A DNA stretch of 61,054 nt from Elusimicrobiota bacterium (GCA_016218575.1 JACRDN010000001.1:1-61054); one strand, 5' to 3'; counted from the first letter of the stretch, positions 1-61,054 are shown. The notes: a model not told the origin generated them from the sequence alone. Numbers and translations are program-made.

Positions 1-2
1 AG

Positions 3-94
3 GCCCGAGCTTGAGGCGAGTTCGAGGCGCGACGAGGGAGCATAGCGGTAGCTATGTGACCGAGGAGCAACGAAGAAATCGGCCAAGCTCGGGC
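3..94. repeat. Long inverted repeat, left copy of a hairpin block
   Basis: An 11-base arm at 3-13 (gcccgagcttg) is perfectly complementary to 84-94. Inside it is a second perfect 6-bp hairpin, catagc-ggta-gctatg, at 41-56. The interior reads like a diverged, opposite-strand copy of the interior of the next repeat (shared gAGCGGTA and cGAGGAGC-like words). It lies downstream of the minus-strand nadK stop. It is either a mobile palindromic repeat or a transcript-end structure; no coding function is suggested. Confidence 0.75.
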
Positions 95-96
95 TT

Positions 97-107
97 CCCC
101 GAAGGGG
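97..107. repeat. Short hairpin between two long inverted repeats
   Basis: cccc-gaa-gggg forms a small perfect hairpin exactly between the two longer palindromes, so 1-206 would fold into three consecutive hairpins. Confidence 0.5.
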
Positions 108-206
108 CCGAGCGCTTTTGGGCTGCGACCGCGTCGCTCGTGGCTCAAATACCGCTGCGGGTGTGGTCGCTCCTTGCTCCTTGTCTCGCTCCAAAAGCGC
201 TCGGCC
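106..206. repeat. Long inverted repeat, right copy of the hairpin block
   Basis: The 16 bases at 106-121 (ggccgagcgcttttgg) are perfectly complementary to 191-206. The 69-base interior contains a further GCGACC/GGTCGC pair (125-130 with 165-170). Its reverse complement resembles the interior of the 3-94 repeat, so the two look like inverted members of one family. It starts 31 bases beyond the nadK stop. No T-tract follows it on the minus strand, so it is not a textbook terminator. Confidence 0.75.
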
Positions 207-236
207 AAATTGATCATATTATTACTTGACAGGGCC

Positions 237-1124
237 TTATCTCTCCCCCCACATGAGCTTGCGGCGCAAAACCTCGTAGTAGGAGCGCTTGGGGTTGAGC
301 AGGAGCTTGAAGGGCTTCTCGTAGCGCGTGATTCGGACCTCATCTCCCACTTTGAGGGCGCAGCCCATCTGGCCGTCCAGAGAGAGCAGGACGCGCGGCG
401 CCTCGTGGGCGCGCCGGGTGGTCAGGCGAATGACCAAGGGATCGGCCGCCGGAATGATGAGGGGCCTCTGGGTCAAGGTGTGGGGGCAAATGGGCGCAAT
501 CAGGAGAACCTCGAGGCGCGGGTCCACGATGGGGCCCGACGCGGCCAAGGCGTAGGCCGTGGAGCCCGTGGGGGTCGAAACGATGAGCCCGTCGCCGAAA
601 TAATCGGCCACGAAGCGGTCGTTGGAGCGGGTGCGAAGCGAAATGGCCCGAGCCTGGTCGCCGCAACGAATCACGCAGTCGTTCAAGGCGATGTACGGCC
701 CGAATATCTTCTTGCCGTCGCGCAGGGCCTCGACCGCGATCATCCAGCGCTCCTCCAGAACGAAGCGGCCCTTGAGAATGGCATCGCAATGCCGGCGAAA
801 CTCCGAGGCGTCCGTGCTCGAGAGAAAACCCAGCCCCCCGGAATTGATGCCCAAAAGAGGTATGGAGTGGGGAGCCAGGATGCGGGCGGCGCGAAGCATG
901 GTCCCGTCGCCTCCCAAGGCCACCGCGATGTCGGCCAAGCGCAGCCTTTCGCGGGGCGCGGCGGACTCCTGGATGACCCAAACCTTGACCTTGCGCTCCT
1001 TGAGGAGCTTCTGGACGACCTGCATCATCCGGACCGCCTCGGGCTTGGTCTGATTGTAGAAAAGCACCGCGGTCTTTATCGGCTGTTTATGGAAACGCGC
1101 CTGCAATTTGTGCTGTCCTCCCAT
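237..1124 (-). CDS. nadK: NAD kinase
   Basis: ATP/polyphosphate-dependent NAD kinase (295 aa), which phosphorylates NAD to NADP in the cytoplasm. The sequence shows the family hallmarks: GGDGT at residues 71-75, an ND pair at 148-149 and the glycine-rich segment GDGL...TPTGSTAY at about 177-191. Length is normal for the family. The ATG at 1124 lies 38 bases inside the 3' end of the upstream comEC gene, so the two are probably cotranscribed and translationally coupled. The first 12 residues are poorly conserved, and a slightly later start is possible. A housekeeping gene, not part of the polysaccharide locus. Confidence 0.95.
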   Translation of the reverse strand: MGGQHKLQARFHKQPIKTAVLFYNQTKPEAVRMMQVVQKLLKERKVKVWVIQESAAPRERLRLADIAVALGGDGTMLRAARILAPHSIPLLGINSGGLGFLSSTDASEFRRHCDAILKGRFVLEERWMIAVEALRDGKKIFGPYIALNDCVIRCGDQARAISLRTRSNDRFVADYFGDGLIVSTPTGSTAYALAASGPIVDPRLEVLLIAPICPHTLTQRPLIIPAADPLVIRLTTRRAHEAPRVLLSLDGQMGCALKVGDEVRITRYEKPFKLLLNPKRSYYEVLRRKLMWGER

Positions 1125-2895
1125 CCGTGGCGACCTCTAAGGCATGACGCTTCAAATAAGGAGGGATTATACTATATTCGGCAAACCCCCTTCTCACGCG
1201 GGGCGGGTCAAACCCGAGGCAAATCCGCTTCTCGCAGGCCTCGAAGGCATCCGGGCGCGACTCATCGACGCGTTCGATCTGGAGATCCCGGAACAAGCGA
1301 AAAAATCCCTTGGGAAGCCTCGCTTCTTTCCTCAACACCACCAGGCGCTCGACACGGCGGATGCCGTAGGCGCGGCAGGCCGCCAGGACCGGCCCGGCCG
1401 GAGCCTGGGACAGCACCAGCCAATGCCGGCGCCCTTCCCAGGTGAGAAGCGCGGCCTGGGCCCGCGGCAGGCTCAAGTAGACCGCGCGCAAGGCCGGAGC
1501 CTTGAGCCGGCGCCAAGCCTGCGTCGCGGCGGCGGCCGCCAGACCCGCGCAGACCAGGGCCAGAGCGACCTTCCTGCGCGGCAGGACAAGAAACCCGCAA
1601 ACCACGAGATAATAGGCCAGAATCGCGGGCCGGCTCATAGGCGAAAGGTCCACGGCCGCCCAAGGCCAGGAAGAAAACCAGAAGCAAGCGGCGATGAAAG
1701 CGCGCAGCATTCCATCTGTCGCCCAAATCAAGCCCTGGATGCCTGGCCCGGCGAAGAGGAAGGAAAACCCCCACAGCGAGAAGCCCGCGGCCATGAGGAT
1801 CGCGGACGAAGGGATCAAAGCCAGGTTGGCCAAGGCCCCGACCAGAGAGCCCCGGCCGAAAGTGTTGCAAAAAATCGGCCAGAGCATGAGCTGGACGATG
1901 ATGGTGATCGAGAAGACTCCTCGACGGGACGGCGGGGCCAGGAAAATCCCGGCCATGGCCGCGTAAGTCATCTGGAAGCCCGCTGAGAACAGGGCCCGCG
2001 GGTCGGCCAGGAGAATGGCCCAGGCCGAAAGCACCGTCGCCTGGAACGCCCCGGATTCGCGGTCCCAGATCATGCCCGCCCACAGGAACAAAAACCCGAG
2101 GTAGGCCCTAACGTAAGGAGGCTCGAGCCCCACCATGAGAAGATAAAAGCCGCCCGCCAAGGCGCAGAGGAGAAACCGAACGGCCAGCGCCAAGGAAAAG
2201 GGCGCCAGGAGCGCCGCTACGCCCGCCAGCACCAAGGCCACCTTGGCCCCGGAAGGCACCAGCAAATGCATGACCCCCGCGTCCTGGAAGGCGCGGTTGA
2301 GCTCCCGCGGCAGGGGGCCCTTATAGCCGAGGCATATCCCGGCCAGGACCCGGGCCCGCTCCTCTGGGAAACAGGCCTCGAAGCGGTCCTGCATGGAGCG
2401 CCGCGCCGCCTCAGCGGCGCGGAAAGGCCGCCAATACCAGGCGACGGGGCGGGGCTCGACCCAAAAATCCCGAGCCTCCATGATCCAGGCCACGCCCCGG
2501 TCCGACAGGAAGGATTTCTCATCGAACTCCCCCGGGTTGCGCGGGCTCCGCGGCCAGCGCAGACGGCCGCGGATGAAAACAGGCTGGCCGGGCCTCAGGT
2601 TCCGCCAGGCGGAATTTTCAGGCAAGTAAGCCAAAACTCTTTGCGGGAAAGGAACTTCCGTCCCAAGGGCCGGGCTAGCAGCCCGGCCCTTGATCAGCAC
2701 TTTCACCCCGCGATGATCTTCCCTGACTGCGGAAATGACCGTGCCCGAAAGCGCGACCCCGGGAGTCCGGCGCAGGCTCGAAAGCTCGGCCGCGGGCGAG
2801 GTCTCGAAGAAACCGCGGGTTTTGAGCCAAGAAAGAAGGGCCGCGTAGAAAATCAGGGCGAGGAAAAGGGGGCGGCGCAAATAGGACAAGGGCAT
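1087..2895 (-). CDS. comEC: ComEC/Rec2-family DNA uptake channel protein
   Basis: Inner-membrane competence protein (602 aa) expected to carry single-stranded DNA into the cytoplasm. An N-terminal helix (about residues 9-25) is followed by an OB-like DUF4131 region, then the multi-helix competence domain with the typical stretch ending HLLVPSG. The C-terminal 140 residues sit where many family members carry a metallo-beta-lactamase-like domain, but no HxHxDH metal motif is visible, so that domain is degenerate or replaced. First gene of an operon with nadK, which overlaps its 3' end by 38 bases. The ATG at 2895 is only 4 bases from a TATATT box. Confidence 0.88.
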   Translation of the reverse strand: MPLSYLRRPLFLALIFYAALLSWLKTRGFFETSPAAELSSLRRTPGVALSGTVISAVREDHRGVKVLIKGRAASPALGTEVPFPQRVLAYLPENSAWRNLRPGQPVFIRGRLRWPRSPRNPGEFDEKSFLSDRGVAWIMEARDFWVEPRPVAWYWRPFRAAEAARRSMQDRFEACFPEERARVLAGICLGYKGPLPRELNRAFQDAGVMHLLVPSGAKVALVLAGVAALLAPFSLALAVRFLLCALAGGFYLLMVGLEPPYVRAYLGFLFLWAGMIWDRESGAFQATVLSAWAILLADPRALFSAGFQMTYAAMAGIFLAPPSRRGVFSITIIVQLMLWPIFCNTFGRGSLVGALANLALIPSSAILMAAGFSLWGFSFLFAGPGIQGLIWATDGMLRAFIAACFWFSSWPWAAVDLSPMSRPAILAYYLVVCGFLVLPRRKVALALVCAGLAAAAATQAWRRLKAPALRAVYLSLPRAQAALLTWEGRRHWLVLSQAPAGPVLAACRAYGIRRVERLVVLRKEARLPKGFFRLFRDLQIERVDESRPDAFEACEKRICLGFDPPRVRRGFAEYSIIPPYLKRHALEVATDGRTAQIAGAFP

Positions 2896-2899
2896 ATCT

Positions 2900-2905
2900 A
2901 ATATA
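2900..2905 (-). promoter_or_regulatory. Putative -10 box for comEC-nadK
   Basis: On the minus strand TATATT (5 of 6 matches to TATAAT) ends 4 bases before the comEC ATG. No good -35 box is seen at 16-18 bases. If real, the mRNA would start at or inside the start codon (leaderless). Confidence 0.35.
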
Positions 2906-2943
2906 CGAGCGAGGGCCTGTTTTTGCTCCCTGCCTATTTATCC

Positions 2944-2949
2944 TATACT
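2944..2949 (+). promoter_or_regulatory. Putative -10 box for anmK
   Basis: TATACT (5 of 6 to consensus) ends 6 bases before the ATG at 2956. The best upstream partners are weak (TTTTGC 17 bases upstream). The position again implies a leaderless or nearly leaderless mRNA, divergent from comEC. Confidence 0.4.
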
Positions 2950-2955
2950 CATGTC

Positions 2956-4401
2956 ATGGGGCGGGAAATCTTGGCCGTGGGGCTCATGTCGGGCACCTCG
3001 GCCGATGGGGTCACCGCAGCTTTGGTCCGCTTCTCCGGCCGCTCGGTCCAGGTCCTGCGCTGCCGCACCTTCCCCTATGCCCCCGCGCTCAAGGCCCGGG
3101 TGCTGACGGCCGCCGGTCTCAAGACCCCGGAGCTCTCCCGCCTCAACATGGAGCTCGGAGAGGCCTTCGCCCGCGCAGCGCTCATCATCAGCCGCGACGC
3201 GGGCCCCGTGGCCGTGATCGGCTCGCACGGCCAGACCGTGTGGCACGGGCCCAAGATGTCTCCTCCAAACACCTTGCAATTGGGCGAGCCCTCCGTCATC
3301 GCCGAGCGCCTAGGCATTTACGTCGTGGCTGACTTTAGGCCCCGCGACATGGCGGCGGGGGGAGAGGGGGCTCCCCTCATCCCGGCTTTCGACGAGTTCC
3401 TCTTCGCCGCCGGCCCCCTGCGCGCCCTGCAGAACATCGGGGGCATCGGCAACGTCTCCTTTGCGGGCGAAGGCCGGCTCTGGTCCGCCTTCGACACGGG
3501 CCCGGGCAACGGCCTCATGGATTTGGCCGCCCGCCTCGTTTCCGGCGGGCGGCTGGCCATGGACTCCGATGGAAAGCTCGCGGCCCAGGGAAGGCCGGAC
3601 CTCAAAAAAGTGGAGGTTTTGCTCACCCACCCTTATTTCCGGGAAGCTCCCCCGAAGTCCCTGGACAAGGATTTCTTCGGCCTGGACTTCCTGCGCCGGC
3701 GCCTGGGCCCGCTGTCTTACCGGCGCCTTCCCGACATCATGGCCTCCCTGTCCCTGTTCACCGCCCGCTCCATCGCCCAGTCCTACCGCCTCTTCTCACC
3801 GCGGGGCCGGAAGATTGCCGAGGTCGTGGTGAGCGGGGGCGGGGCCAAGAACCCCGGGCTTATGAGGAACCTGCGCCTGGCCCTGAGCCCCCTCCCGGTC
3901 GTCGTCTCCGACCGCTACGGCCTGCCGGTGATGGCCAAGGAGGCGGCCGGGTTTGCCTGGATGGCCGTCAGGGCGATCCAAGGGAAGGTCAACCACTGCC
4001 CGGCCGCGACCGGGGCAAGGGGAAAACGAATACTAGGAAAGATCACTCCCGCCCTAGCGCTCTTAGCGGCTCTAGGGCTGCAGAGCTGTGTGGGCTACCC
4101 CCGCCCCTTCCTCGCGCGCAAGTCCGGCATCGCGGCCGTGGAGCCGGGGAAACCCCTGGCCCTCAAGGCCGCCATCGTCAAGTCCTGCGAGACCTTGCAG
4201 GGCGAGACCGAAACGGTCAAGAAATCAAAGGATGTCTCAACGGATGAGAAAGGGCGCTACTCCTTTTGGATCACGGGGCTTTCCTGGAACTGGACGAATT
4301 TCATCACCTTGTCGCGCTGCCGCTCTCGAGTTCAGCTCTACGTCTGCCGGCCTTTCTGCAAGGAGGTGGACGAGGTGGACCTCTCCATCCTCGGCAAGTA
4401 G
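2956..4401 (+). CDS. anmK: Anhydro-N-acetylmuramic acid kinase with in-frame C-terminal lipoprotein-like domain
   Basis: AnmK phosphorylates and opens 1,6-anhydroMurNAc released in peptidoglycan recycling. The kinase part is complete: MSGTSADGV near the N-terminus, GSHGQTVWH, NIGGIGN and FDTGPGN, ending with the usual AATGARG...ILG tail around 4035. I chose the ATG at 2956; an upstream TTG (2923) lies on the wrong side of the -10 box. The frame then stays open for another ~120 codons: a hydrophobic run ending in a lipobox (LQSC, Cys codon 4087-4089) and a small Cys-rich domain with a GRYSFWITG strand resembling carboxypeptidase-regulatory-like folds. A lipoprotein signal inside a cytoplasmic kinase is paradoxical. 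Either a stop codon was lost or the tail is initiated internally, for example at ATG 3961. Confidence 0.85.
   Translation: MGREILAVGLMSGTSADGVTAALVRFSGRSVQVLRCRTFPYAPALKARVLTAAGLKTPELSRLNMELGEAFARAALIISRDAGPVAVIGSHGQTVWHGPKMSPPNTLQLGEPSVIAERLGIYVVADFRPRDMAAGGEGAPLIPAFDEFLFAAGPLRALQNIGGIGNVSFAGEGRLWSAFDTGPGNGLMDLAARLVSGGRLAMDSDGKLAAQGRPDLKKVEVLLTHPYFREAPPKSLDKDFFGLDFLRRRLGPLSYRRLPDIMASLSLFTARSIAQSYRLFSPRGRKIAEVVVSGGGAKNPGLMRNLRLALSPLPVVVSDRYGLPVMAKEAAGFAWMAVRAIQGKVNHCPAATGARGKRILGKITPALALLAALGLQSCVGYPRPFLARKSGIAAVEPGKPLALKAAIVKSCETLQGETETVKKSKDVSTDEKGRYSFWITGLSWNWTNFITLSRCRSRVQLYVCRPFCKEVDEVDLSILGK
3961..4401 (+). CDS. Possible internally initiated small lipoprotein (3' end of the anmK frame)
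   Basis: If translation starts at the in-frame ATG 3961, the product is 146 aa with a basic n-region (RGKR), a hydrophobic core (ALALLAALG) and a lipobox cysteine (LQSC). The mature domain is about 105 aa with several cysteines and a TDEKGRY...F segment typical of carboxypeptidase-regulatory-like/Ig folds. The n-region is longer than usual because it would reuse the end of AnmK. No ATG, GTG or TTG lies closer to the hydrophobic core. Expression as a separate protein is inference; the alternative is a true fusion. Confidence 0.35.
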   Translation: MAVRAIQGKVNHCPAATGARGKRILGKITPALALLAALGLQSCVGYPRPFLARKSGIAAVEPGKPLALKAAIVKSCETLQGETETVKKSKDVSTDEKGRYSFWITGLSWNWTNFITLSRCRSRVQLYVCRPFCKEVDEVDLSILGK

Positions 4402-4402
4402 C

Positions 4403-5935
4403 CTAAAAGGTGCCCTTGAGGCCCACGCTGTAGCGATCCACCTTGTAGTTGAACTGGGCCGTGAACAGGGAATGCCTTTGGACGTGGGAATAACTGGAGG
4501 TGAGGAAAAGCCGGGTCAACAGCGGGTATTGCGCGCCCACCTCGGCCTGGTAGAGGTCGTCGCGGCGATTTCCGAAAAGCCCCGAGGCCACCGAGGCGGG
4601 CTGGGTGAACTGGTCCACCTCTAAGGAGCCAGCTCCGAAGATGGACAGCCGCCGGTAGCGCCTATTCAAGCTCAGGCTCGCCCTGGTGCCGACGCTGCTG
4701 GCCCCGAACACCGCCACGTTGAAGCGCCGGTTCAATGAGAAGGAGGCGCTGGTCCTGCGGCTCATCTGGTAGTCCAAAGAGACCCCCGCCACCCACGTGC
4801 GCACGAGCTGCGTGCCGCCGGTCGAATTCTGCTCGCGGTAGTTGTAGCCTCCCTGGACCCGGCCGTTGATCTTCGGGGTGAGAACCCCGGAGATCCCGAG
4901 ACCCAGGGCATGCCCCTTGGCGTCGGCAGGACGGCCGGCCGTGAAATGGGTGAGCTCCCGATGGTAATCCACGTAGACCTTGGTCCGGGGCTGGATCTTG
5001 ACCCCGACGCTGCCGCCGAGGTTCAAGTCGTAATGGTTGAGAAGCGCGCCGCTGGCGGCTCCCACGAATTTATCGAGGCTGTGGCGCACATCGAGGGTGT
5101 ACGCCAGCCCACGGCTTCTTTCCACCGCCAGTTCCAGGGACAAGGTGTTCTCCCAGCGCTGCTCCTGGTTGGTGAGCTCATTTGTCGGAGGCAAGGCCGT
5201 GTTCACGTATGCGTCCGAAATGTTGAGTGAAATATCGTGGCGCGGCTGGTAGCGGTAGCCGAGGCTCATGTTTTGCGAGGCGAAGCTCTTGCGGGTGATG
5301 CGGCCGTTATAATAAGTGCCTCCCAGGCCATAGGAGAAGGACAGGAGGTTCCAGCGCCCTAGGGGATAGCTCAGGGCAAACCCCAGGTCCCCCGTCGTGG
5401 TCCAGGAATCCATAGCACCGCCAGGCGTCAGGAAGACGTTGGTATCGTAAACCTGGGTCAAGCCGTAGCTCGTACTCAGCTTGAAGGGCCAGCGGCGGCC
5501 CTTCTGCCGCTTGCGGATCTCGACCAAGGTGGGCGGCGGGGCGGGCGGGGGCGGGCCCTCCAGGTCGGGGAAGGCGATCTCCTCGCCCGCCGCGTGATAA
5601 GTGACCACGTCGGGCTCCCAGAAGACCTTCGCGGCGCCGGTGATCACGGCGAGGACCGGCTTCTCCCCCACGAACGCGTAGGAGAGGGCGGTCCCGGCCT
5701 TGGCCTTTATGATCACAAGCCCGCTGCGCAAGGTCGCCTCTCCCGAGAACACCCGGAGCTGGGTGCCTGGGCTGATCGCGAAGGTCCCGGCGCCGGCGTC
5801 CACCGTGAGGTCATGACCGGACCAGCGCACACCGACCTCCCCGGTGACCCGGACAAGCTCCAAGACCGGCTCGCGCGAAGCCCAAGCGGGCGCGGCGCCA
5901 AGCAAAATCAGGAGGAACCAAGCCTGGGGCTTCAT
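4403..5935 (-). CDS. Outer-membrane beta-barrel protein with FecR-like N-terminal domain (polysaccharide export porin candidate)
   Basis: 510 aa. A signal peptide (cleavage near AWA/S, residue 19-20) is followed by a FecR-like domain (about 24-115), a proline-rich linker (PPPPAPPP) and a C-terminal barrel of alternating amphipathic strands ending in phenylalanine (VGLKGTF), as outer-membrane barrels do. It resembles the barrels found in exopolysaccharide gene clusters (BBP2-type). It is last in the wza-wzc operon, 9 bases after the dehydratase gene. Known OPX proteins without a helical pore depend on such barrels; the Wza-like protein here is short, so a partner role is a reasonable inference. 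The stop is one base from the convergent anmK stop. Confidence 0.8.
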   Translation of the reverse strand: MKPQAWFLLILLGAAPAWASREPVLELVRVTGEVGVRWSGHDLTVDAGAGTFAISPGTQLRVFSGEATLRSGLVIIKAKAGTALSYAFVGEKPVLAVITGAAKVFWEPDVVTYHAAGEEIAFPDLEGPPPPAPPPTLVEIRKRQKGRRWPFKLSTSYGLTQVYDTNVFLTPGGAMDSWTTTGDLGFALSYPLGRWNLLSFSYGLGGTYYNGRITRKSFASQNMSLGYRYQPRHDISLNISDAYVNTALPPTNELTNQEQRWENTLSLELAVERSRGLAYTLDVRHSLDKFVGAASGALLNHYDLNLGGSVGVKIQPRTKVYVDYHRELTHFTAGRPADAKGHALGLGISGVLTPKINGRVQGGYNYREQNSTGGTQLVRTWVAGVSLDYQMSRRTSASFSLNRRFNVAVFGASSVGTRASLSLNRRYRRLSIFGAGSLEVDQFTQPASVASGLFGNRRDDLYQAEVGAQYPLLTRLFLTSSYSHVQRHSLFTAQFNYKVDRYSVGLKGTF

Positions 5936-5944
5936 TTCCCCCGC

Positions 5945-7813
5945 TCAGCGCGACGAGGGCGTTTCATGGGAGGCGTGGGGCGTGAAGGTAGGGATGAGCT
6001 CGCGCAGGCGGCGCACGAGCTTGTCCGAGGCGCCGCCGGCGCATAGCTCCTCCAATTGCCTCATGGAGGACGCGAACTCCGCGAGGCCCAAGTTCTCGGA
6101 GCGCAGGATCATGATGTCGGGATGCTCCGACCCCGCGTAGCCGCTCGAATCCTCCAGCAGCTCCTCCTCGATTTTCTCGCCCTGCTTGAGGCCGGTGATC
6201 TCGATGTCCATGTCCTTGCCAAGCTCGAATCCGGACAAAGTGACGAGGTTCCTCGCCATGTCCATGATGCGCACGGGAGTCCCCATCTTGAGCACGAATA
6301 TCTCCCCCCCGCGCGCCATCGCGGCGGCCTGGAGGATGAGCTGCACCGCCTCCTCCACCGTCATGAAAAAGCGCCTGGCCTCGGGGTGGGTGACGGTAAG
6401 CGGCCCCCCGCGGGAGATCTGCTCCTGGAATATATTGAGCACCGAGCCCGAGCTTCCCAGGACGTTGCCGAACCTCACGGAGTTAAAGCGCGTCTTTCCC
6501 TTCTTGAGGGCGAGGCTGTGGACCACGAGCTCGGCCGCGCGCTTGGTGGCCCCCATGATGCTCGAGGGCCGCACGGCCTTGTCGGTGGAGACCAGGACGA
6601 AGGCCTCGGCTTGATGGCGCTGGGCGGCGGCGGCCACGTAATAGGTCCCGAGCACGTTGTTGCCGACACCCTCCCCCACGTTGAACTCGAGCTGGTGCAC
6701 GTGCTTGTGGGCCGCGGCGTGCAGGACCACCTGGGGCTTGTGCCGGGAAAACACCTGCTCGAGAAGCTTCTGGTCTCGGATGCTGCCCAGGATGGGAACG
6801 ATCTCGGCGGAGCACTTCTTCTTGAGATCGCTCTCGGCGTAGAAAAGCCCCGTGGCGTTGATCTCCATGAGGAGTATCTTGGCCGGGGAGTATTGCGCCA
6901 CCTGGCGGCAGAGCTCGGCCCCTATCGTCCCCCCGGAGCCGGTCACGAGGATGGTCTTGCCGTCGAGGAAGCGGGAAATCTTCGCCGAGTCGAGCTTGGC
7001 CACGCTGCGGTTGAGAAGATCGGCGGGCCTCACCCGCCTCAAGGCCAAGGAGGGGCCGGCGGGGCTCAGCATCTCCTCGAGGCTTGGGGCGATCTTGAGG
7101 TCCGGCCGGCGGCGCAGGCCCTGGAGTACATCGACCACGGAGCGCGCGATGTCTCCCCTCTGGGAGGTGATCGCTATGACGATCTCGTCTATATGGTAAC
7201 GTTTGAGGAGATTCGGGATCAGCTTGAGCGCGCCCAAGACCGGATAGCCGTGTATGTTGAGCCCCCATTTAGCCGCGTCATCGTCCACGAAGCCCACCAC
7301 CCGGTAGCGCAGCTCCGGCGTCTTGAGCATCTGCCGGAGCAGGCTCTCGCCCAAATCCCCGGCCCCAACGATCAGGACCTGCCGGTAGGGGCCGGAATAG
7401 AAGCGCGGCAGATTGAGGAAGGTCTTGCCCCAGCGGATCGCGAAGCGCAGCCCCCCCACCCCCATATAGGCGAGCAGGGGGTGCAGGATCAGGACCGAGC
7501 GCGGAAACTGCCCCTGGAGAACGAAAAGAATCAAGGCGCCGCTGCAAAGGGCCGAGAACGCGACCGCCTTGGTGATGTTGATGAGGTCCGAGAAGCTCGA
7601 GAAATAGTATATCCCGCGGTAAAGGGAGAAGAGCTTGAACCCCAGGAGATAGGCTCCCAGGACGAAGGGAGCGGTCCGGACCATGATGGCCCAGTTCTCG
7701 GGGTCGATGTTGAAATCGAAGCGCAGGAGGAAGGCGCACCAATACCCGCCCAGCACGATGAGAGCGTCCATGAAGAACACGCTCATGCGCTTGGGATTGG
7801 AGGTGATTTTCAT
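5945..7813 (-). CDS. Membrane-anchored nucleotide-sugar 4,6-dehydratase (CapD/WbpM/PglF family)
   Basis: 622 aa. Four N-terminal membrane helices (about residues 14-120), then a first Rossmann unit (GAGDLGE, 150-156) and an SDR domain with TGSGGTIG (291-298), STDKA (409-413) and M420-x3-K424 in place of the usual YxxxK, which is the signature of the large CapD/PglF dehydratases. These convert UDP-GlcNAc or UDP-GalNAc to the 4-keto-6-deoxy sugar. In the wza operon, 18 bases after the ligase gene. With the DegT aminotransferase (20107) and the PglC-like transferase (21264) it could make and load a bacillosamine-type amino sugar; substrate identity is inferred. Confidence 0.92.
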   Translation of the reverse strand: MKITSNPKRMSVFFMDALIVLGGYWCAFLLRFDFNIDPENWAIMVRTAPFVLGAYLLGFKLFSLYRGIYYFSSFSDLINITKAVAFSALCSGALILFVLQGQFPRSVLILHPLLAYMGVGGLRFAIRWGKTFLNLPRFYSGPYRQVLIVGAGDLGESLLRQMLKTPELRYRVVGFVDDDAAKWGLNIHGYPVLGALKLIPNLLKRYHIDEIVIAITSQRGDIARSVVDVLQGLRRRPDLKIAPSLEEMLSPAGPSLALRRVRPADLLNRSVAKLDSAKISRFLDGKTILVTGSGGTIGAELCRQVAQYSPAKILLMEINATGLFYAESDLKKKCSAEIVPILGSIRDQKLLEQVFSRHKPQVVLHAAAHKHVHQLEFNVGEGVGNNVLGTYYVAAAAQRHQAEAFVLVSTDKAVRPSSIMGATKRAAELVVHSLALKKGKTRFNSVRFGNVLGSSGSVLNIFQEQISRGGPLTVTHPEARRFFMTVEEAVQLILQAAAMARGGEIFVLKMGTPVRIMDMARNLVTLSGFELGKDMDIEITGLKQGEKIEEELLEDSSGYAGSEHPDIMILRSENLGLAEFASSMRQLEELCAGGASDKLVRRLRELIPTFTPHASHETPSSR

Positions 7814-7831
7814 CAGCGGGGAGTGCCCGAA

Positions 7832-9874
7832 TTATAGCATAGGGATGATCTTTTTTAAGGAGAAGCGGCTCTCGAGGGCTAGGGCTTGGCCTGGCCTCAA
7901 GTAATAGCCTTTGCGGTAGAGCGTGAGTTCCTGCTTGACATCCCGGAAGCGCGAAAAAAGAGGCCTCCAAGCCCCCCCGAGCGCGGCCTGGGGCGCGCGC
8001 AGGTAGGAGTCCTCGCTCTTATTCTCAACCAAGACATAGTCGCGGCCGCGGTAGCGCCAACACCTCGCCTGAATGCCCTCGGGCCAAGGGAACGGGCTTA
8101 CCTCTAGGACACGTCCCTCATGAGGAATGGGCCCCAGGCGGCGCGTGAGCTCCGCGGCTCCGGAGGGCTGGGCCTCGGGGGACTCCCCGGCGCGCGCCAG
8201 AATCTTGGCCAGACGAGCCTCCTGGCGCCGGAATACCAAGCTGAGGGGCTCCGCCTCAAGAGCCATGCGGGCCTGGGCGAGCGCTTGCCTCAGGTATTGC
8301 CTGCGCCTCGCCTTATCCTGTCGGGACAAATCCATGTAGGCCGCGGACAGGCGCAGGCGGTAATCCGGGCGAGGGTCCCAGCACAATGCCCGTTCCAAGA
8401 GAGCCGGGCGCGCGACCAGGGGCGCGGCCTGGGCCTCGAGCGCGTGGAGGGCCGCCAGGCCGGGAAGAGCGGCGAGGGCTCCACCTCCTAGGCCAATACC
8501 ACAGAGAAAAAACTTCCAGAGCAACGCCCCTCCGCTCGCCGGCGGCCGTACACGGCCGCCGGCTTCCGGGCTCATGCAAGTTTCCGCGGCACCCATGAAT
8601 CCCAGGAGAATCAGGAAAAGGGCTACGTTGGCGGGAATGGCCAGGCTGAAATCCAACAGCCCGTGAATGAGGCAGGCGGCGACAGCGGCCAGGGCCGCTC
8701 CCAACAGACAGCGCATCTCCATCGAGGCGCAGAATATCCAGCGACGCAGCATGAAACGCAAGAACGAGGACAATCCCGCTATGTAAAGCCCGAAGCCGAT
8801 CGCTCCGGCCTCGATGAGGAGTTCGAGCCAATCGCTGTGGACATGAGCGGCGAGGCCCGCAACCCCGGGACTTTGGTAAAGGGGGAACGTCGCTCGGAAA
8901 GCCCCGAGCCCGGTCCCGAAAAAGGGATAGTCCATGAATAGCTCGAGCCCGCCCCGGTAAAGGGAGAACCGGGTCAGGACCGAGAAGTCCCAGGTCCCGG
9001 CTCTCACGCCGATCCAGGCCTTGGAAAAATAGGCCAGCCCCAGGAAACCGCAGGCCGCGACGCCAAGCGCCAGCCGTGAAGCCCGGCGCAGGCTTTCCCG
9101 CTCGATGAATTCCATGGATAAATAAGAGGCCAGACCCAACGCCGCGAGAAGAGAGATCGGGGCGCCGCGCGATCCCGTGGCGATGATCGCGGCTCCGATC
9201 AGGGAGAGAAGGCCCACGATCAGGGCCTTGTCGGCGGCTTCTCTGGCTCGCGCGCCGGGAAAGGGTGTTCGCCCCGGGGCTGCGATCCGCGCGGCCAAGA
9301 GCCCGCAGCCCATCAAGGCTGAGATCACGAGCATCCAGCCGGCGTGGTCGCGGTTGTAATACGGCCCGAAGGGCTTGTAGTCCTCGCTTACGGGACGCCA
9401 GCCGTAAATGGCGGAATTGCCATGGGACTGCTGCCACAAGCCGAGGCCGGACACCAGGGCCCCGGAGAGAAACAGGGCCCAGGCGAGTCCGCGCAGGCTC
9501 CTGCGGCTCTCGAAGGCCCGGGGCACGCTCCAGAGAATCGCCGCCCCCGCGGCCCATAGGACCAGGCTCTCGCGCGTGCCGTGGGCATAGGCCGTGAAGA
9601 GGAAGCTCGTCCGCGGGTCCACGGGAGAGCGGGCCTGGATCAGCTGCAGCCAGCCGAGCGCGCCAAACAGCAGGAAGGCGGGCAGGAAGGAGCGGTCAAG
9701 AAATCCCCGCCGCCCGCGCGGGCCGGAGAGGGCGCAAAAAAAAAGGCCCAGAAACGCCAGGATTTCGAGGAGGGCCAGGGGCAGGGGCTCGACGCAACCG
9801 AAAGCCAGGGGCCCGAGGAAGACGGCCGACAGCAGGCAGGCCCTCGACAGGAGGAGTGCGGTCCCCGGGATCAT
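7832..9874 (-). CDS. O-antigen ligase/polymerase family membrane protein (Wzy/WaaL type)
   Basis: 680 aa. About ten hydrophobic helices in the first ~440 residues with the Wzy_C-type periplasmic segment containing HSDWLELLIEAG, followed by a soluble C-terminal region of ~190 residues with helical repeat-like character. Polymerises undecaprenyl-linked repeats or ligates glycan to an acceptor on the periplasmic side; the two roles cannot be told apart here. The start ATG at 9874 overlaps the wzc stop as ATGA. The frame is open further upstream, but that part is only the shadow of wzc. A second member of the family lies at 21802-23169. Confidence 0.85.
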   Translation of the reverse strand: MIPGTALLLSRACLLSAVFLGPLAFGCVEPLPLALLEILAFLGLFFCALSGPRGRRGFLDRSFLPAFLLFGALGWLQLIQARSPVDPRTSFLFTAYAHGTRESLVLWAAGAAILWSVPRAFESRRSLRGLAWALFLSGALVSGLGLWQQSHGNSAIYGWRPVSEDYKPFGPYYNRDHAGWMLVISALMGCGLLAARIAAPGRTPFPGARAREAADKALIVGLLSLIGAAIIATGSRGAPISLLAALGLASYLSMEFIERESLRRASRLALGVAACGFLGLAYFSKAWIGVRAGTWDFSVLTRFSLYRGGLELFMDYPFFGTGLGAFRATFPLYQSPGVAGLAAHVHSDWLELLIEAGAIGFGLYIAGLSSFLRFMLRRWIFCASMEMRCLLGAALAAVAACLIHGLLDFSLAIPANVALFLILLGFMGAAETCMSPEAGGRVRPPASGGALLWKFFLCGIGLGGGALAALPGLAALHALEAQAAPLVARPALLERALCWDPRPDYRLRLSAAYMDLSRQDKARRRQYLRQALAQARMALEAEPLSLVFRRQEARLAKILARAGESPEAQPSGAAELTRRLGPIPHEGRVLEVSPFPWPEGIQARCWRYRGRDYVLVENKSEDSYLRAPQAALGGAWRPLFSRFRDVKQELTLYRKGYYLRPGQALALESRFSLKKIIPML

Positions 9875-11616
9875 GCGGCCTTGTTTTCTTGGGGCTGGGT
9901 CTTGTAGTGGCGGTAGTAGTGATAGTTCCCGTAATAGCCGGTCTTGCGGGAAACCCCGTTGATCACGACGCCGAGGATCTTGGGAACACTTCCCTTCAGG
10001 ATGTTGCAGGCCTTTCCGGCCAGACTCAAGTTCACGCTGCCAAAGCACGCCACGAACACCGCGGCGTCGGCCTCGCGGCCCCACAGCAGGGCGTCCGAAA
10101 CCGGGAAAATCGGAGTGCCGTCTATGATGATGCGGTCGTAATAGGCCTGGGCCCACCCCATCAAGGCCTTGATCCCCGGGGTGCTCAGAAGCTCGAGGGG
10201 ATTGGGGGGTATCTGGCCGCAGACCAGGACGTCCAAGTCGGGATTGTCCGTCTTCTGGACCAGCTCCGAGAGCTCGGCGGCATCCTTGCCGTGGGCCAGG
10301 AAATGCGTCAGCCCCCTCTCCGTGGAAAGACCGAAGGGCTTGTGCAGGTAGGGCCGCCTCATGTCCCCCTCGATGAGGAGGACCTTCTCCCCCACCAAGG
10401 TGAAGACGAACGCCAGATTGATCGCCAGGAATGACTTCCCCTCGCTTTGGTGGGTGCTCGTGATGAGGAGTCTCTTCATCTGCTGCCCGGCGGCCGCGAA
10501 GCCGATCATGGTCCTGATGTTCTTGATGGAGTCCGAGATGAAGGAATCCCGTGAGATCAGGAGCTGGCGGTAATCGTCGCCGGTGTCGCCCCGGAAGGCC
10601 GCGGATTTGGGCACGAAGCCGAGGAACGCCTGGCGCAGGACCTTCTCGACGTCCTCCTGGGAGTAAATGTTCCGGTCCATGTAGTCGAGCCCCAGCACCA
10701 TGACGCAGCCGATGATGAGGCCCGCGAGGATGGCGCTCGTCATCATCTTCTTCTTGTTGGGCTTATACGGAGACTGCGGAACCTCGGCCAAGTCTATGAT
10801 GCGGACGTTGTTGCTGATCATAAATCCCGAGAACTCGGCCTTCATGGACTCCACGTTCTTGCCGACTTCCTCCTCGATGCGCGCCTGGGTGGCCCTCATC
10901 TGAGACTTCAAGGCCACGATGTCGGGGTGCTGGGATGTGTAGCGCTGGGACAGCTCCTGGAGCCGGAACTTCAAGCCGTCGTAGTTGGAGTAAAGCTGCT
11001 GGACCACGGGGCTTTTGACCACCATGGGCAAGGTTTCGAGGCTTTTGGATTCCTCGCCGAAGCGCCCGAAGAAATTCTGGAGCATCTGCTTGGATATGAA
11101 GAGCTTGTCCTCCATGTTCTGCTTGACGTAGATCCCGGCGATGGCGTTGCTCACGCGCGCGGCCAGTTGGGGATCGTCGGAATCCACGGTGAGGTTGATC
11201 AGGCGCGTGGCCCGGATCGGGGTCACGGTCACAGCGCCTATAAGCTTGTCAAGGCCGTTGGGCTCGGCAAACTGCGGCGTGTTCATGAGGCCCAGGCTGT
11301 CGTAGGCCTTCTTGAGGAGGCTGCGGCTCTTGAGGAGCTTGAACTGGGTCTGATAATAGTCTTCGCCCGCGGTCTCGGATTTGACCGCCTCGTTGTAGCT
11401 GCGGGGGCTCACTTCCTTATCTATCAGGATGAGAGCCGTGGCCTGGTAGACCGGGATCATCTTCGAGGACTTCATCCCCATCCAGAAGCCCGACAGAAGG
11501 GCCGCGCAGAGCATGATCCAGGAGCGGCGCATCAGAAGGCTCGCGTAGTAGCTTATGTCGAAGCCCCCGGACCCGTCGGCCTCCTGGGAAGCGCTCGCCC
11601 CATCCTCGGTGATCAT
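9871..11616 (-). CDS. wzc: Wzc-like polysaccharide co-polymerase with BY-kinase domain
   Basis: 581 aa. A Wzz chain-length domain sits between TM1 (33-48) and TM2 (291-310), with the proline-rich motif before TM2 (VPQSPYKP). The cytoplasmic bacterial tyrosine kinase domain has Walker A TSTHQSEGKS (386-395), Walker A' LLIEGDMRRP (413-422, Glu for the first Asp) and Walker B IIIDGTP. The tail carries six tyrosines in 11 residues (561-571), the expected autophosphorylation cluster. Controls polymer length and export through Wza. Its ATG follows the wza stop directly. The intact Tyr cluster and P-loop lysine argue for an active kinase. Confidence 0.93.
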   Translation of the reverse strand: MITEDGASASQEADGSGGFDISYYASLLMRRSWIMLCAALLSGFWMGMKSSKMIPVYQATALILIDKEVSPRSYNEAVKSETAGEDYYQTQFKLLKSRSLLKKAYDSLGLMNTPQFAEPNGLDKLIGAVTVTPIRATRLINLTVDSDDPQLAARVSNAIAGIYVKQNMEDKLFISKQMLQNFFGRFGEESKSLETLPMVVKSPVVQQLYSNYDGLKFRLQELSQRYTSQHPDIVALKSQMRATQARIEEEVGKNVESMKAEFSGFMISNNVRIIDLAEVPQSPYKPNKKKMMTSAILAGLIIGCVMVLGLDYMDRNIYSQEDVEKVLRQAFLGFVPKSAAFRGDTGDDYRQLLISRDSFISDSIKNIRTMIGFAAAGQQMKRLLITSTHQSEGKSFLAINLAFVFTLVGEKVLLIEGDMRRPYLHKPFGLSTERGLTHFLAHGKDAAELSELVQKTDNPDLDVLVCGQIPPNPLELLSTPGIKALMGWAQAYYDRIIIDGTPIFPVSDALLWGREADAAVFVACFGSVNLSLAGKACNILKGSVPKILGVVINGVSRKTGYYGNYHYYRHYKTQPQENKAA

Positions 11617-12282
11617 CTAGAAAAGCCTCTCGGGGACGTAAACGATGTCGTTGGGCTGGAGAATGATGTCCTTGCTTTGCTCCCCCTTCTTCATCACGGC
11701 GGCCATGTCCACGATGAAGGTATGATCGCTCCTGTCGACCTTGCGGATAACCCGGGTCCTGTTCAAGGCGGCGTACGGGGTGAATCCCCCGGCCATGGTG
11801 ACCAGTTCCAGGATGGAAAGCGAGACTTCCGCCGAGAGAAGGTACGGGCCGGGCCTCTGCACCTCCCCCAAAATGTAAACCTGGCGGTTGGCGTACTCCT
11901 TGATGACGATGAACACTTCGGGATTCTTGAGGAATTTTCGGAGCTTGCGGCGCAGCATCCTCTCGGCCACGGAGGTATCCAAGCCCCCGATCTTGAGCCG
12001 GCCCAGGAGCGGGAAAACGATGGTGCCCTTGGGCCCCACGCGCACCACACGGTCCATGTCCTTCTCGCGGTAGAGGGTGATTTCGAGGAGATCTCCCGGG
12101 CTGATCTTATAGGAGCGCTCGCCCAGCTCCACCTTTTTGAGAAGACGGCTCAAGGCCGCGTCCTCCCGCTGGGAAGCAATGGCGGGGCCCTGGGCTGATT
12201 CGGATTCTCCCGTCGGAGGGGCGCTCGCGCAGGCGCCGTGGAATAGAAGCGCCGCGAGGAGAAAAAACCGCCGGAGACGCAT
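11617..12282 (-). CDS. wza: Wza-like polysaccharide export lipoprotein (OPX)
   Basis: 221 aa. Signal peptide with lipobox FHGAC (Cys18), a Poly_export domain beginning YKISPGDLLEI, then one SLBB domain (VYILGEVQRPG) ending at NDIVYVPERLF. It forms the periplasmic conduit between Wzc and the outer membrane. It is much shorter than E. coli Wza (379 aa) and has no C-terminal amphipathic helix that could form the outer-membrane pore. It probably needs a separate barrel; the candidate is the last gene of the same operon (4403-5935). First gene of its operon. Confidence 0.92.
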   Translation of the reverse strand: MRLRRFFLLAALLFHGACASAPPTGESESAQGPAIASQREDAALSRLLKKVELGERSYKISPGDLLEITLYREKDMDRVVRVGPKGTIVFPLLGRLKIGGLDTSVAERMLRRKLRKFLKNPEVFIVIKEYANRQVYILGEVQRPGPYLLSAEVSLSILELVTMAGGFTPYAALNRTRVIRKVDRSDHTFIVDMAAVMKKGEQSKDIILQPNDIVYVPERLF

Positions 12283-12290
12283 ATTGAGGA

Positions 12291-12319
12291 AGTGTAGGGG
12301 GAGCCCACTAAAAAATCAA
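12291..12319 (-). promoter_or_regulatory. Putative promoter of the wza-wzc export operon
   Basis: Minus strand: TTGATT (12314-12319), 17-base spacer, TACACT (12291-12296), then 8 bases to the wza ATG. Each box matches consensus at 4 of 6 positions. The -35 box overlaps the T-tract side of the terminator of the upstream operon. Implies a leaderless or near-leaderless wza mRNA. Confidence 0.4.
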
Positions 12320-12338
12320 GGCTTGATTTAACAAGCCT
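12308..12338 (-). terminator. Rho-independent terminator after the HAD-UbiA gene
   Basis: On the minus strand a perfect 7-bp stem AGGCTTG/CAAGCCT (12332-12338 with 12319-12325) with a 6-base loop is followed by TGATTTTTT. It begins 14 bases beyond the HAD-UbiA stop and separates that operon from wza. The only convincing intrinsic terminator found in the window. Confidence 0.8.
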
Positions 12339-12352
12339 GTAACAAGGAACTC

Positions 12353-13807
12353 TTAACTCGCCCAGTAAAGGACCGTGGCGCCAGCCGCGGCGATGATCCA
12401 GCTCACCTGGTCGCGCAGGGCGAAAACGACCGGATCGTAGCTCATGCGCCGGCGGCTGGTGATGAACCAGACGCGCAGTATCCAATATAGGAGCAGGGGG
12501 CAGATGAGCCACAGGAGCTCGGGCTGGCGATAGAGGGGGCGCACGCTGGGGCTCTCGATGTAGAGCGCGAACACGAGGGCGGCCAGGCACCCGGAGACCA
12601 CCCCCAAGTTGGACAGGAAGGAAATGTCCTGGGACTGATAGCCGCGCCCCGAGGCGCTTTCAGGGGATGCCGCGCGGAACATGAGCTCGGAAACTCTCTT
12701 GACCGTGGCCAGGCTCAGGAAAAGAAACATGGAGAACGAAAGCAGCCAGTTTGATATGGAAATCCCCGTGGCCGCCCCCCCGGCCAGGACCCTCAAAGTA
12801 TAGAGGCCGGCCAAGCACAGGATGTCGGCGATGATGAGCCTCTTAAGGTAGAAAGAGTAAAGCGTGGTGAGGGCGCAGTAGAGGAGCAGAAAATCGAGGA
12901 AGCCCGCGGGCAGAAGCGCTCCCAGGCCCAAGCCCGCGGCCAGAAGAAGAGGCATGAGGGCGAGCCCCGCCTCAAGCGGCAAGTCCCCGTTCGCCAAGGG
13001 CCTGCCGCTTCGTTCAGGATGGCCCCGGTCGGCTCCTAGGTCCAGCAAATCATTCAGGAGATACACGCTCGAGGCCGTGAGGCTGAAGGCGGCAAAGGCC
13101 AGGGCCGCCTGGACCAGCTTCTCGATTCGAAATATCTGGTGGGAGCTCAAGAGGCCGGCCACAACCAGGATATTTTTAGGCCACTGGTGGACGCGGATGG
13201 CTTTCACGACGGCGGAGGCAAGCCCGCGGGAGCCGTCGGCTATCTTGAGAATGGGAATCCCCCCGAGCCGGCCCTCGAACCTTCGGCCTCCGTTGACCAG
13301 AATCGCGCCTTTGGCCAAGCGCCAGACCGGCAAGTCGTCGGCCGCGTTGCCCGCGTAGAGGAAGCCTTTTCCCCCGAAAAGGCCGCGCAAAAACCGCGCC
13401 TTCTCCGCCCCGACCAGGTTGACCTTCCCATCGGAGGCGTAAACCCCCGAGAACAGGTCCAAGCCGGCCGCCACGGCCTCGGCGAGGCTCTTGTCGGCCC
13501 CGGTGACTAGTACGAGGCGGCGGCCAAGATCGGCCTCTTGCCTCAAATAGGATAGGAGAGCCTGGTTGTATGGCAATTGCGCCACATTCAGCTCCGCATG
13601 ACGGGCAAGTTCCTGCTTGAAGAAGGCCCTTCCCCGCGCCAGCCAAGCCGGAATCAGAAACAGGCGAGAGGGCCTACGATTCATGAGCCTGAGCAGGGCC
13701 TCGAACAGGGTGTCCGTCTTGACCACGGTCCCGTCCATGTCCACGCAGAGAGGCAGGCTTCTGTCTAGAAACCCCGCGGGCGTTCCCGTGGAGAATTCAA
13801 CGGCCAT
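12353..13807 (-). CDS. HAD-phosphatase/UbiA prenyltransferase fusion (polyprenyl-phosphate phosphoribosyltransferase-like)
   Basis: 484 aa. Residues 1-190 form a HAD hydrolase (DMDGT at 23-27, VTGAD, then GNAADD near 153). Residues 200-484 are a multi-helix UbiA domain with the Mg-diphosphate motif NDLLDLGAD (252-260) and a second conserved helix with YLKR...AD. The UbiA part resembles enzymes that attach 5-phosphoribose to polyprenyl phosphate (the mycobacterial Rv3806c type). The HAD part could then remove the 5-phosphate. This would give a lipid-linked pentose for GT-C enzymes. Overlaps the preceding GT-C gene by 11 bases; followed by a terminator. Substrate is inferred. Confidence 0.85.
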   Translation of the reverse strand: MAVEFSTGTPAGFLDRSLPLCVDMDGTVVKTDTLFEALLRLMNRRPSRLFLIPAWLARGRAFFKQELARHAELNVAQLPYNQALLSYLRQEADLGRRLVLVTGADKSLAEAVAAGLDLFSGVYASDGKVNLVGAEKARFLRGLFGGKGFLYAGNAADDLPVWRLAKGAILVNGGRRFEGRLGGIPILKIADGSRGLASAVVKAIRVHQWPKNILVVAGLLSSHQIFRIEKLVQAALAFAAFSLTASSVYLLNDLLDLGADRGHPERSGRPLANGDLPLEAGLALMPLLLAAGLGLGALLPAGFLDFLLLYCALTTLYSFYLKRLIIADILCLAGLYTLRVLAGGAATGISISNWLLSFSMFLFLSLATVKRVSELMFRAASPESASGRGYQSQDISFLSNLGVVSGCLAALVFALYIESPSVRPLYRQPELLWLICPLLLYWILRVWFITSRRRMSYDPVVFALRDQVSWIIAAAGATVLYWAS

Positions 13808-15308
13808 GGGGTCGCACCGGAGCGTAGACCTTCCCCTTCGCGAATTCTTTCTTCAGAACGAATAGGGAGGATGCCGCAATCATCGATTCAGGAATCAGAT
13901 TAGACCTCGAATCCCTCATCGCCGCGTAAACGATGATGCCGCCTTTCCCCAAGGATTTATGGAGGGCCGCGAGGATTTTTCCCGGATCGCCAAGGCGCTC
14001 CGGGAGATAGTGGCAGGGCCTGCCCGAGTAATAGAGGAGCACGTCCGCCGTGTTGCTGAATACCGGTCCCGCTCCGGCGAATGGCGGGGCGCCTTTCTTG
14101 GCGGCGATGATGATATCGGCTTGGCGCCATTTCTTGGCTCCGTACCCCACTCCCTGCGCGCGTAAGCGCAGATAGGCGACGTCCCGAGCGGTGTTGAGGG
14201 CGGGGAAAACGAGGAAAACCAGGGCCGCGGCGATCCGCGTCCGGAACCCGAAGCGCAGGCGCGCCCCGGCCAAGGCCGCGAGCGCCAGAACCGCCGGAAA
14301 TATCGGAGCCAAATACCGGCTGTGCAGCCAGTCCACCTGGGCGGTGAGGAAAATAGCGGTCGTCAGGACGAGATAGGCCGGGATGAAGGCACTGTAGGGG
14401 CCGCCATGGAAGTCCCCCTCTTGGAGCCCGCCTTGGCTCCAAGTCCGGCCGAGAATCGCGAGAGCCCCCGCCAGCAGGCCCAGGAACAGGAACGCGGCCG
14501 CCCGCGCCGGGAGAAAAGAAGGCAAAAACCAATAGGCCAGGCTTGAAACCGCGTCCCACGCGGCTTTCGTCCAGGTGTAGACGCAGACCCCGCGGTGGCC
14601 CGTCATGGTGCCGGTGAGCCGCACGTTGCGCAGCAGCCACAACCCGAGCGGCAAAGAGGCGCTCGCCCCGAACAGGGCCGCGGAAGAAAGTCTGTGCCCG
14701 CGCCCTCCCACCCCCCCTGCCGCGATCGCCAAGACCCCGCAGGCGATCGCGGCCACTCCGATATAGCGGGTCATGGAAGCGGCCGCTATGGCCGCCGCCC
14801 CCGCCAACAGCCAAGAGAGCTTTCCCGTCAAGATGATCCTCTCCTGGCAGAAAAGCCCCAGCAGGAGGAAAAATAAAAAAGGAGGCTCCGAAAACACGGA
14901 GTCATGCACCAGGAACATGGCCGGGGAGACCGCCATGGCAGCCCCGGCCAGCGCGGCCGCGGACAGGCCCCGCCCCTGTCGGTGGACGATCCAAGCGAGA
15001 ATCCAGGTATTGGAGAGGACGAAGGCCAGGTTGAGCCAGCGCGCCGCCGCCTCCATGCTCGCCCCGGGCCAGAGCGCGAGGAGGATGGGATAAATGGGAG
15101 GCCAGGTCGCCAAGGGCAGGGCCTGGGCCCGAGCGTCCCAGGGCAGGATGGACGAGGAGAATCCCAGGCCGGCCTTGAGATTAAGAGCGGCGGAAACGTA
15201 ATAAGTGGAGTCGGGAGTGGCGCCGATGCCGCATAACGCGAAAGCCGCGGCCAACAGGAGAAGATGGGCCATGCCGGGCGCGGCCAGAGCCAGGGTTTTC
15301 TTGCCCAT
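13797..15308 (-). CDS. Polytopic GT-C (GT39/ArnT-like) glycosyltransferase
   Basis: 503 aa with about ten predicted membrane helices and a soluble C-terminal ~100 residues. The first periplasmic loop has an acidic pair context (ATPDSTYY) where GT-C enzymes keep their catalytic Asp. Such enzymes transfer a sugar from a polyprenyl-phosphate donor on the periplasmic face. It lies between asnB (1-base gap) and the HAD-UbiA gene (11-base overlap), which may provide the donor. Similar proteins are encoded at 41442, 50473 and 56406. Acceptor unknown. Confidence 0.75.
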   Translation of the reverse strand: MGKKTLALAAPGMAHLLLLAAAFALCGIGATPDSTYYVSAALNLKAGLGFSSSILPWDARAQALPLATWPPIYPILLALWPGASMEAAARWLNLAFVLSNTWILAWIVHRQGRGLSAAALAGAAMAVSPAMFLVHDSVFSEPPFLFFLLLGLFCQERIILTGKLSWLLAGAAAIAAASMTRYIGVAAIACGVLAIAAGGVGGRGHRLSSAALFGASASLPLGLWLLRNVRLTGTMTGHRGVCVYTWTKAAWDAVSSLAYWFLPSFLPARAAAFLFLGLLAGALAILGRTWSQGGLQEGDFHGGPYSAFIPAYLVLTTAIFLTAQVDWLHSRYLAPIFPAVLALAALAGARLRFGFRTRIAAALVFLVFPALNTARDVAYLRLRAQGVGYGAKKWRQADIIIAAKKGAPPFAGAGPVFSNTADVLLYYSGRPCHYLPERLGDPGKILAALHKSLGKGGIIVYAAMRDSRSNLIPESMIAASSLFVLKKEFAKGKVYAPVRPHGR

Positions 15309-15309
15309 G

Positions 15310-17175
15310 TCAGCAGTCCATGGAGGCGTGCGCCAAAAGCCTGCGCGTCACCTGCTCCGCGCTCTCATGGAGGGAGAAAATCCTGCCGAACACCTCCACG
15401 GAGAGCAGTTTGGCCGCGAAGTAGGCGTTCCGGGCACAGGCCTCCTCGATCTCGGCCGAGGACAGCCTGAGAAGGCCCGCGACATAGCCCTGGGTAAAGC
15501 AGCCGGGGCGGACGCGCACGCTGCGGTGGCCGTACATGGGGAAACCGTTCTTGGACTTGAGCGCCAGCGCGCGGGGAATGACCCCGGCGGCCGCGCACCG
15601 CACCACGGCCTTGTCCAAGAGAAAAGGATGCCTCCAGTCGTGCAGCCTCCAGGTGCCCGACAGCTTCAGCTTGGCCGGCAGATTGACGGCCAGGCCGATC
15701 ACCGCCTCATCGAGGAACGGAAATCTCGACTCCACGCTCGCCCACATCCCCATGCGGTCGTTGCGATGCAGGAGGGAGCGCAGGTGGCCGCCCAAAAGAT
15801 GCAGGGCCTCGTATTGAAGCCTGGCCTGGCGCGGCGCCAGGAAGGGGAAGGCCTCGAGGGCCCGTTGAGGCCTGCGCTCGTGCTCGAAGCGGCGGGCCAG
15901 CCCCACCGCGAAATCGTCGGCCGTGCCTCCCGGGCCAGGAAGCACCAGCTCCCTTAAACGGGGGGAAACCCCGTAGATTTTCTCGAGAAGGCGCACGGGC
16001 AGCCTCAGCCATTTCATGCGGTGCTCGAGCACCGGCCGGGCATAACCCAGGAAGAGTTCATCAGAGCCCTCCCCCGTGAGAACGGGCTTGACCCCCTTTC
16101 CCCGGGCCAGGCGCGCCACCATCCCGAAGGGAATGGCGTTGGTGTGGGTCACTATGGGGCATTCGTAATGATAGGTCGCCTCGGCCCATTGGGACAGCAT
16201 CATCTCGGGCGAAAAGGGAGCCTCGTGCAAGGGCCTTCCCAGACTCGCGCTCAGGGCCTTGGCGTCCTCGTACTCGGAATGCGCGCCCAGGACATTGGCG
16301 GTAAACAGGCTGATCCGGGGATCGTGCCGGGCCGCTAGGCCCGCGATGAGGCCTGAATCCACCCCCCCGCTCACGAAAGCCCCGACCGGGACGTCGCTCA
16401 TGAGCATGGCCTTGACGCTGGCCTCAAGAGCCCGGGAAAACGTCGCGGCCGCCTCCCTCTCGGGCATGCGCTCCAGCTCCCTGTAGCGGCCCTCGTCCAC
16501 CTCGGAGGCCGCGCTGTAATAGCGCCGGACCTCGGGAGCCGCCCCGGCGCGACAGACGAGGTAGGTGCCGGGCTCCACGTTATGGACATCCTTGAAAACC
16601 GTCTCGCGGCCAGAGGCCTCGGCCATGCCGCCCAGGGCGAGCAAAGCCTGCGTCGGGTCGGGCTCCACCGCCGCCGCCGCGGCCAGGGCCTTGACCTCGG
16701 AGGCCCAGTACAGGCCCGACTCGCGCAGGGTCCAGGCCAAGGGCTTGATCCCCACCCGGTCGCGGCAGAGGTACACGGTCTTGTCCCTGAGATCGCAGAA
16801 GGCGAAGGCGAACATCCCCTTGATCCGGCGCAACGTGGCCTCGACTCCGAACAGGGCCAGGCTCTCGAAGAGAGCGACCGTGTCGGAACCGCCGCGGCAG
16901 GTTATCCCCCTATGCTCCAGGTCCCGGCGCAGCTCCAGGTGATTGTAGATCTCCCCGTTGTAAACCAAGGCGTAGTTCTCGCTCACGAAGGGCTGGCGCC
17001 CCGTTTCGGAGAGATCAAGGATGGAGAGGCGGTTATGGGCCAAGCCCAGGTTCCCCCTGGAGAAAAATCCCCGCTGGTCGGGGCCCCGGTGGCGCTGCTT
17101 ATCGGCCATGGCCCGCAAAAGCGCCTCGGAAACCGCCGCGCCGGGCTTAAGCAGGACTCCCGCGATGCCGCACAT
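15310..17175 (-). CDS. asnB: Asparagine synthetase-type glutamine amidotransferase (AsnB family)
   Basis: 621 aa, full length. It starts MCG, so Cys2 becomes the N-terminal nucleophile of the glutaminase domain, with HRGPD and NGEIYN motifs. The synthetase domain has the PP-loop SGGVDS and GEGSDELF. ATP-dependent amidation of a carboxylate using glutamine ammonia. In polysaccharide loci related enzymes amidate uronic acids (known for WbpS-like proteins), which is the favoured reading because four copies lie in this window. The ATG at 17175 overlaps the methyltransferase stop by one base; AGGAG lies 12 bases before it. Confidence 0.92.
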   Translation of the reverse strand: MCGIAGVLLKPGAAVSEALLRAMADKQRHRGPDQRGFFSRGNLGLAHNRLSILDLSETGRQPFVSENYALVYNGEIYNHLELRRDLEHRGITCRGGSDTVALFESLALFGVEATLRRIKGMFAFAFCDLRDKTVYLCRDRVGIKPLAWTLRESGLYWASEVKALAAAAAVEPDPTQALLALGGMAEASGRETVFKDVHNVEPGTYLVCRAGAAPEVRRYYSAASEVDEGRYRELERMPEREAAATFSRALEASVKAMLMSDVPVGAFVSGGVDSGLIAGLAARHDPRISLFTANVLGAHSEYEDAKALSASLGRPLHEAPFSPEMMLSQWAEATYHYECPIVTHTNAIPFGMVARLARGKGVKPVLTGEGSDELFLGYARPVLEHRMKWLRLPVRLLEKIYGVSPRLRELVLPGPGGTADDFAVGLARRFEHERRPQRALEAFPFLAPRQARLQYEALHLLGGHLRSLLHRNDRMGMWASVESRFPFLDEAVIGLAVNLPAKLKLSGTWRLHDWRHPFLLDKAVVRCAAAGVIPRALALKSKNGFPMYGHRSVRVRPGCFTQGYVAGLLRLSSAEIEEACARNAYFAAKLLSVEVFGRIFSLHESAEQVTRRLLAHASMDC

Positions 17176-17972
17176 TATCTTGCGCCGCTCCTTTTGGTGC
17201 CAGGCACGCTTCGCGAGCCAGGCACCGCCCCGCCATATTTCTCCACTCCGCTCGGAGTCAGCGCCACCACCATGAGGCTGACCCCGCCCAAGGTCTTGCT
17301 CACGAGCCAAGGGCTTATCTTAGCCAACAAAGTCCGCAGGGGAAGAGCCAGGCGGGAGCGCCAGCGGCCGCGCCGCGCCGAGGGAGCCAGGAAATTGAGG
17401 GTATACTCGTAGTCCACCACGCGCAGGCCGGACAAGGTCAGGAGGTTGAGGGCCCAGGCCGCGTCCATGAAGAGGAGATGCCCGGGATTCTCCAGCTTTA
17501 CCCTGAAGAGATCCCGGATCCCGACGTTGGCCGAGGCGTCGAGGGGTATATGGAACCCCAGGATGTCGCATCGCCCCGACATCCTGCCGATAAATCCCAA
17601 GGGATCAGAGACATGCTCGAACACGTCGAAAAGCGTGGCCAAGTCCACGCGCTCCCGGGACTGATCGAGCCCGCCATGGACCAGCTCCACCCCCTCCACA
17701 TGCATCTCCCGGACATGGGGAGAGACGTCGTAGCCCTTGACGGATTTGAGGACTATCCCCTGACCCGCGAGAAGCCTCGCCACGTTCCGGGCCGCCGCTC
17801 CCGAGCCGCAGCCCACGTCCGCGTAGGAGTCCACGCGCAGGCCCCTGCGAGCCGCGACCCTTTTAAAGAGTTCGGCGAAGTTCCTCGCCTTGAACTCGGC
17901 GTCCTCCTCGTGGCGGCGCCTGTCTTCGAAGTAGCGGCCCGAGGAATATTCGGAATCTATCAATGGATCCAT
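17175..17972 (-). CDS. Class I SAM-dependent methyltransferase
   Basis: 265 aa from the ATG at 17972. Motif I is DVGCGSGAAA, with FDVFEHVSDP further on, typical of small-molecule or sugar methyltransferases. Located in a glycosyltransferase operon, so a sugar or lipid-carrier-linked substrate is likely. The start overlaps the upstream GT2 stop by 13 bases. The last ~12 residues (VPGSRSVPGTKR) are encoded by a palindromic element at 17196-17226, suggesting the original C-terminus was shorter. Confidence 0.85.
   Translation of the reverse strand: MDPLIDSEYSSGRYFEDRRRHEEDAEFKARNFAELFKRVAARRGLRVDSYADVGCGSGAAARNVARLLAGQGIVLKSVKGYDVSPHVREMHVEGVELVHGGLDQSRERVDLATLFDVFEHVSDPLGFIGRMSGRCDILGFHIPLDASANVGIRDLFRVKLENPGHLLFMDAAWALNLLTLSGLRVVDYEYTLNFLAPSARRGRWRSRLALPLRTLLAKISPWLVSKTLGGVSLMVVALTPSGVEKYGGAVPGSRSVPGTKRSGAR
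17196..17226. repeat. GGTGCC...GGCACC palindromic element in the methyltransferase 3' end
   Basis: GGTGCC (17196-17201) pairs with GGCACC (17221-17226). The interior continues as a hairpin, GGC/GCC and CGC/GCG around TTC, interrupted only by A-A mismatches. The arm GTGCCAGGCAC has the form GTGnCAGnnAC, also seen in the elements at 35747 and 47234. It is read through as the C-terminal tail of the methyltransferase. Confidence 0.6.
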
Positions 17973-18985
17973 TTGAGCATATCCCCCGCCATCCGGCCCC
18001 ATTGCCCCTCCAGAAAATTGCCGAGCAAATAAGGCCGGCTCAGGGCCAGCCTCTTCAAGGCCTTGGGCATGCCGGTGGAGCGATTCCAGGGCCCGCGCTC
18101 ACCGCGAAGGCCCGCCCAAAGCCCATCGAGAGAGGCCTCCGCCTGGGCCGTCTGCCCGAAGCCCCGCAGGGTCCCGGCGTGCCTGATGTAGCGCCCGCAG
18201 TAGCGCAAAGAATACCCGAGTTTGCGCCGCAGGGGCAGGTAGCGCATCCAGAATGCGTAGCGGTTGCGCGTCACGTAATAGGAGTAATAAGGCGGCCGTT
18301 TTCGCGGCCACTCCTTGGAATTGCCCCGGTGCCAGACCTTGGCCCGCGGCTCCACCAGGCCGCGTAAGCCCGCCCTCCACACTTTCACGGAATAATCGTT
18401 GTCCTCGAAATAGCAGAAAAATCCCTCATCGAGGGCCCCGGCCTTCTCGACGGCGCGGCGGCTCAGGAGCGGCGCGGTTCCCGTGATGAAGGGGCAGCGC
18501 CCGGGATCGGCCTCCCAGGCCGCCCTTTGCGCGGCGTCGCGGGGCACCTCGAGCTTCTGCGCCTCGAAATTGATCCAGGCCCCGGAAAACAAGAGGTGCT
18601 CCCTCTCCTCGTGACGATAGATGGCCGGGGCGACCATGCCGGGCCTGGCGACGCGGCTGGCGGCCTCGACCAGAAGCGCCAGGCACTCGGGATGGGCCAC
18701 GGCGTCGTTGTTGAGCAGCCACACGTACTCCGCCCCCGCCTCGAACGCTCGCCGGATGCCGACGTTGTTTCCCCCCGCGTACCCCAGGTTGGCCCCGTTC
18801 TCGATGAATTCCGCGCCGGGAAAGTCCCTCCTCAGCGCGGGCAGGGACCCGTCCTCAGAGCCGTTGTCGACGATCAAGACCTTGAAATTGGGGTACTCCA
18901 GCTCGCATACCGCGGACAGGCACTCGCGAATTTCCGCGAGCCGGTTCCAGTTGAGGACGACCACGCACACCTTGGGAGAAGTCAC
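17960..18985 (-). CDS. GT2 family glycosyltransferase (rhamnosyltransferase-like)
   Basis: 341 aa. Starts with the classic GT2 strand VVLNWN, then VDNGSEDGS, NLGYAGGNN and the metal-binding LNNDAV; ITGTAPLLSR and FCYFEDNDYS are the acceptor-side motifs. Cytoplasmic inverting transferase using a nucleotide sugar, of the dTDP-rhamnosyltransferase-like subgroup; donor unproven. GTG start at 18985 overlaps the stop of the preceding gene (GTGA). The C-terminus overlaps the methyltransferase start by 13 bases. Confidence 0.88.
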   Translation of the reverse strand: MTSPKVCVVVLNWNRLAEIRECLSAVCELEYPNFKVLIVDNGSEDGSLPALRRDFPGAEFIENGANLGYAGGNNVGIRRAFEAGAEYVWLLNNDAVAHPECLALLVEAASRVARPGMVAPAIYRHEEREHLLFSGAWINFEAQKLEVPRDAAQRAAWEADPGRCPFITGTAPLLSRRAVEKAGALDEGFFCYFEDNDYSVKVWRAGLRGLVEPRAKVWHRGNSKEWPRKRPPYYSYYVTRNRYAFWMRYLPLRRKLGYSLRYCGRYIRHAGTLRGFGQTAQAEASLDGLWAGLRGERGPWNRSTGMPKALKRLALSRPYLLGNFLEGQWGRMAGDMLKWIH

Positions 18986-20040
18986 CGCGTGGGAGCCGCG
19001 GCCAGGCGCCCCGGCTCGGGCCTCCTGCCGAGGAGCAGGAAGTCCAGGCTCCCCTTGAGGAAGCCCAAACCGTACGCCCAATGGAGCAGGGCAAAGACGG
19101 CCATGAGGTCGAGAAAGCATACCACGCCCTGGCCCTTGGAAGCCCAGAGCGCGCAGGACAGGACCAGGAAGCCGTAAAGCGAGAGAAGAAGCCCGAGCAG
19201 AGCCCGCGCCGCCGGGAAATAAACCCCCAGCCCGGCCAAGAGGACGAGGCTCGCCAGGAAAAGGCCCGGCACGACTTGCCGCAAGGTCATGACGCGGCCG
19301 AGCTTGCGCGCGACCAAAGGCTTATAATAGCCATATTGATAATACATGCGCCAAAGCTTAAGGAACCCGTCCCGAGCGTAGTAATCGCATGAAAAATCCG
19401 GAATCAGCAGAATCCGGCCGCCGCTCTTGACGAGCCTCTGGTTGAACTCGTCGTCCTGATTCCGGACCAGCTCCTCATCGAACAACCCCAGGCGGTCGAA
19501 TACTTTTTTAGGATAACAGCCGAAGGGAACCGTGTCAACCCAGCGCGGCTTGGAAATCCCGATGCGGTAATGCGCGTTTCCGACGGCGAAGGGATGGGCC
19601 AGACCCAGGGCGATGGCCCGGGCCTTGGGCGAGTCGTTGGCGGGGCGGATGACCCAAGGACATCCCACGTTGTCGGCCCCGCTCTTTACAAGCCAGTCCA
19701 CCAGGCCTGCCATGTAGCATGGGGGATAAACCGAGTGCGCGTCCATGCGCATGATGACATCCCCGCGCGCGGCCTTGATGCCGACGTTCATGGCCGCCGG
19801 AGCCGTCCCGGCGGGATTGTCGAGCAGGCGGAGGCGCGGGTGGCACCGCGCGTATTCTTCGACCATCTCGCGCGTGCCGTCCCGGCTGAGCCCGTCCACC
19901 ACCAAGATCTCCATGCGATCCGCGGGATAATCGTTGGCAAGGACCGAGTCGAGGCAGGCCTCGATGTAGGCGGCCTCGTCGCGGCAGGGAATCACGACGG
20001 AGAGGAAGGGCCGGGAACCGTGGTTTTGGGATTGGCTCAT
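18982..20040 (-). CDS. GT2 family glycosyltransferase, ExoA-like, membrane associated
   Basis: About 352 aa. GT2 domain: SVVIPCRDE, VVDGLSRDGT, then MRMDAHS as the DxD-like site and NQDDEFNQR. Two or three C-terminal hydrophobic helices anchor it. Resembles ExoA-type transferases of succinoglycan synthesis. Head of the minus operon running to 12353. The start is ATG 20040 or GTG 20055; neither has a Shine-Dalgarno sequence, and a promoter-like TTGAAT-17-TATAAG lies just upstream. Linkage made is unknown. Confidence 0.88.
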   Translation of the reverse strand: MSQSQNHGSRPFLSVVIPCRDEAAYIEACLDSVLANDYPADRMEILVVDGLSRDGTREMVEEYARCHPRLRLLDNPAGTAPAAMNVGIKAARGDVIMRMDAHSVYPPCYMAGLVDWLVKSGADNVGCPWVIRPANDSPKARAIALGLAHPFAVGNAHYRIGISKPRWVDTVPFGCYPKKVFDRLGLFDEELVRNQDDEFNQRLVKSGGRILLIPDFSCDYYARDGFLKLWRMYYQYGYYKPLVARKLGRVMTLRQVVPGLFLASLVLLAGLGVYFPAARALLGLLLSLYGFLVLSCALWASKGQGVVCFLDLMAVFALLHWAYGLGFLKGSLDFLLLGRRPEPGRLAAAPTR

Positions 20041-20049
20041 CTGCGAGTA

Positions 20050-20077
20050 TTGCACGCTCCGCGTGCTAACTTATAAA
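20050..20077 (+). promoter_or_regulatory. Putative promoter for the aminotransferase operon
   Basis: TTGCAC (20050-20055), 16-base spacer, TATAAA (20072-20077). The start codon TTG is at 20107 with AAGGGGA about 4 bases before it, so unlike other operon heads here this one would have a leader with a ribosome binding site. It shares its AT core with a minus-strand promoter. Confidence 0.4.
20052..20066. repeat. Small perfect hairpin in the divergent promoter region
   Basis: GCACGC-TCC-GCGTGC, 6-bp arms with a 3-base loop. It lies between the minus-strand start codon options and the -10 region, so it could be an operator or a leader hairpin for the ExoA-like gene. Confidence 0.4.
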
Positions 20078-20098
20078 CTATATTCTGGCAATATTCAA
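20070..20098 (-). promoter_or_regulatory. Putative promoter for the ExoA-like operon
   Basis: Minus strand: TTGAAT (20093-20098), 17-base spacer, TATAAG (20070-20075). The -10 box overlaps the plus-strand TATAAA box on the other strand, so the two divergent promoters would compete for the same DNA. Confidence 0.45.
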
Positions 20099-20106
20099 GG
20101 GGACCC

Positions 20107-21267
20107 TTGAGAAAGACTTTTCTTCCGTTCCACGTTCCACATGTCGCCGATGAAGAGGTCAGAGCCGTGGCTCGGGTGCTCAAATCGGGTTGGATGACCA
20201 CGGGCCCCGAGGTGCGCCGCTTCGAGAGAGAATTCGCCCGCTACATCGGCGCCAAGCACGCCGTGGCGGTCAATTCAGGAACCGCCGCCCTGCATTTGGC
20301 CCTGCTGTCCTTGGGGCTCAAGGAGGGAGACGAGGTCATCGTCCCCACCATGACCTTCACGGCCACGGCCGAGGTCGCCCTCTACTTCAAGGCCAAGCCC
20401 GTGCTCGTTGACTGCAGGACGGACACCTTGAACATGGACCCGGAGCTCATCGAACGCGCCGTCACCCGCAGGACGAGAGCGGTCATCCCAGTCCATTTCG
20501 GGGGCCACCCCTGCGACATGGACCCCATCTTGGCCGTCGCCGAAAGGCGGGGCTTGGCCGTCATAGAGGACGCCGCCCACGCCCCTCCCTCCCGCTACGG
20601 CCGCAAGATGGTCGGGACCTTGGGCGACATGGGGTGCTTCTCATTCCACGCCGTCAAACCGGTGACCACCGGGGAAGGCGGGATGCTCGTCACCAATGAT
20701 CCCGCGCGCGCGGCTAAGGCCCGCCTCCTGAGCCTGCACGGCATCAGCAAGGACGCCTGGAAGCGCTACAACGCGGCCGGCTCCTGGCGCTACGAGGTGA
20801 TCACGGCGGGCTACAAATACAACATGACCGACATCGCGGCCGCGATCGGACTCTGCCAGCTCGCCAAATGCGAGGCTTCCTGGCGGATCCGCGAGAGCCA
20901 CGCCGAGCGCTACACCCGGGCCTTCCGGGAGCTGCCCGAGATCGAGGCCCCCACCGTCCTGCCGGCAATCCAACACGCTTGGCATCTCTACGTCATACGC
21001 CTCAATCTCGAGAGACTTTCCATCTCCCGTGACGCCTTCATCGAGAGGCTGCGCGAGCTCAACATCGGGACCAGCGTCCATTTCATCCCCCTGCATCTGC
21101 AGCCCTACTACCGGAAATCCTTCCGGCTCCGCCCGGAGGATTTCCCGCGGGCCACGGCCGCCTCCAACAGAAACATATCCCTTCCCATTTATCCGGGCCT
21201 CAGGAAATCCGACGTCGAGTACGTGATCGACTCCGTAAGCCGGATCGTCAAGCAGAACCGGCGGTGA
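20107..21267 (+). CDS. DegT/DnrJ/EryC1 family sugar aminotransferase
   Basis: 386 aa PLP enzyme that aminates keto-sugar nucleotides. Shows the family layout: GWMTTGPEV, NSGTAALHLAL, EDAAHA and the PLP lysine in SFHAVKP (Lys184). Begins with TTG at 20107 preceded by AAGGGGA; no in-frame ATG fits better. Followed by the PglC-like gene with a GTGA overlap. Together with the 4,6-dehydratase at 5945-7813 it could make a UDP-4-amino-4,6-dideoxy sugar (PglE-like role); the exact sugar is not determinable. Confidence 0.93.
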   Translation: MRKTFLPFHVPHVADEEVRAVARVLKSGWMTTGPEVRRFEREFARYIGAKHAVAVNSGTAALHLALLSLGLKEGDEVIVPTMTFTATAEVALYFKAKPVLVDCRTDTLNMDPELIERAVTRRTRAVIPVHFGGHPCDMDPILAVAERRGLAVIEDAAHAPPSRYGRKMVGTLGDMGCFSFHAVKPVTTGEGGMLVTNDPARAAKARLLSLHGISKDAWKRYNAAGSWRYEVITAGYKYNMTDIAAAIGLCQLAKCEASWRIRESHAERYTRAFRELPEIEAPTVLPAIQHAWHLYVIRLNLERLSISRDAFIERLRELNIGTSVHFIPLHLQPYYRKSFRLRPEDFPRATAASNRNISLPIYPGLRKSDVEYVIDSVSRIVKQNRR

Positions 21268-21848
21268 TCAAGAGAGCCTTCGATCTGGCCGCCGCCCTGG
21301 TCGGCCTCGCCCTCCTTCTCCCCGTTTTCGCCCTGGTCGCGGTGCTCGTCAAGCTCGACTCCAAAGGGCCGGTGTTATTCCGCCAGGAGCGCATGGGGAA
21401 GGGCTTCAAACCCTTCATCATCTACAAGTTCAGGACCATGGCCGCGAACGCCGGAGCCTCCCTCACCTCCGGCCATGACCCCAGGATCACACGCCTGGGA
21501 GCGGCCCTGCGCCGGACCAAAATTGATGAGCTCCCCCAGCTCGTCAACGTGGTCTTGGGGCAGATGAGTCTCGTCGGCCCCCGCCCGGAGGTGCGCAAAT
21601 ACGCGGAGCTCTTCCGAAAGGACTACGAGGAGATACTCAAGGTCAAGCCCGGCGTCACCGACCTGGCCTCCTTCCAGTACCGCGACGAGGCCAAGGTTCT
21701 GGGGGGCCTCGACCCGGAGAAGATCTATCTGAGCCGGGTGCTCCCGGACAAGATACGCCTGGCCAAGGAATACATCCAGCGTTCCTCCTTCCTCTTCGAC
21801 TTCACGCTTTTGGTGAGGACGGTGCTGTCCTTGCTCCTGCGCCGGTAG
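21264..21848 (+). CDS. Initiating phosphosugar transferase (PglC-like, bacterial sugar transferase family)
   Basis: 194 aa, the minimal monotopic phosphoglycosyl transferase core. One re-entrant hydrophobic segment (about 5-30), KFRTM (55-59), DELPQ (88-92, the Asp-Glu catalytic dyad) and GPRPE (105-109). Loads the first phosphosugar of the repeat on undecaprenyl phosphate at the inner membrane. Size fits PglC rather than the longer WbaP/WcaJ. GTG start inside the aminotransferase stop. Its 3' end overlaps the convergent ligase gene by 47 bases. Confidence 0.93.
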
Positions 21849-23169
21849 GCGCCGGCGCGGGGCTCTCGTCCCAGCGCAGCAAGGCCAAGCCCGCCGTCAA
21901 GGAGATCGCCGCGATCCTCGTGGCCGCGTGGCCCATCTCGACGATCGCCCAGCCGGCCATCATCGAGGAGAAAACCCGTGCCGGCAGGTTCGGGGCCCTG
22001 AGATAGCCCCGCATGAGCATCGCCAATAGACAGACCAGGGCCAAAACCCCGCCTAGGCCGTGCTCGGCCAGAAGCCGGGTGAACTCCGTGTGGGCCGGCA
22101 GCTCCTCCATGTAGCCGGGGTGGCGGGTCGAGGCCAGGCCGGGCCCCACCCCCAGCACCGGATTCTCCAAGAAAGTCCGTATCTCCGCCTCGGCCATTTC
22201 ATAACGCCCGGTGATGGCGGTAGCGCTCAAGCGCTCCGAGAGCATGCCCTCCGTGAAGGCGTCAAGGCGCGGGATCAGGAACTTGGTCATGGCCAGGTAC
22301 CCGATCCCCAGCAGGGCCAGGAACATCATGCGCTTGCGGCGCTGGGGAATGACGTGGAGGCTGGCCAGGACCACGCAGATCCCGGCGTTGTAGATACCCC
22401 CTCTCGAAAACGTGAGCAAGGTCTGCCCGGCCAGCCACAGGGCCAGGCCCAGGGCCACCGCGCGCGTGATTTTACTTCTCTCCTGCCAGGCGATGAAGAG
22501 GCAGAACACCAGCCCCAGACTCAGCACCGCCGAGACTTGGTTGGGGCCGAAGCCGCCGCTCGCCGTGAAGCTCGACTTGCCGGTGAAGACGAACTCCTCG
22601 GCCGTCATCATCCTATAGGTCCCGATGGCGGCCGTTCCCACGACGGGCCCCAGGAATATCCAGAGGAGCTTGTGCAAATCGTCCCATTGCATGCGCACTT
22701 GGGAGAAAAATACGGCGCAGACGGCCAAGGCCACCGGCCCCGAGATGTTGAAGCTGATCATGTTCCGGGTCTCGCGGGACAGGCCCATATCGGAAACCGT
22801 AACCATGATCGAGGGCAGGAGGAGCGCGAGGTACAGGATGGGCAAGAACATGTCTTTCGGCTTCTTTATGTGGCGCAGGAAAGCGATGCCCAAGAGAGCC
22901 GCCGTCGCGTACTTGCCCGATTCCCAAAAAATGACACTGCTCGCCCGGGTGGTCCGCCACAGCACTTCGCAACCCACCACGTAGGCTGCGGAATAGATAG
23001 GCCACTGCAGGCCCCGGCCGAAAAGGGCCGCCCCGAACGCCACGGCCATCGTGGCCGAGGCGTGGACCACCGCGATGCCGGAATTCTGGCGCATGAGGAC
23101 GGCCAACGGAACATGGGCGGCCACGAAGGAGAGGAGCTTCCAGGGAACGGGAGGTTTCGCCTTGTTCAT
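21802..23169 (-). CDS. Second O-antigen ligase/polymerase family membrane protein
   Basis: 455 aa with about 11 hydrophobic helices and the Wzy_C-type loop (FLENPVLGVGPG and HTEFTRLLAEHG). Start ATG 23169 overlaps the preceding GT4 stop as ATGA. Last gene of the minus operon led by the deacetylase. With the ligase/polymerase at 7832 this gives the locus two such proteins, so one may polymerise and the other ligate, or they may serve two glycans. Confidence 0.85.
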   Translation of the reverse strand: MNKAKPPVPWKLLSFVAAHVPLAVLMRQNSGIAVVHASATMAVAFGAALFGRGLQWPIYSAAYVVGCEVLWRTTRASSVIFWESGKYATAALLGIAFLRHIKKPKDMFLPILYLALLLPSIMVTVSDMGLSRETRNMISFNISGPVALAVCAVFFSQVRMQWDDLHKLLWIFLGPVVGTAAIGTYRMMTAEEFVFTGKSSFTASGGFGPNQVSAVLSLGLVFCLFIAWQERSKITRAVALGLALWLAGQTLLTFSRGGIYNAGICVVLASLHVIPQRRKRMMFLALLGIGYLAMTKFLIPRLDAFTEGMLSERLSATAITGRYEMAEAEIRTFLENPVLGVGPGLASTRHPGYMEELPAHTEFTRLLAEHGLGGVLALVCLLAMLMRGYLRAPNLPARVFSSMMAGWAIVEMGHAATRIAAISLTAGLALLRWDESPAPAPTGAGARTAPSSPKA

Positions 23170-24278
23170 CGCAAGTCCAAGAGCTCCTCGTAGACGCGCT
23201 CGACTCGGCTCATCACGGCCTCGGCGCTGTAATGGCTCCGGACCCGCTCCCGAAGGCGGCAGGACAGGGTCTTTCGGGTTTCTTCCGACTCCAGCAGGGC
23301 TAAAAGAGCCCGCCCCAGCTTCTCGGGAGACTGGGGCGGCACCAGAATCCCGGCCTTCCCGCCCTCGAGAACCTCGGGACAATCCCCCACCGCGGTGCAG
23401 GCTACGGCCAAGCCCGCCGAGCCGTACTCGAGCAGAGCCAAGGGCAGCCCCTCGGCAGTCGAGCTTAGCACCCCGATGTCGCAGCGCCTAAGGATGGGAA
23501 AGACGTCCCGCCGGGGGCCCAGCACGGAAACGCTCCCCTCAAGTCCGAGCTCGCGCACCTTGGCGAGCACCCGGGCGTGATACGCCGGCTCCACCACGGA
23601 ACCCACCAAGGCCAGGCGAGCCCGGGGCCGCTTCTCAAGCACGGCGGGCAGGGCCTCTATGAGGCAAAGGAGATCCTTCTCGGGCCTGAAATTGGCCACG
23701 CAAACGATTCTCTGGCCCTCCTCTCCCGGTAGGGCTTGCCCGGGAGGATCCACGGAAGGGACCGCGGCCGGTTCGCATAGAAAATTGGGAATATGCCAAA
23801 TCCTCTCGGGGGGCAGGCCCAGAGGCCCCCGCGCCCAATCCGCCAGGTCCCGGCTCACGGCGATGACCCCCGAAACCCGGGAGGCGGCCAGGCGGTAGAG
23901 CCAGGGCGAGCGGCCCGCGCGCCGGGCCGGACCGAAATGATCATGCCAGAGGAGGACGGTCCGTGGCGCCAGACGGCAGGCCGAGGCCGCGATGAAGAGG
24001 GATGAACCGTGCGCGTGAAGGAGGCGTATCTCGTTGCTTCCAATGAAAGAAGCCAGTCGCCTCACGGCGCGGAGATCCCCCCGCCAGCGCCGATTCAAGG
24101 CCAGGCGTCCCACATCGGGAGAAACCAGTTCGGCCAATGGGCCCTCCCGGCGCGTGGTGCAAAGATAGGGGCGGTAGCGCTCGCGCGGCAGGCGATTGAC
24201 GAGGTTGACGCTCATCCTCTCGAGCCCACCCGCCTCGAGGGTGTCCGTGACGTGCATCACTCCGATGGGAAGCCTCAT
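23166..24278 (-). CDS. GT4 family glycosyltransferase
   Basis: 370 aa GT-B fold. The N-terminal half has the EAGGLERM acceptor loop and LLHAHGS; the C-terminal half has VANFRPEKD and the donor-binding STAEGLPLALLEYGSAGLAV with the E-x7-E pattern. Retaining transferase using a nucleotide sugar in the cytoplasm. ATG at 24278 overlaps the previous stop (ATGA). Confidence 0.9.
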   Translation of the reverse strand: MRLPIGVMHVTDTLEAGGLERMSVNLVNRLPRERYRPYLCTTRREGPLAELVSPDVGRLALNRRWRGDLRAVRRLASFIGSNEIRLLHAHGSSLFIAASACRLAPRTVLLWHDHFGPARRAGRSPWLYRLAASRVSGVIAVSRDLADWARGPLGLPPERIWHIPNFLCEPAAVPSVDPPGQALPGEEGQRIVCVANFRPEKDLLCLIEALPAVLEKRPRARLALVGSVVEPAYHARVLAKVRELGLEGSVSVLGPRRDVFPILRRCDIGVLSSTAEGLPLALLEYGSAGLAVACTAVGDCPEVLEGGKAGILVPPQSPEKLGRALLALLESEETRKTLSCRLRERVRSHYSAEAVMSRVERVYEELLDLR

Positions 24279-26428
24279 GCCTTGCCCCAACTCTCCTCCA
24301 GGAGCGCCCGAATACTTTCCTTCAAATCCTCCAAGCGGTAGCGCTGGGCCCAGGCCGCGGCGCGGCGGCGCATGGGCTCGAAATCGCGGGGAGCCCGGCC
24401 CACGCCCGCGATCGCCTCGGCCAGGCCTTGGGCGTCCCCGGGCTGGACCAATATCCCGCGACCCTCCCCCAGGAGATGGGAGACAAAGCCCCGATCCGAA
24501 CCGATGCAGACTAGACCGAAGGCCATGGCCTCGGCCACTGCCTTTGGCCAGCCCTCCACCTCGGAGGCTAGGACTAGCACGTCGTTGCGTTCGTAGAAGT
24601 CCAGTACGGATTCGAGAGGAACGGCGCCGAAGAAAAACACCGACTCTCCCAGGCCCTCCCTCTCGGCCAGGGCCTCGAGGGAAGGCCTCTGCACCCCATC
24701 CCCCACTATCTCGCAGCGCAAAGCGGTCCCCCCGCGCTTGAGCAAGGAGAGAGCCTCCAGGAGAACGTCCACGTTCTTCTCCGGAGCCAAACGGCCCACG
24801 TAGAGGACACGCAAAGCCTCCCCCTCGCGCGCGGCCCGGGCCGCGGCCGCGGCCCGGGCGCGCTTGATCTGCGCGGAGTTCAGCATGGAGGTGAAAAAAG
24901 GCACCACATGGGCGGGCTGGTTCGGCCACCGCCCATAAACCAAGACCGGGCCGCGCCACCACGAGGAGCCTAGGATCCACCTCTGCATTTTCCCGCTCAA
25001 ACCCTCGCCGGGATAGCCGTTCCACTGCCCGGCATGCTTGGCCACCAGGCGGCGGCTGTAGAACGGGGCCAGCGCCGCTCCCAAAAGGCCCAAGTTGCTC
25101 GGGCAGCGCACATGGATGGCGTCGGCCTGGCTCATGACGCGATGCAAGGACCATAGAATGGAAGGCAAGGCCGCAGCTTTGGCCAAGAGGGAGAGCCCGC
25201 CGACTTCCCTCTGCGCGGCAACCTGGATGTTGCCGCGGCGCAATACGCTCGCCTGGGCCGGAGGAGGCTTGCGCCGCAGGGGAGCCGCGACGAGCACCCG
25301 GGGAAAAAGGTCGGCCCAGATGTCCAGCTCCCGCGCATAGGGGGCGTAGGCGTAGGTTCTCCCCTCCCATTCATAATGGCATACGTGGCTGACCACCAGC
25401 AAGGTCCGCGCTCCGGACTCCGCCGCGGGCAGCGGCGGGCGGCTCCAAAGAACTCGGACCAAGCCCCACGCCCGCCCGGCGGCCTCGGCCAGGGCTTGGC
25501 CGCGCCGCGGCCCGCGCACGGCGTCACCCAGCCGGCAGAGCAGGAGAAAAACGCTGATGAGCCACCAGCGCGCCCTGTCGAGCCAGGCAGGCTCGGGCCA
25601 GCGCGTGCGCCAGACCCGCCAGCCGTTGCGCGTCACCATCTCGCCATACCTGAAAGCCCGGGGCCGCCCAGAACCTGCGTGATGATGGGCCAGGCGCGCC
25701 CTCGTGCATTGGAAAAGCCGCCCGTCGGCGGACGCGCGCAGACATAGGTCCAAGTCCTCGTAAAGGCCATAACCCTCGAGATAGGGAGAGAATCGGTGCT
25801 TTTCGAAGATTTCCCGGCGCCAGGCGCTGGCCCCCCCCATCACGAACTCGACCTCGTAGTCCTCGCCGTCGGGAGGCAGGTAGGACACGGGACGCCCGTG
25901 CCCGGAAGGAGGGAGCCAACCCGGGTTCTCCCATGGGACCAGCCCCAGCGCGGCCCGAAGGCGCCAGCGGTAATCCTCACGGCGCTCCCAGGAGCCGCGG
26001 CGGTAGACCGCCCATGACCGGGAGGAGGCGGGATCCGCCCGCCGCCAGGCTTCCTCGTTGGTGATATAGCCCCCCGCGGCCGCGGCCTCGGGATGGCGGG
26101 TAAAACAAGCCAGCAGCTCCCGGCAATAGCCGGGCTCCGGGATGGTGTCGTCATCGAGAAAAGCGATGATGGCGCCTCCGGCCAGTCCGATCCCGAGGTT
26201 TCTTTGGCGCGTTAGGCCCCGCTCCTCGGGACCCGCGCGGCGATACTCCAAGCCCGGAAGCCCGCCGGAAATCATGACTTCGCGCGCCACGCGCTCGCTC
26301 GCATCATCGAGGGACGCGTCCACGACGAGGGTCTGGTCCGGAGGCCGGTCCTGGAGCGCGAGAGCCTCGAGAAGATTCTTCAGGGGCCCGGGGCGCTGGT
26401 AGGTGCAGATGACTAGAGATAGTTCCAC
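24275..26428 (-). CDS. Bifunctional GT2-GT4 glycosyltransferase fusion
   Basis: 717 aa. Residues 1 to ~315 are a GT2 domain (LVICTYQRP, LTRQRNLGIG, FLDDDT, FVMGGASAWRR, EDLDL). Residues ~345-717 are a complete GT4 domain (YVGRLAPEKNVD, SEVEGWPKAVAEAMAFG). A hydrophobic patch lies between them (LISVFLLLC). Two successive sugar additions by one polypeptide is the simplest reading. ATG at 26428 is 8 bases from the previous gene. Donors unknown. Confidence 0.88.
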   Translation of the reverse strand: MELSLVICTYQRPGPLKNLLEALALQDRPPDQTLVVDASLDDASERVAREVMISGGLPGLEYRRAGPEERGLTRQRNLGIGLAGGAIIAFLDDDTIPEPGYCRELLACFTRHPEAAAAGGYITNEEAWRRADPASSRSWAVYRRGSWERREDYRWRLRAALGLVPWENPGWLPPSGHGRPVSYLPPDGEDYEVEFVMGGASAWRREIFEKHRFSPYLEGYGLYEDLDLCLRASADGRLFQCTRARLAHHHAGSGRPRAFRYGEMVTRNGWRVWRTRWPEPAWLDRARWWLISVFLLLCRLGDAVRGPRRGQALAEAAGRAWGLVRVLWSRPPLPAAESGARTLLVVSHVCHYEWEGRTYAYAPYARELDIWADLFPRVLVAAPLRRKPPPAQASVLRRGNIQVAAQREVGGLSLLAKAAALPSILWSLHRVMSQADAIHVRCPSNLGLLGAALAPFYSRRLVAKHAGQWNGYPGEGLSGKMQRWILGSSWWRGPVLVYGRWPNQPAHVVPFFTSMLNSAQIKRARAAAAARAAREGEALRVLYVGRLAPEKNVDVLLEALSLLKRGGTALRCEIVGDGVQRPSLEALAEREGLGESVFFFGAVPLESVLDFYERNDVLVLASEVEGWPKAVAEAMAFGLVCIGSDRGFVSHLLGEGRGILVQPGDAQGLAEAIAGVGRAPRDFEPMRRRAAAWAQRYRLEDLKESIRALLEESWGKA

Positions 26429-26436
26429 GGCCGTTC

Positions 26437-27582
26437 TCAGGGCGAGCCCCCCTTTCCGCCGGCCAGCGCGGCCTCGTACCAGCGCAAGCTCTTCTCCACC
26501 ATGCCCTCGATGGAGAAGGCCGCCTCGACCCGAAGGCGGGCGGCTTGGCCAAGGCGCCTAGCCCTGCCGGGCTCCTTCAGGAGCCCGGCCACGGCCCGGG
26601 CGTACTCCTCGTGGTCGGCGGGATCGGCCAAAAGCCCGGAGGCGCCGTGCTCGATCACCTCGGAGCCCCAGCCCAGGCTCGAGGCGACCACGGCCTTGCC
26701 GCAGGCCATGGCCTCCAGCCAAGCCATGGGCAAGGCCTCGGCCCGGGACGGGAAGAGGCAAAGACTGGCCCGATTCAGCAAGGCCCTCACGTTCTCGTAC
26801 GGCTGAGGGCCCAGGTAAGAAATTCTCTCCCGAGCCGGCGGCGATAGCGCCGCCTGGCAGAGCGCCCAGGTCGAGCCCGCGCCGGTCCGGCGGTCGGCGG
26901 CGTCGCGCCCGGCCAAGACCAGCCGCGCCTCCGGGCGAAGCTCGACGACCCTCGAGAATATCCGGCAGAGGTCCAAGACCCCCTTCTTGCGCACGATAGT
27001 CCCCAGGTACAGCAGGAGGCCCGGCTCGCAGCCTGCGGAGTCCGGACGGAATTGCGCCGCGTCCACGCCGTTGTGGATGACCTCGATGGGCCGCGCGAGC
27101 CCAAACAAGCGCGCCGTGGCCTCGGCCGTAAAGCGGCTCACCGCCGCGAGAGCATCAGCACCCTTGAGCGCCCAAGACTCGGCCCAGCGCAGGCCGGCCC
27201 GGGAGGGCTCGCCCAGAAGATCGGCGAAATAGGCCGAGGTCCCGTGACAGCGCACGAGCAGGGGACACTCGAGGCGGATTCCCGCCGAAATTCCGCACCA
27301 GTCATGGGCCTCGGCCAGGTTTAGGCCTTCCTCGCGGACCATCCGGTTGAGTTCAGCCCGCGCGCGCCAACGGTTCATGAACCAGCCGGTCTTGGGAAGA
27401 GCCGCCTGCGCCAGGACGCGGACGGCCACGCCCTCGTCAGCGAAAGCTGATTTTTCCCCCCAGCTCAGGACGGTCACTCGGTGCCCCCGGCGCACGAGCC
27501 CGCGGGCGAGGCTCCTCACGCTGGTCCCGATGCCGCCGTGGGGAAGCGGCGGGTATTCCGCGGTCAAGAAGGCTACGTGCAT
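26437..27582 (-). CDS. GT4 family glycosyltransferase
   Basis: 381 aa. N-terminus FLTAEYPPLPHGGIGTS is the typical GT4 opening. VIHNGVDAAQF, LYLGTIVRKKGVLDL and the donor-site PSRAEALPMAWLEAMACG follow. Glycogen-synthase-like or mannosyltransferase-like GT-B. The frame stays open upstream, but ATG 27582 gives the correct N-terminus and overlaps the preceding gene by 10 bases. Confidence 0.9.
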   Translation of the reverse strand: MHVAFLTAEYPPLPHGGIGTSVRSLARGLVRRGHRVTVLSWGEKSAFADEGVAVRVLAQAALPKTGWFMNRWRARAELNRMVREEGLNLAEAHDWCGISAGIRLECPLLVRCHGTSAYFADLLGEPSRAGLRWAESWALKGADALAAVSRFTAEATARLFGLARPIEVIHNGVDAAQFRPDSAGCEPGLLLYLGTIVRKKGVLDLCRIFSRVVELRPEARLVLAGRDAADRRTGAGSTWALCQAALSPPARERISYLGPQPYENVRALLNRASLCLFPSRAEALPMAWLEAMACGKAVVASSLGWGSEVIEHGASGLLADPADHEEYARAVAGLLKEPGRARRLGQAARLRVEAAFSIEGMVEKSLRWYEAALAGGKGGSP

Positions 27583-28988
27583 CGCCCGGAGCCCTCCGCG
27601 ATTCGCCGCAAAGCCTCGCAGCAGCGGCGGCTGGCCTGGTCCAGGGGATGCAGGGCTGTTTTGTTTTTCCATGCCTCCCTTGCCGAGGCCTTCTCTTCGG
27701 GATGGGAAAGAGCGTGCATCACGATTTCTCCCAAACCGCGGCTCGACCGGGCCCAATGCACGGGATCGAATTCATGGACACAGCGAAAATGAGGCAGGCG
27801 GTAGATGTCATGGATGCTGCGCTGGCCCGGAACCCACCCCGGGGGATCATAGGCCAGGTACACGGCGGGCTTTCCCAAAATCGCGAAGTCCAAGGCCATG
27901 GTCGAGGCCACGTTGACCACCGCGTCGCAGTGCGCCGCCACGTTGGCCAAGAGGGCCGAGTCCTCCGTCGTGGGCGCGCGCTGGGACCAATCGCCCTCCG
28001 AAACCATCGCCCAGCGCGGCTCGCAGACCGCGATCTCGGGGTGGCGGCTCAAAACTCCCTGGTAGCGCCTGCCGTCGTCCGTGGGACAGCGGCGAAAGAG
28101 TATCTGCGGGCGCTTCTCCTCCGGAACTGCTTGCAGGGCCTCGGCCAAATCCTCCAAGTAGATAGGATCGTGCGGGGACGTCGCCAAGTCATCTCCGGAA
28201 AAGCACACCGTGGGCCGGCCGGGGTCGAGACCCAGGCCGCGCAGGAAGGGCTCACGGGGCGTTATTAAGGAAAGGTCGAAGTAAGGCTCGAATTGGGGGG
28301 TGCCCACGACATGGACGCGCTCCGGCGCCACCTCGGGATAATAAATCAACAGCTCCTGCCTCATCCACGGACTCCAAACCAGGAAGTGATCCGCGCGGAC
28401 CGCCATGCGCCCCTTGGGGAGGTTATCCCACGAGTAGATGAAGGTGGCGGTGGGAATCCCCATTCCTCGCGCGGCCACGAGGGCCGGCACGGCGCGGCTC
28501 GACCTCTGGTGCGCGCAAAGGACCACGCTCGGCTTGACTTGGGCGAGAAAGGATTCGAACTCCCCAATGTGGACCGAGGCCGAGACGACGCGGGCATGCC
28601 AGAGTTCGAGCAGAGCCATCCGCCGCGGCCCGGCGCACCAGCGGCCCAGGACCTTGGCCAGGCGGGCGATCCAAAGGTCGGCAGGATCCTGGTCCGGGAC
28701 CGTCATCTGGTTCAAGATGAACCTCGTGCCCTCTTCCCGCTTCCAGTAGAGCTGGGCGCAGCCCTTGGCAAGGCGGAGCAGGCGCTCGGTCAAGCTCTCG
28801 CGCCAGAAGGGAAGGGGCTGGTAGGAAATCCCCCGCGGAGCGCTCTTCTCGTAGGGCCGGATCGCCTCCTCCGGAAGGCCGTGCCAGACCGCCACCTCCC
28901 CCGAGCGCAGCAAAAGCCCCGGAAATCCCGAGCAGAGGAAATTGCGCATCCCCGGGCCGTCCGGGATGACGAGGAGGAACTTACTCAT
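27573..28988 (-). CDS. Probable GT-B-type glycosyl or glycerophosphate transferase
   Basis: 471 aa, not confidently assigned. It has two-domain GT-B character: VVLCAHQRS and FIYSWDNLP in the first half, VHVVGTPQFEPY as the linker, and VVNVASTMALDFAILGKPAVYLAY as a donor-site-like segment. This resembles CDP-glycerol glycerophosphotransferases and related capsule enzymes. Sits among glycosyltransferases with overlaps at both ends (10 bases downstream, 8 upstream), so a role in the same glycan is likely. Exact activity is open. Confidence 0.6.
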   Translation of the reverse strand: MSKFLLVIPDGPGMRNFLCSGFPGLLLRSGEVAVWHGLPEEAIRPYEKSAPRGISYQPLPFWRESLTERLLRLAKGCAQLYWKREEGTRFILNQMTVPDQDPADLWIARLAKVLGRWCAGPRRMALLELWHARVVSASVHIGEFESFLAQVKPSVVLCAHQRSSRAVPALVAARGMGIPTATFIYSWDNLPKGRMAVRADHFLVWSPWMRQELLIYYPEVAPERVHVVGTPQFEPYFDLSLITPREPFLRGLGLDPGRPTVCFSGDDLATSPHDPIYLEDLAEALQAVPEEKRPQILFRRCPTDDGRRYQGVLSRHPEIAVCEPRWAMVSEGDWSQRAPTTEDSALLANVAAHCDAVVNVASTMALDFAILGKPAVYLAYDPPGWVPGQRSIHDIYRLPHFRCVHEFDPVHWARSSRGLGEIVMHALSHPEEKASAREAWKNKTALHPLDQASRRCCEALRRIAEGSGRCT

Positions 28989-30561
28989 AGCGCGGCCCCC
29001 TCGCTTTCAAGGCCTGCGCGAATCGCATACTCTCCCGTATCCGCAAGAGGACCCACGGCGTGGCCAGGAGGCGCGGGACAAGCATGAGGCATCGGACGGC
29101 GAAGGACTCCCCGGGCTTGGCGTAGCTCGGCCACCAGGACCTAGCTAGATAAATATAAAGCCACTCCCGAAGCTGCTCGTGGGTGTAGTGCTTCAGGAAC
29201 CCGTACATGATGGTGGGGCTCGGGCGGGGAGATATCCAGCCGACCTGGCGCTCGAGCTCCCAAGGCTGGCGCCGGCGGGCCTTGCCCTTGAGCTCCAATT
29301 GCCCCTGCCACCAGCGAAACCCGCCGGCGGCGGGCTTTAAGTGCAGATCGGCGCTGCGGGGATTGCGCAGGAGAACGGCGCCTTTCTCCACCAGGCAATG
29401 CCCGAAATCCTGGTCCTCTCCGTAGCCCCCGTCGAAATTGACGTCGTTGCCCGCGCAGCGCAGGACCCATTCGCGGCGCACGCAGGAGTTGGCGTTATTG
29501 AAGGTCGCCGCCGCCCCGGCCGCGCCCCGGCGCAAGGCGGGATCAGAGAGCTTGCGCGCCAAGTCCTCCAAGCCCTGCTCGGGGTGGTCGGCCCGGATGT
29601 CGAGCCCCACCGCGCCGTCGGCCTTGTAGGTTTCGAGGAGCCGCACGTGGTTTTCCACGAAGTCGGGAGGAATCCGGATGTCATCGTCCCCGAAAACGAT
29701 GACGTCTCCGGTGCAGGCCGCGATGGCCTCGTTGCGGGCCCGGCAGGAGCCCAGGGATTTCTGCCAGAGCACCACCAGGGGAAGCTTGGCCTTGAAAAGC
29801 TCGTAGAGCCCGGCCTCGCGCTCGAGCTCAGGAGTCGCGTCCATGACCACGATCTGGCCGGGAAGAAAGGTCTGCCGGGTGTAGTCCGACAGGAGATTGG
29901 CCATGCAGCGGGGCCGGCTCAAGGTGGGTATGATGACCGAGACCGACGGGCGGCTCTCGGGCAGTGGGCGCAGCGGCCGCGCGGGAAGGTCCCGGTCGTA
30001 CAGAGCGGGAACGGCTCGAGCGCGGGCCTCGGCGCGCCTAAGGGCGCGCCACTGCGAGAGCGGCGCCCGGCGCCTGGCCGACTCGCGCGCCAGGACCCAC
30101 ATTCGGTACTGGCGCTTGAAATGCCTGATGAAAAATAGGTACAGATCCTCTCGAGGAATTTCATTTTTTTCTTTCGTTCGCGGATGAGCCCCGAAAAGCC
30201 CCGGGACGTGGAGCGGCACCCCCCCGCGCCGCAGAAGGCGAAAACCCAGATCCAAGGCCCGCGCCGCGTCGCTCGCGTAGCCGGGATCGGCTCCTCCCAA
30301 AGCTCGCCAAGCCGAGGCCCGTACCACGAAACCCCCCGGATCCAGGCGCCAGGAAACCCCTCTGACGACGGGATCCACATCGTTGAGATAGAACCAATAA
30401 ACGGGCGACCAATAACGCAGCTCCCCCAAAAGGCCGCCGGCCCCGCGCTGAAGCCCGCTGTGCCACAAGTCTCCCGGACCCTCCGAGAGCCCCCCCAGGA
30501 GAGCCGCGTCGGGATTTCCGACGGCAAGCAGCTCCGTGCCCGGCACGGGACGCGGATTCAC
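28981..30561 (-). CDS. GT2 family glycosyltransferase with an extra N-terminal domain
   Basis: 526 aa. The catalytic GT2 domain starts near residue 207 (VSVIIPTLSRP), with SLGSCRARNEAI, FGDDDIRIP as the DxD site and GGYGEDQDFGH. The first ~200 residues look like the acceptor-side half of another GT2 domain (SWRLDPGGFVVR, GYASDAARALDLGFRLL) without its nucleotide-binding half, so this part is probably structural or degenerate. GTG start overlaps the upstream stop (GTGA); the 3' end overlaps the next gene by 8 bases. Confidence 0.82.
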   Translation of the reverse strand: MNPRPVPGTELLAVGNPDAALLGGLSEGPGDLWHSGLQRGAGGLLGELRYWSPVYWFYLNDVDPVVRGVSWRLDPGGFVVRASAWRALGGADPGYASDAARALDLGFRLLRRGGVPLHVPGLFGAHPRTKEKNEIPREDLYLFFIRHFKRQYRMWVLARESARRRAPLSQWRALRRAEARARAVPALYDRDLPARPLRPLPESRPSVSVIIPTLSRPRCMANLLSDYTRQTFLPGQIVVMDATPELEREAGLYELFKAKLPLVVLWQKSLGSCRARNEAIAACTGDVIVFGDDDIRIPPDFVENHVRLLETYKADGAVGLDIRADHPEQGLEDLARKLSDPALRRGAAGAAATFNNANSCVRREWVLRCAGNDVNFDGGYGEDQDFGHCLVEKGAVLLRNPRSADLHLKPAAGGFRWWQGQLELKGKARRRQPWELERQVGWISPRPSPTIMYGFLKHYTHEQLREWLYIYLARSWWPSYAKPGESFAVRCLMLVPRLLATPWVLLRIRESMRFAQALKARGPRYE

Positions 30562-31607
30562 GAGAATATCTCCCGCGCCCTCCGGGAAAACGCCGGAAAG
30601 GCGAAATCCCGGGCGCGGAGCGCGCAGGCCCGCGACAGGGAGTTAAGCCTCGCCGCGTCCGCGGCCAGGCGGGACGTCGCTTCGGCGCATTCCTCGAGGC
30701 TTTCCCACAGCACGCCCTGCCCCGGCCCCACGATTTCCGGCTGGCCGCCGCGATTGATCACCACGGGCACGCAGCCCGCGCTCATGGCCTCCACCGTGGA
30801 GATGCCGAAATGCTCCATGCCCTCCGGCCTTTCCTCGGGATCCACTCCCGCGCCGACCGCGTGCCAGAACACCGAGGAAACAGAATAGAGCTCCTCGAGC
30901 TCCGGCCGGCCGGCATCCCAATGGAATTTGACGGGCAGGCCCTTTGCCTCCTCGGACACGAGGGCCGCGTAGGCCTTGTCCTGCACGAACCCGGCCAGAT
31001 GAAGCTCCCAATCCTTGAGGCCGGAGGAGCAAAGCTCGCGAAAAATAGAGACAAGCTCCCTCTGTCTCTTGGAGCGCCCGCCCTCGAGAAAGCGCCCCAC
31101 TCCCAGGATATACGGCCTCTTGGGCCCGGGCTCAACGGGGCTTACGGCCGGATGGAGAACCTCGGCCCGGCGGCCCCAGAGCCTCTCGATCCAGCGCGCG
31201 GTGTAGCTGGAATTGGCGATGACGCCACGGTAGCTCGAAAGCCTTGCTCGGTCGTCCCAAGGCACCGATTTTTGGAAGGGAAATTCGCAGAGAAGATAGG
31301 CTCTCGCGCAGAGAGACAGCCTGGGCACGCGCGAGGATTGAAGAACCACGAGGTCGTAGGCCCTGTCCGAAAAAGCGGCCTTAAGCTCCCCCCAGACCCA
31401 GGCCTCGGAGCGCCGCGGCTCGGGCCGAAAGGCCGGACGGCCGCCTTGCTCCGGCAAGACCCGCGAGAGCTCCGTCGCGCCGAGCCCGTTCGGACTGTAG
31501 CAATCCACTTCGTGCCGCTCCACGAGCGCGGCGGCCAAGGCCGAGAGGTAAACGAGGCTCCCCCCTTGGCGGGCCGAGGTCGAGTTCCCGAAGAGCGCGA
31601 CCCTCAT
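30558..31607 (-). CDS. GT4 family glycosyltransferase
   Basis: 349 aa. Opens with ALFGNSTSARQGGS, then ILGVGRF, the donor-site stretch EHFGISTVEAMSAGCVPVV and NRGGQPEIV. Cytoplasmic GT-B enzyme. ATG 31607 overlaps the stop of the AsnB-GT fusion (ATGA), so the two products are made in tandem. Specificity unknown. Confidence 0.88.
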   Translation of the reverse strand: MRVALFGNSTSARQGGSLVYLSALAAALVERHEVDCYSPNGLGATELSRVLPEQGGRPAFRPEPRRSEAWVWGELKAAFSDRAYDLVVLQSSRVPRLSLCARAYLLCEFPFQKSVPWDDRARLSSYRGVIANSSYTARWIERLWGRRAEVLHPAVSPVEPGPKRPYILGVGRFLEGGRSKRQRELVSIFRELCSSGLKDWELHLAGFVQDKAYAALVSEEAKGLPVKFHWDAGRPELEELYSVSSVFWHAVGAGVDPEERPEGMEHFGISTVEAMSAGCVPVVINRGGQPEIVGPGQGVLWESLEECAEATSRLAADAARLNSLSRACALRARDFAFPAFSRRAREIFS

Positions 31608-34600
31608 TTCCAGAAATCCGCTATTTTGCGCAGGGGATACTCTCCCAGATGGCGCCTCTTGAAGCTGTAGAGCTCGCGCGCCGTCCTCTCCGCGATCCTC
31701 TCCAGCCGGCTCATGGGGGCGGGAAAGCCGAAATCCGCAGGCCGGGCCGGGTGCCGCTCGCAAAAGGGGACGTAATCGGCCATGAAATCGGCGAAGGCCT
31801 CGGCGCGTTCGTGGAACGCGTCCTCCCCGTAGTGCTCGAGCAGGAAGTCCGCGCGGCGCCGGCCCCCCTGCGGGGGGTATGCTTGAACCGCCTTGAGTAT
31901 CCGGCAGGCGTCCCAATCGGCCGAATGGGACTCAAGGCGGAAGGCGTTGACCTCCGGGTCCACGAAATCGGCCATGCCTCCGCGCAGGTTGCTGAACACC
32001 GCGCAGCCGCAGACCATGGCCTCCAAGGCCTGGGTTCCGAAGCCCTCCATCATGCGCCAGCCCGTGGAGGAGTAATCGGTGCGCTGGGGGGCGTAGGCGT
32101 AAAGATACACTTTCGCGCGGTTGAAAAGCTCGAAAAGGCGCTCCCTGTCGAGGAATTCATCCAAGACCTCCACCCGGCAGCGCGCCTTGAGCCTCGGGAC
32201 CAGCTCCTTGAAGATGTAGCCCGGCTGCTTGCGGCAGACCACCAGCACGTCAATGTCCCGCGGCCGGCCGGCGTCGCGGCAATGCGGCTCCAAGACCGGG
32301 GGCATGTAGAAGGCGGGGTTGGCGGGCCAATTTTCCTGGGCGTGGGTCATGAGGTAGCGGCTGTTGCAGAGGATGGGCATGTCCGGCTCCAAATGCACGT
32401 TGAAGTCAATTCCCTTGTGATAGTACACGAGCGGAGCCTTGCCGTGGTAGCAGCGCACGTGAGCGGCCACGTCCTGGCCCCAAAGAAGCACCATGACGTA
32501 CCGGTCCCGGATGAGCCGCTCCTCGGCCTCGGGCAGGAACCACGTTCCCTCCTCCTTGGCCTTGTACGACACGAAGCGCACCTCCGCGTGCCGGGCCAGA
32601 AGCCGGCCGAACCTCACGGTGTTGAGGTAGCCTCCGCCCAGGGCCGGGGGCTTGACCACCGTGGGCAGCAGTATCGCGAAGCGCGCGGACGCCCGAACCG
32701 CCGCGCTCGGCGGGGAATTCGGCCTCGCGGACGCGAAGGATTTCTCGGCGTTCTCGCTGGCGAAGAGCAGACTGAAGAATCTCCAGGCAAGCTGCTCGTC
32801 TATCTGGCCGCTCTCCCAGAGCTTCGCGTAGCCCGGCACGTCCACGAACGAGGAGGCCCAGGAGGCTCCCTCCATGAGGCGCTTGAACTCGGCCTTGTGC
32901 TCCGGCCATTGATTGGCGCAGGGAACGTAAAAGCCCCGCTTTTCCTTGGACCAAGCCACATCCTCCGGGAGCCGCGAGGCGAAGGCGCTGCGCAGCAGGT
33001 GCTTGGTCGCCCCGCCCCGGAACATGAAGGAGGGGTCGAGGCTCAGGGCCCACTCCACCAGGCGGTGATCGAGGTACGGGAGCCTGGTCTCGATGCCGCT
33101 TCCCATGGAGTTGCGATCCTCGTCCTTGAGCAGTCCGGGAAGGCTCGCCTGGAATATTTGGCTGGCATGGTACGCCGGCCAATCCTGGGACAGGCGCAGC
33201 TCCCTTTCATAAGGCTCGAGGCAGTGGCTTGCCCAAGCGTCCCGGGAAAGCCAGCGCAGGACGCGGCGATGCTTGTAGGATTTCCCGCGGGACATGAGGA
33301 GGTCGCTTCCCAAATCGCCCAAGAGGCCGGGCCAGGACCCGTATTGCCGGGTTTTGAGCTCCTTGAGCCACGGCCAGGCTTGAAAAACCTTCCCCCGCCT
33401 CAAGAGCCAGGCCGCGTAGACCCTGATGTACCAGGGGTAGCCCGCGAAAAGCTCGTCGGCGCCCTGACCGCTCAAAAGCACCTTGAAGCCGGCGGCGGAG
33501 GCCTGCCGCATGAAGCGGTATTGGCTGAACACTCCGTCGAATTTGAGAGGCTCGTCCTGGGAGCGCAGAAACTCCAGGAAATCCCCGTAGGAGTTGAGTT
33601 GGGACGTCGAAAAGAACTCGTGCGCGACCTCCGGATAGGCGCTCAAGGTCTGGCGAACGCGCTTGCCCTCGCTGAAGCGCTCCTCATGATGGGCCGCCGA
33701 AAGCGCGCGCAACTCGCCCACGCCGCCGGCCTTGCGCACGTCCACGCTCGCGGCAAGCAAGCTTGCCGAATCCACCCCGCCGCTCAAGGCGACCCCGACC
33801 GGAACGTCGGAGCGGAATCTCAAGCGGACTGAGTCGAAGAGGAGTTCGCGCAGGGACTCCTCGGCCCTCTCGGGCTTGCGGTCGAAGGAAACCTCCGGCG
33901 CCCAATAGCGCTCGATGCGCGGCGTTTGCCCCGGACTCCACAGCAAAATGGAGGCCGCGGGAAGCTGCCAAATTCCCTCGAAGAGCGACTCGTCCTCCTT
34001 GGGAAGCGCCCCCAGGGCGAGGAAGCGCGCGGCCACGTCCCGACGGACGGCCGGCTCCACGGCCCGGACGGCCCAGAAAGCCTTGATCTCCGAGGCGAAG
34101 ACGAGGCTCTCAGCCGAAGGACGGCAGTAATAGAAGGGCTTCTTTCCGAGACGATCCCGCGCCGCGAAGAGGGTTTTCTTGCGGCCGTCCCAAACGGCGA
34201 AAGCGAAGAACCCGTTGAAGCGCGACACGCAGGCCGGTCCCCAGGCCAGGTAGCTCTTAAGGAGAACCTCCGTGTCGCCCCGGCTGCGGAATTTCCAGCC
34301 GGCGCTGACAAGCTCCGAACGAAGCTCGATGTAGTTGTAGATCTCCCCATTGAAGACCAGGGCCACTCCCTCTTCCTCCGCCATGGGCTGGCGGCTGTCG
34401 CGCGTCAGGTCCAAAATGCTGAGCCGAGCATGCCCAAGCGCCACGTCCTTGGGCGAGAAGCCACGCCAGAACTCCTCCGACATGTTGCCCGGGGCCCATG
34501 GGGGAGCCGACAGGTCGGGGCAGAGCTCGCTTGCGGCCCGGCCGCTCCAATCGGAGGACCAGGCCCCCCAGTCGTCGGGGCCGCGGTGGCGAAGGCTCTG

Positions 34601-34663
34601 GAGGGCGTCCTTGACGCCCAGCGCCGAGAGCTCGAGGCCTAAAGCTCCGAAAATGCCGCACAT
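31604..34663 (-). CDS. AsnB-type amidotransferase fused to a GT4 glycosyltransferase
   Basis: 1019 aa in one uninterrupted frame. Residues 1 to ~630 are a full asparagine-synthetase-like enzyme: MCG start with Cys2 nucleophile, HRGPDD, NGEIYNYIEL, PP-loop SGGVDS, GQGADELFAGY. Residues ~655-1019 are a GT-B/GT4 glycosyltransferase (ALGGGYLNTV, then GTQALEAMVCGCAVFSNLRGG near the end). The join is a short Ala/Ser/Pro-rich stretch. A single chain could amidate a sugar acid and transfer it, or amidate the product of its own transfer. The gene follows the deacetylase directly (TGA then ATG). An unusual fusion. Confidence 0.9.
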   Translation of the reverse strand: MCGIFGALGLELSALGVKDALQSLRHRGPDDWGAWSSDWSGRAASELCPDLSAPPWAPGNMSEEFWRGFSPKDVALGHARLSILDLTRDSRQPMAEEEGVALVFNGEIYNYIELRSELVSAGWKFRSRGDTEVLLKSYLAWGPACVSRFNGFFAFAVWDGRKKTLFAARDRLGKKPFYYCRPSAESLVFASEIKAFWAVRAVEPAVRRDVAARFLALGALPKEDESLFEGIWQLPAASILLWSPGQTPRIERYWAPEVSFDRKPERAEESLRELLFDSVRLRFRSDVPVGVALSGGVDSASLLAASVDVRKAGGVGELRALSAAHHEERFSEGKRVRQTLSAYPEVAHEFFSTSQLNSYGDFLEFLRSQDEPLKFDGVFSQYRFMRQASAAGFKVLLSGQGADELFAGYPWYIRVYAAWLLRRGKVFQAWPWLKELKTRQYGSWPGLLGDLGSDLLMSRGKSYKHRRVLRWLSRDAWASHCLEPYERELRLSQDWPAYHASQIFQASLPGLLKDEDRNSMGSGIETRLPYLDHRLVEWALSLDPSFMFRGGATKHLLRSAFASRLPEDVAWSKEKRGFYVPCANQWPEHKAEFKRLMEGASWASSFVDVPGYAKLWESGQIDEQLAWRFFSLLFASENAEKSFASARPNSPPSAAVRASARFAILLPTVVKPPALGGGYLNTVRFGRLLARHAEVRFVSYKAKEEGTWFLPEAEERLIRDRYVMVLLWGQDVAAHVRCYHGKAPLVYYHKGIDFNVHLEPDMPILCNSRYLMTHAQENWPANPAFYMPPVLEPHCRDAGRPRDIDVLVVCRKQPGYIFKELVPRLKARCRVEVLDEFLDRERLFELFNRAKVYLYAYAPQRTDYSSTGWRMMEGFGTQALEAMVCGCAVFSNLRGGMADFVDPEVNAFRLESHSADWDACRILKAVQAYPPQGGRRRADFLLEHYGEDAFHERAEAFADFMADYVPFCERHPARPADFGFPAPMSRLERIAERTARELYSFKRRHLGEYPLRKIADFWK

Positions 34664-35662
34664 TCAGGCGCTCTTCCAGCTTCGGCGGGGAATCCGTTCG
34701 AAGAGCTCCTCGGCCGGCCACGAGCAGGATTTGCCGCCGGGCATGTCGTTGCCGTCGAAGCGCGCCAGGAACAGCGGGTCCTCGAGGGATGGGTTGCCGG
34801 CCCGCTCCATGGTGAAGGCCAGCTCCACGCCCGCCCGCCGCGCCGAGCCTGGGGCCGGCCCCGCGCAGGCCTCCCGGGAGCCGTAGGGATAGCTCAAGGC
34901 GTAGGGCCGAGCGCCGGACAGGGCCTCGAGCCGCTCCAGAGAACTGGAAATCTGCAGGTCGGCCTCCTCTCGGGAAAGAAGCCCCAGGGGCACGTGGTCG
35001 TAGGCGTGGCTGCCGAGGCAATCGCCGGCCGCGAGCGTCTCCAGCCGGGCCCGGTCCATGTAAAGCCCGCGGCTCAACGCGGCCTCCTCCCCCTTGAAGC
35101 GCTCGGCGAAGAGCTCATCTATGATCCGGGCCACCAAAGGCCTTGGCAGCAAGATGTTAAGAAGATACTTGGTTTGCGCCGAAGTCGGGTCGTCGTATGG
35201 ATATAACCTGGCCGCGCCAGCGGCCAGGTGCTGCCGCTCCTTTGGCAATGGGTTCGATCCGCCGTCATGGGCGCGAGCGCCTTCTTCTATTTTCTTGATG
35301 AATTCATCAGGCTTCATACTGGAGCGCAGGATGTGTATTTTATGGACGAGCATGACGGTCCCGCGCTCCAGGGGAGCCGGGTTGACGAAAAAGGCCGCGG
35401 GGATCCCCATGTCTTGGAGGACCGGCCGGGCGTGGTCGAATTGCTCCCTGAGCCCGTCGTCGAAGGTGACCAGGATGGCGCGCTCGGGAAGGCCCGCCCC
35501 GCCCGAAACGGCAGCTCTAAGCCGCCCCAAGCCTATGAACTCTCCGGCGCGCGAAAGGAGCTCCAGGCGCGAGCGGAACTCCTCCGGGGTCACGCCGTGT
35601 ATCCCCGGGTGCGGGGCGTCGAAGCGCGGCCGGATATAGTGGTAATTGACGGCAATGAGCAT
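34664..35662 (-). CDS. NodB-type polysaccharide deacetylase
   Basis: 332 aa from ATG 35662. Carries TFDDG (catalytic Asp and metal Asp), the metal motif HAYDH and the SYPYG motif, with a ~90-residue insertion between the first two. Removes N- or O-acetyl groups from glycans. No clear signal peptide, so it may act on a cytoplasmic lipid-linked intermediate. Head of the nine-gene minus operon. The ATG at 35662 is preferred to GTG 35701 because the promoter -10 box lies between them. Confidence 0.88.
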   Translation of the reverse strand: MLIAVNYHYIRPRFDAPHPGIHGVTPEEFRSRLELLSRAGEFIGLGRLRAAVSGGAGLPERAILVTFDDGLREQFDHARPVLQDMGIPAAFFVNPAPLERGTVMLVHKIHILRSSMKPDEFIKKIEEGARAHDGGSNPLPKERQHLAAGAARLYPYDDPTSAQTKYLLNILLPRPLVARIIDELFAERFKGEEAALSRGLYMDRARLETLAAGDCLGSHAYDHVPLGLLSREEADLQISSSLERLEALSGARPYALSYPYGSREACAGPAPGSARRAGVELAFTMERAGNPSLEDPLFLARFDGNDMPGGKSCSWPAEELFERIPRRSWKSA

Positions 35663-35682
35663 GATTTTATCGTCGCGAATCG

Positions 35683-35711
35683 TTGATACCAGGTCCCCCA
35701 CCCTTTGTCAA
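35683..35711 (-). promoter_or_regulatory. Putative promoter of the deacetylase-led operon
   Basis: Minus strand: TTGACA (35706-35711, perfect), 17-base spacer, TATCAA (35683-35688). Start codon ATG follows 20 bases later, giving a leader of about 14 bases without a clear Shine-Dalgarno sequence. Confidence 0.55.
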
Positions 35712-35746
35712 GACCAGCCACCGCGCCGCGACGCGGCGGAGCATAT

Positions 35747-35802
35747 GGTGTCATACACTAACTTTTTAACTTTTGGGATGCAAAAGTTAATAGTCTGACA
35801 CC
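35747..35802. repeat. 56-bp palindromic element, GGTGTCA...TGACACC
   Basis: Outer 7-base arms GGTGTCA (35747-35753) and TGACACC (35796-35802) are perfect. Inside, TAACTTTT and AAAAGTTA pair around ggatgc-like loop bases, and the remaining arm is an imperfect repeat. AT-rich against a GC-rich background. Lies between the divergent deacetylase and UDP-GlcNAc 2-epimerase genes, 6 bases before the latter's -35 box. Probably a small palindromic mobile repeat, related to 47234-47290. Confidence 0.75.
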
Positions 35803-35807
35803 AGTTG

Positions 35808-35836
35808 TTGACGAAAAAGGGCAAAGCTGTTAAACT
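35808..35836 (+). promoter_or_regulatory. Putative promoter of the wecB-asnB operon
   Basis: TTGACG (35808-35813), 17-base spacer, TAAACT (35831-35836), then 9 bases to ATG 35846. This predicts a leaderless or near-leaderless mRNA; no Shine-Dalgarno sequence is present. Confidence 0.5.
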
Positions 35837-35845
35837 GCGCATGGC

Positions 35846-36922
35846 ATGATATTCATCGTGGTGGGGGCTCGGCCTAATTTCATGAAAATGGCCCCGATCG
35901 TGCTGGAGATGAAAAAGCGCGGAATCGCCCACCGCCTCGTCCACACCGGACAGCACTACGACCAGTCCATGTCGGCGGTGTTCCTGAAGGACCTTGGCCT
36001 CCCGGCCCCGGACATCTTCCTGGGGGCGGGCTCGGGCACCCATGCCGAGCAAACCGCGCGCATCATGACGGCCTTCGAGAAGGCCTGCCAGGCCCGGAGG
36101 CCGCGGCTCGTGGTCGTGGGCGGAGACGTCAACTCGAGCTTGGCCTGCGCCCTGGCGGCGGCCAAGCTCGGCATTCCCGTGGCCCACGTCGAGGCGGGCC
36201 TACGGTCCTTCGACCGCTCCATGCCCGAGGAGGTCAACCGCGTGCTCGCCGACCACCTCTCGCGCCTGCTATTTACCACTGAGCCGAGCGGGACAAAGAA
36301 CCTCCTCAAGGAAGGCCTGCCCCGCTCCTGGATTCATTTCACGGGCAACTCCATGATAGACAGTCTGCGAACCCATCTGAAGAAGGCCCTCAGCCTGAAG
36401 CCCTGGGAGCGTTTCGGCCTGGCCCCGAACGGCTACGGCCTCGTCACCTTGCACCGCCCCTCGAACGTGGACGACCGCAAAACCTGCCTCGCCACCGGAG
36501 CCGAGCTCAAGAAGATATCCCGGGAGATTCCCCTCATTTTCCCCATCCACCCCAGAACGCGCGAGAGAATGGCCGAGTTCCGCCTCGACATGGGCCCGAA
36601 AGTCATCTGCGCCCCCCCGCTCGGCTACCTCGAATTTCTCGGCCTCATGGCCCGAGCCCGCGCGGTGCTCACGGACTCCGGGGGCATCCAGGAGGAAAGC
36701 ACGGCCTTGGGAGTCCCCTGCGTCACCATCCGCCGCAACACCGAGCGCCCGGTCACCTTGACCCACGGCACCAACCGCTTGGCGCCTCCGGGGCGGATTT
36801 CAATCAGCCGGGCGCTGGGCCTGGCCATGAAGTCCAAGCCCCCGCGCCGTGCGCCACCGCTTTGGGACGGACGGGCCGCCCGGCGCATCGTCCAAGTCAT
36901 CGAAAAATGTGCGGCTTTGTAG
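35846..36922 (+). CDS. wecB: UDP-N-acetylglucosamine 2-epimerase (non-hydrolysing)
   Basis: 358 aa. Interconverts UDP-GlcNAc and UDP-ManNAc. Canonical motifs: VGARPNFMK, VHTGQHYD, VEAGLRSFDRSMPEE (with the catalytic acidic residues), TLHRPSNVD, DSGGIQEES and RNTERP. Length is normal. No UDP-ManNAc dehydrogenase lies nearby, so either ManNAc itself is used or the oxidising enzyme is elsewhere. Its last 16 bases overlap the following asnB start. Confidence 0.95.
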   Translation: MIFIVVGARPNFMKMAPIVLEMKKRGIAHRLVHTGQHYDQSMSAVFLKDLGLPAPDIFLGAGSGTHAEQTARIMTAFEKACQARRPRLVVVGGDVNSSLACALAAAKLGIPVAHVEAGLRSFDRSMPEEVNRVLADHLSRLLFTTEPSGTKNLLKEGLPRSWIHFTGNSMIDSLRTHLKKALSLKPWERFGLAPNGYGLVTLHRPSNVDDRKTCLATGAELKKISREIPLIFPIHPRTRERMAEFRLDMGPKVICAPPLGYLEFLGLMARARAVLTDSGGIQEESTALGVPCVTIRRNTERPVTLTHGTNRLAPPGRISISRALGLAMKSKPPRRAPPLWDGRAARRIVQVIEKCAAL

Positions 36923-38772
36923 GGCTTCTCTACAAAGACGCGGGGCGCTCCGTTTCAAGCCGAGAGCTAGAGCCGCTTTTGGCCGCCATCCGGCACCGCG
37001 GCCCCGATGACCAGGGGATTTACGTGGACCGCCATTTCGGGATGACCCACGCCCGCCTTTCCATCCTCGATTTAAGCCCGCTCGGCCGCCAGCCCATGGA
37101 GAGCCCCGACGGGCGCCTGGTCCTGGCCTACAACGGGGAGGTCTACAATTTCCAGGAGTTGCGCCGGGAGCTCGAGGCCACAGGGTGCCGCCTTAAATCC
37201 CGATCGGACACCGAGGTCGTCCTCAATTGGGCCGGGCTCAAGGAGGATTGGCTCAAGGACTTGCGGGGCATGTTCGCCCTGGCGCTTTGGGACCGCTCCC
37301 GCCAAGCCCTGACCTTGGCTCGGGACCCGTTTGGGATCAAGCCTCTCTATCTCTACGAGGACGGGGAGAAATTCATCTTCTCCTCCGAGCTCGCCGGCAT
37401 ACGGGCCCACCCCCGCGCGAAAACGACCTTGGATCCCATCGCCGTCTCCGACTACCTGAGCTTCAGGTACATCCCGGCCCCGCGCACGGGATTTAGAGAG
37501 GTGCGGAAAGTCTCGCCCGCGTCCTCTCTCCAGCTCTCGCGGGAGGGAGTTTCACCCGAGAAGCGCTACTATGAGCCGAATTTCACTCCCTTGCCCCGCC
37601 GGACCTCCGGAAGGGAGTGGGAAGAGCGGCTTTACGCCGAGCTTAAAAAAACCGTCAAATACCTCCTTATCTCCGACGTTCCGGTCGGGATATTCCTGAG
37701 CGGTGGGCTCGACTCGAGCGCCCTCGTGGCAACCGCCTCGGAGCTCGGGCAGAACCCGCTCAAGACCTTTTCCATCTGCGGCTCCGGCGAGGACATGTAC
37801 GATGAGAGGCCTTACGCCCGCCTGGTGGCGAGAAAGTTCTCGACCGAGCACCATGAGCTCGAGTTTTCCCCCGGCGACCTGCGCCATATTTTGGAGAAAA
37901 TCGTCCGGCACCTCGGCGAACCCGTCTCCGATATGCCCTCCGTGGCCCTCTTCTACTTGAGCCAACTCGCGAAAAAAGAGGTCTCCGTCGTGCTCTCGGG
38001 GGAGGGGAACGACGAGATGCTGGCCGGCTACGGCTTCGAGAAGTATTATTTCTGCCAGAAATACTACTCGTGGCTGGACGGTGGGCCTCCGAAAATCGCC
38101 AAGAAGGCCCTAAAAAGCCTCTTCCCAAATTCCTACTGGCATTTGAGCAGCGCGGAATACCTTCAGAAATTCCTCCCCTCCATGGTGAAGTCCTTCTCGG
38201 ATGGAGGAGTCGCCAAGAAAGACCTCCTGGCGGAGGACTTCTACCCGAAGGGCCACGACAGCCTGGACCTTCTGCGCAGGGCCTACGCCGAAAGCTCGGG
38301 CCTGCCGTTCTTGAACCGCATCCTCAAGGCCTACTCGGGGGCGTGGCTCACCGACGACCTCTTGGCCCGCTCGGACCGCATGACCATGGCCCACGGCCTC
38401 GAGCTCCGGGTCCCCTACCTCGACCATGTCTTCGCGGACTTGGCGGGAAGCCTTCCCCTGGACCAGAAAATCGGCTTCTGGAAGGGAAAGCTGCGCAACC
38501 GCCTGATCTTGAGAAAAATCATGGAAGGAAAGCTCCCAGAGGAGGTCCTGACGCGGCCCAAGGCGGGGTTTACCTTGCCCCTGCGGCGCTGGGCGCGCCA
38601 AGACCTCAAGGAATACCTGCGGGAGGCCTTCGCCGAGGCCCCCTACCCGCTCAAGAGGGAGGCCTGCCTGAAGGTCCTGGAGCGGCATTGGGACTCGCCG
38701 CGCCTCTTTAACCGCGAGGTCTGGCAAATCCTCGTTCTCATCCTGTGGCTGAGGGGGCTCGAAAGCAAGTGA
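36907..38772 (+). CDS. asnB: Asparagine synthetase-type glutamine amidotransferase (AsnB family)
   Basis: 621 aa. MCG start with Cys nucleophile, HRGPDD, NGEVYNFQEL; synthetase domain with SGGLDSS and GEGNDEMLAGY, ending in the LRVPYLDH acceptor-side region. Closest of the four copies to canonical AsnB, yet placed between UDP-GlcNAc 2-epimerase and a GT4 gene, so uronic-acid amidation is more likely than asparagine supply. Overlaps wecB by 16 bases and the next gene by GTGA. Confidence 0.93.
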   Translation: MCGFVGLLYKDAGRSVSSRELEPLLAAIRHRGPDDQGIYVDRHFGMTHARLSILDLSPLGRQPMESPDGRLVLAYNGEVYNFQELRRELEATGCRLKSRSDTEVVLNWAGLKEDWLKDLRGMFALALWDRSRQALTLARDPFGIKPLYLYEDGEKFIFSSELAGIRAHPRAKTTLDPIAVSDYLSFRYIPAPRTGFREVRKVSPASSLQLSREGVSPEKRYYEPNFTPLPRRTSGREWEERLYAELKKTVKYLLISDVPVGIFLSGGLDSSALVATASELGQNPLKTFSICGSGEDMYDERPYARLVARKFSTEHHELEFSPGDLRHILEKIVRHLGEPVSDMPSVALFYLSQLAKKEVSVVLSGEGNDEMLAGYGFEKYYFCQKYYSWLDGGPPKIAKKALKSLFPNSYWHLSSAEYLQKFLPSMVKSFSDGGVAKKDLLAEDFYPKGHDSLDLLRRAYAESSGLPFLNRILKAYSGAWLTDDLLARSDRMTMAHGLELRVPYLDHVFADLAGSLPLDQKIGFWKGKLRNRLILRKIMEGKLPEEVLTRPKAGFTLPLRRWARQDLKEYLREAFAEAPYPLKREACLKVLERHWDSPRLFNREVWQILVLILWLRGLESK

Positions 38773-40055
38773 CGCGCCCCCTGAACATCGCGCTCGTCTC
38801 CTACCACTTCTACAACCACACCGCGGCCGGGCTGTCCACGAGCCAGCTCGCCAAGGCCTTGGCCGACCGCGGGCATAAGATCACGGCTTTCGCCTCTCCC
38901 CATCCCCTCCTGAGCGATCCCGCCATTTTCGCGGCGGAAGGGCCCCTCGCCGGCGTCGCGGCAAGTCCCGTGGCCCCGGCCGGGCCGGGCCCGTGGATGG
39001 CGCGCGTAAGAGAACTCTCGAGGCAAGACTCCCTCCTGGGACGGCTTGCCTGCATCCCGAACCTGGTCCGCGGCTGCAACTGGGAGGAGTGGGATTGGGT
39101 CTTGAGCGCCTCCCGCGGCGTGCGGCAGGCCCACCGCGAAAGGCCCTTCGATCTCGTCCTGACGAGGCTCAACCACTACATCAGCCATTTGGCCGGACTC
39201 GAGATCCGCAGGGCCCTCCCGGGCCTTGCCTGGTGCGCCTACTTCAGCGATCCCTGGCCCCACCATCTCTATCCCACTCCTTACCATTTCAAGGTCGGCC
39301 CCTTGTCGCGCTTGCGCTCGGAGCGGCTCCTCGAGGAAATGCTGTCGCAAGCCGGAAGCTATGTCTTTCCCTCGGAAAGGCTCAAGAACTACCTGCTCAA
39401 GGGCGACAGGGCCAAATACCTAAGCAAGGCCTTCGTGGCCCCGCATCTGGCCAGCCTCTGGAAGCCCGCGCCCCCTCCGCCCGCGCGCCGGACATTGGTC
39501 CTGCGCCACGCGGGATTCCTCATGAAGGAGCGGCGCATCGAGCCGCTATGCGCCGGCCTGCGCCTGTTCCTGGCCAGACGGCCCCGGGCCCGGGAGGAAT
39601 TGCGCGTGGAGTTCGCCGGACGCTATGAAGGAAACGACCTCCCCGCGCCCCCCGCAGACCTCGCCTCCGTGATCGGCTTCCATCCCCATCTGCCTCCCGA
39701 TTCGGTGTGGCGCTGGCTGCAGGAGGCCGACGTCTTCCTCCTGGTCGAGGCCAAGATGGAGGAAGGAGTGTTCTTTTCCTCGAAGCTCGCCGATTATTTG
39801 AGCGGGGGCCGGCCGATATTTGCCCTGAGCCCGCGCCGGGGCGTGACCGCGGATATATTGGGCTCCGGCGGCGGGGTCCTGGCCGAGCCCGACGACGCCG
39901 AGGGCATCAGCCGGGCCTTGGAGCGGGTGCACGGCCTTTGGAAAGAAGGGCGGCTGGGCGAGCTTTCGCCCTCCCGCGAGCAGAGGGAAAGCGTTTCCCC
40001 CGCCCGGGTCATGCCCATTTACGAGGACGCCTTCGCGGCCGCCATCCATGCTTGA
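38769..40055 (+). CDS. GT4-like glycosyltransferase
   Basis: 428 aa from GTG 38769, which overlaps the asnB stop (GTGA). N-terminus NIALVSYHFYNHTAAGLSTSQLAKAL is a standard GT-B opening; the acceptor domain contains YFSDPWPHHLYP. The donor-site region is FFSSKLADYLSGGRPIFALSP rather than the E-x7-E form, so it belongs to a divergent GT4 group. Sugar specificity unknown. Overlaps the CapK-like gene by 8 bases. Confidence 0.82.
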   Translation: MTRPLNIALVSYHFYNHTAAGLSTSQLAKALADRGHKITAFASPHPLLSDPAIFAAEGPLAGVAASPVAPAGPGPWMARVRELSRQDSLLGRLACIPNLVRGCNWEEWDWVLSASRGVRQAHRERPFDLVLTRLNHYISHLAGLEIRRALPGLAWCAYFSDPWPHHLYPTPYHFKVGPLSRLRSERLLEEMLSQAGSYVFPSERLKNYLLKGDRAKYLSKAFVAPHLASLWKPAPPPPARRTLVLRHAGFLMKERRIEPLCAGLRLFLARRPRAREELRVEFAGRYEGNDLPAPPADLASVIGFHPHLPPDSVWRWLQEADVFLLVEAKMEEGVFFSSKLADYLSGGRPIFALSPRRGVTADILGSGGGVLAEPDDAEGISRALERVHGLWKEGRLGELSPSREQRESVSPARVMPIYEDAFAAAIHA

Positions 40056-41445
40056 TCCCCTTCAAATCTACCACCGCCTTCCCTACCCCCTGCGGGTCCT
40101 GGCCGCCAGCGCTCGAGGCTATTACCTGCGCTCCTGGCGCTATGGCCCGGAAACCGAGGGGCTGGTCGCCCAGGCCCTGGAGCGGGACTTCTGGAGCGCG
40201 GGACGCTGGAAAGCCTGGCAGGAAGAGCGCTTGGCCTTCATCCTGCACCGAGCGGCGACTCGAGTGCCTTATTACCGAAGCCTATGGGAGGACCGCCGCC
40301 GCAGGGGAGACCGTTCATCTTGGGAGATCCTCGACAATTGGCCTATCCTGGAAAAGGAGCCCTTGAGGCTGGCTCCCCAAGAGTTCGTGGCCGACGACCG
40401 CTCTATCGGGGGAATGTTTCCCGAGCACACCAGCGGCAGCTCGGGGAAACCCCTGCGCCTCTGGTGGAGCCTCAAGACCGTGCGGGCCTGGTATGCCCTC
40501 TTCGAGGCCCGCTGGAGGCGCTGGCACGGGGTCGGGCGCATGGACCCTTGGGCTCATGTCGGCGGGCAAATGGTGGCGCCCTTCGGCCGGACCAAGCCCC
40601 CCTTCTGGGTCTGGAACGCGGGCTTAAATCAACTGTACCTATCTTCCTATCATTTGGCTCCGGCCTTCATCCCCCATTATTTGGAGGCCTTGAAGCGCCA
40701 CCGCGTCAAATACATCCTAGGCTACACGTCATCCCTCCACGCCCTCGCCCTCGAGATACTGCGCCTAGGCCGCAAGGACCTCTCCCTCAGCGTCGCCATC
40801 ACCGATGCCGAGCCGATCCTCGAGCACCAGCGGCAAGCCATCGCCGAGGCTTTCCAATGCCCGGTACGGGCGACCTACGGCATGGCGGAGGCCGCGGCGG
40901 CCGCGGGGGAGTGCCGGGAGGGCGGCGCGCATCTCTGGCCCGAGGCCGGCTGGCTCGAGGTCATGGAGGACGGCCGGCCCCAGCCCCGCGGACAAGCCGG
41001 GGAGCTGCTCGCGACCGGGCTCCTGAATGAGGACATGCCCCTCATACGCTACCGAGTCGGCGACCGCGCCGCCCTGGCCGGGGAGGAACCCTCCTGCCCA
41101 TGCGGCCGGGGCCTTCCCCTTCTGGCGAGAGTCGAGGGGCGAAGCGACGACGTGCTTTACTTACGCGACGGCCGCAAGGTGGGGAGGCTCGACACGGTTT
41201 TTAAGGCGGACCTCTGCATTCGAGAAGCGCAAATCGTCCAGGAATCCTTGAGCCGGGTCCGCATCAAGTTCGTGCGCGGGCCGGACTACGCGGCGAGCAC
41301 CGGCGAGGCCATGGCCCGGCGCCTGAAGGAGCGCCTCGGGCCCGTCGAGGTCGTCTTGGAGGAAGTCGCGATGATCTCGCGAACCGGGCGCGGAAAATTC
41401 CAGGCTGTGCTCTGCCGGATCCCGTCTGAGGAGAGACCGAAATGA
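40048..41445 (+). CDS. CapK/PaaK-like adenylate-forming enzyme
   Basis: 465 aa of the phenylacetate-CoA ligase/CapK branch of the ANL superfamily. The adenylate P-loop is TSGSSGKP, followed by YTSSLHALA, the YGMAEAA motif and RYRVGDRA; the mobile C-terminal domain is present. Such proteins occur in capsule clusters and activate a carboxylic acid, possibly for amide or ester attachment to a sugar; substrate is not known. Overlaps both neighbours (8 and 4 bases). It may cooperate with the ACP module encoded convergently at 42701-47225. Confidence 0.82.
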   Translation: MLDPLQIYHRLPYPLRVLAASARGYYLRSWRYGPETEGLVAQALERDFWSAGRWKAWQEERLAFILHRAATRVPYYRSLWEDRRRRGDRSSWEILDNWPILEKEPLRLAPQEFVADDRSIGGMFPEHTSGSSGKPLRLWWSLKTVRAWYALFEARWRRWHGVGRMDPWAHVGGQMVAPFGRTKPPFWVWNAGLNQLYLSSYHLAPAFIPHYLEALKRHRVKYILGYTSSLHALALEILRLGRKDLSLSVAITDAEPILEHQRQAIAEAFQCPVRATYGMAEAAAAAGECREGGAHLWPEAGWLEVMEDGRPQPRGQAGELLATGLLNEDMPLIRYRVGDRAALAGEEPSCPCGRGLPLLARVEGRSDDVLYLRDGRKVGRLDTVFKADLCIREAQIVQESLSRVRIKFVRGPDYAASTGEAMARRLKERLGPVEVVLEEVAMISRTGRGKFQAVLCRIPSEERPK

Positions 41446-42728
41446 AATTCGGCTCGAAAATCTACGCGCTCGCCTTGGGACTGTCCCTGGCCTTGAGCCT
41501 CGGCCTGCGCTGCTATTACGTCTTCGGCTACATGGGCTTTAACGAGACCGTTAAAAACATCGGAGGCGACGCCGGCGACTATCTGCAGATCGCCTATACC
41601 TTGGCCAAGACCGGGCAATACGCCCGGCCCGCGAATGTGAGCGCCGGGCAAATCAAGGCCGCCTTGGCCGAGGGCAGGCCCCTCGAGGTCCGGGCCGGCT
41701 ACAAGGACTCCTACCGGCCGCCCTTGTGGCCCCTCCTTCTGGCGCTATTTCTAAAAATCAGCGGATATAAACTCAAAACGCTCTTCCTGCTGCGCTTTTT
41801 GCTGGACGCCGGGAGCCTGATCATGCTGACGCGCTTGGCCCTCCTCTTGAACTTGAGCCCGCTCCTGGCCTGCCTGGCCCCGCTCTATTTCGCGGTCCAT
41901 CCAACGTCGCTTCTTTACTCGGGAACGCTTCTCTCCGAGCCATTATCCATGTTCCTCCAGCTCTCTTTGGCCCTAGGGACGTGCTACTGCCTATTCCGCC
42001 AGGCTCCACGGGGGTGGAGCCTGGGACTGGGAGCGCTCGGCGGCTTGAGCGCGCTGGCCCATCCCTTCTCCCTGTTCTTCCCTCTATTTTTGGGCGCGGG
42101 CCTTTACGGGACCAAACGCATCTCTCTCAAGGCCCTTTTCGGATTTCTCTTGGGCCTGGCACTTTCGGTGTCGCCTTGGCTCATCCGCAACAGGATCCTG
42201 TACGGCAAGACCTTTTTGACCACGTCCTCGGGCAACGTCCTGGCCAGCAGCTGGAACTCGACCTTCCTCCAGCGCTACCGCAACACCACCGCCGAGGTGA
42301 TGCTCGACCCCGATCCGATCCCGGGCGCGGAGTCCTTGGGGGCCGCCGAAAGATGCTCGGCTTACTCCCATGCCGCTTTCAAGTTCATGCGGGAGAACTG
42401 GCACCTTGTCCCGGCCATCGCGGCGCGCAAAATCGTCGGGGCCGCGACGCCCATTCCGGAAACGCCGCGGGAGGGAATATTGGAAAAGGGCAGGGCCCTC
42501 TTCCAAGTCATCGCCTTCCTGCCGGTGCTGTGGCTGCTGATCCTGCCCGGAGCCGGACTATTCCGGCTCATCTTGGCTTCGGTCGCGGGAGGGTATCTCG
42601 CCATGGCCGTGCTCACGTACCCGAGCATTCGGTTTCGCGCTCCTCTCATTTGGGCCGAGACCCTGGCGGTTTTCGTCTGGCTCGATTTAATGGCAAAGCG
42701 CTACTGCCAGAATTCCTTCCAGGAATAG
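41442..42728 (+). CDS. Polytopic GT-C (GT39-like) glycosyltransferase
   Basis: 428 aa, about 9-10 hydrophobic helices. The first large loop has GGDAGDYLQIAY and RPPLWPLLLAL, the usual GT39 layout with an Asp after TM1. Probably uses a polyprenyl-phosphate sugar on the outer face of the inner membrane. ATG overlaps the CapK-like stop (ATGA). Ends with a 28-base overlap of the convergent acyltransferase gene. Confidence 0.78.
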   Translation: MKFGSKIYALALGLSLALSLGLRCYYVFGYMGFNETVKNIGGDAGDYLQIAYTLAKTGQYARPANVSAGQIKAALAEGRPLEVRAGYKDSYRPPLWPLLLALFLKISGYKLKTLFLLRFLLDAGSLIMLTRLALLLNLSPLLACLAPLYFAVHPTSLLYSGTLLSEPLSMFLQLSLALGTCYCLFRQAPRGWSLGLGALGGLSALAHPFSLFFPLFLGAGLYGTKRISLKALFGFLLGLALSVSPWLIRNRILYGKTFLTTSSGNVLASSWNSTFLQRYRNTTAEVMLDPDPIPGAESLGAAERCSAYSHAAFKFMRENWHLVPAIAARKIVGAATPIPETPREGILEKGRALFQVIAFLPVLWLLILPGAGLFRLILASVAGGYLAMAVLTYPSIRFRAPLIWAETLAVFVWLDLMAKRYCQNSFQE

Positions 42729-43282
42729 CCCGACTGCACGACGGCGGCGGGATTACCGACGATCCAGCAGTTGGGCTCGGGGAATCTCTTGGTGACCACG
42801 GCTCCGAGCCCCACGAAAGCCCCGTCCCCGACCCCCGCTCCCGGCGCGAAAAGGACGGCGGCCGCGATATAGGCTCCCTTGCCGATCACGATGGAGGTAT
42901 CCGGGGTCATCTTGGTGGCGCCGTGGGTCCAGAATTGGCAGCTTTTGGCGATCCACGTCCCGTCGCCGACGGTGATGGAATTCCAGCCGTCGAAATAGGC
43001 GTCCACGTATATCTTAACGTCCCGGCCGAGCTCGATGCGGCCTCGGCCCACGAAGGAGTTCCCGGAATGGATCCTCGCGCCCGCCCCGACCCGGAACTCC
43101 CCCACGGAGATGTTGTTGCGGCCGCCGATCATCACATCATCCCCTATGACGCAGGTTTTGGAGGTGATATGGGCCTTGTAGCCGATGCGGACATTGCGGC
43201 CGATGCGCAAGCCCAGGAGCCGGTAGCCCAGCACCCTCAGGGAATTAAAGGGGAGGCGGCAGACGAGGTTGGCCAGGTCCAT
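42701..43282 (-). CDS. Left-handed beta-helix (hexapeptide) acyltransferase
   Basis: 193 aa. Repeats of the I-G-x4 type run from RIGRNVRIG through VGDGAFVGLGAVV, with the usual WIVGNPAAVV end. WTHGA supplies the candidate catalytic His. Resembles sugar O-acetyltransferases of the WbbJ/maltose acetyltransferase type. I start at ATG 43282 (MDLANL); an upstream start at 43312 would overlap the methyltransferase. Last gene of the ACP-module operon, so it could transfer the ACP-bound acyl group as well as acetyl; both are inference. Confidence 0.82.
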   Translation of the reverse strand: MDLANLVCRLPFNSLRVLGYRLLGLRIGRNVRIGYKAHITSKTCVIGDDVMIGGRNNISVGEFRVGAGARIHSGNSFVGRGRIELGRDVKIYVDAYFDGWNSITVGDGTWIAKSCQFWTHGATKMTPDTSIVIGKGAYIAAAVLFAPGAGVGDGAFVGLGAVVTKRFPEPNCWIVGNPAAVVQSGYSWKEFWQ

Positions 43283-43287
43283 GCGTC

Positions 43288-44211
43288 TCAAGCCGAGGCC
43301 GTGATCACGCATGAGATGGTCAGGGAATTCTTTCGAGCGGCCTGCTCGGAATAGCCGGTGAGCGGGAAGTTCCTCCGCTCCACGATTTTAAGGCCCGAGC
43401 TTTCGACCAATCGGGCGGCCTCCTCCGGGGATCTAAGCAAATAAATGTGGTCGGGCGAAGGGGAGTTGACCGGGACATTGATGAACACTCGTCCTTCCCC
43501 TGCCAAGCGGTCTTTTATCGAGGCCAGGAGAGCCCGGGGGTTTTCCACGTGTTCAAGGACCTCGCTTATCACCACGCTGTCGAACCGGGGTCCATCCGTT
43601 GGAGCCTCCATCACGTTCACGCGCCTCAGGGAAATCCCCTCTCCCACCCCGAGAGCCTCCAAATTCCGGCGGGTGAGATCGAGCGAGGATTGGCTTATGT
43701 CCCAGCCCTCCAAGAGCGCCACCCGGCCGCACAGGGCGGCCAGGCAAAGAAACAACCCGTGCCCGGGACCGATCTCCAAATGCCGGGACCCGGGCTTGAG
43801 GATCGGCAGGAAGTCCGCGGCGTAGCAATGCATGACCTCCACATGATTCCTCCAGAAAAGCTGGGACAGGAGCAAGCCCTTGATCCAACGGTCCATCACG
43901 GCCCGATTCTGGTAGAAGCCCTTGTCCACCTCCTCCAAGGTCGAACGCCGGTAGCGCCCCGTGCGAAAAAAATCGAGCTGCTCTTCGTTGATGCGTTCGC
44001 ACATCCAGCGGTAGGACGCGGCGTACTCGGAAAGTTCCCCGCCAACGAGCTTCAAAGCCAGCCCGGCCAAATTCTCGCTCGAGGACATGACCTCGGGGGA
44101 ACGGCCGCTCAGGCTCTTGGCCAAATACGTTTCATGCTCGGGCCAGGCCGAGAGCTCGGCCTCAATGAAGGTCCTCAAGGCCGGGAAGGCGGCGAGACCT
44201 TCTATGGCCAT
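43288..44211 (-). CDS. Class I SAM-dependent methyltransferase in the ACP operon
   Basis: 307 aa from ATG 44211, overlapping the PPTase gene by 10 bases. The first ~120 residues are helical and precede the Rossmann fold. Motif I is LEIGPGHGLFL, then VVISEVLEHVENP. This two-part architecture occurs in methyltransferases near FkbH-type genes. FkbG, the methyltransferase of methoxymalonyl-ACP synthesis, is a functional precedent, but identity is not shown. Confidence 0.8.
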   Translation of the reverse strand: MAIEGLAAFPALRTFIEAELSAWPEHETYLAKSLSGRSPEVMSSSENLAGLALKLVGGELSEYAASYRWMCERINEEQLDFFRTGRYRRSTLEEVDKGFYQNRAVMDRWIKGLLLSQLFWRNHVEVMHCYAADFLPILKPGSRHLEIGPGHGLFLCLAALCGRVALLEGWDISQSSLDLTRRNLEALGVGEGISLRRVNVMEAPTDGPRFDSVVISEVLEHVENPRALLASIKDRLAGEGRVFINVPVNSPSPDHIYLLRSPEEAARLVESSGLKIVERRNFPLTGYSEQAARKNSLTISCVITASA

Positions 44212-44855
44212 GGCAGGCAGCGCAGCCTCGGCGCCGCCCCTTCCACGGCAACGGCCGCGGCGTACCCCGGCAGCAACGACAGCTCCCGCACGGCCCAGCC
44301 TGAGGGCGCGGCCGGAACTCGGGCCAGGTCGGCTACGCAGCCCAAGCCCCGGCCCAGGGCCTTGAGATAGGCCTCCTTGCGGGTCCAAGCGGCGTAAAAG
44401 GCCTTCGCCTTCAAGCCCGCCCCGAGAGAGACGAACCCCTCCAACTCCGCGGCTTCCATGACGTGCCGCGCCAGGGTGTCGAAGGGAAGCGCCCGCATCA
44501 GCTCCACGTCCACCCCGATCCTTCGCCCGAGAGCCATCCCGCAAAGGATTCGCCCATGGGAGTGGGAGAGGCTGAACTCCAGGGGCCCGCCCGCTTCGGC
44601 CAGAATCGGCTTGCCCAACGGCGTCTGGCGCAAGAGAAGACGCCGCGGATCCGCGCCCAAGTACCGGCCCAACAAAGACCTCATGATCCCTCTTCCCAGG
44701 ATGAACTGGGCCCGATCCTTTTCAAAAACAAATCTTCGCGCCCGCGCCTCTTCCTCGGGGCTGAGCAGCCGGCCGAGAGCCTCAAGGCCCTGGAACGATT
44801 CGGCGGGCCCCGCGTGCCAGAGGTGGGCCTCTTGCTCGTTAAGAGGAGGCATCAT
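44202..44855 (-). CDS. Sfp-type 4'-phosphopantetheinyl transferase
   Basis: 217 aa. Magnesium-binding GVDVE (Asp116, Glu118) and WTRKEAYLKALG (Trp157, Lys160-Glu161-Ala162) are intact, with LSHSH before them. Converts apo carrier proteins to holo form using CoA. It overlaps the FkbH-ACP gene by 17 bases, so the carrier domain encoded there is its obvious substrate. Sfp-type enzymes usually serve secondary-metabolite carriers rather than fatty-acid ACP. Confidence 0.92.
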   Translation of the reverse strand: MMPPLNEQEAHLWHAGPAESFQGLEALGRLLSPEEEARARRFVFEKDRAQFILGRGIMRSLLGRYLGADPRRLLLRQTPLGKPILAEAGGPLEFSLSHSHGRILCGMALGRRIGVDVELMRALPFDTLARHVMEAAELEGFVSLGAGLKAKAFYAAWTRKEAYLKALGRGLGCVADLARVPAAPSGWAVRELSLLPGYAAAVAVEGAAPRLRCLPWP

Positions 44856-46821
44856 CGAAGGTTTCCGCCATTTTCGAGACGGTGGAAATCTTAAGGAGAT
44901 AGGACAGGGGCAGCCTCTTGCCGATGGCTTGCTCGATCCGCGCGGAAAGGCGAAGCGCCGTCAGGGAATCTCCGCCCAACTTGAAAAAATCATCGTCCGG
45001 GCGGATGGGGGAGACGCCCAAGACTTCTTCCCATATCTTGAGCAGCTTTTCCTGGATGGATCTCTCGGTTCCGGCCGCTGACGCGGCCGGGATGACCCTC
45101 ATGGCCTTCAGGACGCTCTCCGCGTCGGACAACTCCTGCCATAGCGCTGCGTCCTGACTCAGCACCGCGCCGGCGGTGCCGGGCTGGAATTCTTCCGACC
45201 CTGTCGCCGTCATGGGATAGGGTGTTGCCGCGCCTCCCGGCTCATAGCGGAGCTTCTCCAGATACCCCGGATCGAATTCCAGCGAAATGCCCCCCTCGGA
45301 CTCGGCCTTGGACAAGGCCTCGAGACTCCCCAAAAATTCCCACGCCGGCTGGTTCTTGGAGCTGCGCAGCAACCGCACGAGGACCCGCCCCGCATTCCTG
45401 CCGCGCGCGATCTCCCCAAGCCGGGCCAGCATCCGGTGCTCGATCCCCCTGCCCAAAGCCCGGCAGCTGAGCATGAGGGAGTCCAGGTCCAGGCGCCCAG
45501 CCTCGGCGCGGAATAGGGCCGCTCCCACCAAGCCGTAGTCGCCAAAGCGGTCGCTCACCCGCACCGCGAAGCACTCGAGTTTGCCGGGCTTCAGAAGGTC
45601 TTTGAGCTCAGCTTCGGAGCGCCGGATCGTGGTAAAACTAAACTGATTGGTCCTCAGGGAGAGTTCGGCCAGCCTCGGCAAATGCTCGGGCCCGGGCGCG
45701 AACATATCAACCTTCATGGCCAGGTTTTCGAGAAACTCTTCGAGACTGAGGGCTTGGCTCTTAAGGCGCTCCCTCTCCAGGTTCTGCTCGTAGAAGCGCG
45801 CCCGGCCCGCGGCCTCCCGGGAGACCGCGAGGCGGTCAAAGGCCCAGACGTGACGCAAGGCCTTCCGGACTCGCTCCGAATCCAAAGGCCACTGAAGGCA
45901 CAGGACCTCCGGGCATCGGTCCCGCACCTCGGCGCACTCGACGGGGCTGTCATCCATGAAAATGAAGCTCTCCAGGCCGAGGCCCAGCTCCTGGGCCAGG
46001 GACTTGAGATTCTCGGACTTCGGCCTCCAGTTGAGCCTGGAGGCCGACAACTGCGCGCGCTTAAGCGCCATCTCCGGGCGCCTTTCGAAGACCTGCCAGA
46101 CGTCCGCCTCGTTGTTGCGGCTGCACAGCGCCAAGAGCATGCCGGCCTGGCGCTGTTCCAGCATGAATCTTTGGAATTCGAGGCGCGCCGGGTCGAGCTC
46201 CACTCCGCCCGGCCCGTCCTCTCCGCACACGCCCTTCCATAAGACTTGATCGCAGTCGAGCGCGATGACCTTGCGCGGCAGGCTTTTCAAAGCGTGGATT
46301 TTGCGGCAAATCATGGTCCCCAGGGCCGCTAAAAAAGCGTCTGTGTAAGGGAGTTCCCCCAATTCCTCCGTATAGGAATTGTAGTAGTCGGAAACGGGGT
46401 AGAAGCGGGCGAGTTCCTCGCTCGTGACAAGATAAAAACCGGGGAGTTGCAAGATAGTTCTGGCGATCGTGCTCTCTATGCCAAGCGCTATTTCTTTATG
46501 CTTGGGCCCGGCCGAGGCTTCGGGCGAGTCCGGACATAAAAATATGAAATGGGGCGCGCCTTGATGGGCGGAAGCGGCCTCCAGGCCTCGGGTGAACTCC
46601 GGAAGGACTCCTTTCAAATCTCCGTAGCGCGCGAGGATTACGTTGACGCCGTCCCGGTTGCGCGAGAACAGGCCCGAGGGATCCAGAAGCTGCTGAAGCA
46701 CCTGGTTGAAGGGGGCGAACTCGACTTTATAGAGAAACCCAAGCTTTCCCAGCCAGAACGAGAGGCTCGCCCCCACGGGCTCGGCGGTGAAGAAGGCGGC
46801 TACGGCCAAGGTCTTGGTCAC
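44839..46821 (-). CDS. FkbH-like HAD protein with C-terminal acyl carrier domain
   Basis: 660 aa. N-terminal ~180 residues, then an FkbH HAD domain with DCDQV (189-193) and WKGVCGEDG, MDDSPVEC further on, a GNAT-like domain (RVSDRFGDYGLVG), and a carrier domain near the C-terminus with the phosphopantetheine site GGDSL (Ser619). FkbH enzymes dephosphorylate 1,3-bisphosphoglycerate and load the glyceryl unit on an ACP, here in cis. The GTG start at 46821 overlaps the VOC stop (GTGA). Suggests a glyceryl- or lactyl-derived acyl group for the glycan. The loaded unit is inferred. Confidence 0.88.
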   Translation of the reverse strand: MTKTLAVAAFFTAEPVGASLSFWLGKLGFLYKVEFAPFNQVLQQLLDPSGLFSRNRDGVNVILARYGDLKGVLPEFTRGLEAASAHQGAPHFIFLCPDSPEASAGPKHKEIALGIESTIARTILQLPGFYLVTSEELARFYPVSDYYNSYTEELGELPYTDAFLAALGTMICRKIHALKSLPRKVIALDCDQVLWKGVCGEDGPGGVELDPARLEFQRFMLEQRQAGMLLALCSRNNEADVWQVFERRPEMALKRAQLSASRLNWRPKSENLKSLAQELGLGLESFIFMDDSPVECAEVRDRCPEVLCLQWPLDSERVRKALRHVWAFDRLAVSREAAGRARFYEQNLERERLKSQALSLEEFLENLAMKVDMFAPGPEHLPRLAELSLRTNQFSFTTIRRSEAELKDLLKPGKLECFAVRVSDRFGDYGLVGAALFRAEAGRLDLDSLMLSCRALGRGIEHRMLARLGEIARGRNAGRVLVRLLRSSKNQPAWEFLGSLEALSKAESEGGISLEFDPGYLEKLRYEPGGAATPYPMTATGSEEFQPGTAGAVLSQDAALWQELSDAESVLKAMRVIPAASAAGTERSIQEKLLKIWEEVLGVSPIRPDDDFFKLGGDSLTALRLSARIEQAIGKRLPLSYLLKISTVSKMAETFDDASS

Positions 46822-47225
46822 GGGGCCTCGACCAGCTCGATCACGTCGTTTTGGGGAGTATAGAGGAAAGCGATCCGGCGCCCCTCGAAAGCCACGGCCG
46901 GGGTCGGCCCGGAGATCAGGCGGCAGCCTTTTTCCTCGAAGCGCTTGATCTCCGGCTCCAAGCCGCGAGCCTCGTAGCACAGATGATAGAAGCCGCCCCG
47001 CCTCGCCTTCAAGATCCGGCTGACCGGGCTTGACTCGTCCATGGGTTCGACCAGCTCGACGCGCTCCCCGCTGGCCAAAGTGATGAACGCGACCCGGACC
47101 TTCTGCAGAGGATCTTCGTAAACCCGGCTGATTCCGCAGGGTTCGAACAGGGGCTGAAAAAAATCATTCCAGTAGCGCTCAATGTCCTCGACGGCGTAGC
47201 CGATATGGTTCAGGCGCAGGCCCAT
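46818..47225 (-). CDS. VOC-family (glyoxalase/methylmalonyl-CoA epimerase-like) protein
   Basis: 135 aa with two beta-alpha-beta-beta-beta modules. Metal ligands fit the methylmalonyl-CoA epimerase pattern: NHIGYAV (His), ERVELVEP (Glu), FYHLCYE (His) and DVIELVEA (Glu). Head of the FkbH-ACP operon, with a GTGA overlap into that gene. An epimerase or hydrolase acting on a carrier- or CoA-bound acyl unit is plausible. The start lies beside a palindromic element, 13 bases from a TATACT within its arm. Confidence 0.82.
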   Translation of the reverse strand: MGLRLNHIGYAVEDIERYWNDFFQPLFEPCGISRVYEDPLQKVRVAFITLASGERVELVEPMDESSPVSRILKARRGGFYHLCYEARGLEPEIKRFEEKGCRLISGPTPAVAFEGRRIAFLYTPQNDVIELVEAP

Positions 47226-47233
47226 TTAATTTA

Positions 47234-47290
47234 GTGACAGTATACTTAATTCCTAACATCACGGTCCGATCGGAATTAAGTACCTGTCAC
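47234..47290. repeat. 57-bp palindromic element, GTGACAG...CTGTCAC
   Basis: GTGACAG (47234-47240) pairs with CTGTCAC (47284-47290), and TACTTAATTCC pairs with GGAATTAAGTA inside, offset by one base. Sits between the divergent VOC and epimerase genes, 10 bases before the latter's -35 box. Same size and same arm form (GTGnCAGnnAC) as the element at 35747-35802. Confidence 0.78.
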
Positions 47291-47300
47291 CGCATTGCCG

Positions 47301-47329
47301 TCGACAAGGAAAGCGGGCGCTGCTAACCT
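47301..47329 (+). promoter_or_regulatory. Putative promoter of the epimerase operon
   Basis: TCGACA (47301-47306), 17-base spacer, TAACCT (47324-47329) with an upstream TGC as an extended -10. ATG at 47337 is 7 bases further, with no Shine-Dalgarno sequence. Leaderless arrangement. Confidence 0.4.
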
Positions 47330-47336
47330 TGGGGCG

Positions 47337-48401
47337 ATGCGGGTATTGATCACGGGATCAAGTGGGCTCATCGGGTCGGAGGCCGTGGAGTATTACGCCC
47401 GGGGCGGGCACGAGGTATCGGGCGTGGATAACAACATGCGCCGGGTCTTCTTCGGCGAGCCCGGCGACACGCTCTGGCGCCTGGGGGAGCTCAAGGGGAA
47501 ACACCCTGGTTTCAGCCACCATGCCATAGACATCCGCGACCGCGACGGGCTCACAGCACTCTTCAAAAGCGGGAGCTTCGACCTGATCATCCACTGCGCG
47601 GCCCAGCCTTCCCATGACCAGGCCGCGGCCATTCCCCTCCTCGACTTTGACGTCAACGCCGGGGGCACGCTCAACATGCTAGAGGCCGCCCGCCAGCATT
47701 GCCCGGAGGCGGTGTTCATCCACATGAGCACCAACAAGGTCTACGGGGACGCTCCCAATGAGCTCCCCTTGGTCGAGCTCCCCACGCGCTTCGATTACGC
47801 CGAGCCCGCGCGGCGCGCCGGGATCGGCGAGGACTGCCGGATCGACCGCTGCCTGCACTCCCTGTTCGGGGCCTCCAAGGCCGCCTCGGACCTCATGGCG
47901 CAGGAATACGGGCGCTATTTCGGCATGAAGGTGGGAGTGTTCCGCGGGGGGTGCCTGACCGGCCCCTCGCAGTCCGGAGTGGAGCTGCACGGTTTTTTGT
48001 CCTATCTCGTCAAGGCCGCGGTGCAGGGAAAGCCCTACACCGTGTTCGGCTACAAGGGCAAGCAGGTGCGCGACCAAATACACAGCATGGACGTGATCCG
48101 GGCCTTCGACGCCTTCGCGGCCGATCCCCGCCCCGGAGAGGTTTACAACATCGGCGGGGGCCGGGAAAACAGCCTCTCCGTGCTCGAGGCCCTGGAAATG
48201 GTCGGGAATTTGCTGGGAAGAAAGGTGGACTGGGAATACCGCGAGGCGCCCCGCCGGGGAGACCACGTCTGCTACATCTCCGACCTTGCCAAGCTCAAGA
48301 GCCATTTCCCCGCTTGGGGCATCACCAGGAGCCTGCCCTCCATCCTGGAAGAAATGGTGGCGGCCGAGCGGCTGCGGTTGGAGCCGAGGCCCGCCTCTTG
48401 A
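47337..48401 (+). CDS. CDP-paratose 2-epimerase-like NAD-dependent sugar epimerase
   Basis: 354 aa extended [11 protein letters not shown] binds [29 protein letters not shown] (catalytic Ser/Lys region), FRGGCLTGP and [17 protein letters not shown] are characteristic of the RfbE (CDP-paratose/tyvelose 2-epimerase) group. Acts on a nucleotide-linked deoxysugar at C2. No CDP-glucose pathway genes lie in the window, so the actual substrate may be another nucleotide sugar. First gene of a three-gene plus operon. Confidence 0.85.
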
Positions 48402-49798
48402 GCCGCTCGCGCATCCTCGATTATTACCTCTCGATCGGCCCCGAATGGGAAAAATGGCAGGGCAAGAACGCTTATTACCACTGCCTGGTCCGGGACCTGG
48501 TGATGGGCATGACGCGGCCCCGGTCGCGTATCCTGGAGATTGGAGCCGGCGTCGGAGATCTCTCGGAGCTCCTGGTCCGCCAGTCCGAGACCTTGATCGG
48601 CCTCAACTACTGCGAGGAGCTGACCCTCTGGGCCCGCGCCCGCGTTCCGCGGGCGCGCTTTCACACCGTGGACATAGACGAGATCAGGATCCCCTCGGGC
48701 TTCTCGCCCGACTGCGTGATCATGCGCAACATGCTCGACTACGTCCATGATCTGTCGGAGATGGCCGAAAAGCTCGCTAAAATCCTGCCCCCGGACGGGA
48801 TACTCATCGTGACGACCAGCAATCCCATGTGGGCTTCTTTGCTGCGCGCGGCCGCGCGCCTGGGCCTGCGCTTCCCCGAATCCCCGCGCAACTACATCAC
48901 CAACAACGACATCAAGAACATCCTGGAGCTCCAGGGCTTTTGCGTGGTCGAGGCCGGCATGGCCGCGCCGATGCCAAAATACATCCCATTGTTTTCCTGG
49001 CTCATGAATCTTCTAATTCCCGAAATTCCCGTCGCGCGCTACATCGGAGCGACGCAATATCTCTGCGCTCGGCCCATCAAGCCCCGCCCTCCCTTGTCCT
49101 GCTCCGTGATTATCCCCTGCCACAACGAGGAGGGAAACATCGCCCGCACCGTGCGCCGCGTGCCCCGGATGGGCACGACCACCGAGGTGATCGTGGTGGA
49201 CGACGGCTCGAGCGACGGCACCCGCAAGGCCGTCGAGGCGCTTATGGCCGAGGATCCCGCGGTCAGGCTCGTGCGCTTCGACAAGAACCGGGGCAAGGCC
49301 GAGGCGGTGTTCGCGGGATTTACGGCCGCCAAGGGCGATGTGGTCATGATACTCGACGCCGACGCCACGGTGGAGCCGGAAGTCCTGCCGCGGTTCTTCA
49401 AGCCCATTCAGGAGGGCCGCGCGGATTTCGTCAACGGAACCCGCCTCATCTATCCCATGGAAAAGAACGCCATGCGCTTCATGAACTTCCTCGGGAACAA
49501 GGCCTTCTGCTTGCTGGCGAGCAAGGTCCTGCGCCAACGAGTCAGCGACACCCTCTGCGGCACCAAGGCCATGCTGCGCCGGGACTTCCTCGACATGCCG
49601 CGGGGCGGGGCCGACCGCTGGGGAGACTTCGCCCTCCTCTTTGGCGCGGCCAAGCTCAAGTTGCGCATCCGCGAGATGCCCCTCTATTACCAGGAGCGAA
49701 CATCGGGCAAGTCCAAGATGAGGGGCTTTGTGGAGGTCTGGCGCTTCCTCTGGGCCTGCTGGCAGGGCTGGAGAATGCTGCGCCTGGGCCCGCCGTGA
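48398..49798 (+). CDS. SAM methyltransferase-GT2 glycosyltransferase fusion
   Basis: 466 aa. TTG start at 48398 overlaps the epimerase stop (TTGA); no better start exists in frame. Residues 1 to ~215 are a class I methyltransferase ([21 protein letters not shown]). Residues ~223-466 are a GT2 domain of the dolichol-phosphate-mannose-synthase type ([51 protein letters not shown]). The second part probably makes a polyprenyl-phosphate sugar or extends a lipid-linked glycan. Confidence 0.86.
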
Positions 49799-50535
49799 CT
49801 TGCCTCGATGACGCGGCGCGAGTGAAGATCCTCCGGGAGACCATCCGGAACAAGAAAGCCTTGCGCGCCTTCTACGAGGATTGCTACCAGAAATTCAAGG
49901 CCTGCCTGGCCCACTGCCCCACCGAAGGAGAGGCCCTCGAGATCGGCTCGGGCGGCGGCTTCTGCGAGAAAGTTATCCCCGGCGTCGTCACCTCGGATTT
50001 TCTGCCTTACGAGGGAGTCTCCCGCGTGATGGACGCGCGCCGCCTGGAGTTCCCGAACGAGTCCCTGCGGGCCATATTCATGCTCAATGCCTTCCACCAT
50101 GTCTGCGACCCGGGCCGCTTCCTGGAGGAGGCCGAGCGCTGCTTGAGGCCGGGGGGCAGGCTTTTCATCATCGACCAGCACCCCGGCATCTTGGGCTACC
50201 CTCTCCTGCGATTGCTCCACCACGAGGGCTTCGACGCCGCGGCCCGCGAGTGGAGCTTCGCCTCCTCCGGGCCCTTGAGCGGGGCCAATGGGGCCCTGGC
50301 TTGGATGGTCTTTCGCCGGGACGCGGCGAAGTTCGGCGAGCGATTTCCCAAGCTGAGAATCATCGCGTACCGCCCGCACACCCCTCTGCTTTACTGGCTA
50401 GCCGGAGGCCTCAAGCCCTGGTGCCTGGTCCCGTCGGCGCTCCTTCCCGCGGCCAAGGCCCTGGACCGGGCCCTACTGCGCCTTTCCCGCGATTGCGGGA
50501 CCTTCGTGGACATCGAGGTAGCCAAGACGGGATAG
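49795..50535 (+). CDS. Class I SAM-dependent methyltransferase
   Basis: 246 aa from GTG 49795 (GTGA overlap with the fusion gene). Motif I LEIGSGGGFCEKV, MLNAFHHVCDPGRFLEEAERCLRPGG and FIIDQHPG place it in the Methyltransf_11 group. Last gene of the epimerase operon; 63 bases of its 3' end overlap the convergent GT-C gene. Likely sugar or lipid-linked substrate. Confidence 0.84.
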   Translation: MTCLDDAARVKILRETIRNKKALRAFYEDCYQKFKACLAHCPTEGEALEIGSGGGFCEKVIPGVVTSDFLPYEGVSRVMDARRLEFPNESLRAIFMLNAFHHVCDPGRFLEEAERCLRPGGRLFIIDQHPGILGYPLLRLLHHEGFDAAAREWSFASSGPLSGANGALAWMVFRRDAAKFGERFPKLRIIAYRPHTPLLYWLAGGLKPWCLVPSALLPAAKALDRALLRLSRDCGTFVDIEVAKTG

Positions 50536-51762
50536 CCTCTCGCTCAGCCAGCACGAGGCCAGGATCATGAGGAAGGGGTCTATGGTGGTGGCCCTGTAGC
50601 GGTTGCCGGCACTCGTGGTGGCGTAGATCGCCATGGTGACGAATACCGCCCAGAGAACCGCGGCGCAAAATTCCCATTCCCCCCGACGCCGCGCCCAAAG
50701 GAATCCCGCCAAGCCGAAACAGAGAACAAACAGATAAGAGAGCCAGCCGGCGACCGCGGGGAGAGCCGCGAGCCCGCTGTGCCGCCGCACCTCGCTGAAG
50801 TCGAGGCACAGCCACATGGCCGCGCTGTTCTTGAGCACGATCGAAGGAAGGAATTTCCAGTCCCCCCGCATATTCTTAAAAGCGAGCCTTCTGCCCTCCT
50901 TCGATATCGCCAACTCCTCCCGGGGCGAGGGAATAGCCCCCTCGGCGATCCGCCGGCTTCCATAGGGCAGATGCCTCCAAGCTTCCCCGGTCCGGTCCAG
51001 GGTCACCATCTGGCTGTAGTACAAATACCAGCCCGTGCGCGTGTCCAGGGGGACTATCTCCCCGAACACGGCCCTGTTGCGAGCCATCCACGATCCCCAG
51101 GCCAGCGCGAAGAAAAGGTAGCCCAGGCCCAGGCCCCGGAGGCGCCCGGCCCGCCCCTCCCGGACCCAGGGTCGGGCTAGAAGGAGAAGGGCGGGCTCGA
51201 TGAAAATCCCGATGGCCCGGGTCATGGCGGCCGCCGCGAGGCACACCCCGTGGAGGAATCCGTCCAGCCAGCCTCCGCCCCGCCCCATGCGCAAAGCCGT
51301 CCAAAGCATGCCGGCGAAAGCCGGAAGGAAAATGTTTTCCGTCAAAAGCTGTGGGATAAAATAGAGGAAATAAGGATAAACCGCGCCCATGGCCACCATC
51401 AAAAGCTCGGCTCCGGGCCCGCCCAGGAGGCGCGCGACGCGACCCAGCATCATCACCATCAAGATTCCTAGGAGCACTTGGACCCAACGCACGGCCCCCG
51501 GATAGCGCCCCGAGAGGGAATAGATTCCGGCTACGAAAACGGGGTAGGCCGGCAGAATGAAGGCGCTGGGCCTGCGGCCCACGCCGAGCACGCCCTGAGC
51601 GGCGAGGTTCCAGGCGAACCTGTCGTAGACCTCGCCGTCGTCCACGGTGGACCAGCGGTTGTAGAGGCTGCCGCCGTCGGTGCCGGCCACGAGCCAGGCC
51701 CGGACTCCGAGCCCTAGGGCGACGGCCAGCGCGTAGAACCGGAGCCTCTTGCCCCCGGCCAT
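50473..51762 (-). CDS. Polytopic GT-C (GT39-like) glycosyltransferase
   Basis: 429 aa with 9-10 hydrophobic helices. First loop DDGEVYDRFAWNLA carries the acidic pair of GT39-type enzymes, followed by PSAFILPAYPVFVA and PQLLTENIFLP. A periplasmic glycosyltransferase using a polyprenyl-phosphate donor is expected. ATG 51762 overlaps the FkbM stop by one base (TGATG). Last gene of the oxygenase operon. Confidence 0.78.
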   Translation of the reverse strand: MAGGKRLRFYALAVALGLGVRAWLVAGTDGGSLYNRWSTVDDGEVYDRFAWNLAAQGVLGVGRRPSAFILPAYPVFVAGIYSLSGRYPGAVRWVQVLLGILMVMMLGRVARLLGGPGAELLMVAMGAVYPYFLYFIPQLLTENIFLPAFAGMLWTALRMGRGGGWLDGFLHGVCLAAAAMTRAIGIFIEPALLLLARPWVREGRAGRLRGLGLGYLFFALAWGSWMARNRAVFGEIVPLDTRTGWYLYYSQMVTLDRTGEAWRHLPYGSRRIAEGAIPSPREELAISKEGRRLAFKNMRGDWKFLPSIVLKNSAAMWLCLDFSEVRRHSGLAALPAVAGWLSYLFVLCFGLAGFLWARRRGEWEFCAAVLWAVFVTMAIYATTSAGNRYRATTIDPFLMILASCWLSERLSRLGYLDVHEGPAIAGKAQ

Positions 51763-52616
51763 CAATCCCCCCCGGGAAGGGCCAAGGCGTTGAGCGAGCC
51801 CCCCTCCGGGATCTCGCGGGCGAGATCGGGGCCCCAAGGCAGGCGGCGGCGCCCGGAGAGGCTCCGCAAGGAATACCCCAGGGAGCGCAGGAAATCCGCC
51901 AGCTCCTCCAAAGTCGCGCCCTCCCGCCTCAGGATGTAGGGGCAAAGCTCCAGCACCAGGACCGGCCGGAATTTTTCGAGAGTCCGGCGGCCGCTCTTCA
52001 AGGCGCCAAGCTCGTATCCGTCCAGGTCCATCTTGACGAGGTCAAGGCGGCTCCAGCCGGATCTGTCGGCCAGGGCGTCCAGGGCCAAGGCCTCAGCCGC
52101 GGAGGCGTCGCGCCCCTGGCCGCCGTGGACCTCGTCCCCGCGGTCGAGAGACTCAAGATTCCAACTCGCCGCGAAGCTCTTGGGAGGCGGGCCCGCCTTG
52201 AAATCCCCGATGACGGCCTGGACGGTCTCTAAGATGGGCTTAAGCTCCGGGTTCAGGCTCAGGTTTTTGCGCAATTTCTCCAAGGCCCAGCCCGTCGGCT
52301 CCACGGCGCAGACCCGGCCGTGGGGCGCCACGGCGCGGGCCATGGGCAGGGCGTGGGCGCCCATGTTGGCTCCGAGGTCGAGAGCAGTCATGCCCGGCGC
52401 GAGGCGGCGCCGAAGGCATCTGGCCGTGGCGGGCTCGTAGGAGCCGAAGCAATAGATGGAAAGGTCTATTCCCTCCTGCAAATCAAGCTCCCAAAGGATC
52501 CCGCTCCTTCGGCACGAGACATTGGCCTTGTCCCGGCCGAGCGCTGAAATCCAGAACCCGGCCGCTCGGCCAAGGACGCGGGCCAGGAGAAGCTTGTTTC
52601 GGGTCGAGAGGTTCAG
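51762..52616 (-). CDS. FkbM-family methyltransferase (probable CTG start)
   Basis: FkbM domain with LDLGANMGAHAL, VEPTGWAL and VKMDLDGYEL. The first ATG/GTG/TTG in frame is a TTG at 52481, but the typical FkbM beginning (SGILWELDLQEGIDL) lies partly upstream of it, and the open frame reaches back to the PhyH stop. A CTG at 52616 preceded by GGAG at 6 bases is the best start, giving 284 aa. The preceding gene ends in an in-frame TAG two codons upstream, so readthrough would give a PhyH-FkbM fusion. O-methylation of a sugar is the usual role. Confidence 0.8.
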   Translation of the reverse strand: MNLSTRNKLLLARVLGRAAGFWISALGRDKANVSCRRSGILWELDLQEGIDLSIYCFGSYEPATARCLRRRLAPGMTALDLGANMGAHALPMARAVAPHGRVCAVEPTGWALEKLRKNLSLNPELKPILETVQAVIGDFKAGPPPKSFAASWNLESLDRGDEVHGGQGRDASAAEALALDALADRSGWSRLDLVKMDLDGYELGALKSGRRTLEKFRPVLVLELCPYILRREGATLEELADFLRSLGYSLRSLSGRRRLPWGPDLAREIPEGGSLNALALPGGD

Positions 52617-52619
52617 GGT

Positions 52620-53582
52620 CTACTCCAGGGCGCGTCGAGCCGCCTCGGAGAGGCCCCCATCCAACCGGGACCTGTCCAGCCCGAAGGAGCGCCCGAAGCG
52701 CGTGGCCGGCGTCAGATACATCCAGGTCGCCAAGAGCCTCTCGCCTTTGGTGGCGTAGCCTCCGCGATGGAAGCCGCTGGTGTCGCAGAACACCATGGTC
52801 CCGGCCGGGCACTCGCAGGAAACGCGCGCCCCGGGCGGCACCTCCCTCTCGATCCGGGCTTGATCGGGGTAGGAGTAGATGCCGCCCCCGCCGGCCAACG
52901 GGAACAAATGGGCGTACGGGCCGCCGGGGCGGCTTCCGGGGATGTATTCGAGAGGACCGGAGGCCGGCCCCACGTCGGAGAGGCAATAGAAGGCCTTGAC
53001 GAGCCTGCGGTCCTCGGGGTCGCGGTGCCAATTCTGGGAGTTCTGCCGGGGCCGCTCGGAGTCCACCGGGATCGTATACCATACGTTGGCGCCCTTGAGC
53101 TTGGAAAACAGCTCCAAATAGCCGTTGGCGACGTTCAAGAGAGGTTCGCTTAAACCCAGGCGCAGAAGAGGGTGGTCCGGGGCCAGCATTTCGAAATCGG
53201 AGAGGAGCTTGACGATGTAGTCCTTTCCCGGACTGTCCTTGGGATCGCTTTGGTACCGGGCGATCCTGTCGGCAACCTTGGGACTGGAGGCGAAAGCCTT
53301 GGCCAGGGATTCGACATCCCGCAAGAGGGCCGCCCCCTCTTGCCCGAGCACCTCCGCCGCGGGAGCCATGGCGACCCCGCGAGCCTTAAGATCCGCGATC
53401 AACCGGGCCTGGACGGGAGCCTCCCTGCGGAGAGCGTCCTTCCACCGCCTGCGGCTCCCGGCATTGGCTCCCCAGCGCCAGTGGTATTCGAAGAGAAAAC
53501 CTTGCCGAAGCCGCCGGGCGTAATCCCTCAGGACCGAAAATAACCGCCCCGAGAATATCAAGCTTCCAACTTTTGCGAGCAT
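52620..53582 (-). CDS. PhyH-family Fe(II)/2-oxoglutarate dioxygenase
   Basis: 320 aa. Iron ligands: WHRDPED (His-x-Asp) and the distal His in SGFHRGG; the Arg for 2-oxoglutarate would be in the following strand. Family members hydroxylate lipids or small molecules. I use ATG 53582 (MLAKVG), 4 bases after the methyltransferase stop, because the longer frame upstream is a shadow. Ends in TAG, in the same frame as the FkbM gene. Role in the glycan locus unknown; hydroxylation of a sugar, acyl chain or lipid is possible. Confidence 0.8.
   Translation of the reverse strand: MLAKVGSLIFSGRLFSVLRDYARRLRQGFLFEYHWRWGANAGSRRRWKDALRREAPVQARLIADLKARGVAMAPAAEVLGQEGAALLRDVESLAKAFASSPKVADRIARYQSDPKDSPGKDYIVKLLSDFEMLAPDHPLLRLGLSEPLLNVANGYLELFSKLKGANVWYTIPVDSERPRQNSQNWHRDPEDRRLVKAFYCLSDVGPASGPLEYIPGSRPGGPYAHLFPLAGGGGIYSYPDQARIEREVPPGARVSCECPAGTMVFCDTSGFHRGGYATKGERLLATWMYLTPATRFGRSFGLDRSRLDGGLSEAARRALE
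52623..52626 (-). promoter_or_regulatory. Shine-Dalgarno sequence supporting a CTG start for the FkbM gene
   Basis: On the minus strand GGAG is followed by TAGACC and then CTG (52614-52616). The motif lies in the last codons of the PhyH gene. Spacing of 6 bases is right for ribosome binding, and no other initiation codon exists between here and 52481. Confidence 0.45.
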
Positions 53583-53586
53583 CGGC

Positions 53587-54378
53587 CTACCTGCGGGCCA
53601 CCATGGTGTAGAGATGTTTGTCGCCCCGGTAATACTTCTGCGTGTGATAGGTGATCCGGACATGCGGGAATCCGAGGATTTTCGCGAACTCCGCCGCCAG
53701 CTCGGGAGGGAGTATCCACCAAGTCTCATAGGGATAGCGGCCCTCGGCGCGGGGCAAAAATTCCATGGCGCTGGGCGAGGCGAAGCGCCGGAGAAGATCC
53801 CTCTTCCAGCCCCGGCTGATGCTCGGCACGTCGGTCACGATCAAGGTGTCCCGGCAAAGGCGCGCGGCCCGGCACATGGCCTGAAAGGGATCGCGCACAT
53901 GCAGCAGAATCGAGCCGAAGGTCACAATGTCCACTGGGCCGATGGCCTCCGGAACCTCGTAGACCGTGCCGTGAACGACCCGGGCCTTGGAGCCCAAGAG
54001 GCCGCGGGTCAGCCACCAGGCGTTGTTGGTCTTCTTGATGTGCTCGCGGCGCTTCTCCATGATGGCCTTCGCGTCGAACTTCGGGTGGACGTAGGGCACG
54101 ATATCCCAGCTTTGGTTCTCGGACAGGTCGTAGCCCACGACCTCGGCTCCCTGCCTTTCCATGTAAAAGCACAGGTAGCCGTTGGCGGTCCCGATCTCGA
54201 GGACCCTCTTGCCCTTGAGCTCGCAGCGGCCAAGGTAGTCTGCCTCCCCTCCCCGCAGGTCCCATTCCCCCTTTTGGAGCCCGTGGCGCGGCAGGTCTAT
54301 GGTATGGTAGAAGTAGCAGTCCTCCGGCGAAGCAACCTCTCGCGGGGGGGCATAGACGCCGTCTTTTTCCGGGCTCAT
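53587..54378 (-). CDS. Class I SAM-dependent methyltransferase (tRNA-mo5U34-like fold)
   Basis: 263 aa. Motif I LEIGTANGYLCFYM, VVGYDLSENQSWD and FGSILLHVRDP; the N-terminal FYHTIDLPRHGLQKGEWD resembles CmoB-type domains, although this placement suggests a glycan or small-molecule substrate. ATG 54378 overlaps the WbsX-like stop (ATGA). Followed by PhyH after 4 bases. Confidence 0.85.
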   Translation of the reverse strand: MSPEKDGVYAPPREVASPEDCYFYHTIDLPRHGLQKGEWDLRGGEADYLGRCELKGKRVLEIGTANGYLCFYMERQGAEVVGYDLSENQSWDIVPYVHPKFDAKAIMEKRREHIKKTNNAWWLTRGLLGSKARVVHGTVYEVPEAIGPVDIVTFGSILLHVRDPFQAMCRAARLCRDTLIVTDVPSISRGWKRDLLRRFASPSAMEFLPRAEGRYPYETWWILPPELAAEFAKILGFPHVRITYHTQKYYRGDKHLYTMVARR

Positions 54379-55472
54379 GGGGTCTCTCCGTTAAGGACGC
54401 GCTTGGTGGCTTCCAAGTAAGCTCGGCCGTTTCTCAAGTCCGGCTCGAGGCAGGTGCCTTCGGCCCATTCATTCCAAGCGTTTATGAAAACGAAGGCTTC
54501 CGACCCGCGGGCCTTGAGGCCGCGGACCACGGCCGCCAGCCACGCCTCGTATATCCGCGGGGAGGCCCCCTTGAGGATGACCGCTCCCTGCCGTCGACGC
54601 GGGGAGTTGTCCCAGCCGGGCATCACGCAAGGCATGCGGCAATAGCCGGGATCGGGCCTATCCAGGGCCCGGGCCACGTACCCGGAATAGTCGTAAAGCC
54701 TGTGCTCGCGATACGCTTTAGGCGACAATCGGAGCTTTTCCAGGAAGCTCCAGAAAAGGCCGCGCCTTTGCGGAGTCCCCAAAAAGGCTCCGTGGGGATG
54801 ATGCTCGACGCTGCCGTCAAATCCCATGTCCAAGGGGCTTTTGTACTTGGCGGGATAGTTGCTCTCGACGCTGCAGAGGTATATCTCTCCCACGCCCTGC
54901 TTGAGGCACTCCGAGCGCCAAAGCTCGGCCGTGCGGCGCGGATCGGGGAGATACCCCGCCCGGTACACCAGGAAAAGGGGCTTTCCCCCGACGCGGATGT
55001 AGCGACTGTCCCGGAAGGCACGGGCGAGCCAGCGGATGTGCTCCAAATCGTCCCGCTCGGAATAGGTCTGCTCCATCAGGCACTCCTGGCTCTGACCGTC
55101 CCAGGCACGGGTCCAGTTCTCGTTAGCCCAGCACAGGCAAAAGGGAAAATCCGGCCGGCCCGAGTCCAGGACCTCTTGGAACGGCCTTTCCAACAGGCGC
55201 TTGCCGTGGAACCAGTAGTGGTAGTAGCAGAAGCCGTGGATGCCGTGCTCGCGGGCCAAATCCGCCTGGGCTTGCCGGACCTCGGGCAGGCGCGGGTCGC
55301 AATAGCCCAGGTCCGCGGGCACGCGCGGGTGGGCGTGGCCGGGAAACAGGGGAACGGCCCGGGCCACGTTGGTCCATTCGGTGAATCCCGGCCCCCACCA
55401 ACGGTCGTTCTCGGGGGTGGGGTGGAACTGCGGAAGGTAGAAGGCCACGGCCTTGATCGCGGGCTCAGGCAT
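54375..55472 (-). CDS. WbsX-like glycoside-hydrolase-99-type protein
   Basis: 365 aa. KAVAFYLPQFHPTPENDRWWG, FTEWTNV, GIHGFCYYHYWF, WANENWTRAWDG and FINAWNEWAEG are the conserved WbsX/GH99-like motifs, with acidic residues in the positions expected for the GH99 fold. These proteins are encoded in many O-antigen and capsule clusters and are often called glycosyltransferase WbsX, though the biochemical role is poorly defined. No signal peptide. The ATG follows the oxygenase stop immediately. Confidence 0.9.
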   Translation of the reverse strand: MPEPAIKAVAFYLPQFHPTPENDRWWGPGFTEWTNVARAVPLFPGHAHPRVPADLGYCDPRLPEVRQAQADLAREHGIHGFCYYHYWFHGKRLLERPFQEVLDSGRPDFPFCLCWANENWTRAWDGQSQECLMEQTYSERDDLEHIRWLARAFRDSRYIRVGGKPLFLVYRAGYLPDPRRTAELWRSECLKQGVGEIYLCSVESNYPAKYKSPLDMGFDGSVEHHPHGAFLGTPQRRGLFWSFLEKLRLSPKAYREHRLYDYSGYVARALDRPDPGYCRMPCVMPGWDNSPRRRQGAVILKGASPRIYEAWLAAVVRGLKARGSEAFVFINAWNEWAEGTCLEPDLRNGRAYLEATKRVLNGETP

Positions 55473-56309
55473 TCAATGGCCCAGCTTTCCGATCACGGCC
55501 CGGCGCAGGTCGAGGATGATGGGCGGAATGAATTTCTTGGCCGCGTCCCTCCAGTTCCGGAGAGGCTGCTCCCTGGGGAATTCCTTTAGGACCTCTCCGG
55601 GGCGGCTCTGCCACAAAGTCGCCCGGCCGCCGGCGCTCTCTCCCGCGGGCCGCCCGTTGGAGTAATAATACAGGGCCAGGGATTTGCGCGTCCAACCCTC
55701 GGGGCAGGACAGAGGATCGGGATGCCCATGGAAGGAGTTGTCCGCAGTCGCAAACACGACCAGGCGGTTGAAAACAGGGAGCACCCTTTTCTCGCAGCGG
55801 CTCATATCTCGGCTCCACAGCTCGAGCTGGCCGCCGTATTCCTCCTTCCAGCCCTTATTGAGGTAAACAATGGCGTTGAGCCGTCGGTCCAGGTTGAGCT
55901 TGGGATGCTTGCTGTAGTCGGCGTGAATCTTGAGGAAGCCCCCCCGCACGATCTGGTGCATTCCCCCGCCGAAGAGGTGGGGGTCCGGAAGGAGGCCCTC
56001 GATGCCGGTCAAGGTCCTCAAGAACATCAGGAAAGTGGAGGAGTTAAGCTGATAGACGAGGTAGCGGGTGTTGGGGCCAAGCTGGCCTTCGCTGTTGGAT
56101 TGGAGCTTGAGCTGGCCCTTCTCCTTGTAGCGGATCCAGTCTATCTGGCCGGGAGCCTTGAATTCCTCCAAGACCTCTTCCAGGAAAGCCTCGGGAAGGA
56201 AATTGTCCACCACCAAGTGCGGGAAAGGCTTGGCCTGACGGAACTCCTCCTGGCGCCGCCGCGCCAGCCCCTGAAGCTCCTCCGCTTCGAAGAAGAAGGG
56301 GTAGCTCAT
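55473..56309 (-). CDS. 2OG-Fe(II) oxygenase, prolyl-4-hydroxylase-like
   Basis: 278 aa from ATG 56309. The double-stranded beta-helix carries KIHADYS (His-x-Asp), distal His in NSFHGHPDP and the 2-oxoglutarate Arg in RKSLALYYY. Belongs to the 2OG-FeII_Oxy_3 group that hydroxylates proteins or sugars. Head of the minus operon to 50473, with the clearest leaderless promoter of the window. A second iron dioxygenase (PhyH) lies three genes downstream. Confidence 0.88.
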   Translation of the reverse strand: MSYPFFFEAEELQGLARRRQEEFRQAKPFPHLVVDNFLPEAFLEEVLEEFKAPGQIDWIRYKEKGQLKLQSNSEGQLGPNTRYLVYQLNSSTFLMFLRTLTGIEGLLPDPHLFGGGMHQIVRGGFLKIHADYSKHPKLNLDRRLNAIVYLNKGWKEEYGGQLELWSRDMSRCEKRVLPVFNRLVVFATADNSFHGHPDPLSCPEGWTRKSLALYYYSNGRPAGESAGGRATLWQSRPGEVLKEFPREQPLRNWRDAAKKFIPPIILDLRRAVIGKLGH

Positions 56310-56315
56310 GACAGC

Positions 56316-56344
56316 AGTGTAAAGCAATGCCGGAACTTTGTCAA
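56316..56344 (-). promoter_or_regulatory. Putative promoter of the oxygenase operon
   Basis: Minus strand: TTGACA (56339-56344, perfect), 17-base spacer, TACACT (56316-56321), then only 6 bases to ATG 56309. No Shine-Dalgarno sequence fits. Best single example of the leaderless pattern. Confidence 0.6.
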
Positions 56345-56393
56345 CAACAGCGCGACACCCCGACGGCCAAGGCTAGACGCCGCATGGATTAAG

Positions 56394-56399
56394 TATGAT
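56394..56399 (+). promoter_or_regulatory. Putative -10 box for the GT-C gene at 56406
   Basis: TATGAT (5 of 6) ends 6 bases before ATG 56406. No good -35 box is visible. Divergent from the oxygenase promoter and again leaderless in layout. Confidence 0.4.
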
Positions 56400-56405
56400 A
56401 GCGAA

Positions 56406-58085
56406 ATGCTGCTTCAATTCGCGGCGGCGCTTTCCGCGGCCGCCTTGATCGGCATCGCCTGGGGTTCGGCGCGACAGCACCTCGGGGACGAGCGCGCCGC
56501 CCTCCTCGCCTTGGCCCTGCTTCTCGCCGCCTGCGGCCTGCGCCTGATTCTCCTTGACGGCCTGCTCAAAGAACCAGAACACGACGCCTGGTCCTATGCC
56601 CTGGAAGTCAAGCAGATTGCCGGCGGCGGCTTCAAGGGTTATTTGAACGGCTCCATGCGCCGTTCTCCTCTATTTCCTCTCATGGCCGCGGCCGTCTCGC
56701 GCTCGGGCTTGGATCCCTTCGCGAGCGCCAAGCTCCTGTGCAATCTCTTTTACCTGGGCCTGGTGCTTTTGACCTTCCTTTGCGGCAGGCTCCTGGCAGG
56801 CGCAGGGGCCGGGCTCCTGGCCGCGGGGCTCCTGGCCTTGAGCAATGGGATCCTGGACCTGGGAGTCAAGCCCTACTTGGATATTGCTTACACATTCTTT
56901 GCCGTGCTCAGCGTCTATCTCATTCTAGCGGCAAGATCCGAACCCAGGCCGCGGCATGCCGCGGCCCTCGCCTGCTCGGCCCTGGCCGCCGTCTACGCGC
57001 GCCCCGAGGGCCTCATCACCATGGGCACGCTCCTCGCCGCCAACGCGGCCTGGCCCGCGCGGAGCCCGCTGAAATACACGTTGGGCCCCGCGGCCCTTTA
57101 TGCCCTCGGCATCTTGGCCGTGCGGCTTTGCTTCGACACCAGCCGCTGGGGGGTGCACGGAGTCGGGGGCTCGGCCTTCCTCCAGGCCACGGAATGCTAC
57201 AGGCTTGATCCCAATGGGCTCAAGGCCATCTACTCGGCCCTGGACGCGATCCGGGACCGCTACCCCGCTCGGAACTATCCCGGCGCCCTGGCCCTGACGC
57301 TTCAGGAACCTCTTTTTCAGGCGGGAAGGCTCCTCCACAACCTGGGGGCCTATCTCGAGCGACTGCGCTATGAGACCGCCGGGGCGCCCCTCATTTTAGG
57401 CCCCCTAGGGCTGGCCTGGGGTTGGCGCCGAGTCCAGATAGCCGAGCGCCGTAGCCTCCTCGAGATGGCTTTCTACGCCGCGCTGTTTTCCGTGGTGAGT
57501 CTGCTCACGTTCTCCTGCTGCCTGCGCTTTGAAATGGGGGCCTATCCCTTCCTATATATAGCCCTGGCCCTGGGGCTCATCCAATTGTCCGGGAGCCTAG
57601 AGGTCCGTTGGCCGACTTTCCGCCCCGGCGCCCTTCTCCTCATTTTCTGCTTTTCGCTCCCGTTTCTCAGGCATTGGCGCTGGTACCAGGCCGAATGGGC
57701 CGAGAAATACTCCCGTCCCAATTACCCTCCCTATGGCCTGGCCTGGAAAGCCATCGAGGCCGAGGCCCGAAGCGCCGCGGCCCAGGGGAAAAGCATCGCG
57801 ACCTATGGGCCCATGTGGGATTATTATCTGCCTAATGCCAAGCTCGTGCGCCTCTACCGGCAAAACAGCCTGGCTGATCTCGAGAATGCGGTGAAGAAAA
57901 GCCGCCCCGGACTTCTGATCATGGGCGGAATGTACCATGAGGGGGAAGAGGTCAAGCAATTCTTTCGAAAGGAACCCCTCCCGCGCTTGGGAGGAGCTTC
58001 TCTAAACAGAATCTACCCGACGGATTCGAGCGCGAAGACCCCTGTCAAAGTCTTCGCGTGCTCCTACCCGACGGCTCAAAAGTAG
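56406..58085 (+). CDS. Polytopic GT-C (GT39-like) glycosyltransferase
   Basis: 559 aa, about 10 hydrophobic helices and a soluble C-terminal ~120 residues. The first periplasmic loop has LKEPEHDAWSYALEVKQIA and SMRRSPLFPLMAAAV, typical of GT39/ArnT-like transferases with an acidic residue after TM2. Single-gene plus-strand unit; its last 10 bases overlap the convergent pyruvyl transferase gene. Fourth GT-C enzyme of the locus. Confidence 0.78.
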   Translation: MLLQFAAALSAAALIGIAWGSARQHLGDERAALLALALLLAACGLRLILLDGLLKEPEHDAWSYALEVKQIAGGGFKGYLNGSMRRSPLFPLMAAAVSRSGLDPFASAKLLCNLFYLGLVLLTFLCGRLLAGAGAGLLAAGLLALSNGILDLGVKPYLDIAYTFFAVLSVYLILAARSEPRPRHAAALACSALAAVYARPEGLITMGTLLAANAAWPARSPLKYTLGPAALYALGILAVRLCFDTSRWGVHGVGGSAFLQATECYRLDPNGLKAIYSALDAIRDRYPARNYPGALALTLQEPLFQAGRLLHNLGAYLERLRYETAGAPLILGPLGLAWGWRRVQIAERRSLLEMAFYAALFSVVSLLTFSCCLRFEMGAYPFLYIALALGLIQLSGSLEVRWPTFRPGALLLIFCFSLPFLRHWRWYQAEWAEKYSRPNYPPYGLAWKAIEAEARSAAAQGKSIATYGPMWDYYLPNAKLVRLYRQNSLADLENAVKKSRPGLLIMGGMYHEGEEVKQFFRKEPLPRLGGASLNRIYPTDSSAKTPVKVFACSYPTAQK

Positions 58086-59071
58086 GATCCCAGGTCGAGC
58101 CAATCCCTGAGACGGCTGCCCCAGCGCCGGGAAGGACGCGGCAGCGACGCGGCGGCGCCCAACAGGCGCTGCCGCATGAGGCAAGCCTTGTCCCGAGCCT
58201 CGCGGCATAAGCGGGACCTAAGGGTGGAGATTTGGCGGGCTACGTCCATGCGATGTTTCTCCAGCTCTTTGAGGAGCTCCATCAAACTTCCCAGCTCGGC
58301 CTCTGAAATGCACCACTGGCCGAGGCCGCTTTCTTCCATGAAGCGCCTAATCTTGGGCAGGTCCCCCACCGCCACGACCGGACGGCCGGCCTGCAGCGCG
58401 AATTGGATGCCGTGGTAGCGCCCGCTCACCACGGTCCCGGCCTTATCGAGGAGGCCGGGGTCGAACTCCTCGGGCAAGCCGCGGCCCGGAAGGAGCTCCT
58501 TGAGAACCGCCGCATCCCCTCCTTGCTCGAAATAGAGCGGCCAGGGATGGACTTCCCGGCCTAGCTCCGCCAGGGCCCGGCGCCAGGAACCCACCGGAAA
58601 GCCGGCGTGCTTTCTCACGTTCAGGGCCACGCCGTCCATTCGCCGCTCGAGCTCCGGATACGGGTAGAGCCAGGTAAGATCGGGCGCTACCAAGGCCTTG
58701 GGATGCGGGCCCAGCTCGTCCAGGGAGCCCTGGTCCCGAAAGCAAGCGAAGCAGCAAACCTCCAGGAAATCCTTGAGCTCCCGGCGCAGGCCCGGGGTAA
58801 TGCTCTCGACGCTCGCCCCCATGATCGCGACCGGTATGCCGGCCGAGCGCACCCATCTCCTCATGCGCGAGAAAAGGCCCCCTTCGCGCATAATGAGCCC
58901 GCCACCCCCGATGATGGCGGCGTCCCAGGAGCGCAGGAGCCGGAGCGGGGGATTCCTGCCCGCGGGCAGGAATCCCAAAGTATGCCCATCCAGCCAGCGG
59001 GTCAGACAGTACTGGATGCGGTCGTCGCCCGCGTTGCGGTGCCCGTACCAGCCGAAGATCAGTATATTCAT
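58076..59071 (-). CDS. Polysaccharide pyruvyl transferase (CsaB-like)
   Basis: 331 aa. GWYGHRNAGDDRIQY at the N-terminus, IIGGGGLIM, IMGASVESI, CFRDQGS and VSGRYHGIQFALQ are the pyruvyl transferase family motifs (GT-B-like fold). Adds a ketal-linked pyruvate from phosphoenolpyruvate to a sugar, giving an acidic glycan. ATG 59071 lies 4 bases after the stop of the preceding GT gene. Last gene of the right-hand minus operon. Confidence 0.9.
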   Translation of the reverse strand: MNILIFGWYGHRNAGDDRIQYCLTRWLDGHTLGFLPAGRNPPLRLLRSWDAAIIGGGGLIMREGGLFSRMRRWVRSAGIPVAIMGASVESITPGLRRELKDFLEVCCFACFRDQGSLDELGPHPKALVAPDLTWLYPYPELERRMDGVALNVRKHAGFPVGSWRRALAELGREVHPWPLYFEQGGDAAVLKELLPGRGLPEEFDPGLLDKAGTVVSGRYHGIQFALQAGRPVVAVGDLPKIRRFMEESGLGQWCISEAELGSLMELLKELEKHRMDVARQISTLRSRLCREARDKACLMRQRLLGAAASLPRPSRRWGSRLRDWLDLGSYF

Positions 59072-59075
59072 GAGG

Positions 59076-60437
59076 TCAAGGCCAGAGCTCTGCGCCGTCC
59101 CATTCGCCGCGCCGGCCCTTCAAGGCCAGGTCGCGCGCGGCCGCAAACTCCTCCACGTTGCGCCGCGAGCTGAAGCGCTCCACGACCTCCTCCGGCGGGA
59201 TCCTCGCGCCCAAACGCCCCGCACTCCAGTCGGCATGCAAAACCAGGAGGGTCTCCTCTATTTTCTCGGGGCTTGCCAAAGGAGACACATAGCCTCGAGA
59301 CTTCCGCACGAGCTCCCAAGCCGTGCCGCCCTCGGCGCAGAGCGCCCAAATCGGCCGCCTAAATCCCATGTAATTGACGAGCTTGGTCAAAAGAAGAGGC
59401 TTGTCCTCCGGGGCCTCGAGGTCGAAGAGGACGTCGGCCCCGGAAAGGGCGGCGCCCAGCTCGGCGTCGCTCTCGCCCAGGAAAACCTCGGTCCTGGCCG
59501 GGAGACTGCGGATGAATTCCTGGCCGAAGGGATTGGTTCGCGCCAAGTGGAAGGCGAAGAAAAATCGCCGAGCCTTGTCGGGATGCCGCGCCGCGAAGGA
59601 CTCGAGGGCTGCCTTGAGCTCCGGCGCCACGCGCTTCTTGCGCAAAGTTCCGGAGAACGCAATAGTGAGCACCCCGGCCGCCTCCGCGGCCGGGGCGCGA
59701 CAGGGAGAGGGCTCGTTGGTGATATGCGGCAATAACCCGTACGCCGCGTTCTTGATTTCCGGAAAGCTTTCAAGCTCCATTTCCATGAGCCTGCGGCACG
59801 GGAAGGTAAAGCCGTCAATGAGGGGAATGATTTCACGAAATGCCGACATGGTTTTGCGATCCTCCCGGGAATCCGGCTCGTACATGCCCCGCCAAAGCGA
59901 GGCGGGAAGGGGATCGTTGATGTTGGCAAGCCAGCAGAACCTGGTCTCTCGGCGGACGTCCGCCACGGCCGAGAGGCTCTCGAAGGGGAGCGCGCGGGAA
60001 TAGACCATCGCTCCTGGATGGGCGGACAGCTCCCGGCGCAGGACCCGGGCCGCGGCCAGGCGCCAACTCGCCATCTTCATGCCCAGTGAGGTCGCCTCAT
60101 AGACCAAGCGATTCAATATCTTGGCCGGGACCCTTCCGGGGCCGGAGCCGCGCATTCGCTCGAAGGTCCAGAACGCCAAGAGGTTGAATGCCGAGGCCTC
60201 GGGCCCCGCCTCTCCGCACTCGCCAAGGGCATGGAAGGTCCACCGGGGCAGCCCCGATAGGGGCCGCCCATCCTCGAGCTCCGGGCTATGGCCCCCCGTG
60301 ATCACGGAAACCCCGTGCGGCCAATGCCGGGCCAGGGCCTTCAGGAATTTTTCGTTGACGTGCCCCTCCGGCCCTCCTGGGCCGGGTGCTACGAAATACG
60401 CGACCACGATGAGATGCGGCTCGGCCGGCTCAGACAT
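59076..60437 (-). CDS. GT4-like glycosyltransferase
   Basis: 453 aa from ATG 60437. The N-terminal half has VVAYFVAPGPGGPEGHVN and YSRALPFESL. The second half shows IAFSGTLRKKRV and a divergent donor site (DVLFDLEAPEDKPLLLTKLVNYM). GT-B fold of the broad GT4-like type; sugar unknown. The start overlaps the end of the partial asnB by 8 bases. Confidence 0.78.
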   Translation of the reverse strand: MSEPAEPHLIVVAYFVAPGPGGPEGHVNEKFLKALARHWPHGVSVITGGHSPELEDGRPLSGLPRWTFHALGECGEAGPEASAFNLLAFWTFERMRGSGPGRVPAKILNRLVYEATSLGMKMASWRLAAARVLRRELSAHPGAMVYSRALPFESLSAVADVRRETRFCWLANINDPLPASLWRGMYEPDSREDRKTMSAFREIIPLIDGFTFPCRRLMEMELESFPEIKNAAYGLLPHITNEPSPCRAPAAEAAGVLTIAFSGTLRKKRVAPELKAALESFAARHPDKARRFFFAFHLARTNPFGQEFIRSLPARTEVFLGESDAELGAALSGADVLFDLEAPEDKPLLLTKLVNYMGFRRPIWALCAEGGTAWELVRKSRGYVSPLASPEKIEETLLVLHADWSAGRLGARIPPEEVVERFSSRRNVEEFAAARDLALKGRRGEWDGAELWP

Positions 60438-61054
60438 GCCTGCCCGCCGCCCGAACGTTTCCGGCCATGAGGCCGAGGCTGATCCATTGCCAGACATAGA
60501 AGCTGTTGTCGGCCCGGGTACGGCCATAGGCCCGCCAAGCCGAGCGCACGGCCTCCTCGCGCAGCCATTGCCCTCCGTAGGCGCGCAGGGCGGCCTCGAT
60601 GCATTCCCCCGCCCATTCCTTGAGCGGGCCGGCCAGCCATTCCCTCTGGGGCGTTTGGACCGGGCGCTTGGGCGCCCGCGATAGATCCGCGGGAAGGACT
60701 TCCTCGGCCAAGCGGCGCAAAAACCATTTATGAACGCCGCCGCGGATTTTGCGTTCGGGGGGCTGGCGCAGAGCCAACTCCACCAGGCGATGGTCCAGGA
60801 AGGGCTCGCGCAGCTCCGTGCCGGAGCGCATCGAGACGCGGTCGTTGAAGCGCAGGGCTCGGGGGATCTTGGTGTGGCGCAGGTCCCGGTATTGGAGGTT
60901 GCGCAGCCTATCCGGGAAGGGAGCGGGAGCGTCCCAGTCCCAGGCCTTCTCGGCGAAGCCCGGCTCCAGGCATTCAGGGCGAACCGGGCTCTCCTTGGTT
61001 CCCTGGACGAGAGGCGGCGCCGCTGCCGCGGCGCCGTAGTAATCATACCCTGCC
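60430..61054 (-). CDS. asnB: Asparagine synthetase-type amidotransferase, C-terminal part (cut by window edge)
   Basis: At least 208 codons are open to the right edge. The visible part is the C-terminal end of an AsnB-type synthetase domain: QYRDLRHTKIPRALRFNDRVSM, ELREPFLDHRLVELAL and HKWFLRRL are the conserved acceptor-side stretch. The glutaminase domain and PP-loop lie beyond the window, so activity cannot be judged. Fourth amidotransferase in the locus. Overlaps the GT4 start by 8 bases. Confidence 0.88.
   Translation of the reverse strand, partial: AGYDYYGAAAAAPPLVQGTKESPVRPECLEPGFAEKAWDWDAPAPFPDRLRNLQYRDLRHTKIPRALRFNDRVSMRSGTELREPFLDHRLVELALRQPPERKIRGGVHKWFLRRLAEEVLPADLSRAPKRPVQTPQREWLAGPLKEWAGECIEAALRAYGGQWLREEAVRSAWRAYGRTRADNSFYVWQWISLGLMAGNVRAAGRHV

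Follow-up and report, generated by a model that had tools for sequence, protein, structure and literature searches.

A run of five minus-strand genes (42701-47225) in an Elusimicrobiota genome is rather likely to work as a carrier-protein module whose product, a modified three-carbon acyl donor, serves a surface glycan. The donor would be made and used through the steps of a phosphopantetheinyl transferase (PPTase), an FkbH-type enzyme, a VOC protein, a methyltransferase and a left-handed beta-helix (LbH, hexapeptide) acyltransferase. The module has overlapping genes of this content, intact active-site residues, no detectable PKS or NRPS partner, and a gene linkage that recurs elsewhere and includes gene fusions. 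Polyketide pathways are where FkbH/ACP chemistry is known. A version that is conserved and directed to glycans would explain how bacterial glycans come by their glyceryl and methylglyceryl groups, including the di-O-methylglyceric acid of Campylobacter jejuni flagellin, whose route is unsolved. It would also provide a function open to testing for a VOC clade whose closest profile is that of methylmalonyl-CoA epimerase.

A carrier-protein operon in a glycan locus

The window (the whole stretch of DNA analysed, 61,054 nucleotides) is the entire contig 1 of a genome of 2.82 Mb (23 contigs, 97% complete). The five genes, all on the minus strand, are given here in transcription order. The first encodes a VOC protein (Glyoxalase_4; 135 aa; 46818-47225; PF13669, E 9e-18) and the second an FkbH-ACP fusion (660 aa from the GTG at 46821; 44839-46821; TIGR01686 and PF00550, the latter with E 1e-16). 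They are followed by genes for a PPTase of Sfp/HetI type (217 aa; 44202-44855; PF01648 and PF22624), a class I SAM methyltransferase (307 aa, ATG at 44211; 43288-44211; PF13489, E 3e-13) and a WbbJ/WcaF-like LbH acyltransferase (203 aa; 42701-43312; PF00132). These profile matches confirm the five genes named in the preliminary description. The genes overlap end to end at 4/4 junctions, the GTG start of the FkbH gene having bases in common with the TGA stop of the VOC gene, and because all junctions overlap the run looks like one translationally coupled operon. The PPTase is assigned to the Sfp/HetI class because PF01648 and PF22624 both pass their cut-offs; its score on the HetI equivalog NF042922 is 142 bits, below the cut-off of 370.

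The operon and a GT39-like gene (41442-42728) converge at the operon's 3′ end; at the 5′ end an epimerase gene, 69 bp away, runs divergently. The plus-strand genes on the 3′ side (35846-42728) encode a WecB-type UDP-GlcNAc 2-epimerase, an AsnB-type amidotransferase, a glycosyltransferase, a CapK-like AMP-binding protein (40048-41445) and the GT39-like membrane protein. Those on the 5′ side (47295-50535, plus strand) encode an NAD-dependent epimerase/dehydratase, methyltransferases and a GT2 glycosyltransferase. Further along the glycan locus (52620-56327), genes for a PhyH-type and a 2OG-Fe(II) oxygenase lie on either side of those for a WbsX glycosyltransferase and a methyltransferase.

Proposed pathway and known counterparts

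Every chemical step given here, like the exact product and the acceptor, is what we infer for the module. The PPTase would add phosphopantetheine to Ser619 of the carrier. The HAD and acyltransferase domains of FkbH would move a glyceryl group from 1,3-bisphosphoglycerate via Cys453 to the carrier arm, giving D-glyceryl-S-ACP. The acyl unit should then stay glyceryl, since the two oxidising enzymes of the methoxymalonyl pathway have no counterpart among the genes scanned. The VOC protein would deprotonate C2 of the 2-hydroxyacyl thioester by way of a metal-bound enediolate. The methyltransferase would O-methylate the carrier-bound glyceryl, and the hexapeptide acyltransferase would use the result to acylate a sugar, on a hydroxyl or an amine. 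The earlier interpretation, a glyceryl-type or O-methylglyceryl unit built on the ACP and moved to the glycan, is strengthened by the analysis and plausible. The CapK-like enzyme, which had been suggested to activate the same or another acid, met with neither support nor contradiction.

The methoxymalonyl-ACP pathway (FkbG/H/I/J/K of FK520; Mad11-15, the corresponding genes of tetromadurin, PMC7489565) also starts from 1,3-bisphosphoglycerate, whose C3 unit is handled by an FkbH-type enzyme, a carrier and an O-methyltransferase. In contrast to it, the window has no ketosynthase acceptor and has a VOC protein and an acyltransferase besides. A Pfam scan of the operon and neighbouring genes (about 30.6-61 kb) found no 3-hydroxyacyl or acyl-CoA dehydrogenase, hence no enzyme of FkbI/FkbK type. 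Because neither of its dehydrogenases turned up among the nearby genes, this pathway, which the preliminary description had cited, is not the right template. The tetronate glycerate-utilisation operon (FkbH, ACP, FabH-like; Mad7/Mad8/Mad16, PMC7489565) has in common with the window that glyceryl-S-ACP would be used as such. The window operon differs in having no FabH-like partner, in its glycan rather than polyketide context, and in the added VOC protein and methyltransferase.

The nearest precedent, by analogy of gene kinds, would be C. jejuni flagellin. In strain 11168, di-O-methylglyceric acid is found on pseudaminic acid of flagellin (PMC3068675); the flagellin locus includes cj1302, a gene with an fkbH domain, cj1301, annotated as an 'epimerase' (PMC7099621), and the ubiG-like cj1300 (PMC8405632). 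By published annotation, not by alignment, the gene kinds of this locus would match those of the window: FkbH, 'epimerase' and methyltransferase genes in a glycan setting. The link of cj1300-cj1302 to the acyl group is unproven in C. jejuni, and no literature treating Cj1300-1302 together was found; nor was any found on FkbH with capsule or O-antigen. A glyceryl-type product for the window module would fit both the FkbH family and this precedent. The carrier of the C. jejuni FkbH system is not known to be fused.

Methyltransferase and acyltransferase

The predicted structure of the methyltransferase (pLDDT 90.7) has an alpha-helical N-terminal domain and a Rossmann domain. The fold search returned generic class I methyltransferases only, including the PKS-embedded StiD O-methyltransferase, and is uninformative on substrate; in the profile search, UbiG was weakly matched. 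The LbH protein is a candidate acyl-ACP:glycan transferase and may use plain acetyl-CoA.

The methyltransferase and the LbH protein might instead act directly on sugar (O-methylation and O-acetylation), the acyl module then consisting of VOC, FkbH, ACP and PPTase only, with its transferase elsewhere in the locus. This is somewhat unlikely. It agrees with the profile search, in which the best matches of the LbH protein are acetyltransferases of WcaF/WbbJ type, although its score is under every curated acetyltransferase cut-off, and with the other methyltransferases of the glycan locus, which look sugar-directed. The distribution of the two genes argues against it. The methyltransferase family (METHYLTRANSFERASE), which is broad, is rare in the phylum (2/295 genomes at E<1e-10) and in both genomes has a VOC gene nearby. 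Outside the phylum, L073, L083 and L099 have a homologue next to a VOC gene; in L079 and L097 the homologue is near FkbH and VOC is lacking; the family also adjoins VOC in L149. An LbH gene has FkbH, ACP and VOC genes as neighbours in three archaeal loci (L076, L086 and L107).

Stand-alone FkbH loci

Forty-two stand-alone FkbH loci were taken from a species-representative collection; by their gene content they are glycan-type settings. An ACP-like ORF is present at ≤2.5 kb in 39/42, a count that is somewhat circular because the ACP model was iterated on the same loci; the un-iterated model already gave 16 small ACP ORFs. VOC is present in 14 of the 42, several of which also have the methyltransferase family of the window and LbH, MBOAT or GNAT acyltransferases. 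Unsupervised clustering of neighbours gave ACP, MaoC/SDR, LbH acyltransferase, VOC, sugar epimerases, GT2, AcpS-type PPTase, DegT aminotransferase, the window methyltransferase family, FabH-type KSIII, MBOAT and GNAT. As some stand-alone loci carry KSIII, the statement that there is no condensing enzyme holds for the window, not for all its relatives. Homologous modules are found in glycan loci across phyla, which is the neighbourhood conservation proposed earlier as a check.

The product could also be a C3 unit that has been reduced or dehydrated, such as lactoyl, rather than methylated glyceryl; this is unlikely for the window. MaoC dehydratase and SDR reductase genes, present in 21 of the stand-alone loci, could turn glyceryl-ACP into lactoyl-ACP, and a fused module of Paenibacillus (L052) has MaoC, SDR, FkbH, VOC and ACP. 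However, the Pfam scan of the operon and its neighbours showed no MaoC dehydratase or FabG-type SDR, and VOC and MaoC tend not to occur together. Among the stand-alone loci (L072-L115), MaoC is present in 3/14 with VOC versus 17/28 without (p 0.02; post hoc, relatedness of the 42 loci uncorrected). This tendency suggests that glyceryl-ACP has more than one fate, perhaps epimerised glyceryl in some loci and lactoyl in others. A strict rule that VOC excludes MaoC was dropped, both being present in three loci and in the L052 fusion.

AcpS, FkbH, ACP, LbH acyltransferase and VOC genes occur together in the Thorarchaeota, Bathyarchaeum and Asgard contigs L076, L086 and L107. In the culturable model organism Sinorhizobium meliloti 1021 (pSymB 626686-647063, L164), a span of about 6 kb holds FkbH-, ACP- and VOC-like ORFs. 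A polysaccharide locus of Paludibaculum fermentans (plasmid pPfer1, L163) has an exosortase gene next to genes for ACP and VOC; no FkbH was seen in that stretch.

FkbH-ACP protein and search for an assembly-line partner

The FkbH domain scores 279 bits on TIGR01686 (cut-off 146.65). The protein includes an N-terminal domain (~1-160), a HAD domain (~180-320), a GNAT-like acyltransferase domain (~340-510) with Cys453, a linker, and a carrier domain (586-656). In the predicted structure (mean pLDDT 84.6), the N-terminal/HAD part matches 3slr (Bacteroides fragilis BF1531) and is followed by the GNAT-like domain and the carrier. The carrier serine is exactly residue 619, within LGGDSL, as the preliminary description had it. 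Alignment with homologues shows the expected catalytic residues intact (D189, D191, S234, K268, D290/D291, Cys453); Cys453 is invariant in the window protein and in every homologue spanning that position. HAD motif I is DCDQV (residues 189-193; 46243-46257), with the departures N192Q and T193V, which stay inside the pattern DxDx(T/V); N is found in 90/94 and T in 92/94 aligned homologues. As motif I departs from that of homologues, the substrate or step of the window FkbH could differ. Q at position 192 is found in no other FkbH of the 94-homologue comparison.

In a tree of 96 FkbH domains, two groups are well supported, one of 40 rows and one of 54. The 40-row group (support 99) is mostly carrier-fused, and 27/40 of its rows are PKS/NRPS; the 54-row group consists of stand-alone FkbH from loci without KS or condensation domains. 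The window FkbH sits in the carrier-fused, assembly-line lineage, not in the stand-alone glycan lineage. Within the same group, FkbH-ACP genes lie beside glycosyltransferase genes, without KS or condensation domains, in Acidobacteria (L038, L042, L043, L071) and a cyanobacterium (L036). The plasmid pOJF2_1 of the planctomycete Aquisphaera (L165, left out of the tree) has an FkbH-ACP-thioesterase gene in an annotated exosortase/EPS locus. With these relatives, carrier-fused FkbH in glycan loci is not unique to the window genome.

A recurring cassette of FkbH-ACP and glycosyltransferase is seen in L042 (6342-11453), L043, L071, L036 and L165 (11953-14964); no description of it was found. The cassettes (LEGE 07170, Acidobacteria, Aquisphaera pOJF2_1) are like the window in having carrier-fused FkbH in glycan/EPS loci without KS. 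They differ in that a thioesterase is fused to the carrier or to the nearby glycosyltransferase, and no VOC or methyltransferase was seen in them.

A ketosynthase outside the window using this ACP had been named as a finding that would overturn the preliminary description. The genome-wide search, whose scope is a 97%-complete genome of which the remaining 3% could hide a partner, returned one FabF-type ketosynthase (C8), a weak match (C20) and two KSIII-type matches. It found no modular KS and no condensation domain. With only FabF- and KSIII-type KS and no condensation domain, no PKS/NRPS partner is detectable for the window carrier; this supports across the genome the earlier view that the FkbH/ACP/PPTase/methyltransferase module of the glycan locus has no ketosynthase to work with. 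No further FkbH was found in the genome-wide search; the window copy is the sole one. Supply of methoxymalonyl-ACP to a PKS is rejected: the 97%-complete genome has no PKS acceptor (one FabF-type KS genome-wide) and no condensation domain.

It is improbable that the operon is a decayed or relocated polyketide/NRPS starter module, in which FkbH-ACP would be an assembly-line remnant making a diffusible metabolite, or nothing. The place of the window FkbH in the assembly-line clade, the PCP-like carrier (LGGDSL; top structural matches: NRPS carrier domains) and the unusual motif I would agree with such an origin. Against it stand the genome-wide search, in which neither a KS partner nor a condensation domain was detectable, the catalytic residues of FkbH, all intact, the overlapping operon with its dedicated PPTase, and the sister FkbH-ACPs that are already in glycan loci without KS.

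VOC protein

The VOC protein had been described as methylmalonyl-CoA-epimerase-like. This stands for profile similarity, which is closest to that family, but not for function: its score on TIGR03081 is 62 bits (equivalog cut-off 114.95) and it falls in a separate, FkbH-linked clade. The true methylmalonyl-CoA epimerase of the genome (144 bits on the same model) is encoded on contig C14 and is 33% identical to the window protein. A methylmalonyl-CoA epimerase role is therefore ruled out by the score, the clade and the enzyme encoded elsewhere.

In a tree of 51 VOC sequences, FkbH-linked and FkbH-fused VOCs form one clade (22 sequences, support 98/100) and the others a second clade (98/100). The window VOC, whose gene adjoins that of FkbH, is placed in the former (98/100). 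All members of this clade are beside FkbH or fused to it, except that of G177, which lies on a 3.2-kb contig with VOC-MT-ACP-MT (MT, methyltransferase) up to the contig end. Relations within the clade are unsure because several rows have long branches. The window VOC shares with methylmalonyl-CoA epimerase the VOC fold and metal ligands (H7, E57, H81 and E130, all conserved); relative to the genome's own epimerase, the clade is marked by Cys83 and a PAxxF...R motif.

In the phylum, VOC lies within about 2 kb in 3 of ~19 FkbH loci other than the window, versus ~0.008 expected. The combination of VOC, FkbH and ACP genes is not due to chance, the linkage recurring far above expectation. Two single polypeptides join these domains: an NRPS of Chitinophaga (L060; in order C, FkbM-methyltransferase, FkbH, VOC, ACP) and that of Paenibacillus (L052; in order C, MaoC, SDR, FkbH, VOC, ACP). 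These fusions indicate that VOC and methyltransferase belong with FkbH on one carrier; FkbH-VOC-ACP fusion is the strongest hint to the function of the VOC protein. The methyltransferase parallel between L060 and the window is functional, not homologous, because the fused enzyme is of another family (FkbM). A literature search for FkbH with VOC listed no paper containing FkbH. The FkbH-linked VOC clade, its fusions, and carrier-fused FkbH in glycan loci of several phyla are new here.

Glyoxalase I and methylmalonyl-CoA epimerase alike remove a proton adjacent to the (hemi)thioester carbon and stabilise the enediolate with a metal. The ligands H7/E57/H81/E130 are those common to these two enzymes. 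The natural counterpart of such proton abstraction on glyceryl-S-ACP would be C2 epimerisation, so that the VOC protein is, by this analogy, most likely a C2 epimerase. It is very improbable that it has nothing to do with the carrier, being a glyoxalase/isomerase or detoxifying enzyme that is in the operon only by coincidence: these ligands and the top structural matches (2qh0 and 3hdp, annotated as lactoylglutathione lyase/glyoxalase-I) would allow it, but the clade-specific FkbH linkage across phyla and the fusion directly between FkbH and ACP domains argue against it, and the annotation of 2qh0 and 3hdp may be loose, as both carry the Cys and R-x-V/A-F motif of the FkbH-linked clade.

More broadly, and tentatively, the FkbH-linked VOCs may be a new enzyme, a C2 epimerase of carrier-bound glyceryl (2-hydroxyacyl thioester). 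With FkbH, ACP, methyltransferase and acyltransferase they might form a widespread pathway (bacteria, Asgard and Bathyarchaeia contigs) that puts L-glyceryl or O-methyl-glyceryl on surface glycans.

Divergent intergenic region

The 69 bp upstream of the VOC gene (47226-47294) contain a perfect 11-bp inverted repeat. The arms TACTTAATTCC/GGAATTAAGTA (47243-47282) are perfect over 11 bp and both are extended by GTGACAG arms. An Rfam search of the window gave no matches. The 18-nt repeat motif is also found at C11, C19, C20 and C22 of the genome, some copies with an inverted partner nearby. As the motif is dispersed, the inverted repeat is probably not specific to the operon, and a regulatory hairpin specific to the operon was rejected on the same ground; the motif is a dispersed REP/REPIN-like element.
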